From Selenomonadales bacterium (GTDB lineage Bacteria; Bacillota; Negativicutes; Sporomusales; UBA7701), in NCBI GenBank assembly GCA_029975165.1, contig JARKPR010000088.1, forward strand, positions 1 to 64,000: a DNA stretch of 64,000 nt, given 5' to 3'. The translations under genes and the position numbers were made by a program. The notes below the pieces were generated by a model, which worked only from the letters and a program-made list of their open reading frames with translations, made no database searches and had not been told where the DNA came from. Below, piece after piece: positions 1-64,000 of the stretch. Every line of letters begins with the position of its first letter. Within the stretch, counting starts at the first letter, position 1.

Positions 1-141
1 TTCCTGGATCAGCGTTCGGAGTTGCTCTTTGCTCAGTAGCCGTCTGCGTTCCTTATCTGCCTTTGCTTCTCCTGCCTTTCTCTTTCATTGTAGCTGTTTC
101 TTTATCCAAAAGGTCAGAAGCACAAATTATTTTACAGACTC
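1..141. other. Left-edge stretch, no gene supported
   Basis: I see no convincing gene here. An open minus-strand frame rich in Lys, Arg and Glu runs off the left edge from about position 86, but it has no visible start and no recognisable motif. The stretch directly abuts the IS481-type terminal fragment that begins near 142, so it is probably part of an older insertion junction. Confidence 0.3.
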
Positions 142-220
142 GAGTCACGAAACCTATCGTGTCCAGGACTATGCGGGATACGCGCTTTCAAAAAATGAAA
201 CGATGTAGGTAAATCACACA
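142..220 (+). mobile_element. Right-end fragment of an IS481-family element
   Basis: These 79 bases match 40562-40644 with only scattered differences. They cover the last codons of an IS481-type transposase (a tail reading ETYRVQDYA) and the terminal inverted repeat ending AAATCACACA. The reverse complement of that end, TGTGTGATTTACCTACATCG, resembles the left end of another copy at 42614. Everything upstream of 142 differs from the other copy, so this is a truncated remnant. The stop codon of the neighbouring methyltransferase gene lies inside this terminus. Confidence 0.7.
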
Positions 221-1452
221 CTATATATTTCAATACTAGGCAGTGGAAATACCAAACTTTTCGAAAGCAATTTGGGGCAATTTATAAAGAATTCCTTTAA
301 ATGCCATGGAAGTACAACCAAATAATCAATGTTTTCCCCAAGAAGATTCTCTTCTGGCACAATTGGTATCCAGGATCCTGGAGTATAGCAATTGTATTTT
401 TCGACATTTACTTCGCCGACGCCTATAATTTCTTTTTCTGTTAAACCACAGTATTGTAAAATAACGTTGCCTTTTGTCGATGCGCCAAGAGCAGCTACTG
501 TCTTGCCTTCGTCACACGCTCTTCTTATGAATTCCAGTAAATCATTCCTAGTCTTTGAAACCCTCAAGGCAAATTCTTGATAAGGTATAAGAGTATTAAG
601 ACCGCCGTTGCATTCTTCTTCAAGAATTCTCTGCACTTGAAGACTTGTACTAACCCTACTCTTCGCTTTTTTTACAGTAATAGAAAAACTTCCCCCGTTT
701 ATACCGTTAAATTCCACATTTGTAATATCTAATCCGACACTGTCGGTCATCCATTTTATCTGACGCAACGCATAGTACTCTAGATGCTCATGGCAGACTG
801 TGTCGTATGAATTCATCTTCAACATAGTTGGCATATAGCTTTGTTCAAATACCCATACCCCTTCATCATCTAAGATTTCATAAACATCTTCCATAAAACG
901 CATTGGGTCTTCTAAGTCATAAAACATAGAAAATGATGTAACTACTTTTGCTTTTTGATGAGAAAAGTACCTTTTAAATAAATCTGCTGAAAAAAAATCA
1001 GGAATTAACTGTATATGTGGGGGATAGTAGTTACTAAACTTAGTACCTGTAGGGTCTATTCCTAGTAGGATTAGACCATCAGACGGATATGCCTGTAGTG
1101 TCGTACTGTCATTACTGCCAATATCTAAAACTAAATCTCCTTCCTGAAGAACCACATTATCAAGGATCTTATTTACTTTTTCTCGTAAGTGTTCTACCAT
1201 GCTAGAGTTAAGGCCTGATCGATACCCGTAATTATCGCCATACATTTCTCTCAATTCATACGAGTGTGCAAGCTGTAACAAGCCACACACATTATCACCA
1301 CCCGTGCATTTTACCAGCTTTAACGGACCGCATGTTATGTCTTCTTTCCTAGTTTTCGGGAATACGCCTGTAAGCATATGCTCTCCTAAATCAAGTACTT
1401 GAACTAGATGACTATTCCCACAAATTCTACACTTAGTAATTTGTTTCAACAT
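214..1452 (-). CDS. SAM-dependent sugar C-methyltransferase (TylCIII/NovU/TcaB9 type)
   Basis: The 412-aa protein has the three-part layout of NDP-4-keto-6-deoxysugar C-methyltransferases. An N-terminal zinc knuckle has Cys8, Cys11, Cys49 and Cys56. A Rossmann SAM-binding core has LDIGSNDSTTL at about 109-119. A C-terminal Rossmann-like domain follows. The HEHLEYY motif (221-227) carries the Glu-His pair that is catalytic in TcaB9. The family adds a methyl to a carbon next to a 4-keto group, usually C3. It is the last gene of the O-antigen operon, 1 nt after a Gmd-like SDR, which suggests a branched sugar made from GDP-mannose (inference). Its TGA stop is supplied by the IS481 end, so the last residues may be altered. 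Confidence 0.85.
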   Translation of the reverse strand: MLKQITKCRICGNSHLVQVLDLGEHMLTGVFPKTRKEDITCGPLKLVKCTGGDNVCGLLQLAHSYELREMYGDNYGYRSGLNSSMVEHLREKVNKILDNVVLQEGDLVLDIGSNDSTTLQAYPSDGLILLGIDPTGTKFSNYYPPHIQLIPDFFSADLFKRYFSHQKAKVVTSFSMFYDLEDPMRFMEDVYEILDDEGVWVFEQSYMPTMLKMNSYDTVCHEHLEYYALRQIKWMTDSVGLDITNVEFNGINGGSFSITVKKAKSRVSTSLQVQRILEEECNGGLNTLIPYQEFALRVSKTRNDLLEFIRRACDEGKTVAALGASTKGNVILQYCGLTEKEIIGVGEVNVEKYNCYTPGSWIPIVPEENLLGENIDYLVVLPWHLKEFFINCPKLLSKSLVFPLPSIEIYSV

Positions 1453-1453
1453 G

Positions 1454-2434
1454 CTAACTTCCTTTCAATTTTTCCTGCTGGTTCAACGTTTCTATTTCTT
1501 TGTCAATCATCATTTTAATTAGCTCAGGAAATTCCACTTTTGGGCTCCACCTCAATACTTCCCTGGCTTTTCGGGCATTGCCGACTAGGTGTGTTGTCTC
1601 GGCAGGGCGGTATAAGTCACGCTCAATAGAAACATAATCGCGATAGTCTAAATCAAAGTAACTAAATGCATAATCACAAAATTCCCGTACTGAATGCATT
1701 TCCCCTGTTGCGATAATATAGTCATCAGGATCAGTGTTCTGGAGCATCAACCACATTGCATTGACATAGTCCCCGGCGAAGCCCCAATCTCTAAACGAAT
1801 CAAGATTGCCTAGCCGCAGCTTACTAGATAAACCTAGTTTAATCCTGACAACTTCATGAATTATTTTTTTTGATACAAAGCCAGGCCTTCGTCGAGGACT
1901 TTCATGATTATATAAAATAGCTGAACAGGCAAAAATACCATATCTTTGCCGAAATATTCTAACCATGTTATGAGCGTAAAGTTTCGCTGCTCCATACGGG
2001 CTACGTGGATTAAATTTGGTTTCTTCTGTCTGCGGTGTATCAGTCGTTTCACCAAATATTTCACTACTTGATGCTTGACACATCTTAATAGATAAATCAG
2101 TAATGCGAATAGCTTCAAGAATACGGACTACGGTTAACCCGTTTACTTCGCCGATAGCTATCGGATCGTCATACATTCCTACCCCCGATGAATATGCTGC
2201 AAGGTTATAAACCTCATTTATGCTAAAATGGCCGAGAAGATCTGCTATACATTCCATTTTATTCATGTCGCATTGCAATAAATGTACTTTATTATTTTTT
2301 AATGCAAGATCTGTTCTTTTTAAAGCTTGGTTTAAATTGCTAACTACACCAACAATATTATAGCCTTTATTACTCAATAATTCGGCTAAATATAACCCAT
2401 CCTGTCCAGTTATACCAGTTATCAATGCATTCAT
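1454..2434 (-). CDS. GDP-mannose 4,6-dehydratase-like SDR (second copy, possible 4-keto reductase or epimerase)
   Basis: The 326-aa extended short-chain dehydrogenase has an NAD(P)-binding GITGQDG near residue 7, a Ser-Ser-Glu at 123-125 and Tyr147-xxx-Lys151. It shares the NHESPRR loop and overall length with GDP-mannose 4,6-dehydratases, but is clearly diverged from the canonical Gmd encoded just upstream. In pathways to GDP-6-deoxyhexoses such paralogues often act after Gmd as a reductase or epimerase. Here it lies between gmd and the C-methyltransferase, so a role in finishing or modifying the 4-keto sugar is plausible but inferred. Its ATG overlaps the stop of a 36-aa ORF (ATGA). Confidence 0.8.
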   Translation of the reverse strand: MNALITGITGQDGLYLAELLSNKGYNIVGVVSNLNQALKRTDLALKNNKVHLLQCDMNKMECIADLLGHFSINEVYNLAAYSSGVGMYDDPIAIGEVNGLTVVRILEAIRITDLSIKMCQASSSEIFGETTDTPQTEETKFNPRSPYGAAKLYAHNMVRIFRQRYGIFACSAILYNHESPRRRPGFVSKKIIHEVVRIKLGLSSKLRLGNLDSFRDWGFAGDYVNAMWLMLQNTDPDDYIIATGEMHSVREFCDYAFSYFDLDYRDYVSIERDLYRPAETTHLVGNARKAREVLRWSPKVEFPELIKMMIDKEIETLNQQEKLKGS

Positions 2435-2541
2435 GTTGTTGCTAGCCCATAAATTATTGTCTTATTGCGTTTTGCTGACATCCTATCTTCGCAAAAATGA
2501 TATCCAAAAATAACTAATTTTAAATCTATTGAGTGCATCAT
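2431..2541 (-). CDS. Small ORF (36 aa) translationally coupled to the Gmd-like gene
   Basis: An ATG at 2541 follows a strong AAGGAG with 4-nt spacing. The frame runs 36 codons and stops at 2431-2433, overlapping the start of the next gene in an ATGA arrangement. The peptide starts MMHSIDLKLVIFGYHFC and ends basic and hydrophobic, with no recognised domain. The strong ribosome binding site and coupling suggest it is translated, either as a small protein or as a leader that brings ribosomes to the SDR gene. It could also be the stub of a decayed gene. Confidence 0.45.
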   Translation of the reverse strand: MMHSIDLKLVIFGYHFCEDRMSAKRNKTIIYGLATT

Positions 2542-2637
2542 ATTTCTCCTTACCTATAGAATTAGTAGATAAAACAATATTAAGAAACTGCAAAGAGTGC
2601 TACTATACATTCTTTAGCGTTTAGAGATTATAAACAA

Positions 2638-3726
2638 TTACTCAAATTGTTCGGGCGTATCATATCCATTTTGCCTCATCAAATTATCACGTTTAGCTAT
2701 TTTAAGATCTTCGAGAACCATTTCTTTGACCAACTCAGAAAAGGATGTTTTAGGTTGCCACCCAAGCGTTTTCTTTGCTTTTGCTGGATCGCCAAGAAGA
2801 GTTTCAACTTCAGATGGTCTATAATAACGAGGATCGACAGCCACAATACACTTACCTGATTCGTCATCATAGCCTTTTTCTTCTATGCCCGAACCATGCC
2901 ATCTTATAGTAATTCCCAATTCCTTGGCGGCTAATGTAACAAAATCGCGTACACTATATTGCACTCCCGTGGCAATAACAAAGTCGTCGGGCTGGTCTTG
3001 CTGCAGCATTAGCCATTGCATTTCAACATAATCTTTTGCGTGCCCCCAATCACGTCTAGAGTCAAGATTTCCAAGATAAAGGTTTCGCTGTAGGCCAAGC
3101 TTGATGCGTGCCAAGGCTCTTGTTATTTTCCGCGTAACAAAATTCTCACCTCGTATAGGCGATTCATGATTGAAGAGAATACCATTACATGCATAAATCC
3201 CGTAAGCCTCACGATAATTTACTGTGATCCAATAGGCATAAAGTTTAGCCACTGCATAAGGACTGCGGGGGTAAAAAGGTGTAGTCTCCTTTTGTGGAAC
3301 TTCCTGAACTAAGCCAAATAGTTCGGAAGTGCTAGCCTGATAGAACTTAGTTTTTTTGCTCAGCCCAAGTAAGCGAATAGCTTCAAGTATACGCAACGCA
3401 CCTAACGCATCCGTATTTGCGGTATACTCTGGTTCTTCAAATGAAACTGCTACATGGCTTTGAGCAGCCAAATTATATACTTCATCGGGTTGTGTTTGTT
3501 GAATTAATCGATTTATATTAGAAGTATCAGTCAAATCGCCATGATGCAGAAAAAAGCGAACTCCTTCTTCATGAGGATCACTATACAAATGATCAATCCG
3601 TGCTGTATTAAAGAGTGAAGCTCTTCGTTTTATTCCGTGCACAATATAGCCTTTTTTTAACAATAGTTCGGTTAAATATGCCCCATCTTGTCCAGTTACA
3701 CCTGTGATCAACGCTACTTTACTCAT
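2638..3726 (-). CDS. gmd: GDP-mannose 4,6-dehydratase
   Basis: The 362-aa protein is a canonical Gmd. It converts GDP-D-mannose to GDP-4-keto-6-deoxy-D-mannose, the branch point to GDP-fucose, GDP-rhamnose, GDP-perosamine and related sugars. It shows the GVTGQDG nucleotide-binding loop (9-15), the catalytic set Thr133, Glu135, Tyr157 and Lys161, and the [16 protein letters not shown] segment typical of the family. Length matches other Gmd proteins (about 350-370 aa). No GDP-fucose synthase or perosamine aminotransferase is in the window. The downstream Gmd-like SDR and the C-methyltransferase are the candidate next steps. Confidence 0.95.
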
Positions 3727-3782
3727 TTCTTCATTCTATTCCTTTCATATTTTTCCGGTCCCAAAGGACTTATATAAAAGAT

Positions 3783-4847
3783 TTATAATGACCCGTTAAC
3801 ATTTGTTCTTTTACAAAATATATTTATTAGTTGTTGTCTTATACTACTTTCATCATGTTTCTTTAATAATCTTCCGTATTCTTCCATGTTAAACTTATGG
3901 TCATAATTAGATAATTCGGCTAGCAATTCTTCCATATTTTTAAATATTATGCAATTTTGGGGATATAATTCTTTAAAATGGCGGGCCACCGGTATATCGG
4001 TACAAATAACGCGCTTTTTTAATTGAAGAGCATTAAATATACTTAAGCTGAAGCTGTTTTGGAAAGATTTTGGATACAATGACAAATATGCTGTTGCTGA
4101 AGCAAATAAATCATAGTATTCCTGTTCTGATAAAAGACCGGAAAAAACCTTCATCCCTTCACTTTCATATTCATTCCTATTAGACCGCAATACCAATTTA
4201 ATTTTATTTTTTTTAAAAAAGCACACTTTCTTATCTAATTCTATAAGTTGTGAAATTATATTTTCATTATTGCCTAATCCTAAGCTAATAAAAATCCCAT
4301 TTTGGCTTTTTTCATTATTTTTTTTAAAGCACTCTCTCAATGGTGTATTCAAAACATATACTCTGTTATGGTCTACTTTAGTTTTTGCTATTAATCCTTT
4401 TTTAATAAAATCAGCCAAAACAATATGTGTGACTTTATTCATGTAACTCTTAAAGGAAAAAAAGTCTGCTCTGCTTTTTAAAAAATCGATATTATTATGA
4501 TGCATTATATACACCGGACATTTCTTAAACACTGCCATAAATAATGAAAAGCTTATATTTTCATACGTAAGAAGTAATATTTCGTCATACTCCTTCTTTC
4601 TAAGCATAAAAATCATGACGAATAAATTAATGAGATTGCATAAGACTTGGAGAATTCTTATTCGTTTTGGAAAAAGCATCCATTTAAGCTTTATCTTTTC
4701 CAAGCTTTCGTCAGAGCTAATATCGTTATAGCAATTCTGATATTCTAGTAAAATAATCTCGAAATCCGACTTAATAATTTTTATTAGCGAGGAATTTAAT
4801 TTTTTGTGTCCGAATGGAAAAAGCTGGTCAATAATTGCTATTTTCAT
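3783..4847 (-). CDS. Glycosyltransferase of the O-antigen cluster
   Basis: The protein, about 354 aa, has an alternating alpha/beta pattern and a C-terminal half resembling GT-B transferases, including a segment around FASATAYLSLYPKSFQNSFS where GT4 enzymes bind the donor nucleotide. It lacks a crisp EX7E motif, so family placement is tentative. I place the start at 4847 because GGAG lies 7 nt upstream of that ATG. An earlier in-frame ATG at 4859 overlaps this ribosome binding site. It overlaps the upstream glycosyltransferase gene by 20 nt. Composition is AT-rich like its neighbours. Likely cytoplasmic, adding a sugar to the lipid-linked repeat unit. Confidence 0.6.
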   Translation of the reverse strand: MKIAIIDQLFPFGHKKLNSSLIKIIKSDFEIILLEYQNCYNDISSDESLEKIKLKWMLFPKRIRILQVLCNLINLFVMIFMLRKKEYDEILLLTYENISFSLFMAVFKKCPVYIMHHNNIDFLKSRADFFSFKSYMNKVTHIVLADFIKKGLIAKTKVDHNRVYVLNTPLRECFKKNNEKSQNGIFISLGLGNNENIISQLIELDKKVCFFKKNKIKLVLRSNRNEYESEGMKVFSGLLSEQEYYDLFASATAYLSLYPKSFQNSFSLSIFNALQLKKRVICTDIPVARHFKELYPQNCIIFKNMEELLAELSNYDHKFNMEEYGRLLKKHDESSIRQQLINIFCKRTNVNGSL

Positions 4848-5949
4848 TAGCGTCTCCATTATCTATTTGCAGTTTTTTTAAAATTATTTTTAAAAAATCA
4901 TCTTTTCTTTTATTCATATCAATATTATCTCTAAATTTTTCAACGTTCTTGCGATAATTGTTATAATTTCTAGTCAGTTCTATAATCCCTTCAATAAAAT
5001 TATTGTTGGATACTCCTACGCCGTAAGTCCTACAAATCTTTTTTAAAGGAGGATTTTCGGTAGCCAAAATTGGCGTACCCTCAAAAAAGCTTTCATACAT
5101 TTTACCCGATGCGCAATAAATGTTATTCAATGTATTTTGCAAAAAAGCAACTATACTTGCATCTGCTTTATTTAAAAGAAACTTCCAGTGATTGCGCGGA
5201 ATGAACCCAATATAGTACACATTATAATAATTATTACGCTTAAGCATCAACGCAAATTTTTCTTGTTCAATTTGCGTTGATGCGCCGGCAATAATAAGGC
5301 GAAACCGGGGGCCTAGACTTCCTACCGCACTTGCTAATTCATAAGTCATCCGCGTATGATGAACACCTCCCCCATAGACAATACAAAATGCATCCTCTTT
5401 TAAATATGGTGCATATTGTTTTTCACAGGCATCCTCATCAAACGGTTCATCAATTCTATGTATATTATCAAATACAATTGGTGTTTCTCTTAATCTAAAG
5501 TACCGTCGCATTATATTGGCTCTCTCAATATTGGCTGCAACTACAATATCACAAAGTTTTAAAAAATTTTTTTCAAAGCCTTTTAAAATAATGTTTGCTA
5601 CCTGCACTAACAATGGTTCAGATGAATTGGGTTCGATATAGAGTTCACTTGAATCATAAATGATCTTTGCACTTGGGACAATTCTTTTAATCCAAGGCAA
5701 GAGTATAGCACAATAATTGTCGTGAAGAATAATAACTTCAGGCTTAACACGGCTTATCGCGATAATGGCGTACCAAAGAAACGAAAAGTAGCTTCTTTTA
5801 CCAGTATGTATCATATTTATATCGCAGATATTTCTAGGTAAAGAATAAGAAACAAAATATGTATTGCCCATTTCTTTTGCAAATTCTAATATCTCTGCAG
5901 TTCTAGCTTCGGTTCTTATATCATGATAAACAATGAACATTACTTTCAT
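4828..5949 (-). CDS. GT4-like glycosyltransferase
   Basis: The 373-aa protein resembles GT-B fold glycosyltransferases. The N-terminal acceptor half carries LHDNYCAILLPW and IIYDSSELY, both typical of GT4-like enzymes. The C-terminal donor half has FCIVYGGGVHHTR and the late segment FEGTPILATENPP, corresponding to the E-containing donor site. It probably extends the undecaprenyl-linked O-unit on the cytoplasmic face. The substrate cannot be told from sequence. The start ATG has only a weak ribosome binding site, and the next ATG is 3 codons on. Confidence 0.75.
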   Translation of the reverse strand: MKVMFIVYHDIRTEARTAEILEFAKEMGNTYFVSYSLPRNICDINMIHTGKRSYFSFLWYAIIAISRVKPEVIILHDNYCAILLPWIKRIVPSAKIIYDSSELYIEPNSSEPLLVQVANIILKGFEKNFLKLCDIVVAANIERANIMRRYFRLRETPIVFDNIHRIDEPFDEDACEKQYAPYLKEDAFCIVYGGGVHHTRMTYELASAVGSLGPRFRLIIAGASTQIEQEKFALMLKRNNYYNVYYIGFIPRNHWKFLLNKADASIVAFLQNTLNNIYCASGKMYESFFEGTPILATENPPLKKICRTYGVGVSNNNFIEGIIELTRNYNNYRKNVEKFRDNIDMNKRKDDFLKIILKKLQIDNGDANENSNY

Positions 5950-6041
5950 TTAGCGCACCCACAATTACATGTTTCAATTTATTAACTCAAGATCCGGCTG
6001 CTATTGAATATTATAATCGAAATTCAAATTATTTCGTATTC

Positions 6042-7265
6042 CTACTCCATTCTCGGTCTAATAATATAAAAATAGCCTACTGCTATTAGCAGCACCATTC
6101 TAACTAAATGAGCAACAATCGTACCAATGCAAAAACCCCAAAGGCCATATTGCAACATTAATCCTACACCAAAAACAATATATACGCACAAAAAAACGCT
6201 CTGAGTAATCATCTGCCACTTTATTGGGCAAAACCTTAAAATTACCGGTTGAAATAATGAACCAACGGTCGCCAGTATGACCGCTAAATTAGCGACCAAA
6301 AAAAAGGCGGACGCATCTTGAAGCATGTTGTAATAGAGGAACTTGATTACGATGGATGATAACGGAATTGAGACAACAAAAGCCACAACACCACAGGCTA
6401 AAGCACCGACAATGGTTATAATAAATAAATGGGGGGCATGCTGTTTCTTAGCACCTGAAACAAAACTTAGAGTGACCCCTGCAACTGGTAGGAGCATGGT
6501 TCCCATCGTTTTTCCTACTAATGAAGCAACAAAAAAAATTGATACATTTGCTGGACCCAAGATTGGGTTAACCATCAGCCTATCCAAATAGCTCAAAATA
6601 TTAGTAACCAAATTTGAAAAAAATAGTTGAATAGTTTCTTTTAAAGTTTTCTTGAAAAGATGGGTCTTGGTACGCGGCTCGTTAAATAAGCCTGTCGTAG
6701 AGCAGGCATAAGCAAATGCACAAAACTCTCCGACAAGAAAAATAAGCGTCCATTCATTGAAATAAAAGAATAACGGTATCCCTACCAAGTAACCAACACA
6801 CGTTGCGAAAGAATGCAACATTATTTTAATGTAATCCAGATTAATCCTATATTCAATCGTCATATAGGAGCGCAGCATCGTAAGCAAAGAAAGCAACGGC
6901 AGTAGTAACCACTCGGCAGGGGAAACCTGATTTCGAAAGAAGAATATACCAATTAACATGCCTAACGCAGTTAGGACTGCTCCACATTCCATAATAATGC
7001 GGAAATCGCCCTCATAACCACTGTTGGCATATTCCTGGTTACGTATCAGACGAATATTATTAATAGATCCGCCAAAAATAGAACCCATAATATTCGATAT
7101 TGCGATTAAAGTTAGAAACGAACCAAAATCTTCTAAACTTAATTTTCTCGATAACAATGGAAAGACAAGCAGTTGTAGTACGCCAGCCATTACAGTAATT
7201 CCACAAAAATCCAGTACAACATTCTTTAATAACTTGTATCTTATAATGTCCCATAAAAAACCCAT
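6042..7265 (-). CDS. wzx: O-unit flippase, Wzx-like (MATE/MOP superfamily)
   Basis: The 407-aa integral membrane protein has about 10-12 hydrophobic segments. The N-terminal pattern, with VLQLLVFPLLSRKLSLEDFG, is the classic start of polysaccharide flippases of the RfbX/Wzx family. It would move undecaprenyl-diphosphate-linked repeat units to the outer face of the inner membrane. Its neighbour is the Wzy-like polymerase, which supports a Wzx/Wzy pathway. No Wzz chain-length regulator is visible in the window. AGGA sits about 8 nt before the ATG. Confidence 0.85.
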   Translation of the reverse strand: MGFLWDIIRYKLLKNVVLDFCGITVMAGVLQLLVFPLLSRKLSLEDFGSFLTLIAISNIMGSIFGGSINNIRLIRNQEYANSGYEGDFRIIMECGAVLTALGMLIGIFFFRNQVSPAEWLLLPLLSLLTMLRSYMTIEYRINLDYIKIMLHSFATCVGYLVGIPLFFYFNEWTLIFLVGEFCAFAYACSTTGLFNEPRTKTHLFKKTLKETIQLFFSNLVTNILSYLDRLMVNPILGPANVSIFFVASLVGKTMGTMLLPVAGVTLSFVSGAKKQHAPHLFIITIVGALACGVVAFVVSIPLSSIVIKFLYYNMLQDASAFFLVANLAVILATVGSLFQPVILRFCPIKWQMITQSVFLCVYIVFGVGLMLQYGLWGFCIGTIVAHLVRMVLLIAVGYFYIIRPRME

Positions 7266-7301
7266 GTAATATTTCCTTTTATATATAGTATTAGAAACCT
7301 G

Positions 7302-8633
7302 TTAGCCATGTAATCTAGTATTATCTAAGCGTTTATTAGCGTGAAATAAATAAAGAATAAAAATTGTTAGAGCAAATCCCCATGTTAGCAGAGTTGTAAG
7401 TAAGGAACCATCATTAAGTATAATCATTGTATAGCCTAGACATCCCACTGTAGTTTTAATCGTTTCTTTATTGGAGATGCCGTCTACTAGTTTCAATAAC
7501 AGGGCTAAAATAAGAGAATAAATATACATCAATAACGGACCGCCATTAGCATACGCGTCTCCCAAGAACCCTGTTACCTGGTTATCATTGTCGTAACCAA
7601 ACCAATGTGTAATCCAAAGTGATGATGTTTCAGGCAAATAACTACTATACGGCGTAAAAAGATTAATTATCTTTCCAATTATTGTTTCGGTTAATAACAA
7701 TTTTGGATGATCCGAGAAGAAAATGAAATAACGGAAAGAGATAAGTGCAGGAATATAAATAAATCTCGTTGGAACAACAGCATACAATTCCACGCGACCA
7801 GCCTCATTGGCTAATACGGCCAATAAAAATATACTACTCATTGTTAGCAACAACTTGTGAGTAAATGACTTATTACGTGAAATATAGTAGAAAAGAAGAA
7901 TGATGGCTATTGATAATACTATAGTCTTCGAGCCCGTATATAAATACATGTAGAATCGTATCAATATTAACGACATCGCTAATAAGTATCGCTTGTAATA
8001 GAGACAAAATACTAATGCGCAAGGCAATATTGAAGTAGATATCCATTGTGTCATATACCCCCATGCGATAGGGAAATGACGTTCAGCCCTGACCTCGTAA
8101 ATCCGCGAAAAATCCAGAGCTCGAAAATCTGCCAACCCGAATGTAACAATAAACACGATAATATAAGTTACTATAATTCCGGTCAAAATATTTTCGATCT
8201 TATAACTATTTGCTAATCTTAAATTAAGGCTAATTTTGGGGGAAAATCGTAGTGTGGCCGCCATAAGGAAATAACAAATTGAACAATAAATAGCATACTC
8301 TAGGGGCATATCAGCCTGCCAGCAGATTGAAAGAATCGGCGAAAACGTAAATGCGAGCAATATTTGAATTAGATAAGTGGAAGGTACATTATAATTCTTC
8401 GGCGTGATTAGCAGCATTCCGAAAAACATAAAATTCGTTAAGATGCAGTTGACGAAATTAACATTTTTCGCTAAACCCAAATGAATAAAACCAGGTATAT
8501 ATATATAAATATATTCGTAGAATGCTTTATAAAAAATAAACGAACCATAGAATACTAACTTGTTACATCCTTTAAGAGACATATCACACAAATGCCGCCT
8601 TCCGAATGACATAAACTTTTTTATAAACTCCAA
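7302..8633 (-). CDS. wzy: O-antigen polymerase, Wzy-like
   Basis: The 443-aa protein is almost entirely hydrophobic, with about 11-12 predicted membrane segments and one larger periplasmic loop around residues 300-360 (PYSSYLPETSSLWITHWFG). This is the layout of Wzy and oligosaccharide-repeat-unit polymerases, which join flipped O-units in the periplasm. Sequence similarity within this class is normally low, so the call rests on topology and on its position beside Wzx. The start is probably TTG at 8633 with AGGGA 8 nt upstream. It overlaps the preceding dehydrogenase gene by 13 nt. Confidence 0.75.
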   Translation of the reverse strand: MEFIKKFMSFGRRHLCDMSLKGCNKLVFYGSFIFYKAFYEYIYIYIPGFIHLGLAKNVNFVNCILTNFMFFGMLLITPKNYNVPSTYLIQILLAFTFSPILSICWQADMPLEYAIYCSICYFLMAATLRFSPKISLNLRLANSYKIENILTGIIVTYIIVFIVTFGLADFRALDFSRIYEVRAERHFPIAWGYMTQWISTSILPCALVFCLYYKRYLLAMSLILIRFYMYLYTGSKTIVLSIAIILLFYYISRNKSFTHKLLLTMSSIFLLAVLANEAGRVELYAVVPTRFIYIPALISFRYFIFFSDHPKLLLTETIIGKIINLFTPYSSYLPETSSLWITHWFGYDNDNQVTGFLGDAYANGGPLLMYIYSLILALLLKLVDGISNKETIKTTVGCLGYTMIILNDGSLLTTLLTWGFALTIFILYLFHANKRLDNTRLHG

Positions 8634-9940
8634 TAAATATATCCCTGCTTTTTATATTCATCTGTGGATAGCATGCCCTTGACGTCAATAATAATTCTTT
8701 CATTGTGAGGAATACTCTTGAATAAATTATTAACCTTTGAAACGCTCATGTTTTTAAACTCATTGTGAGCTACAGCAAAAATGACACAGTCAGCATCAAC
8801 AACCTTTTCCACATCTACAATATTTATGCCATATTTCACTCTCGCTTCAACCATATCTGCATATGGATCCACGACAGATGCTTTTATTTCGTATTCTGCC
8901 AGCCTCTCAATAATGTCTACTACCTTCGTGTTGCGAATATCTGGGCAATTCTCCTTAAATGTAAGACCTAGAATTACAATCTTTGCCTGCTTCACCTTTT
9001 TATTGGCTTGAATCAGTCTTTTTATCGTCGCGTCAGCTACGAACGCCCCCATTGCATCATTAATTTTTCTTCCAGACAATATAATCTGCGAATGGTACCC
9101 CAGTCTTTCAGCCTTATAGATGAAATAGTACGGATCGACACCGATACAATGGCCCCCGACCAGCCCAGGATAGAACTTTAGAGCATTCCACTTTGTATTC
9201 ATCGCTTCAATGACTTCACCAGTGTTAATCCCCATCTTATCAAAAACCATAGCTAACTCGTTCATAAAAGCTATATTGATATCTCTTTGGCTATTCTCAA
9301 CAACCTTGGCGGCTTCCGCAACCTTTATAGAGCGTGCGCGGTGCACCCCGGCTTCAATAATTAGTTCGTATGTTTTGGCAATTTCCTCAAGCGCATCCTC
9401 ATCAATTCCCGAAACAATTTTTACAATATTTTCAAGCCTATGAATCTTGTCACCTGGATTAATACGTTCCGGTGAATAGCCAACTTTAAAATCTACGCCA
9501 CATTTTAAACCCGATTCTCTCTCGAGAATCGGAACGCAGACGTCTTCGGTGACTCCCGGATAAACCGTCGACTCATATACGACAATTGACCCAGGTGTCA
9601 AATTTCTCCCGACTATCGTGCTAGCCCCTTCTACCGGGAAAAGGTCTGGGGTTTTATCAGCGTTTATAGGAGTCGGAACAGCAACGATATGGAACTTGGC
9701 CTCACGTATCACATTCTCGTCAGCCGTAAATTCAGCAGTAGTAGTTTTCACGGCATCGTTTCCCGCTTCTTTTGTTGGATCAATCCCTTTCTTAAACAAA
9801 GCTATCTTTTCTTTATTCAGATCCAAGCCTATTACATCAACCTTTCTTGAAAAGGCAATCGCAAGCGGCAGACCAACATATCCTAGACCAATCACCGAAA
9901 GCTTTACTTCTTTTTTTCGTAATTTTTCGTATAAGTTCAT
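8621..9940 (-). CDS. UDP-N-acetyl-hexosamine 6-dehydrogenase (TviB/WbpA/WbpO type)
   Basis: The 439-aa nucleotide-sugar dehydrogenase oxidises C6 of a UDP-HexNAc to the uronic acid in two NAD-dependent steps. It has the Rossmann motif GLGYVGLPLA (18-27), the SPERINPGDKIHRLENI segment (156-172) characteristic of the TviB/WbpO subgroup, and the catalytic Cys265 in GGHCIGVDPYY. The C-terminal UDP-binding domain contains GLTFKENCPDIRNTKV. UDP-GlcNAc or UDP-GalNAc is the likely substrate, so the O-unit probably contains an acidic HexNAcA residue (inference). It overlaps the upstream GT4 gene by 4 nt. Confidence 0.88.
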   Translation of the reverse strand: MNLYEKLRKKEVKLSVIGLGYVGLPLAIAFSRKVDVIGLDLNKEKIALFKKGIDPTKEAGNDAVKTTTAEFTADENVIREAKFHIVAVPTPINADKTPDLFPVEGASTIVGRNLTPGSIVVYESTVYPGVTEDVCVPILERESGLKCGVDFKVGYSPERINPGDKIHRLENIVKIVSGIDEDALEEIAKTYELIIEAGVHRARSIKVAEAAKVVENSQRDINIAFMNELAMVFDKMGINTGEVIEAMNTKWNALKFYPGLVGGHCIGVDPYYFIYKAERLGYHSQIILSGRKINDAMGAFVADATIKRLIQANKKVKQAKIVILGLTFKENCPDIRNTKVVDIIERLAEYEIKASVVDPYADMVEARVKYGINIVDVEKVVDADCVIFAVAHNEFKNMSVSKVNNLFKSIPHNERIIIDVKGMLSTDEYKKQGYIYWSL

Positions 9941-11115
9941 ATGGCTATCCTCTGTTCCATTTCAATACTCTTTTTAGCAATCTTACTATAAGAGAACATT
10001 TCAATCCCTCTGTCTTGCGCAATTTTCTCCATATGCGCGAATACTTTTTCATTATCAACTATTTCAGATATGACTCTTTTTATTTCCGTTACAGAGTTCT
10101 CATATAAGAACTTACAATTGCCTCCTAAATCAATATGGTTAAATCCGTCAATATATCTAAATATACATGGCTTTCCCAAGCCCACGGCTTGTTCCCAGAA
10201 GACCGAATGCAATCCCGGGAAAACTACCAACTGTGCGGCATTAAAATACTTATACGCCTCTTTCGCTTCAATCCAGCCTATATATTGAATAGAATCGCAT
10301 AATAAGGAAAAAAACCTTTCTTCATATTCCGGTATAACGGAACCAAAGACAATCAGCTTGATTTTCTTATTATTAATACTTTTTATCGCCTCCATAAGAA
10401 GGAGAGTCTGCGGTTTATTCTTGTCAATTTTTCCGCCAGTAACAATAAGAAAATCATCTTTTCCTATTTTGTACTGATCACGAATCCCTGCAACAACCCC
10501 CTTGTCCTTGGCCTCTGCAATTTTTTCATCATCTGCTCCCATTACAAGGAGTTTTACCTTTTCTTTGGGCAACTTATAAAAGTCAACCAAGAAATCGACT
10601 CTTGCCGGGAGCACTCCCCAGAAGATTTTAGTTACAGGCTCAATAGCCTGCGCACAATATTGCCATACAAACCTATGCAATATGTTTTTCGAAAGCCAAT
10701 TCCTAGCGCTGTTCTCAAAGTCGGCGTGATTGTCCACGAATACGCGAACATTAGGATTCTCTTTTGCATATCTCGCCACATGCCTTATATCCATAAACTG
10801 GCATCCATGGACAAAAATAATTCCCGGACGCTCATTTTGTAGCGTTTTATATAGTCCGTTATAAATTCTCAATTTTCGCGAAAGCTTCAATTTATTAGAT
10901 ATTAAAAGACTAAGCCGAATAATCTTTACGCCATTAGTCCCAAGATACTCCCCGGTTCGAAAAAATTGATAATCTTCTGTTTTATCCTTAACAAAAGGGG
11001 TCGTTACAACCGTTACATCATGGCCCAATTTCTTATGATAATATGGCAAGCAGTTTTCCTGGTAACTCCAATCATCATTATAAGAACTGCACAAACATAC
11101 ATGGACAATCTTCAT
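9937..11115 (-). CDS. GT4-like glycosyltransferase
   Basis: The 392-aa GT-B type glycosyltransferase begins MKIVHVCLCSSYNDDWSYQE. It has an N-terminal Rossmann domain and a C-terminal donor domain with DDFLIVTGGKIDKNKPQ and LVVFPGLHSVFWEQAVGLGK, the latter carrying the E...E region of GT4 enzymes. Some O-antigen enzymes with this opening act on 6-deoxy-amino sugars, but the donor here is unknown. It follows the GT2 gene by 8 nt and overlaps the dehydrogenase by 4 nt, so the genes are co-translated. Confidence 0.78.
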   Translation of the reverse strand: MKIVHVCLCSSYNDDWSYQENCLPYYHKKLGHDVTVVTTPFVKDKTEDYQFFRTGEYLGTNGVKIIRLSLLISNKLKLSRKLRIYNGLYKTLQNERPGIIFVHGCQFMDIRHVARYAKENPNVRVFVDNHADFENSARNWLSKNILHRFVWQYCAQAIEPVTKIFWGVLPARVDFLVDFYKLPKEKVKLLVMGADDEKIAEAKDKGVVAGIRDQYKIGKDDFLIVTGGKIDKNKPQTLLLMEAIKSINNKKIKLIVFGSVIPEYEERFFSLLCDSIQYIGWIEAKEAYKYFNAAQLVVFPGLHSVFWEQAVGLGKPCIFRYIDGFNHIDLGGNCKFLYENSVTEIKRVISEIVDNEKVFAHMEKIAQDRGIEMFSYSKIAKKSIEMEQRIAI

Positions 11116-11123
11116 GTTTTAAT

Positions 11124-12098
11124 TCACCTTCGTTGCTTATTAACACGTATATTTCTGATTAAAATATAAAACAACTTTAAATGGATAAAAAGGATAATCG
11201 TTAATACCTTTATTCTTAAATCGGGAAACCTTATTAATTCCTTCAGGTGATGTCTATAATTCAACTTTTTCGCTAAACTCTTGAACTCCTCAAACTCCAG
11301 CATCCTTGTACCACTATTCAACGTCCCGATGATCCACCGCGGTAAAACCATAGAAGCACCGTGATAATTAGATTTTATCAAATTCTTATGCATCTTCCTA
11401 AAAATGTTATAACCGGTTAAAATCTTATTAACAGATGATCCCGTCATAGTCGAATTGTTTCTAATTAAATAATTATATAAAACTGCTTTTACATGAGATA
11501 TCCTACCTATTGCCATAATTACTTGCCAGATAAAATGGACATCCTCTGAAAAAGCAGTGTCCTCATTATAAAATAAATTATTTTCCGCAACAGCCGACCG
11601 CCTAATAAGAATACACGGAGAAATTATAATTATCTTTCTTAGCAAAAAATCGTAGAATAGTTTATCTTGCTTATAAACATCTACGAATATCTCTTTATAA
11701 GCAGGGAAATATAACAACTCTTTGTCAGTGGTATGTCGCCAATTACAAAATGCGACATCTGTCATGTTGCTAATACATGCGGAGTACAATTTGTTAAGAA
11801 AGGTTCTTTCAATACAATCATCAGGATCTATGCAGATCAGAAATTCCCCTGACGCATTTTTCATTCCGGCATTCCTTGCGCTCGATACACCAGAATTTCT
11901 TTGCTTTATTACAGACCACGGCTTATCATACTGTCTTAATACACTCTTAGCCTTTTCTATGGAATTATCCTTTGTTCCGTCGTCAACAAGAATAATTTCA
12001 TAATCTGTAAAGTCCTGTTCACAAACAGATCGCACGGAGTTCTCAATATAATTTTCAACCTGATATACCGGCAAAATTACACTGATTGCGTACCCCAA
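11124..12098 (-). CDS. GT2 glycosyltransferase
   Basis: This is a GT-A fold family 2 transferase. The start of the fold reads AISVILPVYQVENYIENSV, followed by VDDGTKDNS and the metal-binding ICIDPDDCIE (DxD-like). The C-terminal 80 residues are basic and hydrophobic, probably membrane-associated. I choose a TTG start at 12098 because GGGGAGG lies 8 nt upstream. The longer frame opening with TTG at 12125 has no ribosome binding site. With this start the gene overlaps the deacetylase by 22 nt. It likely adds one sugar of the O-unit at the cytoplasmic membrane. Confidence 0.82.
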   Translation of the reverse strand: MGYAISVILPVYQVENYIENSVRSVCEQDFTDYEIILVDDGTKDNSIEKAKSVLRQYDKPWSVIKQRNSGVSSARNAGMKNASGEFLICIDPDDCIERTFLNKLYSACISNMTDVAFCNWRHTTDKELLYFPAYKEIFVDVYKQDKLFYDFLLRKIIIISPCILIRRSAVAENNLFYNEDTAFSEDVHFIWQVIMAIGRISHVKAVLYNYLIRNNSTMTGSSVNKILTGYNIFRKMHKNLIKSNYHGASMVLPRWIIGTLNSGTRMLEFEEFKSLAKKLNYRHHLKELIRFPDLRIKVLTIILFIHLKLFYILIRNIRVNKQRR

Positions 12099-12814
12099 AA
12101 CTTTAACCTCCCCAAACGCTGCCAATTATCATTATCAACATTAATACGCGGTAAGAAGTGCATATTTTTGAATGCTAATTGGCTTAGATGAGAGTTAAAA
12201 GTTGAAAAAGCTAACTTATATCCTTCTCTTGCGTAGTTAACATCGCGCTTTGAAACAGCATAAGCTGATCCATAAGGATACGCAAAATAACTGACTTCCC
12301 GATTAATAATCCTCTCAATATCTGCTTTGCAGTCGACAATTTCCGCCTTACTCGTTGCACTTGATGCCTTCCGAAGCAAAAGGTGACTTTTTGTGTGAGC
12401 TCCAACAGTGCATAAACCTCCCTCGACTAATTCAACTAATTGCCGTTGGGACAGGTACCCTGGTTTGCTGATAAATTCTGATACTACAAAGACGGCAAAA
12501 GGAAATTTATGCTCTTTTAGAAAAGGATAGACATTACGATGCAAATCATCAGTTCCGTCATCAAATGTGATAAAAACCTTCTTTTCATTTAGCTCGTCAA
12601 GATTCTCGATATCCTCCAATTTCGCAAATTCATACCCTCTACTATTGAAATCTAATATCAATCTTTTGAAATTAATCAAAGTGATTAAAGCATCCTTGTA
12701 ACTACCGGCTTTCATAATATCGTCGACTCTGTGAAACATCAATATAGACCCACATGACCTCTGACGTCTTAGTTTCAACTCCTCAATCTTTTGGATTAAA
12801 GAAAACAGCTTCAC
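12077..12814 (-). CDS. Polysaccharide deacetylase (NodB-domain, CE4)
   Basis: The 245-aa protein has a NodB homology domain. Motif 1 is TFDDGTDD (Asp85/Asp86), the zinc pair is His139-xxx-His143 in GAHTKSH, and motif 3 contains AYPYG near 178. There is no signal peptide, so it probably acts in the cytoplasm or at the membrane on a lipid-linked intermediate, removing an acetyl group from a HexNAc residue (inference). Start is GTG at 12814 after GGGGGA. The stop of fnlC (TAG) shares its G with this start codon, so translation is tightly coupled. Confidence 0.82.
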   Translation of the reverse strand: MKLFSLIQKIEELKLRRQRSCGSILMFHRVDDIMKAGSYKDALITLINFKRLILDFNSRGYEFAKLEDIENLDELNEKKVFITFDDGTDDLHRNVYPFLKEHKFPFAVFVVSEFISKPGYLSQRQLVELVEGGLCTVGAHTKSHLLLRKASSATSKAEIVDCKADIERIINREVSYFAYPYGSAYAVSKRDVNYAREGYKLAFSTFNSHLSQLAFKNMHFLPRINVDNDNWQRLGRLKFWGTQSV

Positions 12815-13941
12815 TACTTTTTCCCCCAGACATCAATGTTGACAATTCTGCTGTAGCTTTGGATTATCTTAACAACCTTGACCGAAACGTTGGTATCGGC
12901 GTAATCTTCGGCCATTACCCGCTCCTCGCCTCTCTCGTGCATCGTGATAGCGAGCTCGACAGCCTGCTCCACAGCCTCGCGCTTTATACCGCCGATAACA
13001 ACCGTCCCCTTGTCAAGCACTTCCGGTCTTTCGGTCGAAGTCCTTATCAGCACCCCTGGGAAATTAAGTATAGCACTTTCCTCGGAGAGCGTACCGCTAT
13101 CGGAGATGGCGCAGAACGCGTTCATCTGCAGGTGGTTATAGTCGATAAACCCGAATGGCTTCATGCTCTGCACCAAAGGGTGGAAGACGAAGCCGCGTTC
13201 GTCGATGAACTTCTTGCTGCGCGGATGCATAGAATAGATTATGGGAAGTTGGTACTTATCGGCGATAGAGTTGACCGCCGTCATCAACGACATAAAGTTG
13301 TCCTCGAAATCGATATTCTCTTCACGGTGGGCTGAGAGCAGGATATATCTGTTCGCTTTAATACCCAGCCGCGTTAATACATCGCTAGCTTTTATCTTAT
13401 CCATATGATCACGCAACACTTCTCGCATTGGTGATCCGGTAACAAAAATATGCTCCTTTCTAATACCTTCTGATAACAAATAGCGTCTGCTATGCTCGGT
13501 ATACGGCAGGTTAATGTCCGAAATATGGTCAACAATCTTGCGATTAATCTCCTCCGGCACATTCTGATCGAAGCAGCGGTTGCCGGCCTCCATGTGGAAG
13601 ATGGGAATCTTGAGACGTTTAGCTGATATCGCCGAAAGTGCCGAATTCGTATCACCTAAGATTAATAATGCATCCGGCTGTTCTTTTCGCAATATCTCGT
13701 AAGATTTGGCGATGATATTACCAATGGTTTCGCCGAGTGAAGAGCCAACGCTATCGAAATAGTGATCAGGGGCTCTAAGCCCCAAATCATCAAAGAATAT
13801 TTGATTCAGCGTATAGTCCCAGTTTTGCCCGGTATGTACCAGAACATGGTTGAAATAGCGGTCAAACGCTTTAATGCAAGCGGAAAGTCTGATTATCTCG
13901 GGACGGGTTCCCAATATCGTTATTACCTTAAGTTTAGTCAT
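12814..13941 (-). CDS. fnlC: UDP-2-acetamido-2,6-dideoxy-L-talose 2-epimerase (FnlC/CapG/WbjD)
   Basis: The 375-aa protein belongs to the UDP-GlcNAc 2-epimerase family, with TILGTRPEIIRLSACI at the start, HVLVHTGQNWDYTLNQIF, FHMEAGNRCFDQNVPEEINR and ILLSAHREENID. The neighbourhood defines the substrate. The two upstream genes are FnlA- and FnlB-type, and the family member in that trio catalyses the last step to UDP-N-acetyl-L-fucosamine. A WecB-type UDP-GlcNAc epimerase would be the alternative if the gene stood alone. GAGGTG precedes the ATG. Confidence 0.88.
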   Translation of the reverse strand: MTKLKVITILGTRPEIIRLSACIKAFDRYFNHVLVHTGQNWDYTLNQIFFDDLGLRAPDHYFDSVGSSLGETIGNIIAKSYEILRKEQPDALLILGDTNSALSAISAKRLKIPIFHMEAGNRCFDQNVPEEINRKIVDHISDINLPYTEHSRRYLLSEGIRKEHIFVTGSPMREVLRDHMDKIKASDVLTRLGIKANRYILLSAHREENIDFEDNFMSLMTAVNSIADKYQLPIIYSMHPRSKKFIDERGFVFHPLVQSMKPFGFIDYNHLQMNAFCAISDSGTLSEESAILNFPGVLIRTSTERPEVLDKGTVVIGGIKREAVEQAVELAITMHERGEERVMAEDYADTNVSVKVVKIIQSYSRIVNIDVWGKK

Positions 13942-13944
13942 CGA

Positions 13945-15054
13945 CTACACCTCTATGTAGAACGTATCTGGTTTATCTGGATTAAAGGGTTCGTTCGCCC
14001 ACATTACCGTCACCATATCAGTCTCTCCACAATTGGTTATACTATGTGTACAGCCTGGAGGTATATCGACAACTTCCAGCATGTCGCCGCTGACATGGTA
14101 TTCCGCTACATCGTTACTGTCAAGCTTTCTTACCCTTATTACCCCTCTGCCACTAACCACCAGGAACTTTTCACTTTTCGTATGATGCCAGTGATTGCCT
14201 TTAGTAACCCCGGGCTTTGATATATTGATCGAGACCTGGCCCCTGTCACCGGTTTTGAAAAACTCCGTAAACGAGCCCCGGTTGTCCACATTCATAGTCA
14301 GGGGATACTTTAACTGGTTTGCAGGCAAATAACTTAAATACGTGCTATACAGCTTTTTGACAAATGCGTCGGACAGGTCAGGTATGCCTCGCAGTTTCCG
14401 GCTTTCTTTAAATGAATATATCAAATCAGCTATTTTACCCAGCTTGATGCTATAGAAAGTATTGACATAACAAAAACAGTCTTTTCGATGCTCCTTACCC
14501 TCAAGCGCATTTATGAATTCGTGTACAACATCATCTATATATACCAGATTCATTTCCACATTAGAATCGTTTATCTGTATCGGCAGCCTATTCGCAATAT
14601 TATTGCAAAATGTGGCCACGACGCTATTGTAGTTGGGTTTGCACCATTTGCCAAATACGTTAGGCAAACGGTAAACCATCGCTTTTGCCCCTGACTCTTG
14701 CCCATAGGCAAAAAGAAGTTTCTCCGCAGCTTTTTTACTTCTACCGTAAGGATTATCTAACTCAGCCTGTACGGAGGATGTCATCAGTATAGGCGTTTTA
14801 TTATTATAGCTCTTCAGGCTTTTAATTAGCGCCAAAGTTAGGTCATAATTACCTTCCATGAATTCGGCTTCTTCTTTAGGTCTATTAACCCCGGCAAGAT
14901 GAAAAACAAAATCACTCTGCCGCACATAATCCTCGAGCAACCAAGGATCAGCAACTGTGTCGTAGCGCAGTATGTCAATATACCCGCGATTTTTTAATTC
15001 TTCAATTAGATTTCTAGCGATGAATCCATTGGAGCCTGTTACTAATATCTTCAT
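13945..15054 (-). CDS. fnlB: Bifunctional SDR-cupin reductase of the UDP-L-FucNAc pathway (FnlB/CapF/WbjC)
   Basis: The 369-aa protein joins an N-terminal NAD(P)-dependent SDR (TGSNGFIARN at 6-15, NPYGRSKKAAE with the YxxxK pair) to a C-terminal cupin domain from about residue 255. The cupin has the metal-ligand cluster KGNHWHHTKSEKFLV. This fusion is diagnostic of CapF, whose cupin domain performs a 3-epimerisation and whose SDR domain reduces the 4-keto group to give UDP-2-acetamido-2,6-dideoxy-L-talose. It overlaps fnlA by 4 nt and leads into fnlC after 3 nt. Confidence 0.93.
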   Translation of the reverse strand: MKILVTGSNGFIARNLIEELKNRGYIDILRYDTVADPWLLEDYVRQSDFVFHLAGVNRPKEEAEFMEGNYDLTLALIKSLKSYNNKTPILMTSSVQAELDNPYGRSKKAAEKLLFAYGQESGAKAMVYRLPNVFGKWCKPNYNSVVATFCNNIANRLPIQINDSNVEMNLVYIDDVVHEFINALEGKEHRKDCFCYVNTFYSIKLGKIADLIYSFKESRKLRGIPDLSDAFVKKLYSTYLSYLPANQLKYPLTMNVDNRGSFTEFFKTGDRGQVSINISKPGVTKGNHWHHTKSEKFLVVSGRGVIRVRKLDSNDVAEYHVSGDMLEVVDIPPGCTHSITNCGETDMVTVMWANEPFNPDKPDTFYIEV

Positions 15055-16106
15055 GACGTTACCCTTAGACTGTGTCGGCGACGGCTTCGCGCGGGGCTAA
15101 GCTCTAATTGTTCTTTAATGAAATCCAATGATATTAGCTTCGCCTTAATCTGATCAACAGTAAGCTGATATGCGTTATGGGAAGTGTATTCACCTGTTAC
15201 AGACAACTGCATGCTGCCATCAATAAAATATTTATCATAATTTAAATCTCTCGCGTCGGCTGGCACTCTAAAAAAATCCCCCATATCTACAGCGCGAATG
15301 CATTCTTCCCGTGTCAGAAGTGTTTCGTAAAGTTTTTCTCCATGACGTGTCCCGATGATTTTAATGTCATTGTCTACATTAAAGAGATCCTTTAGCGCTA
15401 CCGCTAGATCACCAATGGTGCAGGCCGGTGCTTTCTGCACCATTATATCCCCGGGTTGTGCTTGACAGAAGGCAAAAACGACAAGTTCAACAGCTTCGTC
15501 CAAACTCATGAGGAACCTTGTCATATTGGGGTCAGTAACGGTTAACAATTGACCATTTTTTATCTGCTCCACGAATAGAGGGATTACAGAGCCGCGTGAC
15601 GCCATAACATTACCGTATCTGGTCCCGCAAATAAGGGTTTGATCTGCAGTTACAGTTCGCGATCTTGCAACAAGGACTTTTTCCATCATCGCTTTGGATA
15701 TACCCATAGCATTTATCGGATAGGCTGCCTTATCGGTAGACAGGCAGATTACTTTCTTAACGCCTGCTTCAATCGCGGCGGTTAAAACGTTGTCTGTTCC
15801 AAGAATGTTCGTCTTTACCGCTTCCAAAGGAAAAAACTCGCAGGTTGGAACCTGCTTTAGCGCGGCTGCATGGAATACATAATCAACACCATACGTCGCA
15901 TTTTTTATGCTGGCTAAATCTTTAACATCCCCTATAAAAAACTTTATCTTACTATTCCGATAGGCTTTCCGCATATCGTCTTGTTTTTTCTCGTCACGAG
16001 ACAGAATGCGAATTTCACCGATATCGGTATTTAGAAAGCGCTTTAGCACCGCATTGCCGAACGAACCTGTTCCTCCTGTTATAAGCAGGCATTTGTCCTT
16101 AAACAA
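15051..16106 (-). CDS. fnlA: UDP-GlcNAc 4,6-dehydratase/5-epimerase (FnlA/CapE/WbjB)
   Basis: The 351-aa soluble SDR starts the UDP-L-FucNAc route from UDP-GlcNAc. It has TGGTGSFGNAV (10-20), the conserved STDKAAYPINAMGISK with the Met134-xxx-Lys138 arrangement typical of inverting 4,6-dehydratases, and a C-terminal HGEKLYETLLTREE segment of the CapE group. Unlike the membrane-bound paralogue at 17442, it lacks the N-terminal membrane domain. The start is TTG at 16106 with AAAGGTG 8 nt upstream. Family length (about 340 aa) fits. Confidence 0.92.
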   Translation of the reverse strand: MFKDKCLLITGGTGSFGNAVLKRFLNTDIGEIRILSRDEKKQDDMRKAYRNSKIKFFIGDVKDLASIKNATYGVDYVFHAAALKQVPTCEFFPLEAVKTNILGTDNVLTAAIEAGVKKVICLSTDKAAYPINAMGISKAMMEKVLVARSRTVTADQTLICGTRYGNVMASRGSVIPLFVEQIKNGQLLTVTDPNMTRFLMSLDEAVELVVFAFCQAQPGDIMVQKAPACTIGDLAVALKDLFNVDNDIKIIGTRHGEKLYETLLTREECIRAVDMGDFFRVPADARDLNYDKYFIDGSMQLSVTGEYTSHNAYQLTVDQIKAKLISLDFIKEQLELSPARSRRRHSLRVTS

Positions 16107-16161
16107 AATTAATCACCTTTCTACCCATGACAAAATCTTATGATTTCAATATCTAAAAGAT

Positions 16162-16761
16162 TTAAGCCGCGTATATCTCCAGGATACCATTCTCGCGTAA
16201 CTTGCCTTTAAGGTTGATAAACTCTCCTTCAAGCAGGCACAAACACCTGATCTTCCTTCCGCCAATCAATTTTTCCGTCTTATCGATCAGTTGATTGAGG
16301 AAGTCCTTATTTATATCGCCAACTATGACCAAATCAATAATGCCGCTGTCGATCCCCAGAGCGTAATCGCCGGTAATGAACGCCAATTTCATATTACCTA
16401 GTCGGTTAATGATGCCTTCGATCAATTTATCAATGCCCAGCGTCTTTTTAACTATATTATGTAGATCAGGGAACAGCGGATGCGCGATATTGGCCTGATA
16501 ATATTTTGTACGCCCCTTGGCGGTACTTTCAATTAGTCGGGCATTGGCGAGTCGGTTTAATTCAACCCTGATGCCATTTGTCGACTCTCCAAGTTCATTA
16601 GCTAACTCACGCAGATAAGTCTTACGATCCGGATTCAAGAAAAAGCGTAACAAAATTTGTATTCTAGTTTTAGATGTAACAATTGATTCTAACACAAAAT
16701 TTATCTCCTTTTCGGAATAAGCGGCGAAGTACGAGTAATATTCTTGCTCATACTTCGTCAA
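16162..16761 (-). CDS. Winged-helix protein with a degenerate nucleotidyltransferase-like domain
   Basis: The 199-aa protein has an N-terminal winged helix-turn-helix (about 25-90: ILLRFFLNPDRKTYLRELA, then LNRLANARLIES) like ArsR-type regulators. The C-terminal domain reads AFITGDYALGIDSGIIDLVI, the layout of MNT-type minimal nucleotidyltransferases, but the usual GS and DxD residues are changed, so catalysis is doubtful. It lies second in the O-antigen operon, between the initiating phosphoglycosyl transferase and fnlA. It may regulate the locus (inference). The start is probably TTG at 16761. No in-frame ATG occurs before the HTH. Confidence 0.7.
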   Translation of the reverse strand: MTKYEQEYYSYFAAYSEKEINFVLESIVTSKTRIQILLRFFLNPDRKTYLRELANELGESTNGIRVELNRLANARLIESTAKGRTKYYQANIAHPLFPDLHNIVKKTLGIDKLIEGIINRLGNMKLAFITGDYALGIDSGIIDLVIVGDINKDFLNQLIDKTEKLIGGRKIRCLCLLEGEFINLKGKLRENGILEIYAA

Positions 16762-16795
16762 TATATAATAAAATCCTTTCTAATTTCGCTTCTAT

Positions 16796-17347
16796 TTATC
16801 CGTTTCCAATAAATATGCACGAAACCGTGCGGAATAATATTTTTGCATCCATACACCCTGAGAGGTTATTCAAATAATAGTAATCAAGTTCAACCTTGGT
16901 TTGTACAGGTATCTCATCACGACCATTTACTTGTGCCCATCCTGTTAGACCCGGCCTGATCTTAGAAATACCTAGTTCGTTTCGCATCTGTCTTAGGTCA
17001 TGCTGGTTATAAAGAGCTGGGCGAGGCCCTACGACAGACATGTCACCCTTTATAATATTTAAAAGTTGTGGCAGTTCGTCTAAGCTATACCTTCTAAGAT
17101 AGTACCCTACTTTAGTAATATAGCGGCCGCTGTTGACCAGTCTATCGGTTGCAACTTCGGGTGTACCAACTACCATCGTCCGGAATTTATACATCATAAA
17201 TTCTTTGTCGTCCACCCCTACTCGCCGTTGGCAAAAAAGTACCGGTCCGTTAGAAGTGAATTCAACCAATATGGCGATAATGGCTAATAAGGGACTTAAA
17301 ATAATTAAAGCAATAGTAGCACTGAATATATCAAATAGCCTTTTCAC
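16796..17347 (-). CDS. Undecaprenyl-phosphate phosphoglycosyl transferase (small monotopic, PglC-like)
   Basis: The 183-aa protein starts with a re-entrant hydrophobic helix (about residues 7-30), followed by the catalytic core of the bacterial sugar-transferase family: KFRTM, RRYSLDELPQLLNIIKGDMS, VGPRP and GWAQVNGRDE. It transfers a sugar-1-phosphate from a UDP-sugar to undecaprenyl phosphate, starting O-unit assembly at the inner membrane. It is the minimal form without the long N-terminal domain of WbaP/WcaJ. With the adjacent fnl genes or the 4,6-dehydratase at 17442, the primer may be a 6-deoxy-HexNAc-1-P (inference). GTG start at 17347. Confidence 0.88.
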   Translation of the reverse strand: MKRLFDIFSATIALIILSPLLAIIAILVEFTSNGPVLFCQRRVGVDDKEFMMYKFRTMVVGTPEVATDRLVNSGRYITKVGYYLRRYSLDELPQLLNIIKGDMSVVGPRPALYNQHDLRQMRNELGISKIRPGLTGWAQVNGRDEIPVQTKVELDYYYLNNLSGCMDAKILFRTVSCIFIGNG

Positions 17348-17382
17348 CGACCGTCACGTCCTAACACATTTTAGAATTTTGG

Positions 17383-17392
17383 ATAATATTAT
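17383..17392. promoter_or_regulatory. Perfect AT palindrome upstream of the O-antigen operon
   Basis: ATAATATTAT is a perfect 10-bp palindrome located 36 nt before the start of the phosphoglycosyl transferase gene, in the 94-nt gap below the 617-aa dehydratase gene. It could be part of a -10 region or a small operator, for instance for the winged-helix protein encoded in the same operon. In AT-rich DNA such palindromes also occur by chance. Confidence 0.2.
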
Positions 17393-17441
17393 TGGGTTAG
17401 GTAGTTGATGTCCTTCTTCGAGTCACTGTCATTTTTGTCCT

Positions 17442-19295
17442 CTAAACGAAAAGATCTTTTTTTCCCGCCAATTTGCGGCTATATCCTTCAGAATTATAGG
17501 TGGGAAGTAGGGAGGCAAATGTATTTATTACTTCTTGGGAGTATTGAGCTTTTTTAAATTCGTGCAAGCTTCTATGAAAAAGCTGACTATCAACTGCTCT
17601 CATGTTTGCTATGTATATTTTCTCGTTCTTGGTTGCGGCTATTCCCTCCTCGGCGGTAAGAATTTCCTCGAACAATTTCTCCCCGGGACGCATGCCGGTA
17701 AATTTGATCTGTATTTCTTTTTCCGGGTCCAGACCGGAAAGATAGATTAGGTCACGAGCCAAATCGACGATCTTAACCGGTTCTCCCATGTCCAGCACGA
17801 AAACTTCTCCTCCTGCGGTCAGCGCCCCAGCTTGCAGTACAAGCTGGCTGGCCTCGGGAATGGTCATGAAGTAGCGCTTCATTTCCGGGTGGGTGATCGT
17901 TATTGGGCCGCCTTTGGCGATCTGTTTTTTGAATAACGGGACGACGCTACCGCGACTGCCGAGGACATTGCCGAAGCGGACGGCGGCGTATTTGGTATTG
18001 CTGACGGTGTTGATATCCTGGATTACTAGTTCGGCAATCCTTTTGGTCGCTCCCATTACACTAGTCGGGTTGACGGCTTTATCGGTCGAGATCATGATGA
18101 AGATTTCCGTGCCGATTCGGTCGGCCGCTTCCGCCAGTATTTGCGTTCCAAAGATGTTGTTCTTGACGGCTTCTATCGGTTGTTGTTCCATGAGGGGTAC
18201 ATGTTTGTGCGCGGCGGCGTGAAAAACGACCTGTGGCTTGAATTCGTGAAAAATCGTCTCGATTCTTTGCTTGTCTCTGATGTCAGCGATAACGGGCGTC
18301 ATCTGCAGTTGAGGATAGGCGTCCTTTAAATTCATCTCGATGTCATAGATGCTATTTTCGCCCCTCCCGAGCAGTATCAGTTCCCGGGGCGATATTTTAG
18401 CTATCTGGCGACAAAGTTCGGAGCCGATCGATCCTCCTGCCCCGGTGACAAGCACGCGTTTGTTTCTGAGGTACTGGGTTATTTCTTCCATATCGAGTTG
18501 GACAGGATCGCGCCGCAACAGGTCTTCCAGGGAGATTTCCCGCACTTGTTGCAGTGTGACCTTGCCGTCGATCAGTTCGTCTAGGCTGGGGAGGATTTTG
18601 ACTTTGCAGCCTGTTGCCTTGCATTCGCGGATGATTTCGCGCAGTATGATGCCGCTGACCGACGGCATGGCGATGATGATTTCATCGGCCCGCTGTTTTT
18701 TCACCGTGGCCGCTAATTCTTGTCGCGTGCCCAGCACCTTTGTCCCGAACAGCCGCTGGTTGTTTTTGTATTCCGAGTCGTCAATGAAACCGACGATTTT
18801 TTTCGTCGCGTATTGGCCTTGGATTATTTCTCTGGCGATCATCGCCCCGGCGTCGCCGGCGCCGACGATTAGGACGTTTGCTGACGGGGTGTTCAGTCTT
18901 TGCTGGCGGAAATAGTGAACGATCCGCACAAAAAAGCGCGTCAAACCGATGAACAGGATGGTAAAGAACCAGCTCAGCAGGTGGACGCTCCGCGGCACGC
19001 CGTCGGCCAAGAAAAATGTATAGGCGAAGATGATGGCGGAGCTTGCCGACACTGCCCCGATTATGGCGATGGCTTCGTTGATGCTCGCGTACCGCCATAG
19101 CCGGTTGTATAATCCGAATAGGTAAAATGTGCCAAGGCGGATTGCCACGATCGGCAGGATGATGGCGAGAACAGTGTCATAATACGGGCTCTCGGTAACG
19201 CCTTCCAGCCTTATGTACAGCGCCAGCAAGGGAGTGACCCCGACCACGAGAGTGTCGGCTATGACCAGGGTAAGTATCTTGTGCATTTGACGCAT
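17442..19295 (-). CDS. Membrane-bound UDP-GlcNAc 4,6-dehydratase (PglF/WbpM/CapD-like)
   Basis: The 617-aa protein has four N-terminal membrane helices (about 5-120), a CoA-binding/Rossmann domain with NVLIVGAGDAGAMIAREI near 140, and a C-terminal SDR domain with VLVTGAGGSIGSELCRQI near 283 and ISTDKAVNPTSVMGATKRIA. In that last motif Met replaces the usual Tyr, as in the WbpM/PglF Ser-Met-Lys triad. It makes UDP-4-keto-6-deoxy-GlcNAc, the precursor of QuiNAc, bacillosamine or FucNAc. It is GC-rich like the core genes below it, but it heads the O-antigen region after a terminator. Confidence 0.9.
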   Translation of the reverse strand: MRQMHKILTLVIADTLVVGVTPLLALYIRLEGVTESPYYDTVLAIILPIVAIRLGTFYLFGLYNRLWRYASINEAIAIIGAVSASSAIIFAYTFFLADGVPRSVHLLSWFFTILFIGLTRFFVRIVHYFRQQRLNTPSANVLIVGAGDAGAMIAREIIQGQYATKKIVGFIDDSEYKNNQRLFGTKVLGTRQELAATVKKQRADEIIIAMPSVSGIILREIIRECKATGCKVKILPSLDELIDGKVTLQQVREISLEDLLRRDPVQLDMEEITQYLRNKRVLVTGAGGSIGSELCRQIAKISPRELILLGRGENSIYDIEMNLKDAYPQLQMTPVIADIRDKQRIETIFHEFKPQVVFHAAAHKHVPLMEQQPIEAVKNNIFGTQILAEAADRIGTEIFIMISTDKAVNPTSVMGATKRIAELVIQDINTVSNTKYAAVRFGNVLGSRGSVVPLFKKQIAKGGPITITHPEMKRYFMTIPEASQLVLQAGALTAGGEVFVLDMGEPVKIVDLARDLIYLSGLDPEKEIQIKFTGMRPGEKLFEEILTAEEGIAATKNEKIYIANMRAVDSQLFHRSLHEFKKAQYSQEVINTFASLLPTYNSEGYSRKLAGKKDLFV

Positions 19296-19342
19296 AATCG
19301 CACTTCCGCGTATAGAATAATAATAACGTTATTTTATTCGAC

Positions 19343-19366
19343 GAAAAAATCCGGCACCCTGCCGGC
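19343..19366 (-). terminator. Rho-independent terminator after the LPS core operon
   Basis: On the minus strand, CCGGCA GGG TGCCGG forms a 6-bp GC stem with a 3-nt loop followed by A and six T residues. It lies 44 nt after the stop of the O-antigen ligase gene and before the start of the membrane dehydratase gene, separating the core operon from the O-antigen transcription unit. Confidence 0.85.
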
Positions 19367-19409
19367 TTTGTCATTTGCTGCGTTCCATTTAATGGGCTAT
19401 TTAGCAATG

Positions 19410-20588
19410 TCACGCATCGTTTTCCAGTTTGTATCCTTTGTAGCACAAGCCGCATACGAACCAGTACGTGTACATGATCGAGGAAATTATGAACGTATAG
19501 TCGAACAGTCCGTGAAACAGGAATGCTGTTGTGCTGAGCAACGCAATGGCGCCGAATCGCCGCGAACGGTCGTCTTTCCGTTGACGCCAGGCTGTAACCA
19601 ATATCGTGGCGAATAGACCGCAGAATCCCACCAAGCCCACGATACCGTTTTCCGCCAATATTTGCAGGATGTTGTTGTGGATGTGATGACCGTAGCGGGG
19701 AAGTTTGCTAATTTCGTCCGGTGTTAAATGTCTGAGCCGGTTGGCAGGCATACAGCCTAACCCGACGCCGAAGACCGGGTGCTCTTTAAACACTTCCCAG
19801 CCGTGTCGCCAGGCCGCGAATCGGTCCATGGTGGAGACGTTGGATTCTGACATGTCGGTTATCAGTGCGAAGCGCTTGTTGATCACCGGGTTGCTGAAGA
19901 TGAGCGCTCCCGCGCTCACCACGATGATAAGCAGGGTAACGATGACTTTTTTATTCTTGAGGCCGAAAAGGCCGACGAATAGGCCGAAGCTGAGCAGTAC
20001 GCCCAGCCAAACCGAGCGCGTGCCATTATACAGCATGGCCAGGCTGGCCGCTGCCAGGGCCAGGAGGTATGGGGCTTTGCGGCGCAGGCTTGTCTGGGGA
20101 GAGAAACCGTGGACAAGCATGATCGGGACGAGCACGCCCAGTATGCCCGCAAAGTCCATGATACCTACGAAGCTTTTTGCCCTGAGTATGCCGGTCAAGC
20201 CCTGCCAGATGGCTATCGACGAGCCGAGCAGCAATGAAAGGGCCAACATCCAGATGACTTTGTCGATGTCGTTTCTCGTTTTGAGAAATACATAGGCAAA
20301 TAAGAGCGGTGATATTTTGAGGGCGGTCCACAGCAGTACTTCGCCGCTTCTAAGCGGGTCGGCGCCAAGCAGGCCGGAAACGACCAGGGTTATGAAAAAG
20401 ATTATCAGTGCTTTGCCGAGATTCTTTTCCGGGACAAGAGGAAACGGCTGGCGGATGTAGCGTATGATGACCATTACCATAAGAAGTGCTACCGTTATGT
20501 TGATACCGGCCCGTGATATCCCTACGGCGGCGGCGAAGGCGAACAGCAGGTATTTGATGCATGAATCCCAGGCCGCAATGGTGAACAT
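19410..20588 (-). CDS. waaL: O-antigen ligase (WaaL/Wzy_C family)
   Basis: The protein of about 392 aa has roughly ten membrane segments and a large periplasmic loop containing VFGVGLGCMPANRLRH and YGHHIHNNILQILAENG. The H...HN arrangement is the signature of the O-antigen ligase/polymerase domain. It would transfer finished O-chains from undecaprenyl diphosphate to the lipid A-core. I place the start at 20588: the ATG follows GGGGGAG at about 6 nt and begins a hydrophobic helix. A longer frame to 20741 adds only a basic, unconserved-looking leader. Last gene of the core operon. Confidence 0.85.
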   Translation of the reverse strand: MFTIAAWDSCIKYLLFAFAAAVGISRAGINITVALLMVMVIIRYIRQPFPLVPEKNLGKALIIFFITLVVSGLLGADPLRSGEVLLWTALKISPLLFAYVFLKTRNDIDKVIWMLALSLLLGSSIAIWQGLTGILRAKSFVGIMDFAGILGVLVPIMLVHGFSPQTSLRRKAPYLLALAAASLAMLYNGTRSVWLGVLLSFGLFVGLFGLKNKKVIVTLLIIVVSAGALIFSNPVINKRFALITDMSESNVSTMDRFAAWRHGWEVFKEHPVFGVGLGCMPANRLRHLTPDEISKLPRYGHHIHNNILQILAENGIVGLVGFCGLFATILVTAWRQRKDDRSRRFGAIALLSTTAFLFHGLFDYTFIISSIMYTYWFVCGLCYKGYKLENDA

Positions 20589-20722
20589 TTTTACTCCCCC
20601 CAAAATAGACCCTCCCGCCCGGAGAGTCTTCAGCGGTTTATATGCGTTTAGGGTCCGAATACATGTGGCCCCGGCAGGTAGAAAACGTGTGTGCCTTTGG
20701 CGGGATGTCTTTAGGGAGATCA

Positions 20723-21805
20723 TTACGCGTCCGGCTGCCAAACCCTCGGCCCATCATGACCGCGTTCGTAGGACTTCCCTTCGATGACAGCTAGGACTTT
20801 TTCCTGGAAAAGCTCCGGGGTGATGACTTTCATGCAGGTATGATGGTCGCAGGTGTGCTCGCCGCAGGGATGGCATTCTACCGGGCTTTGGATGACGATG
20901 CTGCGCTCGTCGTAGGGGTAGAATCCCGGGACAGGAGACGAGCCGTAGGGCGCGACCACCGGCGTGCCTACGGCTATCGCCACGTGCATGGGGCCGGAAT
21001 CGTTGGTAGCCAGCACCTTGCACTTTTTGAGCATGGTCGCCAGCTCCATCAGCGTTACTTTGCCGGTGAACACCGCCAGCCACGGGTTGTCCTTTTCAGC
21101 CATCAGGTCAAGCGTCTCCTCGACTAGCCCGACATCCATCGGCCCGCCGAAGAAGGCGATGCCATAGCCCTGCGCCAGTAGCTGGTCGGCCATGGCTGCG
21201 TAGTACTCTTTGGGCCAGCGCTTGGTGGGCCAGCTGGCGCCGGTGTTGAAACCGACGACCGTAAGATTTTCGTCGGGGAAGGCCTGGTGCCAGCGCTCCA
21301 GCGCCTTTTCCTCTACCGCTGGGTCGAGCCACATCTCAATACCCCGGTCGTCCAGCTCGGTTAAGCCTAAGCCTTGCCGCAGAACGTCGAAATGCGAGTG
21401 GACTTGATGTTTCACCGCCTTGAGATTGGGCATGACTTGGTCGAAGAGAAGGTGCGGCCCCCAGGTGGCGTAGCCGATAATCCGCCCCGCGCCGCTCAGG
21501 GCGGCGATGAACGACGCCCGCTCGTTGCGGTGGAGGTTGATGACCAAGTCGTATCTTTCGGCCCGGATTTCGCCGATGAATTTTAGGTAATTCCACAGAC
21601 GGTCGTGATATCCCTTTTTGTCGATCGCCCAAAGATGATCGATGTTTTTGTTGAGTCGTACCAGGTCGCTCAGCTTGGCGTCGGCGATAAGGTCGACGTG
21701 GCTCAGAGGGAAGGCGCAGCGCAGCGCCCTCAGGACGGGCGTCACGAGCAGCAGGTCGCCGACGTGCATCAGGTTTATCACAAGAATTTTTTTATATTGA
21801 CTCAT
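20723..21805 (-). CDS. GT9 lipopolysaccharide heptosyltransferase
   Basis: The 360-aa GT-B protein of family 9 has the opening ILVINLMHVGDLLLVTPVL. The donor-binding region includes NTGASWPTKRWP, and the ADP-heptose signature NDSGPMHVAIAVGTPVV lies near residue 265. A Cys-rich tail (ECHPCGEHTCDHHTCM) is usual in Negativicute and delta-proteobacterial members. It adds a heptose from ADP-heptose to the inner core on the cytoplasmic side. Three GT9 paralogues lie in this operon, so exact linkages cannot be assigned. The start follows GAGGTGA. Confidence 0.87.
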   Translation of the reverse strand: MSQYKKILVINLMHVGDLLLVTPVLRALRCAFPLSHVDLIADAKLSDLVRLNKNIDHLWAIDKKGYHDRLWNYLKFIGEIRAERYDLVINLHRNERASFIAALSGAGRIIGYATWGPHLLFDQVMPNLKAVKHQVHSHFDVLRQGLGLTELDDRGIEMWLDPAVEEKALERWHQAFPDENLTVVGFNTGASWPTKRWPKEYYAAMADQLLAQGYGIAFFGGPMDVGLVEETLDLMAEKDNPWLAVFTGKVTLMELATMLKKCKVLATNDSGPMHVAIAVGTPVVAPYGSSPVPGFYPYDERSIVIQSPVECHPCGEHTCDHHTCMKVITPELFQEKVLAVIEGKSYERGHDGPRVWQPDA

Positions 21806-21814
21806 CCGATCACC

Positions 21815-22351
21815 TCATTCCACCTGCGCCGGCAGCCGGGCGACGAAGTCGTCCAGCCGCTCGCTGCCGTCGAATAAAAACCCGAGGATTCCCGCTGCCG
21901 CCGCCGCTGCCAGGTCGGATTCCCTGTCGCCGACGAGGAAGGATCGCGCCTGGTCGATGTCCCACTCGGCGAACGCGGCGAGGATGAGGCCGGGCAAGGG
22001 TTTGCGGCATTGGCAGGCGATGCTGTATTGTGGGGCCGTGCCTTCGCTGTAGTGGGGACAGTAGTAGAATTTGTCGATCCGGGCGCCGTGCTTGGCGAGT
22101 TCGCCGTTCATCCAGGCGTGCAGGCGGACGACATCGTCTTCGCTGTAGTAGCCGCGGGCAACGCCGCTCTGGTTGGTGACGACGAACACGCGGTAGCCTC
22201 GATCGTTGAGGTTCTTTACCGCTTCGATGGCCCCTGGCATCCACTCGCAGTCTTCCGGCCGGTAGAGGTACCCTTTGTCGCGGTTGAGCACGCCGTCGCG
22301 GTCGAAGAAGGCGGCCGGCGGCGGCGATGGGTTACGAGAGGTAGCCGTCAT
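21815..22351 (-). CDS. gmhB: D-glycero-beta-D-manno-heptose 1,7-bisphosphate 7-phosphatase
   Basis: The 178-aa HAD phosphatase has the nucleophile motif FFDRDGVLNRD (Asp19/Asp21), VVTNQSG, and the GmhB zinc-binding cluster CPH...CQCRKP. The late acidic motif is VGDRESDL. It removes the 7-phosphate in the ADP-heptose route. It overlaps hldD by 20 nt and precedes a GT9 gene by 9 nt. The N-terminal dozen residues are Pro/Ser-rich and no clear ribosome binding site is visible, so the start is uncertain. Confidence 0.92.
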   Translation of the reverse strand: MTATSRNPSPPPAAFFDRDGVLNRDKGYLYRPEDCEWMPGAIEAVKNLNDRGYRVFVVTNQSGVARGYYSEDDVVRLHAWMNGELAKHGARIDKFYYCPHYSEGTAPQYSIACQCRKPLPGLILAAFAEWDIDQARSFLVGDRESDLAAAAAAGILGFLFDGSERLDDFVARLPAQVE

Positions 22352-23297
22352 GGTCTTGGAGGTGCCTGTAGTAGTCGGCTACGGCGGCCGTGAGATCGGT
22401 GAACGGGCGCGTGTAGCCGGCGGCTTTTAGCTGCGCGAGGTCGGCTTCGGTGAAGTTTTGGTATTTGCCTTTGAGGGCGTCCGGGAAGTCGATGTATTCG
22501 ATCCGCCCGCTGCCTAAGGCTTTGATGGCGGCGGTGGCGACGGCGTTGAAGGTGTTGGCCCGGCCGGTGCCGCAGTTGAAGATGCCGCTTTGGGCGGGGT
22601 TGTCCCAGAAGAAGAGGTTGACGTCGACGACGTCTTTGACGTAGACGAAGTCCCGCCGCTGCTCGCCGTTGCCGTAGCCATCGGTGCCTTTGAACAGCCG
22701 GACGACGCCGCTGTCCTTCAACTGGTGGAAAAAGTGGTAGGCTACCGAGGCCATGCGGCCTTTGTGGTTCTCCTGCGGCCCGAAGACATTGAAGTAGCGC
22801 AGGCCGACGATCTGGGCCGCCGCGGTCGGCAGGATGCGGCGAACGTAGCGGTCGAACTGCAGCTTGGAGAAGGCGTAGACGTTGAGCGCCCATTCGCAGG
22901 CCGGGTTTTCGCTGAAGCCGCCGGCACCGCTGCCGTACACCGACGCCGAGGAGGCATAAATGAAAGGGAGCCGCCGCCGCTGGCAGAAGTGGAGCAGTTC
23001 TTTGCTGTAGGCGTAGTTGGTGTCCAGCATGTATTTGCCGTTGTGCTCCATGGTGTCGGAGCAGGCGCCGTCGTGGAAGACGGCCTCGATGAGCTCGCCG
23101 TCGTATTTGCCGGCGATCAGCGCCGCCATAAAGTCGTCCTTGTCGAGGTAGTCTTTGATGTCGAGCGCCAGCAGGTTTTTGAACTTGTCGCCCTTGCTGA
23201 GGTCGTCGACGACAAGGATGTCGCCCCGCCCCCGGCCGTTGAGGCCTCTTACGAGGTTGCTGCCGATGAAGCCGGCGCCGCCCGTTACGATGATCAC
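22332..23297 (-). CDS. hldD: ADP-L-glycero-D-manno-heptose 6-epimerase
   Basis: The 321-aa SDR converts ADP-D-glycero- to ADP-L-glycero-D-manno-heptose. It shows VTGGAGFIGSNLVRGLN at the N terminus, the family-specific DDLSKGDKFKNLL and HDGACSDTME, and the catalytic YAFSK (Tyr-xxx-Lys) around residue 140. Length matches E. coli HldD (310 aa). Its ATG overlaps the stop of the heptose kinase gene by 4 nt. Confidence 0.95.
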   Translation of the reverse strand: MIIVTGGAGFIGSNLVRGLNGRGRGDILVVDDLSKGDKFKNLLALDIKDYLDKDDFMAALIAGKYDGELIEAVFHDGACSDTMEHNGKYMLDTNYAYSKELLHFCQRRRLPFIYASSASVYGSGAGGFSENPACEWALNVYAFSKLQFDRYVRRILPTAAAQIVGLRYFNVFGPQENHKGRMASVAYHFFHQLKDSGVVRLFKGTDGYGNGEQRRDFVYVKDVVDVNLFFWDNPAQSGIFNCGTGRANTFNAVATAAIKALGSGRIEYIDFPDALKGKYQNFTEADLAQLKAAGYTRPFTDLTAAVADYYRHLQDHDGYLS

Positions 23298-24316
23298 GCT
23301 TGCTGCCCCCTTTGGCTGTCGTTCGCTTCGCGGTCGACGGCCGCTATCAGTTCGTCCCGCTTTACGGCGTAGGTGCCCAGTTTGCCGACGACGATGCCGG
23401 CAGCCAGATTGGCGAGGCGGGCGGCGTCGGTCAGCCCGACGCCGGCGGCGAGGGCCGCCGCCAGTACCGCGGCCACCGTGTCGCCGGCGCCGGAGACGTC
23501 GAATACTTCCTGGGCGGTGGTGGATATGTGCACATCTTTGTCATCGCCGAGGATGCTGAGACCTTTTTCCGAGCGGGTGACGACGATGGTGGCGATGTTG
23601 TACCGCTTCCTGACTTTATCGGCCAGGGCCTTGACCGTCTTATCGTTGTTGACGGCCTCCGCCCGGGCCGCTTCGCCCAGTTCTTTGAGGTTGGGCGTGA
23701 TGTATGGCGCGCCGGCGTATTTCCGCCAGTCGGAGCCTTTGGGGTCGATGACGAGCGGCACGCCGGCGGCGGCGCATTCCTTGACCGTATGCTGGCAGAG
23801 CCGCGGGGTGCAGAGGCCTTTGGCGTAGTCGGACAGGACGACGGCCCGGACCTGGCCGGACCTGACGGCCTGGCTGATATAGTTTTTCAGGCCGGTCCCG
23901 GCCTTGCCGCCGAGCGGTCGGCTGTCTTCGAAATCGAGCCGCAGCATCTGCTGGTGGCCGCCCAGCACTCTGAGCTTGGTGGTGGTGGGCCGCCCGTCGG
24001 CGAACAGGCCGCCGCCGTCGATACCGGCGTCGGCCAGCAGCTTATCCAGCCGCTGCCGGCCTTCGTCCTCGCCGACAATGCCGGCAAGCAGGACCCGGCA
24101 GCCGAGACTGGCGAGGTTATTGGCCACGTTGCCGGCGCCGCCGAGGGTGGCGTGCTCGTGGGTGACGCGGGTGACCGGCACGGGCGCCTCGGGCGAGATG
24201 CGCTTGACTTCGCCGAAGTAGTAGCGGTCGAGCATGACGTCGCCGATGACGAGGACGGCGATGTCGCCGATGCGTTTTTGCAGCAGTTCCCGTATCTTGC
24301 CACTATCGTTAAACAC
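23294..24316 (-). CDS. hldA: D-glycero-beta-D-manno-heptose-7-phosphate kinase (HldE kinase domain)
   Basis: The protein, about 340 aa, is a PfkB-family kinase equal to the N-terminal half of HldE: VLVIGDVMLDRYYFGEV, RISPEAPVPV, GGAGNVANNLASLG and the anion-hole motif DVSGAGDTVAAVLA. It makes the 1,7-bisphosphate that GmhB then dephosphorylates. I place the start at GTG 24316, where GAGGAG lies upstream. The longer frame to 24415 adds a low-quality Arg/His/Pro leader inside gmhA. It closely matches canonical HldE, unlike the second kinase at 30466. Confidence 0.9.
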   Translation of the reverse strand: MFNDSGKIRELLQKRIGDIAVLVIGDVMLDRYYFGEVKRISPEAPVPVTRVTHEHATLGGAGNVANNLASLGCRVLLAGIVGEDEGRQRLDKLLADAGIDGGGLFADGRPTTTKLRVLGGHQQMLRLDFEDSRPLGGKAGTGLKNYISQAVRSGQVRAVVLSDYAKGLCTPRLCQHTVKECAAAGVPLVIDPKGSDWRKYAGAPYITPNLKELGEAARAEAVNNDKTVKALADKVRKRYNIATIVVTRSEKGLSILGDDKDVHISTTAQEVFDVSGAGDTVAAVLAAALAAGVGLTDAARLANLAAGIVVGKLGTYAVKRDELIAAVDREANDSQRGQQA

Positions 24317-24321
24317 TGCCT

Positions 24322-24897
24322 CTACTCCTCGTCGACAAGCTGACAGACTATGTGGCCGATCAGGATATGGGCTTCCTGGATGCGGGCCGTGACGTCGGCG
24401 GGCACCTTGATGCACAGGTCGCAGACAGCGGCCATCTTACCGCCGCTGCGGCCGGTGAGTCCGACGGCGACCGCGCCGCAGGCTTTGGCCGCCTGCAGGG
24501 CTTTGAGGACGTTGGGGCTGTTGCCGGAGGTCGAAAAGCCGACGACGACGTCGCCCGCCCTGGCCAGCGCCTCGACCTGGCGGGCGAACACGGCGTCGAA
24601 GCCGTAGTCGTTGCCGACAGCCGTGAGGATGGAGGTGTCGGTGGTGAGGGCGACGGCAGGCAGGCCGCGGCGCTCCTTCTGGAAGCGGCCGACGAATTCG
24701 GCGGCCAGGTGCTGGCTGTCGGCGGCGCTGCCGCCGTTGCCCATGAAGAAGACGCAGTTGCCGTTCTTCACCGCCCGGGCGAAGATGGCGCCCAGCTTCA
24801 CGATGTCATCGAGCGCGCCGCTGCGCGTGGCGTCGATCGCCTGCTCATGCTCAGCGAAGACCTCTAGGGCTATGGTTTTCATCGCTTTTTCATCCAT
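24322..24897 (-). CDS. gmhA: Sedoheptulose-7-phosphate isomerase
   Basis: The 191-aa SIS-domain protein makes D-glycero-D-manno-heptose 7-phosphate, the first step of ADP-heptose synthesis. It has [34 protein letters not shown] and the second SIS strand [18 protein letters not shown]. The C-terminal [17 protein letters not shown] carries the conserved His. Size matches E. coli GmhA (192 aa). The heptose kinase gene follows after 5 nt. Confidence 0.96.
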
Positions 24898-24912
24898 TTA
24901 GCATCCCACCGT

Positions 24913-26052
24913 TCACGGCTTTTGCGGAACAAGACAGTCCAGAAAGCACCGCTCCGTCTGATCGAGGGTCTTTTCAATGGTAAATTGTTCGCGGACAATT
25001 TCGCGGCCGGTCGCCCCCAGCCTATGTCCCAGCTCCCGGTCGGCGATCAGCCTTTCCAGAGCCGCCGCCAGCTTTTCCGGCTGGCCGGGCGGCACCAAAA
25101 AGCCGTTGACGTCGTCGCGGACGATCTCGGCCTGCGCGCCTGTGGGGGTGGCGATGACCGGCTTGCCGCAGGCTAACGCCTCGCATAGCACGAGGCCGAA
25201 GGTTTCCGGGGTGATGGAGGGCAGCACCAGGCAATCGAAGGCGGACATAACGTTGGCGATGTCGGCGGTGAAGCCCTGGTGGATGATGTCGCCGCCTCCC
25301 CCCTGCCGCTTGGCCTCTTCCAGAAGGTCGGCCAAGTAGGTGGGGGTGTTGACGTTATTGTCCCCCACCAGGACAACTTTAAAGGCTATTTGCCGGCGCC
25401 TGAGCTCCGCCGCCGTGGCGACCAGGTCGTCCAGCCCTTTTTCGACCGTGATTCGGCCGACATAGCCGATGAGGAATTCGTCGTCGCCGACGCCCCATAG
25501 CTGCCGGTACTTGGCTGCTGCCCCGCCGGCGAGCCGCTCCAGCCTGATGCCCGGGTAGATCACTTTGACCTTGTTCAGGTCGAACCGCGGCGACCGCGAT
25601 AGCAGGATCGCCCGGACGTACTGCGAGACGCAGATGATGGCCGCCAGGCGGTTGTAGAACCAGGTGTGTACGGGGTCGGTCTTGGCCGCCAGCGGGACGT
25701 GCCTGGTGGTGACCACCTTGCCCCGCCCGGCGGCCAGGGCGGCGAAGACCGCCGTCCAGGCGTCGCGGCTGGTGTGGGTGTGGATGATGTCGATGTTTTT
25801 TTTCTTTATCAGGGCGGCCAGGCCGTGGATGGTTTTGGGGTCGGCCGCGCCGGCGATCGGGAATTGGAAGACCTCGCCAACCTGGCAATAGCGCTCGATG
25901 ACGAAGTCGACCGGCCTGGTGGCGAAGATGACCCGGTGGCCGCGCTCTTTCAGGCCGCGGGCCAGGTCGAGGGCGTGCTGTTCGATGCCGCCCCAGGCCT
26001 CGCGGGCGGAGATGAGTTCGATTATGGCTAACGGCGGCAGTTTGTTGTCCAT
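24913..26052 (-). CDS. GT4 glycosyltransferase of the LPS core operon
   Basis: The 379-aa GT-B enzyme has both halves of the GT4 fold. The N-terminal half has GGIEQHALDLARGLKERGH, DIIHTHTSRDAWT and VVTTRHVP. The C-terminal half has IGYVGRITVEKGLDDL and the EX7E motif in SITPETFGLVLCEALACGKP. A UDP- or GDP-sugar donor is likely. It probably adds an outer-core sugar after the heptoses, based on position only. It precedes gmhA by 15 nt. Confidence 0.85.
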   Translation of the reverse strand: MDNKLPPLAIIELISAREAWGGIEQHALDLARGLKERGHRVIFATRPVDFVIERYCQVGEVFQFPIAGAADPKTIHGLAALIKKKNIDIIHTHTSRDAWTAVFAALAAGRGKVVTTRHVPLAAKTDPVHTWFYNRLAAIICVSQYVRAILLSRSPRFDLNKVKVIYPGIRLERLAGGAAAKYRQLWGVGDDEFLIGYVGRITVEKGLDDLVATAAELRRRQIAFKVVLVGDNNVNTPTYLADLLEEAKRQGGGGDIIHQGFTADIANVMSAFDCLVLPSITPETFGLVLCEALACGKPVIATPTGAQAEIVRDDVNGFLVPPGQPEKLAAALERLIADRELGHRLGATGREIVREQFTIEKTLDQTERCFLDCLVPQKP

Positions 26053-26061
26053 CGTCGCTTG

Positions 26062-27198
26062 TTATTCCTTTGCCAGCTTTACCAGGTCTTCGGCCATTTT
26101 TCCGGGGCCGAAGTCGGCGTTGATGCGCGCGAGCTCCCGCCGGTATATGGGGTATTTTTCTTCATAGGTTGTGACGAATTTTTTCAGGGCGGCCTGCAGG
26201 GCGGCGTTGTCGCCGGCGGCGAACTGGACGCCGATTTCGTAGCGGGCGAAGATGCCGGGGTGCATGTTGTCGGCGGCGACCACCGGCTTGCGGTAGCCGA
26301 TGGCCGTGTACAGCATGGCCGACGGCTGGTGCCGGAACCGCTCGGCGGCGTACGGCAGGATAAGGGCGTCCACCCCCAGGATGGCCTCCTGCCACTCGCG
26401 GCCGACAAGCCCTTTGTGCAGGAAAGAGATTTGCTTGTTGGCGCGGTATTTGGCGATGATCCGTTCGAAGTCGGCGGTGTCGGCCGGCTCGACGGTCGCG
26501 CCCTGTACGAAAAGCTCGACGTCGGCTGAGAAGCCGGCGGCGACGAACATGTCGAGAAAGGCGTCGAGGTTTTTTTCCCGCCGGTATTGTCCGAAGAAGC
26601 CGAGCTTCAGCTTGCCACCGCCCGGACGGTTTTGCCAGTCGGGAACGTCGCGGGGGATGTATACGGGCGGTTTGATGCAGAAGACGTTGTTCGGACGGCG
26701 GCCGAAGACGTTGTCTTCGGGGGTGAGGACGGCAATTTTGACCGCCGGATAGCCGGCCAATTTCTCGACATTGGCGAAAAAGTCGGCCTCATCGCGCGGC
26801 ATGACGCCGTGGACGATGAGGATGACCGGCACAGGCGACCGCTTGAGGGAGGTCAGGGCCAGCGACCGCAGGAAGCGGTAACTGGCCGTGGGCACGATGA
26901 GAATATCGAAGGCCTTTTGTCCCACGAGCGTGTGCAGGGCGTTGTACCAGCGCAGCCTGTTTACTTCCCGCTTGGCAGCATACCAGACTTTGACAAGTTT
27001 TCCGACCCCGGCATAGGTCACGCCCTCGCCGGGAAGATAGTGCACCGGCACGCCGTACTGGTACTGAAACTTGTGGTTGCGGGGCACATAAAACGCTACT
27101 TCGTGACCGCGGGCCTGCAATTCTTCCACCAAGATGCGGTCGAATTCGATCTCGTGGCCTCCGGGGGTCTGGATGGATTCGAATAAAGCGATTTTCAT
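26062..27198 (-). CDS. GT4-like glycosyltransferase of the LPS core operon
   Basis: The 378-aa protein begins with GGHEIEFDRILVEELQARGH, the usual GT4 acceptor loop. It has GGGKLKLGFFGQYRREKNLD at the start of the donor domain and VDALILPYAAERFRHQPSAM in place of a standard EX7E motif. The second Glu region is therefore diverged and the exact family is uncertain. Composition and overlaps (4 nt with the GT2 gene, 9 nt before the next GT4) place it in the core operon. Confidence 0.75.
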   Translation of the reverse strand: MKIALFESIQTPGGHEIEFDRILVEELQARGHEVAFYVPRNHKFQYQYGVPVHYLPGEGVTYAGVGKLVKVWYAAKREVNRLRWYNALHTLVGQKAFDILIVPTASYRFLRSLALTSLKRSPVPVILIVHGVMPRDEADFFANVEKLAGYPAVKIAVLTPEDNVFGRRPNNVFCIKPPVYIPRDVPDWQNRPGGGKLKLGFFGQYRREKNLDAFLDMFVAAGFSADVELFVQGATVEPADTADFERIIAKYRANKQISFLHKGLVGREWQEAILGVDALILPYAAERFRHQPSAMLYTAIGYRKPVVAADNMHPGIFARYEIGVQFAAGDNAALQAALKKFVTTYEEKYPIYRRELARINADFGPGKMAEDLVKLAKE

Positions 27199-27950
27199 CT
27201 GTCTTTACCTTGCTCTTTCTGCAAATAGTAAAGTTTGACATATTTCGTCATCGTATAAAAGAAATGAAAAGCCGATAGTATGAAGCCGATCCGGCCGTCA
27301 CGCCAGCCTGACTGCAGTATGTATACCCGGAAGAAAGCCCACCAGGGGCGGAAGATGATGTTGATCATGGCGGCTCGCCGACCGCGCTCGTTCATTTTCC
27401 GGGCCATCAGGGTCGTGTAGCTGTTGAATTTTATAAAATAGCGATCCCAATCGGTGTAGGTATGGTGCAGCATGACGTTTTTCAGTTTGCGCTTGGGCAC
27501 TGTGACGGTCGCCTGTTCGTGGACCATGCCCGCCCAGGATATGGCGGTACGCGGGTAGAGGCGGAGGGAGTAGTCGGGCCGAAAGCCGCCGTGGAGGATA
27601 CGCTGGCCGAAAGCGAAGTTGTGACGTAGTATCTCGTACGCCGCCTGCTCGCCCTTGTCCACCACCTGGCGGATTTCCGCCGCCAGCGCGGGGGTTATCC
27701 GCTCGTCGGCATCGAGGTACATGACCCAGTCGGCGTCGGTCTGCGACAGGGCGAAGTTGCGCTGCGGCCCGAAGCCGTCGAATTTTCTCGTCGCAACCCT
27801 GGCGCCGAGCCGTTGGGCGATTGCCGCCGTGTCGTCGCTGCTGCCGCTGTCGATGACGACGACCTCGTCGGCGAAAGCGGCGCTCTCGATGCAGGCGGCG
27901 ATATTTTCCGCTTCGTTATATGTGAGGATAAGTACGGCCAGTTTCGGCAT
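27195..27950 (-). CDS. GT2 LPS core glycosyltransferase (WaaE/KdtX-like)
   Basis: The protein of about 251 aa is a GT-A family 2 enzyme with LAVLILTYNEAENI, VVVIDSGSSDDT and the metal-binding MYLDADERI. The second half (HGGFRPDYSLRLYPR, MVHEQATV, then an aromatic C-terminal helix pair) is typical of the WaaE/KdtX group, which adds a beta-glucose to the first core heptose in Klebsiella and Serratia. The donor here is inferred. The start is ATG 27950 after GGGAG. A longer frame to 28004 lacks a ribosome binding site. It overlaps the upstream GT9 gene by 35 nt. Confidence 0.83.
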   Translation of the reverse strand: MPKLAVLILTYNEAENIAACIESAAFADEVVVIDSGSSDDTAAIAQRLGARVATRKFDGFGPQRNFALSQTDADWVMYLDADERITPALAAEIRQVVDKGEQAAYEILRHNFAFGQRILHGGFRPDYSLRLYPRTAISWAGMVHEQATVTVPKRKLKNVMLHHTYTDWDRYFIKFNSYTTLMARKMNERGRRAAMINIIFRPWWAFFRVYILQSGWRDGRIGFILSAFHFFYTMTKYVKLYYLQKEQGKDR

Positions 27951-28974
27951 TGCCTGTCTCTCCCAGCATCGCTTGTACCGCCGCCAGCACGCGGCCGGCG
28001 TCAAGCGTATTCATGCATTTATGGTCGGCGCAGGCCGTCCGTCCCCAGCAGGGGGAGCAATCGGCCGGCTCTTGAAGTACTATGTCGCGCGGCCCGCGCG
28101 GGCCCCAGATCCGCGGGTCGGTCGGCCCGAAGAGGGCGACGACCGGCGTTCCTACCGCCTGGGCAATATGTAATGGCGCGGTGTCGACCGTGACGACCAA
28201 GTCGGCCTCTTTGACGAGCGCGGCCAGTTCGCCGAGGGTCAGTGTGCCGGGGAGTTCCTGCGCGGCTCCGCCGGCCGCTAGGTTTATCGCCGCCAGCAGG
28301 GGGCCTTCGGCCTTACCGCCGATCAGGCAGCAGTCAACCTGGGGGGCGAGCTGCCGTACGAGGGCGGCGTAGCCTGCGACCGTCCAGCTCTTCTGCGGGT
28401 AGCTGCCGGCCGGGCAGATGAGGACGAGCTTTTTGCCCATGCTGCGGCGGACTTTGCCGGCCAGGGCGGCGGCGTCCCGCGGGTCGACGGCGAGCGCCAG
28501 GCTAGTGTCGGCGGTGGTTATGCCGAGCGGTTTGAGGACATCAAGGTAGTTTTCGGCTTCGTGGCGGATATTCTGCCGCCGCGCGCTGGCGGCATGGGTG
28601 AGGAACCAGCCGGCGTGCTGGGCGTCGTAGCCTGCCCGGACGGGGATGCCGGCGGCCCAGGCCAGCATGGCTCCGCGGGGGGCGAAGTTGGTGGTGACGG
28701 CGATGTCGTAGCGGCGGGTGCGCACCTGGCCGATGAGCGCGAACAGGGCGCCGACTTTTTTATGCTGCCCGCGTTTGTCGTATTCGATTACGTCGTTTAT
28801 GTACGGATTTCCACGGGCGAGCGGCGCGGTCAGGGGGATGGTCATCATGTCGATCGCGGCCGCGGGGTAAGCCTGGCGGAGGGCCCGGGCGACCGGCGTG
28901 GACAGCAGCACGTCGCCGATGAAGGCCAGGTTGATGATCAGGATGCTTTTGATGCTTTGCGGGTCAACGCTCAT
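27916..28974 (-). CDS. GT9 lipopolysaccharide heptosyltransferase
   Basis: The 352-aa GT9 enzyme starts SILIINLAFIGDVLLSTPVA, has ICPAGSYPQKSWTVAGYA in place of the KRWP box, and carries TVDTAPLHIAQAVGTPVVAL near residue 265. The Cys-rich element SPCWGRTACADHKCM resembles that of the other GT9 proteins here. Asp-Thr-Ala replaces Asp-Ser/Thr-Gly at the donor site, so it is diverged from the other two and may use a different acceptor. It overlaps both neighbours. Confidence 0.84.
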   Translation of the reverse strand: MSVDPQSIKSILIINLAFIGDVLLSTPVARALRQAYPAAAIDMMTIPLTAPLARGNPYINDVIEYDKRGQHKKVGALFALIGQVRTRRYDIAVTTNFAPRGAMLAWAAGIPVRAGYDAQHAGWFLTHAASARRQNIRHEAENYLDVLKPLGITTADTSLALAVDPRDAAALAGKVRRSMGKKLVLICPAGSYPQKSWTVAGYAALVRQLAPQVDCCLIGGKAEGPLLAAINLAAGGAAQELPGTLTLGELAALVKEADLVVTVDTAPLHIAQAVGTPVVALFGPTDPRIWGPRGPRDIVLQEPADCSPCWGRTACADHKCMNTLDAGRVLAAVQAMLGETGNAETGRTYPHI

Positions 28975-30010
28975 CGGTTACTCCTCGCACCGCTTCGTGG
29001 ACGGCCTCTACGCTGATGCCTGCCAGGCAGTCCCGGCCCTTAGGGCAGGCCCGCCGCCAGCAGCCGGCGCATTCCTGCGCCGCGACCAGGGCCTTGTGCC
29101 CCCGGCCGTACGGCCCGTTGCGGATGGTGTCGGTGGGGCCGTGGAGAGCGACGACCGGCGTGGCCAGTGCCGCGGCCAGGTGCATGGGGCCGGTGTCGCC
29201 GCCGACGAGGGCGCGGGCGTTTTTGATGATGTGGGTGAGTTGTTTGAGCGATGTCTTGCCGGTCAGGTCGACCGGCGGAACGGCGGCGGCGGCGGTTATG
29301 GCCGCGGCCAAGGCTGCGTCGCCCGGGCCGCCGCTGAGCACGGGGCTGAAGCCGTCGTGCCGCAGCCGGTCGGCGAGGGCGGCGAAGGAGGCGGGCGGCC
29401 AGCGCTTATTGGGCCAGTTGGCGCCCGGTGACAATATGACATAGGGATGGGCGAGGTCGATGCCGGCCTGCTCGGCGGCCATTGTAGCCGCTGCCGCTTC
29501 TTCGGCGGTGATGTGGATGGGGAAGACGGCCTCCTTGACGTCGCAGCCCACCGCCCGCACGACGTCGAGGTAGCGCTCGACGACGTGTCCGGCCCGGTTG
29601 GGGCCGCAGACCTTCTTGCTCAATAGGTCGCTTAGTTCGCGGGTGTTGCAGTAGACGTAGCGTTCGGGTGCTCCGCTGAGAAAGGCGATGGCGCCGCTTT
29701 TGAACAGGGCCTGCAGGTCGAGGGCGAGGTCGAAGCGGTGCGACCTGAGCAACCTGACGAAGGCGGGAGCGTAGTCGCGGAAGCCAGCGAGCTTTTTCAG
29801 CCGCGGTTTGTCGAAGACGATGACCTCGTCGATGCAGGGATTGTTGGTTAAGAGGTCGTAGGCGGGCTTCTCCACCACCCAGGTGATGCGGGCGGCGGGG
29901 AAACATTGCTTCAATGCGTAAGCCACCGGCAGGGCGTGGACCACGTCGCCGATGGCGCTGAGCTTGACGATGAGGATATTGGCGTAGGGCCGGTCAGCCT
30001 TCGGTGGCAC
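28964..30010 (-). CDS. GT9 lipopolysaccharide heptosyltransferase (WaaC-like)
   Basis: The 348-aa GT9 enzyme opens ILIVKLSAIGDVVHALPVAY, closest of the three paralogues to WaaC (heptosyltransferase I), which adds the first heptose to Kdo. It also has LSPGANWPNKRWPPASFAAL and GGDTGPMHLAAALATPVVAL, the ADP-heptose binding signature. Its position directly after the ADP-heptose synthase gene (17-nt overlap) fits a first-heptose role. The start is GTG with AAGGAG 10 nt upstream. Confidence 0.86.
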   Translation of the reverse strand: MPPKADRPYANILIVKLSAIGDVVHALPVAYALKQCFPAARITWVVEKPAYDLLTNNPCIDEVIVFDKPRLKKLAGFRDYAPAFVRLLRSHRFDLALDLQALFKSGAIAFLSGAPERYVYCNTRELSDLLSKKVCGPNRAGHVVERYLDVVRAVGCDVKEAVFPIHITAEEAAAATMAAEQAGIDLAHPYVILSPGANWPNKRWPPASFAALADRLRHDGFSPVLSGGPGDAALAAAITAAAAVPPVDLTGKTSLKQLTHIIKNARALVGGDTGPMHLAAALATPVVALHGPTDTIRNGPYGRGHKALVAAQECAGCWRRACPKGRDCLAGISVEAVHEAVRGVTDER

Positions 30011-30482
30011 GGGAAGCGGTCTCCTTGATTTTGCCGATTATTGTGCTCGACGAGCGGCCTGGCACCTCGGGCACGAGCACGGTTCTGCCGCCGTAGCCGG
30101 CGACGATGGCCGCCTCCGGCAGGTCCGCGATACGGTAGTCGCCGCCCTTGACGTAGACGTCGGGCTCGAGTTCGGCCACCAGGCCCTCGGCCGTGCGGTC
30201 GTCGAAGATGACGACATGGTCGACGGCCGCCAACGCGGCCAGGACTTCGGCCCGATCGTCCTGCGGGTTTATCGGCCGGTCGGCGCCTTTGAACCCCTTC
30301 ACGGACCAATCGCTGTTGAGGCCGACGATCAGCCGGTCGCCCAAAGCGCGGGCGGCGGCCAGGTAACGCACGTGGCCGGCGTGGAGGATGTCGAAGCAGC
30401 CGTTGGTGAATACGACGATCTTGCCGGCTGCCTTCAAGGCGGCGGCGATTTCTTTCGCTTCGTTCCTAGTGACGATTTTCAT
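29994..30482 (-). CDS. hldC: ADP-heptose synthase (HldE adenylyltransferase domain)
   Basis: The 162-aa protein equals the C-terminal half of HldE: VFTNGCFDILHAGHVRYLAA with the HxGH nucleotidyltransferase motif, VGLNSDWSVKGFKG, YVKGGDY and a C-terminal SSSTIIGKI. It couples heptose-1-phosphate to AMP from ATP. The activity is encoded apart from the kinase, as in many non-enterobacteria, and the gene overlaps a kinase gene by 17 nt at one end and a GT9 gene by 17 nt at the other. GAGGG precedes the ATG. Confidence 0.94.
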   Translation of the reverse strand: MKIVTRNEAKEIAAALKAAGKIVVFTNGCFDILHAGHVRYLAAARALGDRLIVGLNSDWSVKGFKGADRPINPQDDRAEVLAALAAVDHVVIFDDRTAEGLVAELEPDVYVKGGDYRIADLPEAAIVAGYGGRTVLVPEVPGRSSSTIIGKIKETASRATEG

Positions 30483-31473
30483 GGTATACCCTCACCGCTT
30501 CGCGTAGTTCCGCTGTCGTTGTCGTGGCCGTGCCCGGTTTCTTGACGACGACGCCGGCGGCGAAGTTAGCCAGCCGGGCCGCCTCGACATAGGTGGCGCC
30601 CGCAGCCAGGGCGAGTGCAGCCGTGACCACGGCGGTGTCGCCCGCGCCGGTGACGTCGAAGACTTCGCTGATGTTCGAGACCGGGATGTGGGTGACTTTG
30701 CCGCCGGCTTCGAAGAGGCTCATGCCGTCGGGGCCGCGAGTGAGCAGGATGGCTTCGGCGGCCATCGCGTCCAGCATCTTGCGCCCCGCTTGGTTGAGAT
30801 CGTTGCCTGCCAGCGCTTTATAGCCCAGTGCGGCCGCGACCTCGGCCTCGTTCTGCTTGACGACCGTGGCTCCGGCAAATGCCAGGATGTTGTAGCGCGA
30901 GTCGACGATGCAGGGGATTCTCTGGCGGCGGCAGGCGGCGATGACCAGTTCGCGCACCGCCGGCGACAGGGTGATGTTGCCGTAGTCGCTCATAACGACT
31001 GCGGCCATGGCGCCGATGTGGGCGCCGATATATGCCCGGAGGCGCTCTTCGACTACCGGGAGCAGACCGGCATTGGACTCGCGGTCGATGCGCACCACCT
31101 GCTGCCTGACTGTGGCCAGGCCGCCGGCCATTACTCTGGTTTTGGTGATCGTCGGCCGCGTGCCGTCGACTATCAATCCTGCGGTGCGGACCCGCTTGCC
31201 GCCCAGGATGGCGGCGAGTTCCCGTCCCGCGGCGTCGTCGCCGACCACGCCCACGGCGAAAACGTCGCCGCCAAGGGTGGCGGCGTTGTGGACGGCGTTG
31301 GCCGCTCCCCCGGGAACGACGGTTTCGCCGCTGTGCTCGAGCACCAGCACCGGCGCCTCCCGGGAGATGCGCGATATTTTTCCTTCAAGGTAGATATCGG
31401 CCACCATGTCGCCGATAACCATGACTTTGTGTCCTGATAGCTTGTCGACAATCTTGCGAAGCGAAACTTCCAC
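30466..31473 (-). CDS. Second PfkB-family heptose-phosphate kinase paralogue
   Basis: The 335-aa PfkB-family kinase carries VMVIGDMVADIYLEGKISRI, SREAPVLVLE, PGGAANAVHNAATLGG and the catalytic DVTGAGDTAVVTAALA. It aligns end to end with the HldE kinase domain, but the highly conserved substrate segment (DRYYFGEVKRISPEAPVPV in the other copy) is changed. It sits directly before the adenylyltransferase gene, where a split HldE kinase would be expected. Either it is a redundant heptose kinase or it uses another sugar phosphate (inference). GTG start after GGAG. Confidence 0.82.
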   Translation of the reverse strand: MEVSLRKIVDKLSGHKVMVIGDMVADIYLEGKISRISREAPVLVLEHSGETVVPGGAANAVHNAATLGGDVFAVGVVGDDAAGRELAAILGGKRVRTAGLIVDGTRPTITKTRVMAGGLATVRQQVVRIDRESNAGLLPVVEERLRAYIGAHIGAMAAVVMSDYGNITLSPAVRELVIAACRRQRIPCIVDSRYNILAFAGATVVKQNEAEVAAALGYKALAGNDLNQAGRKMLDAMAAEAILLTRGPDGMSLFEAGGKVTHIPVSNISEVFDVTGAGDTAVVTAALALAAGATYVEAARLANFAAGVVVKKPGTATTTTAELREAVRVYHENRH

Positions 31474-31492
31474 CGTGATTCTCCTTTGGGGC

Positions 31493-32881
31493 CTAGAACT
31501 TCTTCGTGGCGAACAAGATTCTCAGCTTGTCCCGCTTGAAACGGTAGGTGACGTCGACCTGCCAGCAATGCAGGTTGTGGGACCAGGTGAGATCGGCGTC
31601 GTACAGGCGGCTGTAGCCGATGTCATACGCCCAGCTGAGCGTAACCCTATTGAGGGGGTCGATCTTGTAGCTGAAGCCGAGGTCGCCTTCCCGCGCCATC
31701 TCGGGCCGGTTGTAGGCGAAGAGGGTGGACATGTTCCGCCGGTAATGGTACCCCAGATAGGTACTCAAATTCGGCGACCATTCGCTGACCAGTGTGGCGT
31801 CGTAAGTGTAGGTGTTATTCGTGGATTCGTCATAACTCTGCCAAACGTTGGTCACTCCCGTGCCGAGCACCAGGTTGGACTTAGAGCCCAATTTGATCGG
31901 GAAACCGGTGAAATATATGCCGTAGGTCCTCTGCCAGCTCGATTTGGTGAAATCGTCCCAGCGGCCGTAAGAGGCGCCGATGGTATAATTGATCGGCAGC
32001 TTGAAGAGTTGCCGGCTGTCGAAAGCCAGGTTGAACTCCGGCTCCCGCTTAACCCAGTAATCGTTACCGTCGATGCTGTAGCCGTAGAGGACCCCTAGGC
32101 TATAGCCGTTGCCCCGGTAATTCACGCCGTAGAGGTTTCTCATTCCCCGCCTGCTGTAATAAGCTAGGTCGGTATAGGCGGCGAATTTGTCATCGAAAGG
32201 ATATTCAAGGTGCTGCCTGAAGAAGGTGCCGTCGTTGGTGCTTTGCCCCACTTCCGGAAACTCGCTTGCCATTGCGTCCTTTTTCAGGGACTTCTGGTAT
32301 TTGGGCATGGTGTAGATTACGGTGTTCTTGATCCAGAATTTGGCGTTGTAAGCGATCATCCTGTCGTCCGGCCAGATCTCCACCTTGGTGGCGCTGACGT
32401 GATAGTCGGGCACTTTGGCCGGGCAGGCGGTGATCGTGCCGTTCTCGATGATGTACTCGCCCGGCAGGAGCTGGATCTTCTCGCCGGTGACGAAGTCTTT
32501 GTCGATTTTGCCCTTGGCGGCGGCGATGGTTCCGGTCTTGGTGCCGTAATTGTAGTTGACCTGGGAGCCGGTGAGGTTGGTGTTGAACTCCTGATATTTG
32601 GCCTTGTCGTCGATCCAGATTTCGTTCTGTTTGGCGTTGCCGCGGATGAGGTCGCCCGTCAGCCTTGTCTTGTCTTGGGTGACGACGACCGTGCCCTTGG
32701 CGAACATCGTGCCGGTCAAGTCGCTGAAATATATCTCGTCTGCTTCGATGACAACGGGGGCATCGGTTTGCTTCGGTTTCGGGGCGGCGTCTCTGTCCTT
32801 CCCGGCGGCAGCCGCCACGGGCGAAAACGCGACCAACGCCGCGAGGAAAACGCCGATTAGCAGTTTTTTCATTTCTGCCAT
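31493..32881 (-). CDS. lptD: LptD-like LPS assembly protein (short form)
   Basis: The 462-aa exported protein has a signal peptide (about 1-26), an OstA/LptA-like jellyroll domain (about 42-140: VVIEADEIYFSDLTGTMFAK) and a beta-rich C-terminal region ending in Phe. The segment NGTITACPAKVPDYHVSATK (147-166) aligns with the start of the LptD barrel domain. It is much shorter than E. coli LptD (784 aa). Only two cysteines are present, Cys153 and Cys439, near positions used for disulfides in E. coli. First gene of the core operon. AGGAG precedes the ATG. Confidence 0.82.
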   Translation of the reverse strand: MAEMKKLLIGVFLAALVAFSPVAAAAGKDRDAAPKPKQTDAPVVIEADEIYFSDLTGTMFAKGTVVVTQDKTRLTGDLIRGNAKQNEIWIDDKAKYQEFNTNLTGSQVNYNYGTKTGTIAAAKGKIDKDFVTGEKIQLLPGEYIIENGTITACPAKVPDYHVSATKVEIWPDDRMIAYNAKFWIKNTVIYTMPKYQKSLKKDAMASEFPEVGQSTNDGTFFRQHLEYPFDDKFAAYTDLAYYSRRGMRNLYGVNYRGNGYSLGVLYGYSIDGNDYWVKREPEFNLAFDSRQLFKLPINYTIGASYGRWDDFTKSSWQRTYGIYFTGFPIKLGSKSNLVLGTGVTNVWQSYDESTNNTYTYDATLVSEWSPNLSTYLGYHYRRNMSTLFAYNRPEMAREGDLGFSYKIDPLNRVTLSWAYDIGYSRLYDADLTWSHNLHCWQVDVTYRFKRDKLRILFATKKF

Positions 32882-33854
32882 GTTTTTCTCCTATATTCCA
32901 AAAGTTGTCTATATTATCTCCAATCTTATAAATTATTCTACAGCGGTCCTTCATCTCCTGCCCCCCGGAAGCAGGCAATACTAGGCAGGAAAGAAAAAGG
33001 CTGCTTGCTGGATTTGCCCCAGTCAAGTAGACAATTTAAAAAGCGAAACATTTATACGGCCATCTATTCCCGATAGTGGACAGCGAAAGGGACCGAGCCC
33101 TTTTTCAAACCGTATTGCAGAAGAAACGTATGCATCAATTTACTCACCATAGATTGTCTGAAGCTTACTACAACAAGTGTACAACATCTCTGCCTTGAGA
33201 TCGAGAGGACCGATCCGATAGGGGCGTTGAGAAAGTTCCGTTCTGCGAAGGAGTGCCTACCATGCCCATTGTTTCAATCGCTTGTTGTGCGAGCCAGAAA
33301 TTTACTGGAATCCTTGATTTAAGTGATTCAGCGTCCGGTACCCTCTTTTATATATATTCCAATAATATACATGACTGAATTTTAAGTCCACTTCACGGAG
33401 TGACGAGGAATGCAATGATTTCATTATTGTATTGGTCCTTGATGGGTAGATAACAAGAGAAAGCGCTAGCCCTCGCACAGATAAGCAATGAATATGACCC
33501 ATTCCTGATTAAGGGACTACAGCCTTGAAATTTCGCGCAATCGCTTCGTATGAACTGCCAACGCATCCCCCTGAAACCACCTCTTCTACGAATAGTTTAC
33601 CTGATACCCAAGCTCTTTCATAGCAAGTTGCCACGCTCATATAGTAAATTGTCTTCATGGCTTATAAATCAACTCATCACACTCTTTGGCAGAGATTAGT
33701 CCTTTACATAGCATCATCTACACTCCTTTTTAAAATATTTCATTATTTATTGTGAAATTATGGCGTTTTATTAGCTCGATGAAGCAGATGAGCCTTCCTA
33801 TAACGGTAGACTAATAATAGAGTATGTTTTAATTTTAACAAGGAGGAGCTTACA
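32882..33854. other. 973-nt intergenic region: promoter area and decayed DNA
   Basis: The first 120 nt must hold the promoter of the minus-strand core operon, but I see no confident -35/-10 pair. Beyond about 33000 the DNA becomes AT-rich. A chain of very short minus-strand ORFs (20 aa at 33655-33717, 49 aa at 33509-33658 overlapping it by ATGA, then 66 aa at 33302-33502) has no recognised motif, although the first has a good AGGAG. ATTTCA and TGAAAT form an inverted repeat near 33740-33762, upstream of the plus-strand gene at 33855. I support no gene here. Confidence 0.4.
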
Positions 33855-34595
33855 ATGCGCAAAAAAGATTATGGCAATTCACAGGTATTATCACCGTTGA
33901 TTGACAAGGTTGAAGATGTAATCATTGCTATGGGAGAAACCGGCGAAGGTGAGGTTAATCGAATTAAGTCATTAATAAAAATGAGAGGCCATGAAACGAA
34001 AAACTTTTATAATACTATCCACATAATGGAGGAGGATGGATTAATCAAAAAGGTATCGAGCGACTTCCGTTATAAGCTTGGTGGGCCGTGTAGCATTTTT
34101 GTCTTAACAAAACTTGGTCGCGAAATTTATCGTCATGTAGCGCTTAAACGGAATGGTGTTGAACGAGTTCCCCAGGAATCTTTGTATTTCAGGACTAAAA
34201 ATCCCGAACGTGCTGCACTAGTTAGATACATAAAAGAATCATTGGAGGCAAAAGGATTTGAAGACGTATACGAAGCTACCCAAGGCAAATTTGATCTAAT
34301 CGTAAAAAAGAGCGAAAAAACTACTGCCGTAAAAATTGAGTATAGGAAGACTTTCGAGGCGGTTCGAAATGATGTGCGCAAACTACTGGATACCCAAGAA
34401 CGGCTAATTTACATATGTAAAAATTCTGCGATCGCTGGTTTAGTTACTTATAACGTTAACGCTATACTGCATGAAAAATATGGCGCAGAATACACTGTTG
34501 GCAAATATTATAAGCAAACAGGAAGAGCAATAGTTGTAATGACTTTAAAAGCAATGCAGACGCGCAACCAAAAGTCGATAAGTACTCTCTTTTAA
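33855..34595 (+). CDS. Orphan winged-helix protein with possible PD-(D/E)XK-like nuclease domain
   Basis: The 246-aa protein is not recognised as a named family. Residues about 20-100 look like a winged helix (VNRIKSLIKMRG, HIMEEDGLIKKVS, FVLTKLGREIYRH). Residues about 115-235 resemble a restriction-endonuclease-like fold: a helix, then GKFDLIVKK, AVKIEYRKTFEAVRND and RLIYICKN, where Asp and Glu-x-Arg/Lys could be active-site residues (inference). Replication-relaxation proteins of mobile elements have a similar two-part layout and are an alternative. AAGGAGG lies 8 nt before the ATG. The stop falls within the target duplication of the next IS element, which left the gene intact. Confidence 0.6.
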   Translation: MRKKDYGNSQVLSPLIDKVEDVIIAMGETGEGEVNRIKSLIKMRGHETKNFYNTIHIMEEDGLIKKVSSDFRYKLGGPCSIFVLTKLGREIYRHVALKRNGVERVPQESLYFRTKNPERAALVRYIKESLEAKGFEDVYEATQGKFDLIVKKSEKTTAVKIEYRKTFEAVRNDVRKLLDTQERLIYICKNSAIAGLVTYNVNAILHEKYGAEYTVGKYYKQTGRAIVVMTLKAMQTRNQKSISTLF

Positions 34596-34596
34596 T
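34589..34596 (+). repeat. Target-site duplication, left copy
   Basis: CTTTTAAT directly precedes the left inverted repeat of the IS256-family element and is repeated exactly at 35940-35947 after the right end. Eight base pairs is the expected duplication length for IS256-type transposition. The perfect match indicates a recent insertion. Confidence 0.92.
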
Positions 34597-35939
34597 GGTA
34601 GTGCAGAAAAAATTGTGTAAACCTCCATTGTCAGGTAAGATAAAAATGGCAATGGAGGTTTTGTTATGGCAGGGAAAGAAAAAAGCAAGCTACGGCAAAT
34701 GATCGAGGAATATGGAATCAAGGACATGAATGATGTCCACGAATTTGTGAAAATGCTGACCGCCGAAACGATACAGGCAGCGCTTGACGCGGAGCTTGAC
34801 AGCGAGCTTGGCTATTCGAAATACGACTACAGAAACAAGCAGACGGACAACAGCCGAAACGGGTATTCCCAGAAGACCGTGCAAAGCAGCGTCGGAGAAA
34901 TGGAGATCAAGGTTCCGCGCGACCGTCAGGGCGAATATGCGCCGCAACTTGTCAAAAAGCACCAGAGCGACGTTTCCTCCATAGAGGATAAAATCATCTT
35001 TTTATACTCTCAGGGCATCTCTACCCGCGACATCCAAAAAACAATGCAGGAGATGTACGGCATCGACGTGGACGACAGCCGTGTTTCCAAGATAACGGAT
35101 AAAATTCTGCCGCTTATCAAGGAATGGCAGGAACGGCCGCTTCAGAGCGTCTACGCCATGATGATTCTGGACGCCGTGCATTACAACGTCCGGGACAACG
35201 GGATCGTCAGCAAAAAGGCAGCTTACGTTGCTATCGGCACCGACCTGGACGGCAAAAAGGATGTACTGGGCATCTGGCTTGGCGCGAGCGAATCCTCAAA
35301 ATACTGGCTTTCCGTACTGAACGGCTTGAAGAGCCGCGGCGTGCAGGATATACTGATCGCGTCTGTCGACGGACTGTCCGGATTTGTCGAGGCCATAAAC
35401 GTGGCCTATCCCAAAACGGAAGTTCAGCGCTGCATCATCCATCAGATTCGCTCCTCTACGCGGTATGTCTCCTACAAGGACGTCAAACAGTTCACGGCGG
35501 ATTTGAAGCCGGTGTACAAGGCTTCGACCGAGGAGACCGCCCTTTCGGCCCTGGACGAATTTGAGGCCAAATGGGCTGGGAAATACCCGCTGGCCGTAAA
35601 GTCCTGGCGGGTTAACTGGAACGAGCTTTCCACGATGTTCAAATACTCGCCGGAAATTCGCAAGCTTATTTACACAACGAACGCCATCGAAAATTTTAAC
35701 CGGCAGCTCCGAAAGGTTACCAAGACAAAGAGCGCCTTCGTTTCCGATGACGCTCTCATGAAAATCCTGTACTTGACTACTATGAATATCGTGGATAAGT
35801 GGACAATGCCTATTAAAGATTGGGGTTCTATCCTGGATAATCTCATGATTTTCTTCGACGACAGAGTAAAGATTACTCTGTAATTCGCTCTCGAACTTAT
35901 CTTGACATTGGGGCTTTACACAAAATTTTACGCGCTACC
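34597..35939 (+). mobile_element. Intact IS256-family insertion sequence
   Basis: The 1343-bp element has terminal inverted repeats starting GGTAGTGCAGAAAAAATTGT on the left and, on the complementary strand at the right end, GGTAGCGCGTAAAATTTTGT. Both continue with similar sequence through a GTAAG/ATAAG block at about 43 nt. It carries one full transposase gene and is flanked by perfect CTTTTAAT duplications. It lies 1 nt after the stop of the orphan winged-helix gene. Its codon usage is more GC-rich than the AT-rich island around it, consistent with recent arrival. Confidence 0.95.
34666..35883 (+). CDS. IS256-family (mutator type) transposase
   Basis: The 405-aa DDE transposase appears complete. 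Catalytic residues fit Asp169 (MMILDAVHYNV), Asp235 (IASVDGLSGF) and Glu342 (YTTNAIENFNRQLRK), with the conserved CIIHQIR segment between the second Asp and the Glu. Length matches IS256 transposases (about 390-410 aa). It starts at ATG 34666 after a GGAGG sequence. With intact inverted repeats and target duplications, the element is probably still mobile and could mobilise related defective ends. Confidence 0.96.
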   Translation: MAGKEKSKLRQMIEEYGIKDMNDVHEFVKMLTAETIQAALDAELDSELGYSKYDYRNKQTDNSRNGYSQKTVQSSVGEMEIKVPRDRQGEYAPQLVKKHQSDVSSIEDKIIFLYSQGISTRDIQKTMQEMYGIDVDDSRVSKITDKILPLIKEWQERPLQSVYAMMILDAVHYNVRDNGIVSKKAAYVAIGTDLDGKKDVLGIWLGASESSKYWLSVLNGLKSRGVQDILIASVDGLSGFVEAINVAYPKTEVQRCIIHQIRSSTRYVSYKDVKQFTADLKPVYKASTEETALSALDEFEAKWAGKYPLAVKSWRVNWNELSTMFKYSPEIRKLIYTTNAIENFNRQLRKVTKTKSAFVSDDALMKILYLTTMNIVDKWTMPIKDWGSILDNLMIFFDDRVKITL

Positions 35940-35947
35940 CTTTTAAT
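35940..35947 (+). repeat. Target-site duplication, right copy
   Basis: CTTTTAAT follows the right inverted repeat and equals 34589-34596. Joining the two flanks restores an uninterrupted sequence running from the winged-helix gene into the IS481-type pseudogene region. Confidence 0.92.
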
Positions 35948-35965
35948 TGGATCGATAAAAAATGT

Positions 35966-37024
35966 TCAGCTAGCCTTCATATCTAACACGGTGGCAATAT
36001 AAGAGTCGATGGTTGCCACCGGGCGCTTGCCCATGTTTCGATAGCCTAAATACGGCCTTGCGGTGTTGTAGTGAACCAACCAGACATCCATATCTTCCCG
36101 CATAACCTCAACCGACTCATAGAACTTCTCCCGGAACACGCCCCGGAAAAACTCATCCAGCGCTGTCCGGTTGAACCGTTCGACGAACCCGTTGGTTTGG
36201 GGATTGCACACTTTTGTCCGCCTGTGCTCGATGTCGTTGAGGATGAGGTAAAGCTCGTACGGGTGGGTATCGCGGTCGCAAAACTCGCGGCCGTTGTCCG
36301 TTAATACAGCACCCACGGCCAGTTTCTTTTCTTGGTAGAACGGTAATGCTTCGTTATGGAGTACAGCCACGGCGCATTCGGGAGCCTTACTGGTGTGTAG
36401 AAAGCCGAAAGCGTAAGAGCCGTAGGTATTTACTACCGCATGCATATATACTCTGCCGACGCCTTTGAGCGTGCCCACGTAGAAAGTATCTTGAGCCAAA
36501 AGCTCGCCAGGGCGGCAGACTCGACGTGGCGCTCCCGAAAACAAGGATTAGCTTTCTCAATTTGACGAACCTGCTCCGGTGTCAACTCTAAGCCTTCGTT
36601 CAGATTCTTTTCTTCTAGCCGCAGCAGCCGTTGGTATTTGGAGCCGAAACTATGCCTGATCAGTATCTTTTGAATGACGGGGGGAACTGACAGATATCCC
36701 TTCAAGCTTGAGTAGGGCTGAAAGTTTTACACAGCCGTACCCGGGGTGTTTAAGGCTTCTGGCGATAATTTTTTCTTCGACTTCCGGCGGGGTTGTCTGC
36801 GGGTGGGTGTGATGGATCGGCGGTAGGTCTTTTAGCCCCTCAACGCCATGCGTTTGAAAGCGCCGCTTCCATGCGTAGAAGCTGGTTCGGTCCATTCCGC
36901 TCCGGCGGCAGGCTTCCGACACATTGCCAAGCATCTCGGCTAGTTGCAACACCGATATCCTTTGCCTGGCTACCTTAAGCATAGGGTCCTTGGTTGTGGT
37001 TTTCTCTTTTTCCATTCTTTTCAT
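35966..37024 (-). pseudogene. Frameshifted IS481-type transposase
   Basis: Three reading frames together give one IS481-type integrase of about 350 aa. The N-terminal HTH (QRISVLQLAEMLGNVSEACR, SFYAWKRRFQTHG) lies in 36650-37024, the middle in 36433-36705, and the catalytic core (LAQDTFYVG, LTDNGREFCD, NGFVERFNR) in 35966-36544. The first shift coincides with a run of six C (minus strand) near 36681, where five would keep the frame. The second is near 36510-36530. D, D and E are all still readable. Inactivation by two small indels suggests fairly recent loss. Confidence 0.85.
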
Positions 37025-37026
37025 CT

Positions 37027-37055
37027 CCTGTCTGGTATCATTATTGCCAGACAGG
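37027..37055. repeat. Inverted repeat next to the IS481-type pseudogene
   Basis: CCTGTCTGG and CCAGACAGG form a perfect 9-bp inverted repeat around an 11-nt spacer, starting 2 nt upstream of the transposase start. It may be the terminal region of that element, a binding site for its transposase, or an operator. I could not find a matching copy at the other end of the gene. Confidence 0.5.
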
Positions 37056-37495
37056 AAAACTAGTTATACAGATAAAATTTAAAATGCAAGAATTATTAAA
37101 TAATACCAGTACTTGCAAAAAATACGAGAACACGGTATTATATAAATATAAATATAAATGTTTATTAAACCAAGTACATAAAAAGCTGTGATACAACGGG
37201 ATATTGGGGGGCTATATATTTCGAAAAACATTCACGATTATCATATAAACTGGGCCGTTTGTCGATGCGGAAATGTCAGGGTATTTAGGCTTTTCAGAAA
37301 TTGATATTGGGGGTATATTAAAGAAAAGTTAAAAGAATAAAAATATACGAAATAGCGAATTTTCTTACGCGGGAAGTAGCAGAAAACGAGATAAAGTGAT
37401 TCTCCCTAATTCACATTTGAAATAGCCCAGTAGTTTAATGTTCATGAAGGAGATGGAATGTTTAGATAGAAAATTTGAAGGAGATGATTGTTATT
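37056..37495. other. AT-rich intergenic stretch with TATAAA-like repeats
   Basis: No gene is supported. The segment near 37140-37170 holds a short tandem pattern of ATAAAT units followed by GTTTATTAAAC, and similar text (GTAAACATAAATATAAAC) occurs at 38058-38076 just before the ribbon-helix-helix gene. This may reflect operator or iteron-like sites of a former plasmid, or simply AT-rich simple sequence. Confidence 0.3.
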
Positions 37496-37975
37496 ATGCT
37501 CAAAAAACTATTTGAAAAATTGGGATTATTGTATCCCGAACCTGATCCTACGATTGCTATATTGATCGATGCCGAAAATATTAGCCCACGAATTGCCGAA
37601 TTTGCTTTGGAACAAGCGAACCAGATGGGGTTAGTGAGAATTGTACGCGCATACGGGGACTGGACTGATATAAACCCGCCGGGCTACATCAAATTAGCTG
37701 ACAAATTTGGCGTTCAGAGATGCCAGGTTGATAAGAGGCGATCAAAAAAGAATTCGGTTGATATTGCCCTAACGGCAGATGCCGCTTTTCTTGCAGGCCG
37801 AGGGTTAGTCGATACATTTATAATTGTCACCGGTGACCAAGATTATCTCCCACTTATTCATTCCCTTAAAGCAGCAGGATGTTTGGTAATAGGTGTTGGG
37901 GGAGAGCAGGCAGCGCTTGATTTACGGCCGGCATGTAACCGTTTTCTTGTAGCAAAGTTTCCTGTTGTAGCCTAA
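37496..37975 (+). CDS. NYN-domain (LabA/DUF88, PIN-like) protein
   Basis: The protein of about 159 aa is a single NYN domain, a PIN-like RNase fold. It shows ILIDAENISPRIAEFAL with the first catalytic acid, RAYGDWTD, the middle KNSVDIALTADAAFL and the late TGDQDYLPLIHSLKAAGC. These give the four Asp positions expected for metal binding. Family members cleave RNA or act in surface and regulatory processes, but no target is apparent here. The start is ATG 37496, 12 nt after AAGGAG. The frame could also begin at TTG 37475. It is followed by a small ribbon-helix-helix gene. Confidence 0.8.
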   Translation: MLKKLFEKLGLLYPEPDPTIAILIDAENISPRIAEFALEQANQMGLVRIVRAYGDWTDINPPGYIKLADKFGVQRCQVDKRRSKKNSVDIALTADAAFLAGRGLVDTFIIVTGDQDYLPLIHSLKAAGCLVIGVGGEQAALDLRPACNRFLVAKFPVVA

Positions 37976-38093
37976 ATGACCAAGTATAAGTTGATATGGG
38001 AGGCTGGAAATTACCAGCCTCTTTAAATTTGCCACGCAAAAAACCATAATATATAATGTAAACATAAATATAAACAGTGAGGGTTATATTATT

Positions 38094-38288
38094 ATGGCTA
38101 AAAAAATTAAGTTTGTAGATTCACACGTGTTAAAAAGTTTTTATATCCGGACGGAATTATGGAAGGATTTCGACACGCTAGCCAATGAACAAGGGCATGG
38201 GGCAAAGACAGAACTCATAAACAAGGCGATTGAACTTTTATTGGAAAAGTATAAAAATGACGCTGCTAAGACAGAAAGTTCGTTTTAA
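38094..38288 (+). CDS. Small ribbon-helix-helix (CopG-like) DNA-binding protein
   Basis: The 64-aa basic protein has the strand-helix-helix layout of MetJ/Arc/CopG folds: a short strand around KSFYIRTELW, then helix KDFDTLANEQG and helix KTELINKAIELLLEKY. Such proteins repress plasmid copy-number or toxin-antitoxin operons. It lies 118 nt after the NYN gene on the same strand and just behind AT-rich repeats that could be its operator (inference). The toxin-antitoxin option is not supported by gene order, since antitoxins usually precede and overlap toxins. Confidence 0.65.
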   Translation: MAKKIKFVDSHVLKSFYIRTELWKDFDTLANEQGHGAKTELINKAIELLLEKYKNDAAKTESSF

Positions 38289-38464
38289 ATCAGTTAATAT
38301 TTACTTTCTCTAAATGGTTTCAAAAATTTTACTGCTCGTCAGGTAACATTTTGAAAGCTGGCCAAAACATCTTCACAATTTTTTTAAAACTTACTAAATT
38401 ATGGGTATCTCGCAGCCGACTCTTCTTAAGTGGTGCGGCGCTATCAAGAACACGACTTGGAGTA

Positions 38465-39799
38465 GTGTCAATAATTTTTCGCACATTCGAATAGGCGCCC
38501 GGTGAGCGGCCAAGGAGTAAAGTTAGCCAATATCCATCAAAACATCTTTTTCTTTCTCAAACAGCCGTTGCATATTATAAGATATCTTTTCTCGCCCCAG
38601 GCCGTTGTAGTGACATACCGCAGCCTGGCACAAACCAGCATGAGAGCGGAGTTGCCGTCGGGGAATGCTCCAACCACCCGGGTGCGCCGCCGAATTTCGC
38701 GCATGATCCGCTCAATGCCGTTATTCGTTCGTATCCGCAGCCAATGTTCTTGCGGAAAGTTCATATAACACAGGGTCTCCGCTATGCCGGCCTCCACCTT
38801 CTTAGCAGCTTCGCCGAGCCTAAGCTCTCTTAGGCGGGCGCAGACTTGTTGAGCCTTGTCCATGGCACTTTCATGGTTTTCTTGAGCGTGAATTGCCTTG
38901 AGCATTGCGGCCACTACTTTCATTTTGCTCTGGGTACAGTGGAAAACATATTGCGGTAGAAGTGGACTATGCATCCTTGATAGTGCGCTCCAGGATAGAC
39001 CTGGTTGATGGCATCGACGAGACCGAGGCATTTATCGCCGACAAACAGGCGAGTGCCTTTAAGCCCACGGTCTTTAAGACTGCAAAGGAATTCTTTCCAG
39101 CTTTCCGAGTCTTCTTTCATTCCCTCAGCAGCACCGATAATTTCTCTATAGCCATCGTTGTTTACCGCTATGGCAACAAGGACGGATACGTTTTCGAAAT
39201 CACCGCCCCAGTTTCGTTTGAGATAGATACCGTCCAGATAGACATAGGGATATTCGGTCTTGAGCGGGCGGTTGCGCCAGTTCTCAATATGGACATATAC
39301 TTTTTTGTTAACTCGCTGATCGTTCCCGGAGATACCTTGGTTCCCCACAAGGCTTCAGTTACATCTTCCACCCGGCGTACCGATACACCGGCCAGATACA
39401 TCTTGATGAGAGCTTCCTCAACAGATGCTTCCCGGCGCTTGTAGCGTTCGATGATCGACGTTTCAAAGGTCAGTTTGCGGAGTTTGGGAACGTTGAGGCT
39501 GACTTCACCGGCTTTGGTCATGAGTTTCGGGTGTAGTGGCCGGCACGGGTGTCCATGCGCTCGCTACTTCTTTCGTAGCGGCAGACATTGGTGATCTTGT
39601 TCGCTTCGGCATCCAGCAGCTTGTTCAGGGTATCTTCCACCGTTTCGCGTACTAGCTCACCTAATTGGTTCTTCAATTCAGGTTCGTTCAAGTGCTCATA
39701 AGGGCTTCTCCTTGTGTGATGGGGGTTGGTTTCTAGTCAATTCCTATCCTAGCACACTCAGAGGGTGCCCTTATTCATTTGTGCGAAATTTATTGTACG
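38465..39799 (-). pseudogene. IS256-like transposase relic nested in the IS481-type element
   Basis: Minus-strand fragments in several frames give an IS256-type transposase: an N-terminal part (LNEPELKNQLGELVRETVED, about 39530-39690), then LNVPKLRKLTFETSIIERYK, then VYLDGIYLKRNWGG and LFVGDKCLGLVDAINQVYPG, and finally RIRTNNGIERIMREIRRRTR. At least three frameshifts separate them. The ends share an inverted repeat containing TTTCGCAC (38477-38484 and, complemented, 39782-39789) extended by similar flanking bases. The relic is clearly different from the intact IS256 copy at 34597. Confidence 0.82.
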
Positions 39800-40644
39800 T
39801 TATCTAGCTTCGCGGGGCTTAAGAGTCAAAGTCGGCGGCCACCACCGGCCAGTCATAAAGGATTAGAGTTACACCGGCTGGATCTTGAGCTGTGCATAAC
39901 TCGAAGGCTAGGCGCTCACCGCATTGCCAGTGAACGAAGGCGACTTATGATTTTTCATTAAGCTTGGCTACAGTTCAGAAGATGATGGTCCAACAGCAGT
40001 GCTCCGTCTTACCCCGGAGAAATCGACAAAGAAAAGGACGGCACCGCTACAACCAGCCAATCCTGGAAACCGGGTCCAGTTCGATGTAATGAAGGTAGGG
40101 CCGCGTCTATATCAGCATAAAGTGATCGATGATTGCACAAGATACCGGATTCTGGCATTGTACCCACGGCGTACGGCCACCAACTCAGTGGGCTTTCTCA
40201 AAAAGGTGCAAGACGAGATTCCGTTTCCCATATAGCAAATTCAGACCGATCGGGGCGTAGAGTTCTTTGCTTATGCCTTCCCGGAAAAGCTTATGGAATA
40301 CCATATCAGGTTCCCGGCCTATCCTCCCCGGCCCGCTGCATTTGAACGGCAAGGTAGAACGGAGCCAACGCACGGACTTGGATGAGTTCTGACGCAACAG
40401 TGGACCTAAGTGACCCAGAATTACCGGCAAGGCTAGAAGCTGGCAAGATTATAACAACTGCTCCCGTCCCCATGGTCCACTGGGAAATCGAACATCAGGC
40501 AGGTTCGCTCGATAAGGCCACAATTAGTCCGTTATCTGAGGAAGTCTTTGATACCTACGATGAGTCACGCGAAACTTATCGTGTTCAGGACTATGCATAA
40601 GATATGCGCTTTCAAAAATTGAAACGATGTAGGTAAATCACACA
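39800..40644 (+). pseudogene. IS481-type transposase relic, C-terminal part
   Basis: Broken plus-strand frames encode the integrase core of an IS481-type transposase: KSQSRRPPPAS, then PGNRVQFDVMKVGPRLYQ with the first Asp, DDCTRYRILALYPRRTA, IQTDRGVEFFAYAF with the second Asp, and a HLNGKVERSQRT segment with the Glu in another frame. The tail is EEVFDTYDESRETYRVQDYA. Several stops and frameshifts interrupt it. The last 83 bases are repeated at the left edge of the window. Confidence 0.82.
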
Positions 40645-40861
40645 GCTAAATAGTCATAATGCCCTTGTTTTTACGCCACCTGCATTTTTCCCATTCCGCA
40701 GAGCTTCGAGACTTAGCCAATATAATACGAAATATGCAATCCATTCTACCCGGACTAGGTGTTTTGTTTTTATTGTCGGTATGTGGTAATATAATATTAA
40801 ATATATTCGCCTACGGCGAAAGAGTGATGAGTATGGAACGAGACGATAAGTTTTTATGCTG
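40645..40861. other. AT-rich gap before the replication-like unit
   Basis: No gene is supported. Possible short frames on both strands (85 aa on plus, 114 aa on minus) lack ribosome binding sites and recognisable motifs. A small TCGCCTACGGCGA palindrome lies near 40809-40821. Confidence 0.3.
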
Positions 40862-40927
40862 TTGTCTTGTTTTTTTGTTGAAAAAAACGAGACAAGTATG
40901 TCTCCGGTTTCACTGATGTATTGAAAC
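40862..40927. repeat. Two inverted repeats upstream of the rep-like unit
   Basis: Bases 40862-40876 (TTGTCTTGTTTTTTT) pair with 40881-40895 (AAAAAAACGAGACAA), giving a 15-bp stem with one G-T wobble around a GTTG loop. A second repeat, GTTTCA at 40907 and TGAAAC at 40922, follows. They lie about 40-100 nt before the coupled small ORF and replication-like gene, where plasmids often keep copy-control hairpins or origin elements (inference). On the plus strand no T-run follows the first stem, so it is not a standard terminator in that direction. Confidence 0.6.
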
Positions 40928-40964
40928 AAGATGTGGTATTTTTTCGATTTTAGGGGGTCTTGCA

Positions 40965-41096
40965 ATGAAAAGTAAAAAAGATGACCAAATTCCTGCATGG
41001 AAACATTTTGCGGTCAACCCGGCTAGGGTCCATGCTCGCACTACTGATCTGTGGGCGTGGGTAGACCGGCTCGACGGAAAACGTGGATCGATATGA
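40965..41096 (+). CDS. Small ORF (43 aa) coupled to the replication-like gene
   Basis: An ATG at 40965, 8 nt after GGGGG, opens 43 codons ending in TGA at 41094-41096. That stop overlaps the ATG of the next gene at 41093 (ATGA). The peptide is Lys-rich at the start (MKSKKDDQIPAWKHF) and Trp/Arg-rich at the end (TTDLWAWVDRLDGKRGS). I do not recognise it. Coupling to the rep-like gene suggests a leader peptide or small accessory protein controlling its translation. Confidence 0.5.
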   Translation: MKSKKDDQIPAWKHFAVNPARVHARTTDLWAWVDRLDGKRGSI

Positions 41097-42268
41097 ATAA
41101 ATCCGGTTATGTCGGCTATATTTCCTTTGAGAGACCGAGTTATTATTCTTCTACAATTGCTAAAATTTTCGGCCTAACCGCCGCCATTTATTTACAAGAA
41201 CTGGCTTTCTTGCTAAATCCGGACCACAACAAAAATAAACACGATGGTAAATACTGGGTGTATAACACATACGAGCAATGGGCCAATCGCCTAGGTCGGT
41301 CACCGAAGACTATACAGAGGACGGTCGCCGGTCTTGTGAAACGCAGAATTATAATTGTTGCCAAAAATCCGCGATTGGCTTGGGATCGGAAAAATTGGTA
41401 CACAATCAATTACTATGAACTTGACCAGCAGATTGCAGCCTTTCAAGAGTCCCAGGGGGACGCTAAGCCCAGGAATATTTCATCTGACTTTTTTAACCAT
41501 ATGGAACAGGTCAATCAGCCCCAATGCAATAGGTCAAAAAGTCCAGACCCGTCTAGACATTTTGACCCATGCAATAACAACAATATAGCCAATAAACATA
41601 CTACCACAACTACTTCGGCTTGCACCGCGCAGCAGGGTGGGATTAGTGTCGGTAGTAGGGGAGGCACCGTGGAGAACGAGATCAACGCCGTGCTCCAGTT
41701 CTCTGCTGAGGATAGTGTTGATTGCTCGCTCATTGCGTCTGCAACACTCGGTCAGGTTGGCAATGCTGAGGTCAATGTTGAGGCAGTCATAGATATGGTC
41801 TGTAGGTGTGGTTTGACGCAGACCGCAGCTACAAATCTGGTTAGAGAATTCGGGGTCGACCCGTGTCGCCAAGCTGCGTTAGATATGGATAAAAATTTAA
41901 AAAACGGAATAAAAATAGAGCATTCGACTCACAACTATTTTCGGGCAATTGCGAGAACAAAACTGCTGGAGAGTCAGTCTGAGATGTCCGACGACGTTCG
42001 TACCACTCGGCGTGAGAGAATTGCCGTCAGGACACGAAAAAAAAGCCTGGAAACTTTGCGATGGGAATCCCTTAGTACTGACAGTGGGGAGGCGGCCCAA
42101 GCCCTGGCACACTTAAGGCGAATCGCGGACGGAGACGAGGTTGGTTGGAGTGACGACGATCGTGCAGTGGCGGCCGCTGCACTTGACTGCCCTACATTGC
42201 AAGAGCGGCAGGCCATCACTCGGCGGTACTTGGGGCCTCTAAAGCAAAAATTATTAAATCGTCCTTAG
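41093..42268 (+). CDS. Replication-initiator-like winged-helix protein (plasmid or phage type)
   Basis: The protein of about 391 aa has an N-terminal winged helix (about 20-110) with the HTH YEQWANRLGRSPKTIQRTVA, as in phage and plasmid replication proteins that read whether a gene acts at an origin. A Ser/Asn/Thr-rich linker (about 140-190) follows. The C-terminal half is helical and charged, with RRERIAVRTRKKSLETLRW. I cannot name a family with confidence. DnaD-like or phage O-like replication proteins are the best guess. I use ATG 41093, which overlaps the small ORF stop, rather than an earlier in-frame start at 41051. Confidence 0.6.
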   Translation: MNKSGYVGYISFERPSYYSSTIAKIFGLTAAIYLQELAFLLNPDHNKNKHDGKYWVYNTYEQWANRLGRSPKTIQRTVAGLVKRRIIIVAKNPRLAWDRKNWYTINYYELDQQIAAFQESQGDAKPRNISSDFFNHMEQVNQPQCNRSKSPDPSRHFDPCNNNNIANKHTTTTTSACTAQQGGISVGSRGGTVENEINAVLQFSAEDSVDCSLIASATLGQVGNAEVNVEAVIDMVCRCGLTQTAATNLVREFGVDPCRQAALDMDKNLKNGIKIEHSTHNYFRAIARTKLLESQSEMSDDVRTTRRERIAVRTRKKSLETLRWESLSTDSGEAAQALAHLRRIADGDEVGWSDDDRAVAAAALDCPTLQERQAITRRYLGPLKQKLLNRP

Positions 42269-42613
42269 CATTCGCCCTCTTTGTAGAGCTACTTGGTGTT
42301 TTATTTTGGCGCTCACATCAGCGCTACCTGCTGAAGATTTAACGCGCTTTGCTGAGTCAGTCATCAGCACTGCCTTTCCATAATATAATGATGACGGTCA
42401 TTCTTACCGCTTAGTCAGTCTCTAGCGCCCCTCGTTCGTATTATAGTGGTGAATCGCTATGGCCTCCGTAGTCCCGGCCACGGCGCTAATCTGCGTGGTA
42501 TCTCAACGGACAATGAAACTGATTGCAGTTGCCAGGTAGCCAACACTCTAGTTCATGCGGGCCAAATCAACCAGATGGAGAGATGCCCTAGTTGTAGGGG
42601 CAATGATATTTTA
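42269..42613. other. Gap after the rep-like gene, nothing recognised
   Basis: No gene is supported in these 345 nt. A plus-strand frame at 42446 reads CPSCRGNDILCVIHRHRF near its end, hinting at the zinc-ribbon start of a transposase, but it is short, has no ribosome binding site and runs into the IS481 terminal repeat. Confidence 0.3.
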
Positions 42614-43050
42614 TGTGTGATTCATAGACATCGTTTCAACACCTGAGGTGGTATAATTTAGACATGAACAGGGAAATGCTGAACGTTGGAAGTAGATTCA
42701 GCTCTATTTGAAAACTCATTGAAAACTAAAACGCGGGAATTATATGCTTACGTTGCGATATCTCACGGCCGACTCTTCGTAAATGGTGTCGTCGCTATCA
42801 AGAACACGGCTTGGGGGCCTAAGAGTCAAGCCGGCGGCCACATCGATCAGTACGTAAAGTGCTCGAATTGCAAAATGGCTGGATTCTAGAGCTGCACAAG
42901 ACCAGAAGGCTGGTTAATCACTGTATTGTTAATGAACTGAGGCGGCTATATGATTTTTCATTGAGCCTAGTTACAATTCAGAATTCTACCCCGCAGAAAT
43001 CGGCAAAGAAAAGGCAACGCCGCTACAAACCGCCTATTCCCGGAGACCGG
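42614..43050 (+). mobile_element. 5'-part of an IS481-family element, truncated
   Basis: The left terminal repeat TGTGTGATTCATAGACATCG begins at 42614 and mirrors the right ends at 220 and 40644. It is followed by a transposase start at 42664 (MNREML) and a readable but interrupted frame: ISRPTLRKWCRRYQEHGLG, then SSRRPHRSVRKVLEL, ELRRLYDFSL and KKRQRRYKPPIPGDR. Stops occur near 42700 and 42822. The sequence ends abruptly near 43050, where a GC-rich segment unrelated to the element starts. Confidence 0.78.
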
Positions 43051-43267
43051 ATCCACCCCCAGACGCTGGTCGGCTCCGCCGGGTGTATCGCAGCGACGGC
43101 CAGGCTAGGTCTGGAATAGGGCGCGGCAAAGGGATAGTGCAAGCGCTCGGCCACGTACTTAAGACGTACGCTTGCAAACGCGCGGAGCAAGGTCTTAGCA
43201 CTCCTGCGCTTAACACTAAGACTGCCCCTTGCGTGTGCAACGCATTGTGACTATTATAAACGGCCGA
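43051..43267. repeat. GC-rich spacer with two adjacent inverted repeats
   Basis: GCAAGCG (43139) pairs with CGCTTGC (43169-43175). GCAAGGTCTTAG (43187) pairs with CTAAGA and, after a short bulge, CCTTGC (43227-43232). The two stem-loops lie between the truncated IS481 copy and the stop codon of the exported protein gene. There is no T-run, so they are not typical terminators. They may be the end of another mobile element or a structured transcript. Confidence 0.5.
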
Positions 43268-44182
43268 CTATTGGGTTTTTATCCCGTATACTTCCGCATC
43301 CGCCTTCGTCTGGATATAAAGCTCCGTTCCGGCCGGGATGGTGATGTCCTGCCCTTGCACGAAGGCGCCGCCGACAACGCCGATCGGCCCGAGGATGACG
43401 AGGCCGGCGACCGTTGCCCCGGCAGCCTTGGCCATCGATTTGGTCTCTTCCTTGGCCTTTTCGCCCAGCAGTGTTTCGATGCTTGTTCCGTCTATGGCGG
43501 CGATGTTGTCGAACGAGATTTCCAGCTTGGCGTCGCGGCCGAAATTCCTTGCCGGCTCGACTTTGGTCACTTTGCCCGCACCGGTCGCCCCTTTGCCGAT
43601 AACCAGCAGCCCGCCGGCGTACACGTCTTCGGCCGCCTGGAAGGCTACCGCGTCACCTGTCCTGCTGTTCTTGGTATCGAGCTGGGTCATGATCTTTATC
43701 TTCACCAGGCTGTCCTTGGGGACGCTGGCGCCGGTGACTTCGAGCTGGCCGCCGGGGAAGGCCAGCTTGACCAGCTTGGTCAGCCGCCCGTCGAACGAGC
43801 CTTGGGAGGGGCTGCCGAACATCACCTTTTCCAGATTCTCAAGCCGCGTTTTAGCCGGCTGTGCGGTCGTGTCGCGGGTCAACATCCATTCCACGGCGCT
43901 AAGTTTGATGGTGAAAGACGCCGCCGCCGCCGAGTTTTCCCTTATGTAACCGTACACGCGGTCCAGCTTGGTGACCAGGGCATCCTTGCTCTCCTGGCCG
44001 TACATGTCATTTTCTATTTTGCTTACCCGCTCGACGAGCGATCCGGTCTGTTCGGTCCCGTAGAGAATCTTTTCCACCGCCGCCGTCTTGTCCAGCATGG
44101 TCAGCTCGGCGCCGCCCTGGGCGCCGACCAGGCCGGTGGCGGCGAAGATCGCGATCATGGTACAAATCAATATCTTGCGCAT
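43268..44182 (-). CDS. Exported protein with N-terminal LExxxYG repeats and C-terminal beta domain
   Basis: The 304-aa protein has a signal peptide (about 1-21). It then has three or four copies of a roughly 25-residue pattern built on VEKILYGTEQTGSLVERV, with IENDMYG and LEKVMFGSPSQGSFDGRL as further copies. The C-terminal half (about 155-300) contains SRTGDAVAFQAAEDV, VIGKGATGAGKVT, LEISFDNIAAIDG and ITIPAGTELYI, the pattern of a beta-rich domain found in many exported bacterial proteins. A hydrophobic Gly-rich helix lies near 250-275. The function is unknown. AAGGAGG precedes the ATG. Confidence 0.7.
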   Translation of the reverse strand: MRKILICTMIAIFAATGLVGAQGGAELTMLDKTAAVEKILYGTEQTGSLVERVSKIENDMYGQESKDALVTKLDRVYGYIRENSAAAASFTIKLSAVEWMLTRDTTAQPAKTRLENLEKVMFGSPSQGSFDGRLTKLVKLAFPGGQLEVTGASVPKDSLVKIKIMTQLDTKNSRTGDAVAFQAAEDVYAGGLLVIGKGATGAGKVTKVEPARNFGRDAKLEISFDNIAAIDGTSIETLLGEKAKEETKSMAKAAGATVAGLVILGPIGVVGGAFVQGQDITIPAGTELYIQTKADAEVYGIKTQ

Positions 44183-44224
44183 CGGTCTGCCTCCTTGTCG
44201 TTGCTGGTACTATATTTCGTGGCG

Positions 44225-44260
44225 AAAAAGGAAATATCCTGCCGCACTACGGCAGGATAT
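44225..44260 (-). terminator. Rho-independent terminator
   Basis: On the minus strand an 11-bp perfect stem (ATATCCTGCCG and CGGCAGGATAT) with a 5-nt loop is followed by TTCCTTTTTC. It lies 8 nt after the stop of the 142-aa exported protein gene and ends that transcript before the LExxxYG-repeat gene. Confidence 0.88.
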
Positions 44261-44267
44261 TGATTTT

Positions 44268-44696
44268 CTATATCCGCACGTCGATCATCGCCGACACGCC
44301 CACCCCCTGCACCCGCGAGAAGTTCACCGGGTTTTTGCTGTTGATGGGGATGAGGGCCTTGACCCGGAATGAGCTGTTGAAGTCGGCTTCGACCTGGAGG
44401 GCGGCCTGGGTCGCGTCGACAAGGTGCTGCGGCCCGGTAATCTGGGCGGCGCCGACGTAGCCGCCGCTGCCCAAGGTGATTATGGGCACGACCTTGGTGG
44501 CATAGTCGCTGTTGGCGTTGTGCTTGGCGGTCAAGGTGTTGATGAAGTTATTGAGCGGGCCGGCAAACCTGTCCACAAGGACGGCTATGCCGCCCACCTT
44601 GAGAATGTCGCCGAGGCCGACGGCTTGGGTGGCGGGAATGGCGGCGGCGGACAGCAGGCAGAAGGCCAACAAGCCTATAATAATACGTTTTTTCAT
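44268..44696 (-). CDS. Small exported protein of unknown function
   Basis: The 142-aa protein has a clear signal peptide (MKKRIIIGLLAFCLLSAAA, cleavage near residue 25 after TQA). The mature part starts with VGLGDILKVGGIAVLVDRFA, which is amphipathic, and later has IITLGSGGYVGAAQITGP and a C-terminal RVQGVGVSAMIDVRI. It has no cysteines after the signal and no lipobox. I use ATG 44696 (12 nt after GGGAGG). A GTG at 44705 is too close to that site. A periplasmic or outer-membrane-associated place is likely. Confidence 0.65.
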   Translation of the reverse strand: MKKRIIIGLLAFCLLSAAAIPATQAVGLGDILKVGGIAVLVDRFAGPLNNFINTLTAKHNANSDYATKVVPIITLGSGGYVGAAQITGPQHLVDATQAALQVEADFNSSFRVKALIPINSKNPVNFSRVQGVGVSAMIDVRI

Positions 44697-44762
44697 TTTT
44701 GTCACACACCTCCCTTGTTTTGTTATATATTATTCGCCGCCCTTGACCGGGTCTCCTGCCCG

Positions 44763-44798
44763 AAAAAGGAAAACACCCGGGAAAATCCCGGGTGTTTT
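44763..44798 (-). terminator. Rho-independent terminator after the porin pseudogene
   Basis: AAAACACCCGGG and its complement form a 12-bp stem with a 5-nt loop, followed on the minus strand by CCTTTTTC. It is nearly identical to the terminator after the intact porin copy at 46241, as expected from a tandem duplication. Confidence 0.88.
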
Positions 44799-44812
44799 CG
44801 CCGCCTGTTTGC

Positions 44813-45921
44813 TTAGAACAGAACGTTGGTGACTACGCGGAAGTGCTTGAAGTCGTTTATACCGCTGCCGTCGTCAGGGCTGATATCGGCGTATTCAAGG
44901 GTGGCGTTGAAGTTCTTACTGAACGCGTAGTTGTACGCGAAGAACATGCCTTTCTAGTCAACAGCGTTGACAAGCTTCCCGCCCGGGGTGGTCTGGAGGC
45001 CGGCGAAGTCGTTCCAGTCGGCGTTGGCTTTTACGTTGATGTACTGGGCGTAGAAGTTCTGGGCGCCGGCTTTGTTGAGGACGAAGTCGCCGAAGGTCAG
45101 TTTGGCGGCCCAGGCGTTCGTGCCGGCGTCGCTATCGATCTTCTCGGCGCCGTTGTGGAGGTATTCGGCCTGCAGGGTCCACTTGGTGTCGAAGGTGTAC
45201 TTGGTGTCAACCAGGGTCCACTTGAAGGCCGACTCGTCGTATACCGGGTTCTTGAAGTCGTAGTAGCCGAGGCTCCAGCCGAACTTGCCGAGCTTGCTGC
45301 TGATGGCCAGCGACTGCACGTCGAGGTCGCTCAGACGGGTGGAGTAAGCGGCGTTTTTGTCGATCGCGGCGCCTTTGAATTCCTGCCAGGTGTCGTTGCC
45401 CAGCTTGGCCTTGTCGGGCTCGCGGGTGACGAAGCGCATCGCGAACGAGGTATTGTCGTCGACCTTGGCAACGCCGTCGCAGGCGGTACTGAGCCTTGAC
45501 GTTGCTGGGAGCGTTCTCGAAATCCTAAGAGGTGTAGCGGATGGCCAGTACGCCGTTGAACTTAAGGTTCGGCTGGTTGGCTTCGAGTTTCGCCACGCGG
45601 ACGCCGAGGTGGTTGAGCTCGGCGGCGAATTCGACGGCCAGTTTGTCGATGAGGGCCTTGGTCTCAGCGTCGGCCTTGCCGGACCTGGCCATCGCCTTGG
45701 CAACGACCTGAGCCATTTCGTAACGGGTCATGGCGCGGTCGCCGCAGAAGGTGACGTCGCCATAGCCGTCAACTATGCCGGCCTGGGCGAGCTTGGCGAC
45801 CGCCGCATAGGCCCAGTGCTTCGCGGGAACGCAACGAACGGGTTGGCCGGAGCGGCCAGGCCGTGCCGGCGATGCCGAGCACGAAAACGAGCGCCAGAAG
45901 GGTAACGAAAGTCTTTTTCTC
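44813..45921 (-). pseudogene. Degenerate SLH-porin (OmpM-like), duplicate of the downstream intact gene
   Basis: Aligned with the intact copy at 46291-47640, this locus has lost its GTG start (now GAG at 45919-45921), has two single-base deletions in the signal peptide/SLH region, and has a stop after LAIRYTS. A block of about 65 codons is missing between NDTWQ and KGAAID, and a TAG follows LVNAVD near the 3' end. The remaining text is clearly homologous (MTRYEMAQVVAKAMA, FKWTLVDTKYTFDTKWTLQ, HFRVVTNVLF). Leader, hairpin and terminator are preserved. Confidence 0.9.
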
Positions 45922-45966
45922 TTGTTTTCCTTCTTAGGTTTTTTCGTATTGACGGGCCCTAAGGAA

Positions 45967-46001
45967 GGAAACTTGAGTTTCCGTGTTACCTCAATATTTC
46001 C
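45967..46001 (-). promoter_or_regulatory. Conserved leader hairpin, copy A
   Basis: In the leader of the porin pseudogene the minus strand reads TTGAG, then a 12-nt loop GTAACACGGAAA, then CTCAA, with an outer GGAAA/TTTCC stem. The same structure occurs before the intact porin genes at 47687 and 49774. It lies about 46 nt upstream of the lost start codon. Confidence 0.6.
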
Positions 46002-46240
46002 TTTTCAGAGAGCCCATATCCAAACGCCTACTCCGAAAGCCGCTCCCGGGAACCTAAGGTGCACCTCCTTCTCCCCCGTCGGCTCTCTTCGGCGCGCGGA
46101 CCCCCGTATGCACCCATAGTATTTGTAACATTTTACTTATGCACTAAATTCTATTCTTTCAATATTTTGCCTTTTATACATTTAATTTTATGTATATTAA
46201 TTTTTACCTGAAAGTGGCAAAAAATTTCTTCTCTATGGGG

Positions 46241-46276
46241 AAAAAAGAAAACACCCGGGATAATCCCGGGTGTTTT
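46241..46276 (-). terminator. Rho-independent terminator after the intact tandem porin
   Basis: On the minus strand AAAACACCCGGG ATTAT CCCGGGTGTTTT forms a 12-bp stem, followed by CTTTTTT. It lies 15 nt after the stop of the 449-aa porin gene. The stretch between it and the pseudogene leader is AT-rich and must hold the promoter of the upstream copy. Confidence 0.92.
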
Positions 46277-46290
46277 CGCTGGCTGTTCGT

Positions 46291-47640
46291 TTAGAACAGG
46301 ACGTTGGTGACGACGCGGATGTGTTTTTTCTCGTTGGCTTTGTCAGCGGCATCGGTCGGATCCACTTGGGCGTAAATCAACGAGGCGTTAAAGCTCTTGC
46401 TGAACGCGTAGTTGTACTGGAGCAGGTACATTTTCCAGTCAACGCATTGCGACTCCTTCCCGCCAATGGAGGTATCCAGGCCGGAGAAGCCAAACCAAGT
46501 CGCATTGCCCTTGGCGTTGACGTACTGGAACTGGAGGTTCTGGGCGGCGGTCTTGTTGAGGACGAAGTCGCCGAAGGTCAGCTTTGCGGCGTAGGCGTTC
46601 GTGCCCAGGTTGCCCCAGATCTTCTCAGCGCCGTTGTGCAGGTACAGAGCCTGCAGGGTCCACTTGGTGTCGAAGGTGTACTTGGTGTCGAACAGGGTCC
46701 ACTTGAAGGCGGCGGTGTCGACTACGGGGTTGTTCATGTTGGTGTAGCTGACAGCCCAGGCGAACTTGCCGAGCTTGCTGTCGATGGCGGCGGACGTAAC
46801 GTCGAGGTCGCTCAGGCGGGTGCTGCCGGCGACGTTGCTGTCGATGGCGGCGCCTTTGTAGAAGCGGCCATACTGGACGGTGAAGCCGAGGTCGCCGAAC
46901 TTGGTGTTCAGCTTGACGCCGTCAAAGCTGAAGGCGCCGGAGTCCATAATCATATTCTGCTGGTCGACATACATCGACTGGCGGCCAAGGGTCATGTTGA
47001 GGTCGCCGAGCTTGGTGGTCAGGTTGATGCGGTCAATGTTGTTCTGGTTGCCGTAGGTGCCTTTAGCGCCACTCTGGCCGCTTTCACCGAAAGTCTGCCA
47101 GGTGTCGTTGCCCAGGTGAGCTTTGTCCGGCTCGCGGTTCACGAAACGGAAGTTGAAAGAGGTCTTATCGTCGACCTTCGCGGTGCCGTCCAGGCGCAGG
47201 CGGTACTGGGCGGAAACGCTGCTGGGGCCGGAGGTGAAGTCGTCGGCGGTGTAACGAATCCAGGCAGCGCCTTTGAACTGGATGTTCGGCTGGTTGGCTT
47301 CGAGTTTCGCTACGCGGACGCCGAGGTTGTTGAGTTCGGCGGCGAATTCGACGGCCAGTTTGTCGATGAGGGCCTTCTGCTCAGCGTCGGCCTTATCGGA
47401 CTTGGCCATCGCCTTGGCAACGACCTGGGCCATTTCGTAGCGGGTCATGGAGCGGTCGCCGCGGAAGCTGCCGTCGCCATAGCCGTCAACTATGCCGGCT
47501 TTAGCAAGCTGAGCCACTGCGCCGTAAGCCCAGTGTTTCGCGGGAACGTCGACGAACGGGTTGGCCGGAGCGGCCAGGGCCGTGCCGGCGATGCCGAGCA
47601 CGAAAACGAGCGCCAGAAGAGTAACGAGAGTTTTTTTCAC
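46291..47640 (-). CDS. SLH-domain outer membrane porin (OmpM-like)
   Basis: The 449-aa protein has a signal peptide (about 1-23), one S-layer homology domain (about 25-85: FVDVPAKHWAYGAVAQLAKA, YGDGSFRGDRSMTRYEMAQ), a short coiled coil (LIDKLAVEFAAELNNLGVRV) and a beta-barrel region ending in LF. This is the OmpM architecture of Negativicutes, where the SLH domain binds polyaminated peptidoglycan and ties the outer membrane to the wall. The start is GTG at 47640 with AAGGAGG 7 nt upstream. A degenerate duplicate lies directly downstream. Confidence 0.92.
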   Translation of the reverse strand: MKKTLVTLLALVFVLGIAGTALAAPANPFVDVPAKHWAYGAVAQLAKAGIVDGYGDGSFRGDRSMTRYEMAQVVAKAMAKSDKADAEQKALIDKLAVEFAAELNNLGVRVAKLEANQPNIQFKGAAWIRYTADDFTSGPSSVSAQYRLRLDGTAKVDDKTSFNFRFVNREPDKAHLGNDTWQTFGESGQSGAKGTYGNQNNIDRINLTTKLGDLNMTLGRQSMYVDQQNMIMDSGAFSFDGVKLNTKFGDLGFTVQYGRFYKGAAIDSNVAGSTRLSDLDVTSAAIDSKLGKFAWAVSYTNMNNPVVDTAAFKWTLFDTKYTFDTKWTLQALYLHNGAEKIWGNLGTNAYAAKLTFGDFVLNKTAAQNLQFQYVNAKGNATWFGFSGLDTSIGGKESQCVDWKMYLLQYNYAFSKSFNASLIYAQVDPTDAADKANEKKHIRVVTNVLF

Positions 47641-47686
47641 TTGTTTTCCTCCTTAGGTTTTTTTGTGATGACGAGCCCCCAAGGAA

Positions 47687-47723
47687 GGAAATGGTTGAGT
47701 GTCCATGTTTCCTCAATATTTCC
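47687..47723 (-). promoter_or_regulatory. Conserved leader hairpin, copy B
   Basis: The minus strand reads GGAAATA, TTGAG, loop GAAACATGGACA, CTCAA, CCATTTCC. Inner and outer stems pair. It lies about 47 nt before the GTG start of the intact porin. Compared with copy C at 49774 the loop is almost unchanged, while the closing T-A pair is A-T there, a compensatory change. Confidence 0.6.
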
Positions 47724-47943
47724 TTTTCAGAGAGCTCATATCCCACGCCTACTCCGAAAACCGCTCCCGGGAACCTAAGGTGCACCTCCTTTCTTCCCCG
47801 TCGGCTCTCTTCGGCGAGAGGACCGTTGTATGGGAGGTTGACCTCTAGTATAAGCCAGCCTCTGCCTAGCTATGCATGATATTCTATATCAAGGAAGATA
47901 TTCCTGCACGGTTGACGGAAAAAGGCGAGAAAAATTTTCGCTT

Positions 47944-48360
47944 TTATCTGTCAGCAGCCAGGAAATAGCGTTCGGCGATGATGACGGCGACATAATCGTC
48001 GACCGGTGTCGGCGGCACGCGCAACGTGACCGGCACGAGCCGGGCCAGGCCGCGCGGCGGATGATCGCGCCAATAGCGGGTCCGGGCCTCGTCGGTGGAG
48101 CGATGCTCGTCGACCAGCCGGACGGCAAGCTCCCGCCCACCCGGCCGGAGCGCGGCCAGTGCCGCCTGAGCGGCCTTGCGCCCGGTCCGGTCGCCGAGGA
48201 CAACCGTGCCGGCGGCATGCCGCGCAGCCAGTTCGGCGACGGCCGCCGCCATCTTATCGGCCGCGACCACGCTTTTGTACAGGACGCCGGCCTGCCGGCC
48301 GACCACCGCGACGCCGCATTTGTCGCGGCCGGGATCGACGGCGATGACAATTTCGTCCAT
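47944..48360 (-). CDS. RNase H-fold protein, YqgF/RuvX-like
   Basis: The 138-aa protein starts MDEIVIAVDPGRDKCGVAVV, where the Asp in VDPGRDKCG is the first metal ligand of the RNase H/RuvC-like fold. A second region, GTVVLGDRTGRKAAQAAL, and the late PTPVDDYVAVIIAERYF carry further acids. Size matches YqgF (about 138 aa), but the usual LP motif regions are changed, so it may be a paralogue rather than the pre-16S rRNA nuclease. AAGGAGG precedes the ATG. It lies between two porin genes, transcribed with the same polarity. Confidence 0.72.
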   Translation of the reverse strand: MDEIVIAVDPGRDKCGVAVVGRQAGVLYKSVVAADKMAAAVAELAARHAAGTVVLGDRTGRKAAQAALAALRPGGRELAVRLVDEHRSTDEARTRYWRDHPPRGLARLVPVTLRVPPTPVDDYVAVIIAERYFLAADR

Positions 48361-48462
48361 GGTACAACCTCCTTAGCCTGTATGTTATTTCTCGTTCAGC
48401 AAGTTTATTCCTGCTTCGGCGCGAGATGCATATTATGGGATTTATCAATGGCCGAGAATACG

Positions 48463-48496
48463 AAAAAGATCCCGCCGGGATTATCCCGGCGGGATC
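48463..48496 (-). terminator. Rho-independent terminator after the third porin
   Basis: On the minus strand GATCCCGCCGGGA TAA TCCCGGCGGGATC forms a 13-bp stem followed by TTTTTCG. It lies 23 nt downstream of the stop of the 393-aa porin gene and upstream of the YqgF-like gene, so these are separate transcripts. Confidence 0.93.
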
Positions 48497-48519
48497 TGGA
48501 CTAGTCAGGAGCGATTCGC

Positions 48520-49701
48520 TTAGAATTTGACGTTGACGGTGGCGCGGACGTTCTGGCCGGCGTCTTCGATGTCCTGGTAGAGCACGTTGAGGTTGGTGTT
48601 CTTGGCCAGGTCGGCGTTGAACTCGTATTCCATGCCCTTGGCGCGGCCGGTTTCGTTGGCCACGGTGCGGAAGTCCTTCAGGGCGGAGATGTTGGTGGAC
48701 TTGAGGTTGAGGGCCGATTCGTACGGTACGGCGTTGCGCTCAACATCCTTGTAGGCTACGCTCAGGCCGGTCTTGCCGATGCCGGCTTTGATCTGGTAGG
48801 CGTCGGCGTTCAGGCTGTCGTTCTTGGCGTATTCGCCCGACAGCTTGAGGCCGGGGATGAGGTTGAAGCTGGTGCTGGCAGCGTAGTAGTTGTTGTCGTC
48901 GCTGTTCAGGTAGGACATGGTGAGGGGCGCGAAGCCGAGGGTGTACTGGGCGCCGTAGGCGTCGCCGGTGATGTCGGCGTTGTTCACGCGGTCGATGGCT
49001 TCCTTGCCGCCGAAGGCCATGAAGCCGCCGTCGCGGATGGTAACGCCGTTGAGGATGGCTACCGAGCCGGCGCCGGCCAGCATGCCCTGGCCGAGGTCAT
49101 AGTCCTGACGGCCGAGTTTGGTGTCCAGGCCGAGGATCTTGGTGCTGACATAAGCGTTGTCGATCGAGGCGCTGGCGTTGCCGCCTTCGATCAGCGGGTT
49201 GCCGCTGCTGATGCGGGCATAGAGGCTGGTGGTGTCGTTGATTTTGGCGGTCGCGCCGAGGCGGACGCGGTATTCGGCCACGTCTTTGTCGTTGGCGGTG
49301 GCGTCGTTGTCGGCGTTGTAGTAACGGACGCGGGCGTCGCCGGAGAATTTGACCATGTTGTCCATCTGATCCTGCAGGCCTTCGACTTTGACGCCGAGGT
49401 TGTTGAGCTCGACGGCGTATTCTTGGGCCAGCTTGTCGACGATGGCTTTCTGGTCGGAGTTGAGGTTCTTGTTCATGGCTTTGGCCACGATCTGGGCCAT
49501 TTCGTAACGGGTGATGGTCTTGTCGCCGCGGAAGGTGCCGTCGCCGTAACCGTCGACCACGCCGGCCTGCGCGAGTTTGTTCACGGCATCATATGCCCAG
49601 TGTTTGGCAGGCACGTCGGAGAACGGGTTGGCGAAGGCGGGAGCAGCGACGGCTACGGTGAGAGCGGTAGCGATAGCCACTTTGAGAAGTCTCTTTTTCA
49701 C
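48520..49701 (-). CDS. SLH-domain outer membrane porin (OmpM-like), divergent copy
   Basis: The protein of about 393 aa has a signal peptide (KKRLLKVAIATALTVAVAAP), an SLH domain (NPFSDVPAKHWAYDAVNKLA, TITRYEMAQIVAKAMN), a coiled-coil spacer (LAQEYAVELNNLGVKVEGLQ) and a beta-barrel of alternating strands ending VNVKF. It shares the architecture of the 46291 porin but has a different barrel. I use GTG 49701 with AAGGAGG 8 nt upstream. The longer frame to 49803 would place extra Arg-rich sequence before the signal peptide and would run into the leader hairpin. Confidence 0.92.
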   Translation of the reverse strand: MKKRLLKVAIATALTVAVAAPAFANPFSDVPAKHWAYDAVNKLAQAGVVDGYGDGTFRGDKTITRYEMAQIVAKAMNKNLNSDQKAIVDKLAQEYAVELNNLGVKVEGLQDQMDNMVKFSGDARVRYYNADNDATANDKDVAEYRVRLGATAKINDTTSLYARISSGNPLIEGGNASASIDNAYVSTKILGLDTKLGRQDYDLGQGMLAGAGSVAILNGVTIRDGGFMAFGGKEAIDRVNNADITGDAYGAQYTLGFAPLTMSYLNSDDNNYYAASTSFNLIPGLKLSGEYAKNDSLNADAYQIKAGIGKTGLSVAYKDVERNAVPYESALNLKSTNISALKDFRTVANETGRAKGMEYEFNADLAKNTNLNVLYQDIEDAGQNVRATVNVKF

Positions 49702-49773
49702 GTCGGAATCCTCCTTGTGTAGGTATTTTGCGCGGGTGGCGAACCACCGGCCGGCCCGGCGGACACGCAAGGA

Positions 49774-49808
49774 GGGCTGCCATGAGTGACCGTGTTTCCT
49801 CATAACCC
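49774..49808 (-). promoter_or_regulatory. Conserved leader hairpin, copy C
   Basis: The minus strand reads GGGTT, ATGAG, loop GAAACACGGTCA, CTCAT, GGCAGCCC. The inner 5-bp stem and outer GGG/CCC pairs differ from copies A and B at paired positions while the loop is conserved. It lies 73 nt upstream of the porin start. A separate CTGCC/GGCAG hairpin lies further upstream near 49830-49850. Confidence 0.6.
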
Positions 49809-50016
49809 TTCTCCCGCGATTATCCGTGAGCTTGGCACTGCCGCGTTCGGCAGCTTTAGTTTACATAATTCGATGTTTCCTTTCGTTATCCTGCTTGGTA
49901 AGTGGTTGTAATTGTTGGTATAACAGCCTTTCCAAGCACTGACCACTCAGTCACATCTCGCCAAAAAAAATTATGAAGTTAACATAATTTATTTAGCTCT
50001 TTATATGTTCGCCGGA

Positions 50017-50049
50017 AAAGAAAAGAATCCTGCCTGGCAGACAGGATTC
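50017..50049 (-). terminator. Rho-independent terminator of the lipid A/Lpt operon
   Basis: On the minus strand GAATCCTGTCTG pairs with GGCAGGATTC (about 11 bp with one wobble) and is followed by TTTTCTTTTCC. It lies 18 nt after the stop of the DUF3084 gene, the last gene of the long operon. Confidence 0.88.
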
Positions 50050-50066
50050 CGAGCATGCATATTATG

Positions 50067-51302
50067 TTAATTCTGTATTCCCCGTACCTTTATTTCGATC
50101 TGCAGCGGGCCGGCGGTGTAGATGTCGCCTTTGGCCACCGCCGTAAGCTCTACCTGGCCGCCGCCGAACCGCTTGACTTTGTTGACGGTGTCGAAGAGCT
50201 GCGAGCCGCTAATGACCCCCACTGTGCCCTGCAACGGGTCGGGGAGGATGCCTTTCACGACCGCCTGGGCGTTCACCCGCTGCAGGAAGAGGAGGACGGC
50301 GTCCTCGGCCTGCTTGGCGTCGTCGCCCAGTTCCAGGGTTTGCGACAGGACGGTCTCGTCGCTTGTGTAGACTAGTTTGTTGGGAAAGAGCTCGATGCGC
50401 CCGATGACCGGCTCACCTAAAATGGTGTTGCCGGCGGCGAGGATGCGGACGATGACCTCATCCGGGGTGGCGGCGATTATCGCCGCCGCCTGGTCGAAAT
50501 CGGCCCTGGGGATCCACAGTACTTCGATGTTCTTGCCGGCGGCCCCCAGCCTTGCCAGGATCCGCTGGTTGGTGCCGTTGATGATGCCGCCCAGGATCTG
50601 CTCGGCCTCGTTCTTGGGCCGGCCGCCTTTGGTGACGGCGGTTGCCAGCGATTCGCCGGCCCGGAAGATGACCACGCCTTCGCGGACGGTCTGGATGCCC
50701 TGGCTGAGGTTGGCGGTCAGTTCGTTGAGGCGGTCGACGTCGGCCTGCAGTTGGGTTTTGGCGTCGTTGAGCGATGCCACCCTGGCGTCAAGTTCGTTTT
50801 TGGTGGTCTGCAGGGCGTCGATTTCTTTCCGGGCTTTGCCGAGGTCGCCTTTGGCCGCCGTCAGGGCGACTGCCGTGCGGTCACGCTCGGCGTTTACCGC
50901 GGCCAGTTGTTCGTTGACGCTGGCCAGTTTGGCCATCGTTTCGGTGATTTTGACCGTCAGGGTCGAATATTCCTTGTTCTTGGCCTCCAGGGCGGAGCGG
51001 CTGGCGTCGAGTTCGACGTTTTTAGCGGCCACCTCCTGGGAGAGGCCTGTCAGTTCGGCCTTGAGCGCTTCCATGCCGAACAGAGCGGTGCGCACGTCGC
51101 GGGAGGAGATGCTGAGCGTTCCCAGTGTTACGCCGGCAATGATGATGCCGGTGACGATGGTGAACAGGATGGATGTGTGTTTGGGCCGCAGGCCGAAGAC
51201 GGTGAGCTTGCGCTTGCCGACCCGGCTGCCGAGCCAGTCGCCGATGTAGGCGATTATGCCGCCCATGACGGCGATGACGGCGATGAGGGCGAGACCGAAC
51301 AT
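50067..51302 (-). CDS. DUF3084 membrane/coiled-coil protein
   Basis: The 411-aa protein has two N-terminal membrane helices (about 2-20 and 43-65) separated by a GDWLGSRVGKRKLTVFGLRP segment. A long coiled coil (about 75-205, with repeated ELDASRSALEAKN and KNELDARVASLNDAK patterns) follows. A C-terminal globular domain begins near GVVIFRAGESLATAVTKGG. This is the DUF3084 layout known from Cyanobacteria and some Firmicutes. Its function is unknown. As the last gene after lptG it may take part in envelope bridging (inference). Confidence 0.85.
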   Translation of the reverse strand: MFGLALIAVIAVMGGIIAYIGDWLGSRVGKRKLTVFGLRPKHTSILFTIVTGIIIAGVTLGTLSISSRDVRTALFGMEALKAELTGLSQEVAAKNVELDASRSALEAKNKEYSTLTVKITETMAKLASVNEQLAAVNAERDRTAVALTAAKGDLGKARKEIDALQTTKNELDARVASLNDAKTQLQADVDRLNELTANLSQGIQTVREGVVIFRAGESLATAVTKGGRPKNEAEQILGGIINGTNQRILARLGAAGKNIEVLWIPRADFDQAAAIIAATPDEVIVRILAAGNTILGEPVIGRIELFPNKLVYTSDETVLSQTLELGDDAKQAEDAVLLFLQRVNAQAVVKGILPDPLQGTVGVISGSQLFDTVNKVKRFGGGQVELTAVAKGDIYTAGPLQIEIKVRGIQN

Positions 51303-51336
51303 GAGCTGATACCTCCTCCCTAGCGGATTGCGCCAA

Positions 51337-52425
51337 TTATCGCGACGCTTTGTGGACCAGGTACAGGCCGGCGAAGATGCCGAGGATATTGGGAATCCAC
51401 GCGCCCAGTACGGCGGGAATCGCCCCGCCTTGGCCGAGGGCGGTGGTGATCGTCATGACGGTGTAGTAAATGAAGATAATAATTATGCTTATCCCCAGGC
51501 CGATGGAGGAGCTGGAACGGTGGGGCTGCAGCCCCAGCGGGGTGCCGATGAGCGAGAAGACGAAGCTGGCCATGGGGATCGCCAGGCGCTGGTGGAGTTC
51601 GACTTCAAATACGCTGGTTTTGACGTATTCCCGCTTGAGGGTGTCGATGTGGATCTTGAGTTCTTTGATGGACATTTCTTCGGCTTTTTTCTGCTCGCGG
51701 GAGATCGCCCCGGGGTTTTTCTCGATCGGCATGATCTGTTGGTTGAAGTGCATCGAGCGTTCGAGGGTTCCTTCGGGGGTGAGGTCGTGGATGATGCCGT
51801 TGTACATGATCCACTGGTTGTTGGTCCATACCGCTTTTTCGGCGTTCTCGACCCTTACCAGGCGGTCGTCTTCGAAGTCCTGGACGGTGACGGCGTACAT
51901 GGTGCTCTGTTCTTCTTCGAATTTGCGGGCGTAGGTGAGGCGCTCGATGCTGCTGCCTTTGACGTCCTTGATGACGATGTGCTCCTGGGAGCGGGGCCGG
52001 CTATTTTTTTCGATTTCGTAGCGCACGATGTTGTTGTATGCCGAGTTGGCCGCCGGCACGACCATTTCGCTGAACGCCACCGAGAAGAGGCTGACGAAGA
52101 AGGCGACTACGAACACCGGCGTGGCCAGGCGGTAGAAGCTCAGGCCGCCCGATTTCATGGCCGTGATTTCGCTCGACCCCGACAGCCGGCCGAAGGACAG
52201 CAGCGAGGCCAGCAGCATCGACATGGGGAAGGTGAGGACGATGATGCTGGGCAGGCTGTAGATGAACAGCCTGATGACCGGGCTGAAGCCGGCGCCGTAT
52301 TTGGTTATATATTGGGCGATCCTGAAGAGGGTGCTGGTGCCGATGAAGACGCTGGCGAAGGCGCAGATGCCGAAGATGAACGGGCCCAGCAGCTCCTTCA
52401 GGATGTATTTGTCGAGTATGCGCAT
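51337..52425 (-). CDS. lptG: LPS export permease LptG/LptF family
   Basis: The 362-aa permease belongs to the YjgP/YjgQ family. It has three N-terminal membrane helices (LGPFIFGICAFASVFIGTST, LFIYSLPSIIVLTFPMSMLL), the GSSEITAMKSGGLSFYRLA coupling segment that contacts LptB, a periplasmic jellyroll domain (about 125-260) and three C-terminal helices. It extracts LPS from the inner membrane with LptB and LptC. Only one family member is present in the window, so it may form a homodimer or pair with a copy elsewhere. AGGAG precedes the ATG. Confidence 0.92.
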   Translation of the reverse strand: MRILDKYILKELLGPFIFGICAFASVFIGTSTLFRIAQYITKYGAGFSPVIRLFIYSLPSIIVLTFPMSMLLASLLSFGRLSGSSEITAMKSGGLSFYRLATPVFVVAFFVSLFSVAFSEMVVPAANSAYNNIVRYEIEKNSRPRSQEHIVIKDVKGSSIERLTYARKFEEEQSTMYAVTVQDFEDDRLVRVENAEKAVWTNNQWIMYNGIIHDLTPEGTLERSMHFNQQIMPIEKNPGAISREQKKAEEMSIKELKIHIDTLKREYVKTSVFEVELHQRLAIPMASFVFSLIGTPLGLQPHRSSSSIGLGISIIIIFIYYTVMTITTALGQGGAIPAVLGAWIPNILGIFAGLYLVHKASR

Positions 52426-52484
52426 GTGACGCTCCTAGCGGCCGCCGGAAAAAGGGTTGGCGACGGCCGAAAATAATGCAAAGG

Positions 52485-53225
52485 TTATAAGGTGAATTTC
52501 TCGCCCAAGTAGAACTTCCTGGCGGTCTCGCTGCCGGCGATGGTGGGGCTGTCGCCGCAGATGAGGATCTGTCCCTCGTTGAGGATATAGGCGTAATCGA
52601 CGATGCTGAGCGTCTCGCGGACGTTGTGGTCGGTGATGAGCACGCCGATGCCGCGGTCGCGCAGGAAGCCGATGATTTCCTTGATGTCTTCGACGGCGAT
52701 GGGATCTACGCCGGCGAACGGCTCGTCCAGCAGAATGAAAGCCGGGTCGCTGGCCAGGGCCCTGGCGATCTCTACCCGCCGCCGCTCGCCGCCGGAAAGC
52801 TGCGAGCCGAGGCGGTCGCGGACATGGGCGACCCCCAGCTCTGTGACCAGTTGTTCCATTTTTTCCTGGCGCTGGGCGGCCGAGAGGTCGTCTTTTAGTT
52901 CGAGGATGGCCAGCAGGTTTTCTTCGACGGTGAGTTTGCGGAATACGGACGGTTCCTGGGGCAGGTAGCCGAGCCCGAACATCGAGCGGCGGTACATGGG
53001 CAGGCCGGTCACGTCTTGGCCGTTGATGACGATCCGTCCGTCGTTGGGCCGCTCCAGGCCGACGATCATGTAGAAGGTCGTCGTCTTGCCGGCGCCGTTG
53101 GGGCCGAGCAGGCCAACCACCCGACCCTGGTCCACCCGCAGGCTGACGCCGTCGACGACGTTGCGCCCCTTGTACGTTTTGACCAGGTCTTTGGTTTCGA
53201 TATATTTTGCGTATGACTGTTGCAT
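52485..53225 (-). CDS. lptB: LPS export ABC transporter ATPase
   Basis: The 246-aa ABC ATPase has Walker A GLLGPNGAGKTTTFYMIVG (33-51), the Q-loop in LPQEPSVFRKLTVEENL, signature LSGGERRRVEIARAL, Walker B FILLDEPFAGVDP and the switch His in LITDHNVRETL. The LPQEPSVFRKLTVEEN and FAGVDPIAVEDIKEII segments are LptB-specific. It powers LPS transfer from the membrane through LptFG and LptC to LptA. It sits 17 nt after lptA. Confidence 0.97.
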   Translation of the reverse strand: MQQSYAKYIETKDLVKTYKGRNVVDGVSLRVDQGRVVGLLGPNGAGKTTTFYMIVGLERPNDGRIVINGQDVTGLPMYRRSMFGLGYLPQEPSVFRKLTVEENLLAILELKDDLSAAQRQEKMEQLVTELGVAHVRDRLGSQLSGGERRRVEIARALASDPAFILLDEPFAGVDPIAVEDIKEIIGFLRDRGIGVLITDHNVRETLSIVDYAYILNEGQILICGDSPTIAGSETARKFYLGEKFTL

Positions 53226-53242
53226 GCTAATTGTATCCCCGG

Positions 53243-53962
53243 CTACTGCGGCTTGACGACGAGCTTCGGCCGGCCCTGGGCGTCCATGGCTTTGTCGTCT
53301 AGGTAGATGGTGAGCGTTTTGCCGGTCAGGACATTGCCGTCCTGTACGGCCCGGGCGTTGCCGCTCATTACCACTTTGCCCTGTTCTGTCTTGGAGCCGG
53401 TATACACGGCCTGGTCGGCGGTGGCGTCGAGGCTGCGCTTGTCGCTGACGATGTGGACGTCGCCTACGGCGACCGCACGGTCTTCGCTATGGAAGGCTTC
53501 GACTTTGCCGGCGGTCATCCAGCCGTCGGGCATGGTCATGCGGGCGGCGCTCGGCACGAGCGTGTACTGGCGGTCTACCCAGTGCTCGATCTTCGGACCG
53601 GCGAGGGTGTTTTCCCCTTTGGTGAGCAAGGCGTCGCCGGTGGCGATGAGGTGGTTGTCGTTGAAGGAGCGCACTTCGGCGGCGGTCAGGGTGGTGTCTT
53701 CCCGCACGACTTTCACGCCGCCGGTGACTACCGCTTCTTTGCTCTTGGTGTTGTACTGGGCGCTGGCGCCGGTGAGGACCGCCTTGTCGCGGACGAGTTT
53801 GACGGCGCCCTCGGCGGTCATGACGCCGGCTTTGGCGTCGTATTCGATGTTGTCGGCGGTAAGCTCGACCGGTTTGTCGGCCGGGGCGGAAACGGCTGTC
53901 GCGGCGGCTATCAGCGCCATTGCCAGAGCGATCAGCGCGATGCTTATGGTTTTACGGTTCAT
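53243..53962 (-). CDS. lptA: LPS transport periplasmic protein LptA
   Basis: The 239-aa protein has a signal peptide (about 1-26) and a repeated OstA beta-jellyroll: VELTADNIEYDAKAGVMTAE, AVVTGGVKVVREDTTLTAAE, VVMSGNARAVQDGNVLTGKT. It is longer than E. coli LptA (185 aa), allowing about one extra jellyroll unit. It bridges the periplasm between LptC and LptD. The AAGGAGGGATCCCTCA ribosome binding site is inside the last codons of lptC, with a 4-nt gene overlap. Confidence 0.92.
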   Translation of the reverse strand: MNRKTISIALIALAMALIAAATAVSAPADKPVELTADNIEYDAKAGVMTAEGAVKLVRDKAVLTGASAQYNTKSKEAVVTGGVKVVREDTTLTAAEVRSFNDNHLIATGDALLTKGENTLAGPKIEHWVDRQYTLVPSAARMTMPDGWMTAGKVEAFHSEDRAVAVGDVHIVSDKRSLDATADQAVYTGSKTEQGKVVMSGNARAVQDGNVLTGKTLTIYLDDKAMDAQGRPKLVVKPQ

Positions 53963-54525
53963 TGAGGGATCCCTCCTTTTAGCACACGGGCGTTGCCCGA
54001 TACTTTCACTTTTTCGAGTAGTTCGTCGCCTTCGATCCGTTCGCCGGTAACGACGGTGTCTTCCCGCGTCAAGGTGATGCCGCCGCTGCCGTAGAAGCGG
54101 CGCTCCTTGCCGGCCCAGCGGCCTTTGGCGGCGGTGAAGACCGCGCCGTCGCTGGCTGTGGCCGTGAAGTCGCCGGTCAGGTTGATGTCCTTCGTGTTGG
54201 TGTCAAACTCGGCCTGCCGGCCGACGAGGTCGATCTTGCTGCCGTCCTTGCGGTAGAGGGTCCCTTTGAAGTTGAAGAGTTGAGCCTTGTTGGCACCCGG
54301 GTTTACCTGCACCGTCTCGGCGGTGATTTCCCACAGCTTCTTGCCGTTCTCCTGCTCGACGATCGAGCTGCCGGCGAAGGTGACGTCGTTCGCCGGGTCG
54401 GCTTGCGCTTGCTGGGCCGGCGGCTGCGGCGGCGGCGTCTCCGCTTTGTTGAAGTAGTAGAGGCCGCCGGCCACGATCAGCAGCGTGAAGGCTATCACCC
54501 GGTATGTGGTTTTACTCAGTTTCAA
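53959..54525 (-). CDS. lptC: LPS export protein LptC
   Basis: The 188-aa protein has one N-terminal membrane anchor (VIAFTLLIVAGGLYYF, 10-25), a Pro/Gln-rich linker (PPPQPPAQQAQ) and a single beta-jellyroll with GKKLWEITAETVQVNP and GDFTATASDGAVFTAAKGRW, typical of LptC. It passes LPS from LptFG to LptA. The start is TTG at 54525, which overlaps the TGA of the acyltransferase gene. Confidence 0.9.
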   Translation of the reverse strand: MKLSKTTYRVIAFTLLIVAGGLYYFNKAETPPPQPPAQQAQADPANDVTFAGSSIVEQENGKKLWEITAETVQVNPGANKAQLFNFKGTLYRKDGSKIDLVGRQAEFDTNTKDINLTGDFTATASDGAVFTAAKGRWAGKERRFYGSGGITLTREDTVVTGERIEGDELLEKVKVSGNARVLKGGIPQ

Positions 54526-55409
54526 GCCTGTTCACCTGCCCATTTCGTATTCCAGCGCTTTTGGAACCACAGCCACTCGTCGGGATAGCACCTGATAGTG
54601 TCTTCGATGACCCTGGTGGCCTCAACGGTGAAGTTGTAGTCGTCGGTCGCCTCGTCGCCGCTGGCGGCGATGCCGAGCGGCGGCTTGACGATGATGCGGT
54701 GGCCGCCTTCGGGACGGCGGACGATGAACGCCGGGACGACGGGCACGGCCAGCCGCCGGGCGAAGACCGCCATGCCGACGGGGGTGGAGGCCATTTTGCC
54801 GAAGAATTCGACGAATACGCCGCTTTTGCCGGCGTCCTGGTCGGAGAAGAAGCCCATCACCCGGCCGTTTTTGAGGGCCTTGGCCGCGGCCACCAGTTCG
54901 GTGGTGCCGCGGGTGAAGATTTCGATGCCGGCGTGTTGGCGGAATTCGTTGAGGATGCGGGTGTGCTGGTCGTTGGGCTGATTTTTCACGATGCTGGCCA
55001 CCGGAAAGCCGTGCATCGACAGCCCCGCCCCCAGCCACTCCCAGTTGCCCAGATGGGCGGACAGCACGGCCACGCCTTTGCCGAGGGCAAGGGCTTCGTC
55101 GAGATAGTGGCGGTTTTCAATGGCGATGTATTCGCATACCTTGGCCTGATCGAGGGCCGGCAGATACATCACTTCCAGAAAGGTCTGGCCGAGTTTTACG
55201 AACAGGCTGCGGATGATCCGTTCGGCCTCGGGCCTGGTAAGGCCCATGCCGGCCGTTATCTGCGCCAGGGCCCGTTCGCGCTGGCGGGCGGCGAGGGCGT
55301 AGTACAGGCGCCCCAGGTGCCGGCCCAGCGCCAGCAGCCAAGGGTATGGCAGCAGGCAGATCAGACGGCTGGCTGTCTTCAGAAAATAATAATGCCAGGC
55401 GTTAGACAC
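54522..55409 (-). CDS. lpxL: Lipid A late acyltransferase (LpxL/HtrB family)
   Basis: The protein of about 295 aa has an N-terminal hydrophobic helix, the catalytic His-x4-Glu in LSAHLGNWEWLG, a following IVKNQPNDQHTRILNEFR segment and GFFSDQDAGKSGVFVEFFGK. These are the conserved blocks of the LpxL/LpxM family, which adds secondary acyl chains to Kdo-lipid IVA at the inner membrane. I use GTG 55409 after AGGAGG. The longer frame to 55454 has no ribosome binding site. It is the only late acyltransferase in the window. Confidence 0.92.
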   Translation of the reverse strand: MSNAWHYYFLKTASRLICLLPYPWLLALGRHLGRLYYALAARQRERALAQITAGMGLTRPEAERIIRSLFVKLGQTFLEVMYLPALDQAKVCEYIAIENRHYLDEALALGKGVAVLSAHLGNWEWLGAGLSMHGFPVASIVKNQPNDQHTRILNEFRQHAGIEIFTRGTTELVAAAKALKNGRVMGFFSDQDAGKSGVFVEFFGKMASTPVGMAVFARRLAVPVVPAFIVRRPEGGHRIIVKPPLGIAASGDEATDDYNFTVEATRVIEDTIRCYPDEWLWFQKRWNTKWAGEQA

Positions 55410-55481
55410 TTCTTCCTCCTGGTGCGGCAGGGCAGCCTGACGATAGGGACGCACAGGCTGGCCGAAAGATTACAGGCCGGG

Positions 55482-56024
55482 CTATTGGCGGGCCGCGGCG
55501 CCGGGACCGCGGAAGCTGTCCACGACCGCCGCCCATTTGCCCTGGGCCTTGAGGATGAGCTCGATGACTTCCCGCACCGCCCCGTCGCCGCCGGCGCGGG
55601 CGGTGACGTAATGGGCGGCCGCCTTGACCTCGGGGGCGGCGTTGGCGACGGCGAAGGCCAGGCCGACCCTGGCCATTACGGCCAGGTCGTTGAGATCGTC
55701 GCCCGTATAGGCCGCCTCGTCGGCGGTGAGGTTATGCTTGTCCAGCAGCTCGGTGAGGTGGGCTACTTTGTCCTTGGCGCCCTGGCAGATGTCGGTTATC
55801 GCCAGTTCGCTGCCCCGCCGGCGGACCATTTCGCTCTCCCGGCCGGTGATGACGGCCGTCTTGAGGCCGGCCCGGTGGGCGGTGCTGATGCCGAGCCCGT
55901 CGTGGGCATGGAAGACTTTCAAGGCCTCGCCGTCGGGGCCGAATAGCAGCTGACCGCTGGTCAGCACGCCGTCGACGTCGAAAATGAGCAATTTCACCCG
56001 GCGCGCTCGGACCTCAGTATCCAT
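55482..56024 (-). CDS. kdsC: 3-deoxy-D-manno-octulosonate 8-phosphate phosphatase
   Basis: The 180-aa HAD phosphatase has LLIFDVDGVLTSGQL (Asp15/Asp17), VITGRESEMVRRR and the acidic motif YTGDDLNDLAVM, the pattern of tetrameric KdsC. It removes phosphate from Kdo-8-P. Its ATG shares one base with the kdsD stop (TAATG). AAGGAG precedes it. Confidence 0.95.
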   Translation of the reverse strand: MDTEVRARRVKLLIFDVDGVLTSGQLLFGPDGEALKVFHAHDGLGISTAHRAGLKTAVITGRESEMVRRRGSELAITDICQGAKDKVAHLTELLDKHNLTADEAAYTGDDLNDLAVMARVGLAFAVANAAPEVKAAAHYVTARAGGDGAVREVIELILKAQGKWAAVVDSFRGPGAAARQ

Positions 56025-56992
56025 TATACCACTCCTTGACGCAATAAGTCAGTAAGGTGAATCATACCAATTGCCCGCCGCTGGCCGTCGACCACCGGCA
56101 TGACTGTGATGGGGCGCGGTTTGTTCTTCTCCATCACGTGCAGCGCCTGGGCGGCAAGCTTGTCGGCGGTTATCGTCCGCGGGGTGCGGGTCATGACTTC
56201 CTCGACCCGTTTATTGAGAAAATCGAAGCCTTTTTCCAGGCTGCGGCGGATGTCGCCGTCGGTGATTATCCCCTGCAGGCGGCCGTCGCCGTCGACGATG
56301 GCGGTGGCGCCGAGGCCTTTGGCGGTGATGACGAACAGCGCCTCTTTGACGGTGTGGCCGACCGGCGTGACGGGGTTGTCCTCGCCGCTGTGCATGACTT
56401 GCCCGACGGTGAGGAGCAGGCGCCTGCCCAGCGAGCCGCCGGGATGGAAGAGGGCGAAGTCTTCGGGCGTGAAGTGGCGGGCGGTGAGGAGCGCGACCGC
56501 CAGGGCGTCGCCCATGGCCAGGGCGGCGGTGGTGCTGGCGGTGGGGGCCAGCCCCAGCGGGCAGGCCTCCCGCTCCACCCCCACGTCGAGGAAGACGTCG
56601 GCGTTGTTGACCAGGGTCGAGCTTTCCCGGCCGCTCATGGCCAAAACCTTGGCGCCGATGCGGCGGATGATCGGCAGGATGCTGAGTACTTCGTCCGTCT
56701 CGCCGCTGTTGGACAGGGCGAGGATGACATCCTCGGACGTTACCATGCCCAAGTCGCCGTGGATGGCTTCGGCGGGGTGAAGAAAAAAGGCCGGCGTGCC
56801 GGTGCTGGCCAGCGTGGCGGCGATTTTCCTACCGACCAGGCCGGATTTGCCCATACCGGTGACGATGACCCGGCCGTCGCAGGCGAGGATGAGGTCTACC
56901 GCGGCGGTGAACTGGCCGTCGATGCGGGGGATGAGGGCCTGGATGGCCGCAGCTTCAACGGCGAGCACTTCTTGCGCTTGTTTGATGATCAT
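56024..56992 (-). CDS. kdsD: Arabinose-5-phosphate isomerase
   Basis: The 322-aa protein has an SIS domain (VIVTGMGKSGLVGRKIAATL, HPAEAIHGDLGMVTSEDVIL, ALSNSGETDEVL) followed by two CBS domains (about 210-320: VMHSGEDNPVTPVGHTVKEA, GIITDGDIRRSLE). This is the layout of KdsD/KpsF, which turns ribulose-5-P into arabinose-5-P, the precursor for KdsA. Length matches E. coli KdsD (328 aa). GGAGGG precedes the ATG. Confidence 0.96.
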   Translation of the reverse strand: MIIKQAQEVLAVEAAAIQALIPRIDGQFTAAVDLILACDGRVIVTGMGKSGLVGRKIAATLASTGTPAFFLHPAEAIHGDLGMVTSEDVILALSNSGETDEVLSILPIIRRIGAKVLAMSGRESSTLVNNADVFLDVGVEREACPLGLAPTASTTAALAMGDALAVALLTARHFTPEDFALFHPGGSLGRRLLLTVGQVMHSGEDNPVTPVGHTVKEALFVITAKGLGATAIVDGDGRLQGIITDGDIRRSLEKGFDFLNKRVEEVMTRTPRTITADKLAAQALHVMEKNKPRPITVMPVVDGQRRAIGMIHLTDLLRQGVV

Positions 56993-57010
56993 TGGCCTAT
57001 CCCTCCCTTG

Positions 57011-57835
57011 TTATTTGTGCTTGCGGACGATGGCGTCGATGGCCAGCAGGTCCTCGAGCAACGGCGCCAACTGGTCGATGTACAGCATGTTGGGGCCGTC
57101 GGACAAGGCCTCGGCCGGGTTGTCGTGCACTTCCATGAACAGGGCGTCGACGCCGGCGGCCACCGCCGCCCGCGCCAGGTAGGCCACGTACTCCCGCTGG
57201 CCGCCGGAGGTGGTGCCGGCGCCGCCGGGCAGCTGAACGCTGTGGGTGGCGTCGAAGACGACCGGGTAGCCCAAAGAACGCATGATCGGCAGCGCGCGCA
57301 TGTCGACGACGAGGTTGTTGTAGCCGAAGGTCGCGCCCCGTTCGGTGAGGAGGATGTTGTCGTTGCCCGCTTCGCGGATCTTCTGGACGACGTTTTTCAT
57401 GTCGTGGGGAGCCAGGAACTGGCCTTTTTTTACGTTGACGGCCTTGCCGGTAGCCGCCGCGGCGTGGACGAGGTCGGTCTGGCGGCACAGGAAGGCCGGT
57501 ATCTGCAATATGTCGAGGACGGCGGCCGCCGGCTCGACCTGGGCGGTGTCGTGGATGTCGCTGAGCACCGGCACTTTCAGGTCGGCCTTGATATCGGCCA
57601 GCACGGCGAGCCCTTCCTTAAGCCCGGGGCCGCGGAAGGAGTTGTAGGCCGAGCGGTTGGCTTTGTCGTAAGAGGCTTTGTAAATGTAGGGGATGCCGAG
57701 GCGGGCGGCGATGGCTTTGATCTCGCGCCCGATCATGAGGGCGCGGGCGGGGTTTTCGATGACGCACGGTCCGGCAATAAGGGCGAGGGGCTGTCGGCCG
57801 CCGATGGCGATGTTGCCGATGGTGACGGTTTTCAT
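57011..57835 (-). CDS. kdsA: 3-deoxy-8-phosphooctulonate synthase
   Basis: The 274-aa TIM-barrel enzyme condenses PEP and arabinose-5-P into Kdo-8-P. Conserved parts include [80 protein letters not shown] and [12 protein letters not shown]. Cys26 in AGPCVIE is the position that is a metal ligand in metal-dependent KdsA enzymes. It overlaps kdsB by 4 nt, with the ribosome binding site inside kdsB. Confidence 0.97.
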
Positions 57836-58578
57836 GTGGCTGCGCCTCCTTGTGCGGTTAGGATCGCGTTTACCCGTTCCAGGTCTTCCGGTGTGTCGAC
57901 GCCCACTGAGGCGAATTCGCTTTTGATGACTTTTATCCGGTAGCCGTGCTCGAGCGCCCTGAGCTGTTCGAGCGATTCGGCCTTCTCCAGCGGCGTGGGC
58001 GGCAGGGCGGCGAATTTGCGCAGGAAGTCGCGGCGGTAGGCGTAGATACCGATGTGCTTGAGGTATGTCAGGCCGGCGACGTTTTGGTTGCGCGGGTGGG
58101 GGATGAGCGAGCGGGAGAAGTAGAGGGCGTACCCGGCCAGGTCGGTGACGACCTTGACCGCGCTCGGCATATGATATTCCTCGTCGGCCAGGGGCGCGGC
58201 CAGGGTGGCCATCATCAGGGCGGGGTCGTGGTAAAACTCCTCGGCCAACTGGTCGATGACCGCCGGGTCTATGAGCGGCTCGTCCCCCTGGACGTTGATG
58301 ATGACGTCGACGCCTTCGAGGCGCGCGGCCACTTCGGCCAGGCGGTCGGTACCGGTGGGGTGGTCGGGCGAGGTCATCACGACTTCGCCGCCGAAGGCGC
58401 GGACGGCGCCGAATACTTGCTCGTGGTCGGTGGCGACGATTACGCCGTCGGGCCGCTTGGCCTGGCGGGCCCGTTCGTAGACGTGCTGGATCATCGGTTT
58501 GCCGGCGATCATGGCCAGCGGTTTTCCCGGCAGGCGGGTCGATGAGTAGCGGGCCGGGATGACGCAGATGACCTTCAT
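57832..58578 (-). CDS. kdsB: CMP-Kdo synthetase
   Basis: The 248-aa cytidylyltransferase activates Kdo with CTP. It shows [63 protein letters not shown] and [12 protein letters not shown], which are KdsB signatures. It overlaps lpxK by 4 nt at its start and kdsA by 4 nt at its end. GGGGAGG precedes the ATG. Confidence 0.97.
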
Positions 58579-59732
58579 TGCTTTCCTCCCCGCACGGCCA
58601 CGGTTTTTATCAGGTCCATCAGTTCCTGGTAGCCGTCGACGAATTGTACTTCGATCCCTATCACGTACACCGGCAGCGGCCGGTCGGAGTGGATGAATTC
58701 GGACGGAATCTTGACCGCATCCTTCTCGGTGGTGACGAGGGCATAGGCGTTGCTGTCCACGGCCCGCTGCATGACGCGCTGCATCTCGGCCATGGTGTAG
58801 TCGTGATGGTCGGGGTACCGCACCGCCTCGACGACGTCGGCGCCGAAGGCGCCGATGCTCTGTTCGAAGGACGTCGGGTTGCCGAGGGCGGAAAACGGCA
58901 GCACCTTTTTGCCGCGGATGGTTTCGAGGGCCACCGTTTCCGGGCGGACGCCCTTGTACCAGTCCTCGATCTCGATAAAGCAGCGCGGGCTGTGGACGCT
59001 TTCCACGACCAGCGCCTGGTCGTTGTAGCGGCTGAGCGTCTCGCGGATGATGTCGCGGGCGTTGTCGGTGGCCTGGTCGACCCTGGTGAGGAGGAAGGCG
59101 TCGGCGCGGCTGAGGTGAGTGAGCGGTTCGCGCAGCGTGCCGCGCGGCAGGAGGAAGTTGTTGCCGAAGACGTTGGTGCCGTCGATGAGGACGATGTCGA
59201 GGTCGCGGGCCAGCTGCCAGTGCTGGTAGCCGTCGTCGAGGATGATGAAGTCGGCCTTGAGGCTGGCCACGGCGTAGTCGCCGGTGACATTGCGGTTTTT
59301 GCCGATGACGACCGCCACGCCGGGCAGGTTTTTCGCCAGCAGGTACGCCTCGTCGCCGGCCTCGTTGACCGACATGTAGATGCGGCGCCCGTCGGAGACG
59401 AGGCCGACGTTGCCCCGCCAGTTGGCCCGGTAGCCGCGGTTGAGGATGACGACCCTGTACCCCATGTCGCGGATGATGGCCGCCAGCCGTTGGGCGGTGG
59501 GGGTCTTGCCGGTGCCGCCGACGGTGATGTTGCCGAGGCTGATGACCCGGCAGTCCAGCTTATGCTGCTTTAGCAGCCCCGTCCGGTACAGGCCGAGCTT
59601 GACGTCGACGCCCAGGCCGTAGACGAACGACATGAAGCGCAGCACCGCCAGCAGCAGGGCGGCGATCGGGCCCTTCTTCCGGCCGTGCACGAGCTGATAG
59701 AGATAGACTTGCACAGGTTCGTGTCGGATCAT
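58575..59732 (-). CDS. lpxK: Tetraacyldisaccharide 4'-kinase
   Basis: The protein of about 385 aa has an N-terminal membrane-associated helix (about 21-40), the LpxK P-loop [18 protein letters not shown] (67-84), [24 protein letters not shown] and the DDGYQHW motif. It phosphorylates the 4'-position of the lipid A precursor at the inner membrane. I choose ATG 59732, 7 nt after GAGGGG and 11 nt after the waaA stop. A GTG at 59747 overlaps that stop and lacks a ribosome binding site. Confidence 0.95.
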
Positions 59733-59743
59733 GCCGTATCCCC

Positions 59744-61045
59744 TCACGATTGCTGGCTAAGAAGCGCCAGCACTTCCTTGATATGCTCCACGCTGCGGAC
59801 GGAGGCACCCTGATTGGCGCGAATGATCGCCAGGGCCCGCGCGCCCATTTCCTCCCGGGCGGCAGCATCGCCCAGCAGACCGGTGAGTTTGTCGCCGAGG
59901 TCGGCGCTGTCGTAGACGGTGTCGCAGGCGCCCTGCCCGCTGTACAGGGCGTAGCTGTCCTTGAAGTTGAACATGTGGGGGCCGACGAGGATGGCCTTGC
60001 CGTGGGCCGCCGGTTCGAGGATGTTGTGCCCGCCGCGCGTCACCAGGCTGCCGCCGACGTAAACGACATCGCCGATGCTGTAGATTTTGCCGAGTTCGCC
60101 GATGGTGTCAAGGACGATGACGTCGTGGTCGTCGGCCTTTTCGTTCAGTTCGGTGCGCCGGACGGCCCGCAGGTTGTATTTGCCCGCCAAGCTGGCGACT
60201 TCGGAGCCGCGCAGGTTGTCCCGCGGCGCCAGCACGAGCCGTGTGCGGGGGAAGTTTTCCCTTACTTTATTAAAGGCGGCGAAGACAAACTCCTCCTCGC
60301 CTTTGTGGGTGCTGCCGGCGACGATGACTTGATCGCCGGCCGGCAGTTGCAGCGAGCGGGCGATCTCTTCCCGCTCCGCGGCGGTGACTTCGGTATGGGT
60401 CTGATCGTATTTGGTGTTGCCGGTGACGAAGACCCGGCGCGGCTTGGCGCCGAGGCGGATGATGTACTGGGCGTCGATGGTGGACTGCATGCAGAAGCGG
60501 CGGACGGTGTCGAGCATCCGGTCGAGGATGGTGAACAGGTAGCGGTAGTTGCCGACGCTTTTATCGCTTATCCGCCCATTGACCATCATGACCGCGATCT
60601 TGAGGTCGCGGCAGGCCAGCAGGAAGTTGGGCCACAGTTCGGTTTCCACCAGTACGAACAGGGTGGGGTTGACGCGGGTTATAACCCGCCGGCTAAGCCA
60701 TGGCAGGTCGAGGGGGAAATAGATGATGCTGTCGGCCTCGGGGATGATCCTCTTGGCCATTTCGTAGCCGTTGGCCGTTACGACGGAGACGAGGACCGGC
60801 TTTGCCGGCAGCTGGCGGCGCAGTTCTTTGACGATCGGGCTGGTGGCGACGATCTCGCCCACTGAGGCGGCGTGGAGCCACAGGCAGTTTTTGCCGGCCA
60901 CCGGGACAAGCGCCGCGGCCGGCAGGAAGCCGAAGCTCTGTTTGAGCCGTTCACCGAAGCCCTGTTCGCGGATCAGGCGATAGGCAAAAACAGGTATGGC
61001 CACGATGACGAGGATAATCGTGAGGATGTCGTAGAGGAACTTCAT
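59744..61045 (-). CDS. waaA: Kdo transferase
   Basis: The 433-aa GT30 enzyme has an N-terminal membrane anchor (about 1-22). It then has LWLHAASVGEIVATSPIVKE with the catalytic Glu, FVLVETELWPNFLLAC, and the C-terminal GSTHKGEEEFVFAAF and YVGGSLVTRGGHNILEPAAHG donor-binding blocks. It transfers Kdo from CMP-Kdo to lipid IVA. Whether it is mono- or bifunctional cannot be read from sequence. GAGG precedes the ATG, and msbA ends 3 nt before it. Confidence 0.97.
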   Translation of the reverse strand: MKFLYDILTIILVIVAIPVFAYRLIREQGFGERLKQSFGFLPAAALVPVAGKNCLWLHAASVGEIVATSPIVKELRRQLPAKPVLVSVVTANGYEMAKRIIPEADSIIYFPLDLPWLSRRVITRVNPTLFVLVETELWPNFLLACRDLKIAVMMVNGRISDKSVGNYRYLFTILDRMLDTVRRFCMQSTIDAQYIIRLGAKPRRVFVTGNTKYDQTHTEVTAAEREEIARSLQLPAGDQVIVAGSTHKGEEEFVFAAFNKVRENFPRTRLVLAPRDNLRGSEVASLAGKYNLRAVRRTELNEKADDHDVIVLDTIGELGKIYSIGDVVYVGGSLVTRGGHNILEPAAHGKAILVGPHMFNFKDSYALYSGQGACDTVYDSADLGDKLTGLLGDAAAREEMGARALAIIRANQGASVRSVEHIKEVLALLSQQS

Positions 61046-61048
61046 GGT

Positions 61049-62793
<1,745 letters not shown>

Positions 62794-62797
<4 letters not shown>

Positions 62798-63945
62798 GCC
62801 TCTCCTCCGTGGCCGTGCGCGGCCACCTCGAGTATGACTTCGGCCGCCCGGCTGACGGCGCCGCTTTCCCCAAGCCTTGCCTTCACGGCGGCCAGGTCCG
62901 CGGCCATCCGGGCGCGCACCGCCGAGTCGGTGAGGATGGCCAACGTTTCGCGGGCGATGTTGGCGGCGCTGGCGTCGTCCTGCACGAGCTCGGGGACGAT
63001 GCGCCGGCCGGCGACGATGTTGGGCAGGCCGATATCGGGGATTTTGACGAGGATCTTCCCCAGCAGGTAGGTCAGGGGCGCCATCTTATAGACGATGACC
63101 GTCGGCAGCCCCAAGATGGTGGCTTCGAGGGTGGCGGTGCCGGAAGCGGCGACCGCCACCGTGCCGAGGTTCATCAGGTCGTAGGTGTTGCCGGCGGTGA
63201 GCCGGACCTCTATTTTGTAGCCTTTAAGTATATTTTGCAATATTTCCTGGGAAATTGTCGAGGCTACCGGTAAGAAAAACTGGCAATCCGGCGCATTTTC
63301 GGCGACTTTTTCCATGGCCGCCAGCATGACGGGCAACAGCCGGTCGATTTCCTGCCGCCGGCTGCCCGGCATGAGCAGGACGACCGGGCCGTCCTCGCGG
63401 ACGCCGAACAGGCGGCGGGCTTCGTCCCTGGGCAGCGAGGGCCTGACGATGTCGAGCAGGGGGTGGCCGACGAAGGCGACGTCGGCGCCGGCCTGGCTGT
63501 AAACGTCGGCTTCGAAGGGGAAGATGGCGGCCACCTTGGTTACCGTCTCCGCAACTTCCTTCGCCCGGCCGCGGCCCCAGGCCCACGCCGAGGGGCTGAT
63601 GTAGGAGACGACCGGTATGCCGAGGCCTTTGGCTACTTTGGCCAGCCGGGTGTTGAAGCCCGGGTAGTCGATGACGACCAGGACGTCGGGGCGCTCGCGC
63701 GCCATCCAGCCGGCAAGGAAATCCCGCAGCCGGAAAAGTTTCGGCAGGCTCTTGACGATCTCCACGATGCCCATGACGCCGAGGTCGGCAATGTCGTAGA
63801 TGATGTTTACGCCGGCGGCGCGCATCATTTCGCCGCCCATGCCGGCGATGGCCACGTCCGGCATTTTGTCCCTGAGCGCGGCTGCCAGGCTGGCCCCGTT
63901 CAGGTCGCCCGACGCTTCGCCGGCGGAAATGAGGATTTTGTACAT
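62794..63945 (-). CDS. lpxB: Lipid-A-disaccharide synthase
   Basis: The GT19 enzyme, about 383 aa, condenses UDP-diacylglucosamine with lipid X. It shows KILISAGEASGDLNGASLAA, GIVEIVKSLPKLFRLRD, VVIDYPGFNTRLAK, YISPSAWAWGRGRAKEVA and GSRRQEIDRLLPVM. I place the start at ATG 63945, with GAGGGG 7 nt upstream. The longer frame to 63963 is not supported. First gene of the operon within the window. The upstream 55 nt show no gene, and the true operon start may lie beyond the right edge. Confidence 0.96.
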
Positions 63946-64000
63946 GGCAATTCCCCTCGGCAACTAATTCTAGTTTATCCCAAATGGCCGCTAATGTCCA

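Follow-up and report, generated by a model that had tools for sequence, protein, structure and literature searches.

In bacteriophage lambda, the O protein binds four repeats and starts replication, as described in the available part of one study (PMC3985674). According to the available part of another (PMC5499656), the origin of phage SPP1 lies within gene 38, and that of phage 80alpha is inferred to lie within ORF20, which together with the DnaC-like loader ORF21 suffices for plasmid replication; the same text treats lambda O and the G38P type as having no relationship. Here we analyzed a locus comparable to these systems in a 64,000-nucleotide window (the whole stretch of DNA under study). 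From sequence comparisons, and with a probability that we put at about 0.72, we propose that the unit at 40645-42613 is a replication-initiation module of the lambda O/G38P type, with a probable embedded origin, that has been stranded in the chromosome.

The larger gene of this unit, hereafter called rep, was delimited as follows.

41093..42268, plus strand: intact gene for a 391-aa initiator-like protein
41126..41437, plus strand: winged-helix initiator domain, aa 12-115 (hhalign against alignment A2; PHROGs)

An alternative, longer frame from a GTG at 41051 would code for 405 aa; the ATG at 41093 agrees with where the relatives begin in alignment A1. The initial annotation had described the protein as resembling plasmid or phage initiators, and the searches bear this out. 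The region of aa 12-115 aligned with A2 at an hhalign probability of 98.6% (E 5.2e-16); of the nine relatives that make up A2, eight come from genomes of the class and one from a named Selenomonas plasmid. PHROG matches (best E 1.8e-17), all within aa 13-181, were to DnaD-like loaders, replication initiation proteins and O-like initiators, and the five best were replication families. The concern raised at the outset that homologues might occur only as chromosomal regulators is contradicted, because winged-helix relatives occur in viral contigs as well as in records of phages and plasmids. By tblastn, 47 plasmid records and 73 phage records were matched, none over more than 80% of the protein; among the 20 of the 47 plasmid matches that were listed, coverage was at most 38% and fell within aa 5-159. 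Staphylococcal phage initiators were among the proteins that matched the winged helix.

Relatives were found in 30 of 300 genomes of the class at E <= 0.001 and in 11 of 398 genomes of a phylum sample at E <= 1e-8, the source genome being counted in both. Single-protein scans of the collections viral_contigs and genome_contigs for close relatives returned nothing, and scans with alignment A3 yielded 283 confirmed stretches in genome_contigs and 441 in viral_contigs (the latter at E <= 1e-3). No full-length relative of the 391-aa protein was found in these searches. Since the C-terminal part on its own gave only an hhalign E value of 0.025 (probability 1.9%) and a best blastp E value of 0.34, with no phmmer match, we claim no homology for it; some whole-protein matches extend into this part, to aa 279 for relative L016 and to aa 246 for L218. 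Sequence searches of the PDB gave two chance-level matches in one case (E 0.31 and 0.64) and none in the other. Single-sequence AlphaFold models had too low a confidence to be of use, with a pLDDT of 41.9 for the full length and of 53.0 for aa 1-126, and Foldseek with the latter model returned no PDB match at E <= 0.001.

Inspection of the nucleotide sequence of rep revealed a cluster of repeats followed by AT-rich DNA.

41486..41570: four 15-bp iteron-like repeats, at 41486-41500 (minus), 41506-41520 (plus), 41529-41543 (plus) and 41556-41570 (minus)
41573..41612: AT-rich stretch (72.5% AT), a candidate unwinding element

Iterons had been suggested as something to look for nearby; iteron-like repeats are present, but inside the rep gene and not beside it. 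They occupy the linker-coding stretch after the winged helix, with starts 20, 23 and 27 bp apart, a span of 85 bp and mixed orientation (- + + -), and copy 2 is weak, matching at 11 of 15 positions. The adjoining stretch at 41573-41612 is tied second in AT content among separate 40-mers of the gene (that at 41138 is equal and that at 41880 richer). The unit contains no perfect match to the DnaA-box consensus, only six sites with one mismatch.

The significance of the cluster was assessed by synonymous-codon shuffling, which controls for protein-level constraint. Its score of 12 was reached by 3 of 1000 shuffles, and by 1 of 100 in a rerun. As the repeat length of 15 bp was one picked after the repeats had been seen, the figure is best read with those for six settings of word length and span: the same cluster won each time (reduced to three copies at 18 bp), and its score was reached by 24, 9, 3, 0, 2 and 48 shuffles per 1000 (24 at 12 bp and 48 at 18 bp). 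Shuffles that reached the score and also placed the cluster within aa 115-190 numbered 0-3 per 1000 over the six settings. As a positive control, lambda O gave 0 of 100 shuffles and returned exactly its four annotated iterons, and none of 26 ordinary genes of the window, used as a negative control, reached 1/100 (lowest, 3/100).

The same test was applied to relatives of rep. The 160 loci considered were the best 80 of the 283 from genome_contigs and the best 80 of the 441 from viral_contigs; removal of those shorter than 170 aa or more than 70% alike in their first 110 residues left 74 distinct relatives. Twenty-six of them scored at 1/100 or less and 48 did not pass. The median repeat copy fell within aa 100-230 in all 26 passing relatives, and the motif CAAAA, on either strand, was present in at least two copies in 19 of them. 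An earlier set, in which 33 of 40 genes were kept, the window gene included, after removal of those shorter than 120 aa or more than 80% alike, had given 12 of 32 distinct relatives at 1/100 or less; the two sets overlap, and their counts are not additive. Three passing members of the earlier set (L022, L027 and L039) are G+C-rich and may represent low-complexity matches.

Judged by these sequence features, the cluster at 41486-41570 is probably an embedded origin. It is also conceivable, if unlikely, that the gene is an initiator relic in which the repeats have either come together by chance or are what is left of an origin after decay, the real origin having been elsewhere in the lost element. 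Such a reading could draw on the chance probability of the cluster, 0-48 per 1000 depending on the setting, on the 48 of 74 relatives without a significant cluster and on the mismatches of copy 2, but it leaves the linker position, the CAAAA core and the lambda-like spacing to coincide, and very few shuffles attained both score and position.

The embedded-origin module, as we prefer to read the locus, lies within inserted DNA delimited by the features below.

33005..43270: IS-rich insertion island (congener junctions and border sequences)
38406-38460: further piece of the left IS
38920-39348, minus strand: decayed Mutator-family fragment that interrupts the left IS copy (Transposase_mut, E 1.2e-40)
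39814..40644, plus strand: right part of a decayed IS of the integrase-core type (weak rve match, E 0.001)
40619-40644: inverted repeat of the left IS end, part of the decayed left IS
42614..43055, plus strand: left part of another IS copy, divergent but from the same family, beginning with the inverted repeat 42614-42639

The segment of ~10.2 kb (~33005-43270, borders approximate) that harbours the unit represents an insertion, because in all four congeneric genomes examined the site is empty: sequence corresponding to ~43269-43278 of the window is joined to that of ~33004-33019, with 22-38 bp between. The spot in the congeners consists, as judged by eye, of an inverted repeat followed by a T. 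The rep unit itself is flanked by two copies from one IS family, of which the first abuts it with its right end and the second with its left end. "Stranded", the word used in the initial annotation, is thus an apt description of a unit that is placed between decayed IS copies in an insertion absent from the four congeners.

The inverted repeats of the two IS copies are 85% complementary. The IS bodies show 68% and 88% identity in two aligned blocks, and the copies are therefore not a recent recombination pair. The left IS end was found at three other places in the genome. A transposon carrying rep and bounded by the repeats at 40619 and 42614 was considered and rejected: both are IS ends outside the unit, since the three other copies of the left IS stop at 40643-40652 (in window terms) and the IS bodies lie on the outer sides. 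Near the start of the window (142-227), beside an ordinary gene, there is a piece of the same IS end with 87% identity.

Among the other contents of the island are an intact gene for an IS256-family transposase (34666-35883; Pfam E 1.8e-108, NCBIfam E 1.4e-125), possibly still active, decayed IS pieces and, on the minus strand, a transposase fragment of the integrase-core (rve) type. The island also holds an NYN-domain gene (37475-37972) followed by an RHH gene (38094-38285), a pair that recurs in two congeners (G002:C2 and G003:C35) and could be toxin-antitoxin-like or partition-derived. The RHH protein has three plasmid relatives, each encoded downstream of a ParA gene. The RHH gene was considered as a plasmid partition remnant and found to have no firm bearing on rep, because it pairs with the NYN gene in the two congeners. 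Beyond the island, the region of 44800-49800 contains related genes in repetition, with 180-nt blocks of which two are 82% and 76% like the third, at distances of 1.7 and 2.1 kb; the N termini of their products are presumably of the S-layer-homology type.

Downstream of rep, we searched for a helicase or loader gene. The 345 bp that separate rep from the right IS (42269-42613) contain no ORF longer than 66 aa. The lack of a loader next to rep does not decide the matter, because only 12 of 65 relatives have an ORF with a Walker A motif in the 1.5 kb that follow them.

The DNA upstream of rep contains a hairpin and a small ORF, which the initial annotation had interpreted as a control hairpin and a leader peptide in a copy-number control system.

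40862..40895: 15-bp hairpin with a 4-nt loop (repeat search, RNA fold and shuffles)
40879..40904, minus strand: terminator-like site nested in the hairpin (a site on either strand arises in 6 of 200 shuffles)
40965..41096, plus strand: 43-aa ORF whose stop overlaps the rep start (ATGA)

The 15-bp inverted repeat is real, with arms at 40862-40876 and 40881-40895 that are 93% complementary. Its predicted RNA fold has an energy of -19.0 kcal/mol (z = -6.98), and a stem of equal length, with one mismatch allowed, appeared in none of 300 dinucleotide shuffles of 40645-40964. In the rest of the 64 kb, the same scan found stems of at least 14 at four positions; that at 5244, with 16, exceeds the one described here. 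A second repeat had been mentioned without coordinates. Candidates for it are the palindrome of 6 bp at 40806-40820 and the direct repeat of 17 nt at 40719/40788, but neither was shown to be above chance.

Terminator-like sites number 5 in 40300-42700, compared with 2.4 +/- 1.6 in shuffles, and the minus-strand site at 40879-40904 may possibly mark the end of a leftward RNA. A weak promoter-like match is located on the minus strand at 40976-40947; in that region, promoter-like sites are rarer than in shuffles (1 compared with 3.7). A short leftward RNA upstream of rep is possible and would be formally like lambda oop, the comparison being taken from the available part of PMC3985674. A search for DNA similar to the unit (40645-42613) found none in phages and only a 38-bp stretch in plasmids, and no relative of the hairpin DNA came to light; Rfam gave no matches in 33000-49000.

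The 43-aa ORF, with AGGGGG just 5′ of it, overlaps rep as first described, in that the TGA at its end runs into the start codon (ATG) of the 391-aa ORF. Coupling by such an overlap would in itself be ordinary, because 11 of the 74 relatives are likewise preceded by an ORF, no shorter than 30 aa, that overlaps them by 4 nt (ATGA type). The ORF had no match at E <= 1 in plasmids or phages, and none at E <= 10 by blastp among 65 ORFs located upstream of rep relatives. The possibility that the ORF is what remains of an excisionase-like helix-turn-helix gene gained no support: Pfam and NCBIfam gave no match, PHROGs a single one at E 0.23, and blastp none to the 65 upstream ORFs. The idea of a two-gene unit present on plasmids finds no support, as 47 plasmid records match rep, none over more than 80% of the protein, and the plasmid collection holds no match to the small ORF. 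Copy-number control by hairpin and leader peptide is likewise unsupported, the 43-aa ORF having no relatives in the plasmid, phage or upstream-ORF searches.

We consider it improbable that an integrated small plasmid has its entire backbone in the 2-kb unit between the IS copies, with hairpin and leader peptide attenuating rep for copy-number control. Two direct IS copies do flank the unit, the hairpin is strong and rep is preceded by a terminator-like site that faces leftward; against these stand the divergence of the IS copies, the lack of matching phage DNA and the mere 38 bp of matching plasmid DNA, the want of conservation support for leader or hairpin, and the scarcity of promoter-like sites. 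That the gene codes for a chromosomal transcription regulator with a winged helix is very improbable, for while weak, sub-cut-off Pfam helix-turn-helix matches and the location in a chromosome-like contig would fit a regulator, the five best PHROG matches are replication families, 441 relatives lie in viral contigs and the insertion site is empty in the four congeners.

We regard the rep unit as most likely a remnant of a mobile element, and not as a system of a new kind. The module would be of the phage/plasmid "replisome organizer" type, working like lambda O, SPP1 G38P and 80alpha ORF20. Its winged-helix domain would bind the four iterons in the linker-coding stretch of its own gene, the AT-rich DNA adjoining them would then be opened, and the remaining part of the protein would contact a partner that brings in the helicase. 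Translation of rep may occur by coupling to the 43-aa ORF via the ATGA overlap. The module presumably came with a mobile element, most of which is now gone; in the likely course of events, it was captured from a phage, a plasmid or an integrative element and then trimmed by IS activity in the island, which the four congeners lack. As it has no helicase-loader gene of its own, the module is probably now a silent relic or dependent on a host loader.

We give little credence to the more ambitious proposal that the 2-kb unit is a still-working minimal replicon whose initiator, of a new subfamily marked by a C-terminal part that has no known relatives, would load the host helicase without a loader of its own. 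Such a replicon would be controlled by a leftward RNA running from ~40940 to the nested terminator of the hairpin, formally like lambda oop, and could fire from the chromosome.

The reading as a stranded initiation module turns a vague "rep-like gene" into a concrete prediction, that of an 85-bp origin inside a coding sequence. Our survey also suggests that many winged-helix initiators, from phages, plasmids and bacterial genomes alike, share a CAAAA-centred linker repeat. Should this hold, such repeats would offer a simple way to find origins in unannotated phages and plasmids. A literature search of titles and abstract openings found no survey of linker repeats of this kind; phage replication modules are reportedly reviewed by Weigel and Seitz (2006).

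Among initiators from Negativicutes, those of the Selenomonas plasmid NZ_CP017043 and of contigs attributed to Pectinatus and Megasphaera share with the window protein a length of 348-420 aa and the winged helix, and differ from it in sequence, with 18-25% identity overall. Some have significant linker repeats as well, e.g., L016, L026 and L032, whereas the initiator of the Selenomonas plasmid did not pass the repeat test (24/100). L016 and its kin also differ in that they lie downstream of a gene of ~405 aa.

The likeness to the replisome organizers of Gram-positive phages comes from the DnaD-like PHROG families and the staphylococcal phage initiators that match the winged helix. SPP1 G38P and 80alpha ORF20 are initiators with an origin in the gene, inferred in the case of ORF20 (as given in the available part of PMC5499656), as is proposed here for the window protein, a likeness drawn from descriptions and PHROG families. 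In contrast to this type, the C-terminal part of the window protein is unrelated by sequence to anything tested; and while 80alpha needs the DnaC-like loader ORF21, none follows rep here.

At the protein level, the likeness to lambda O comes from matches to PHROG families named O-like. The repeats of lambda are annotated as 18 bp and all lie on one strand, unlike the 15-bp repeats in mixed orientation found here, and the P gene follows O, whereas rep has no loader gene after it. The arrangement of the two loci is otherwise similar, with four iterons in the middle of the initiator gene, AT-rich DNA after them and a CAAAA core, and the repeats of ori-lambda, whose starts are 20, 24 and 23 bp apart compared with 20, 23 and 27 in the window, cover an identical span of 85 bp.
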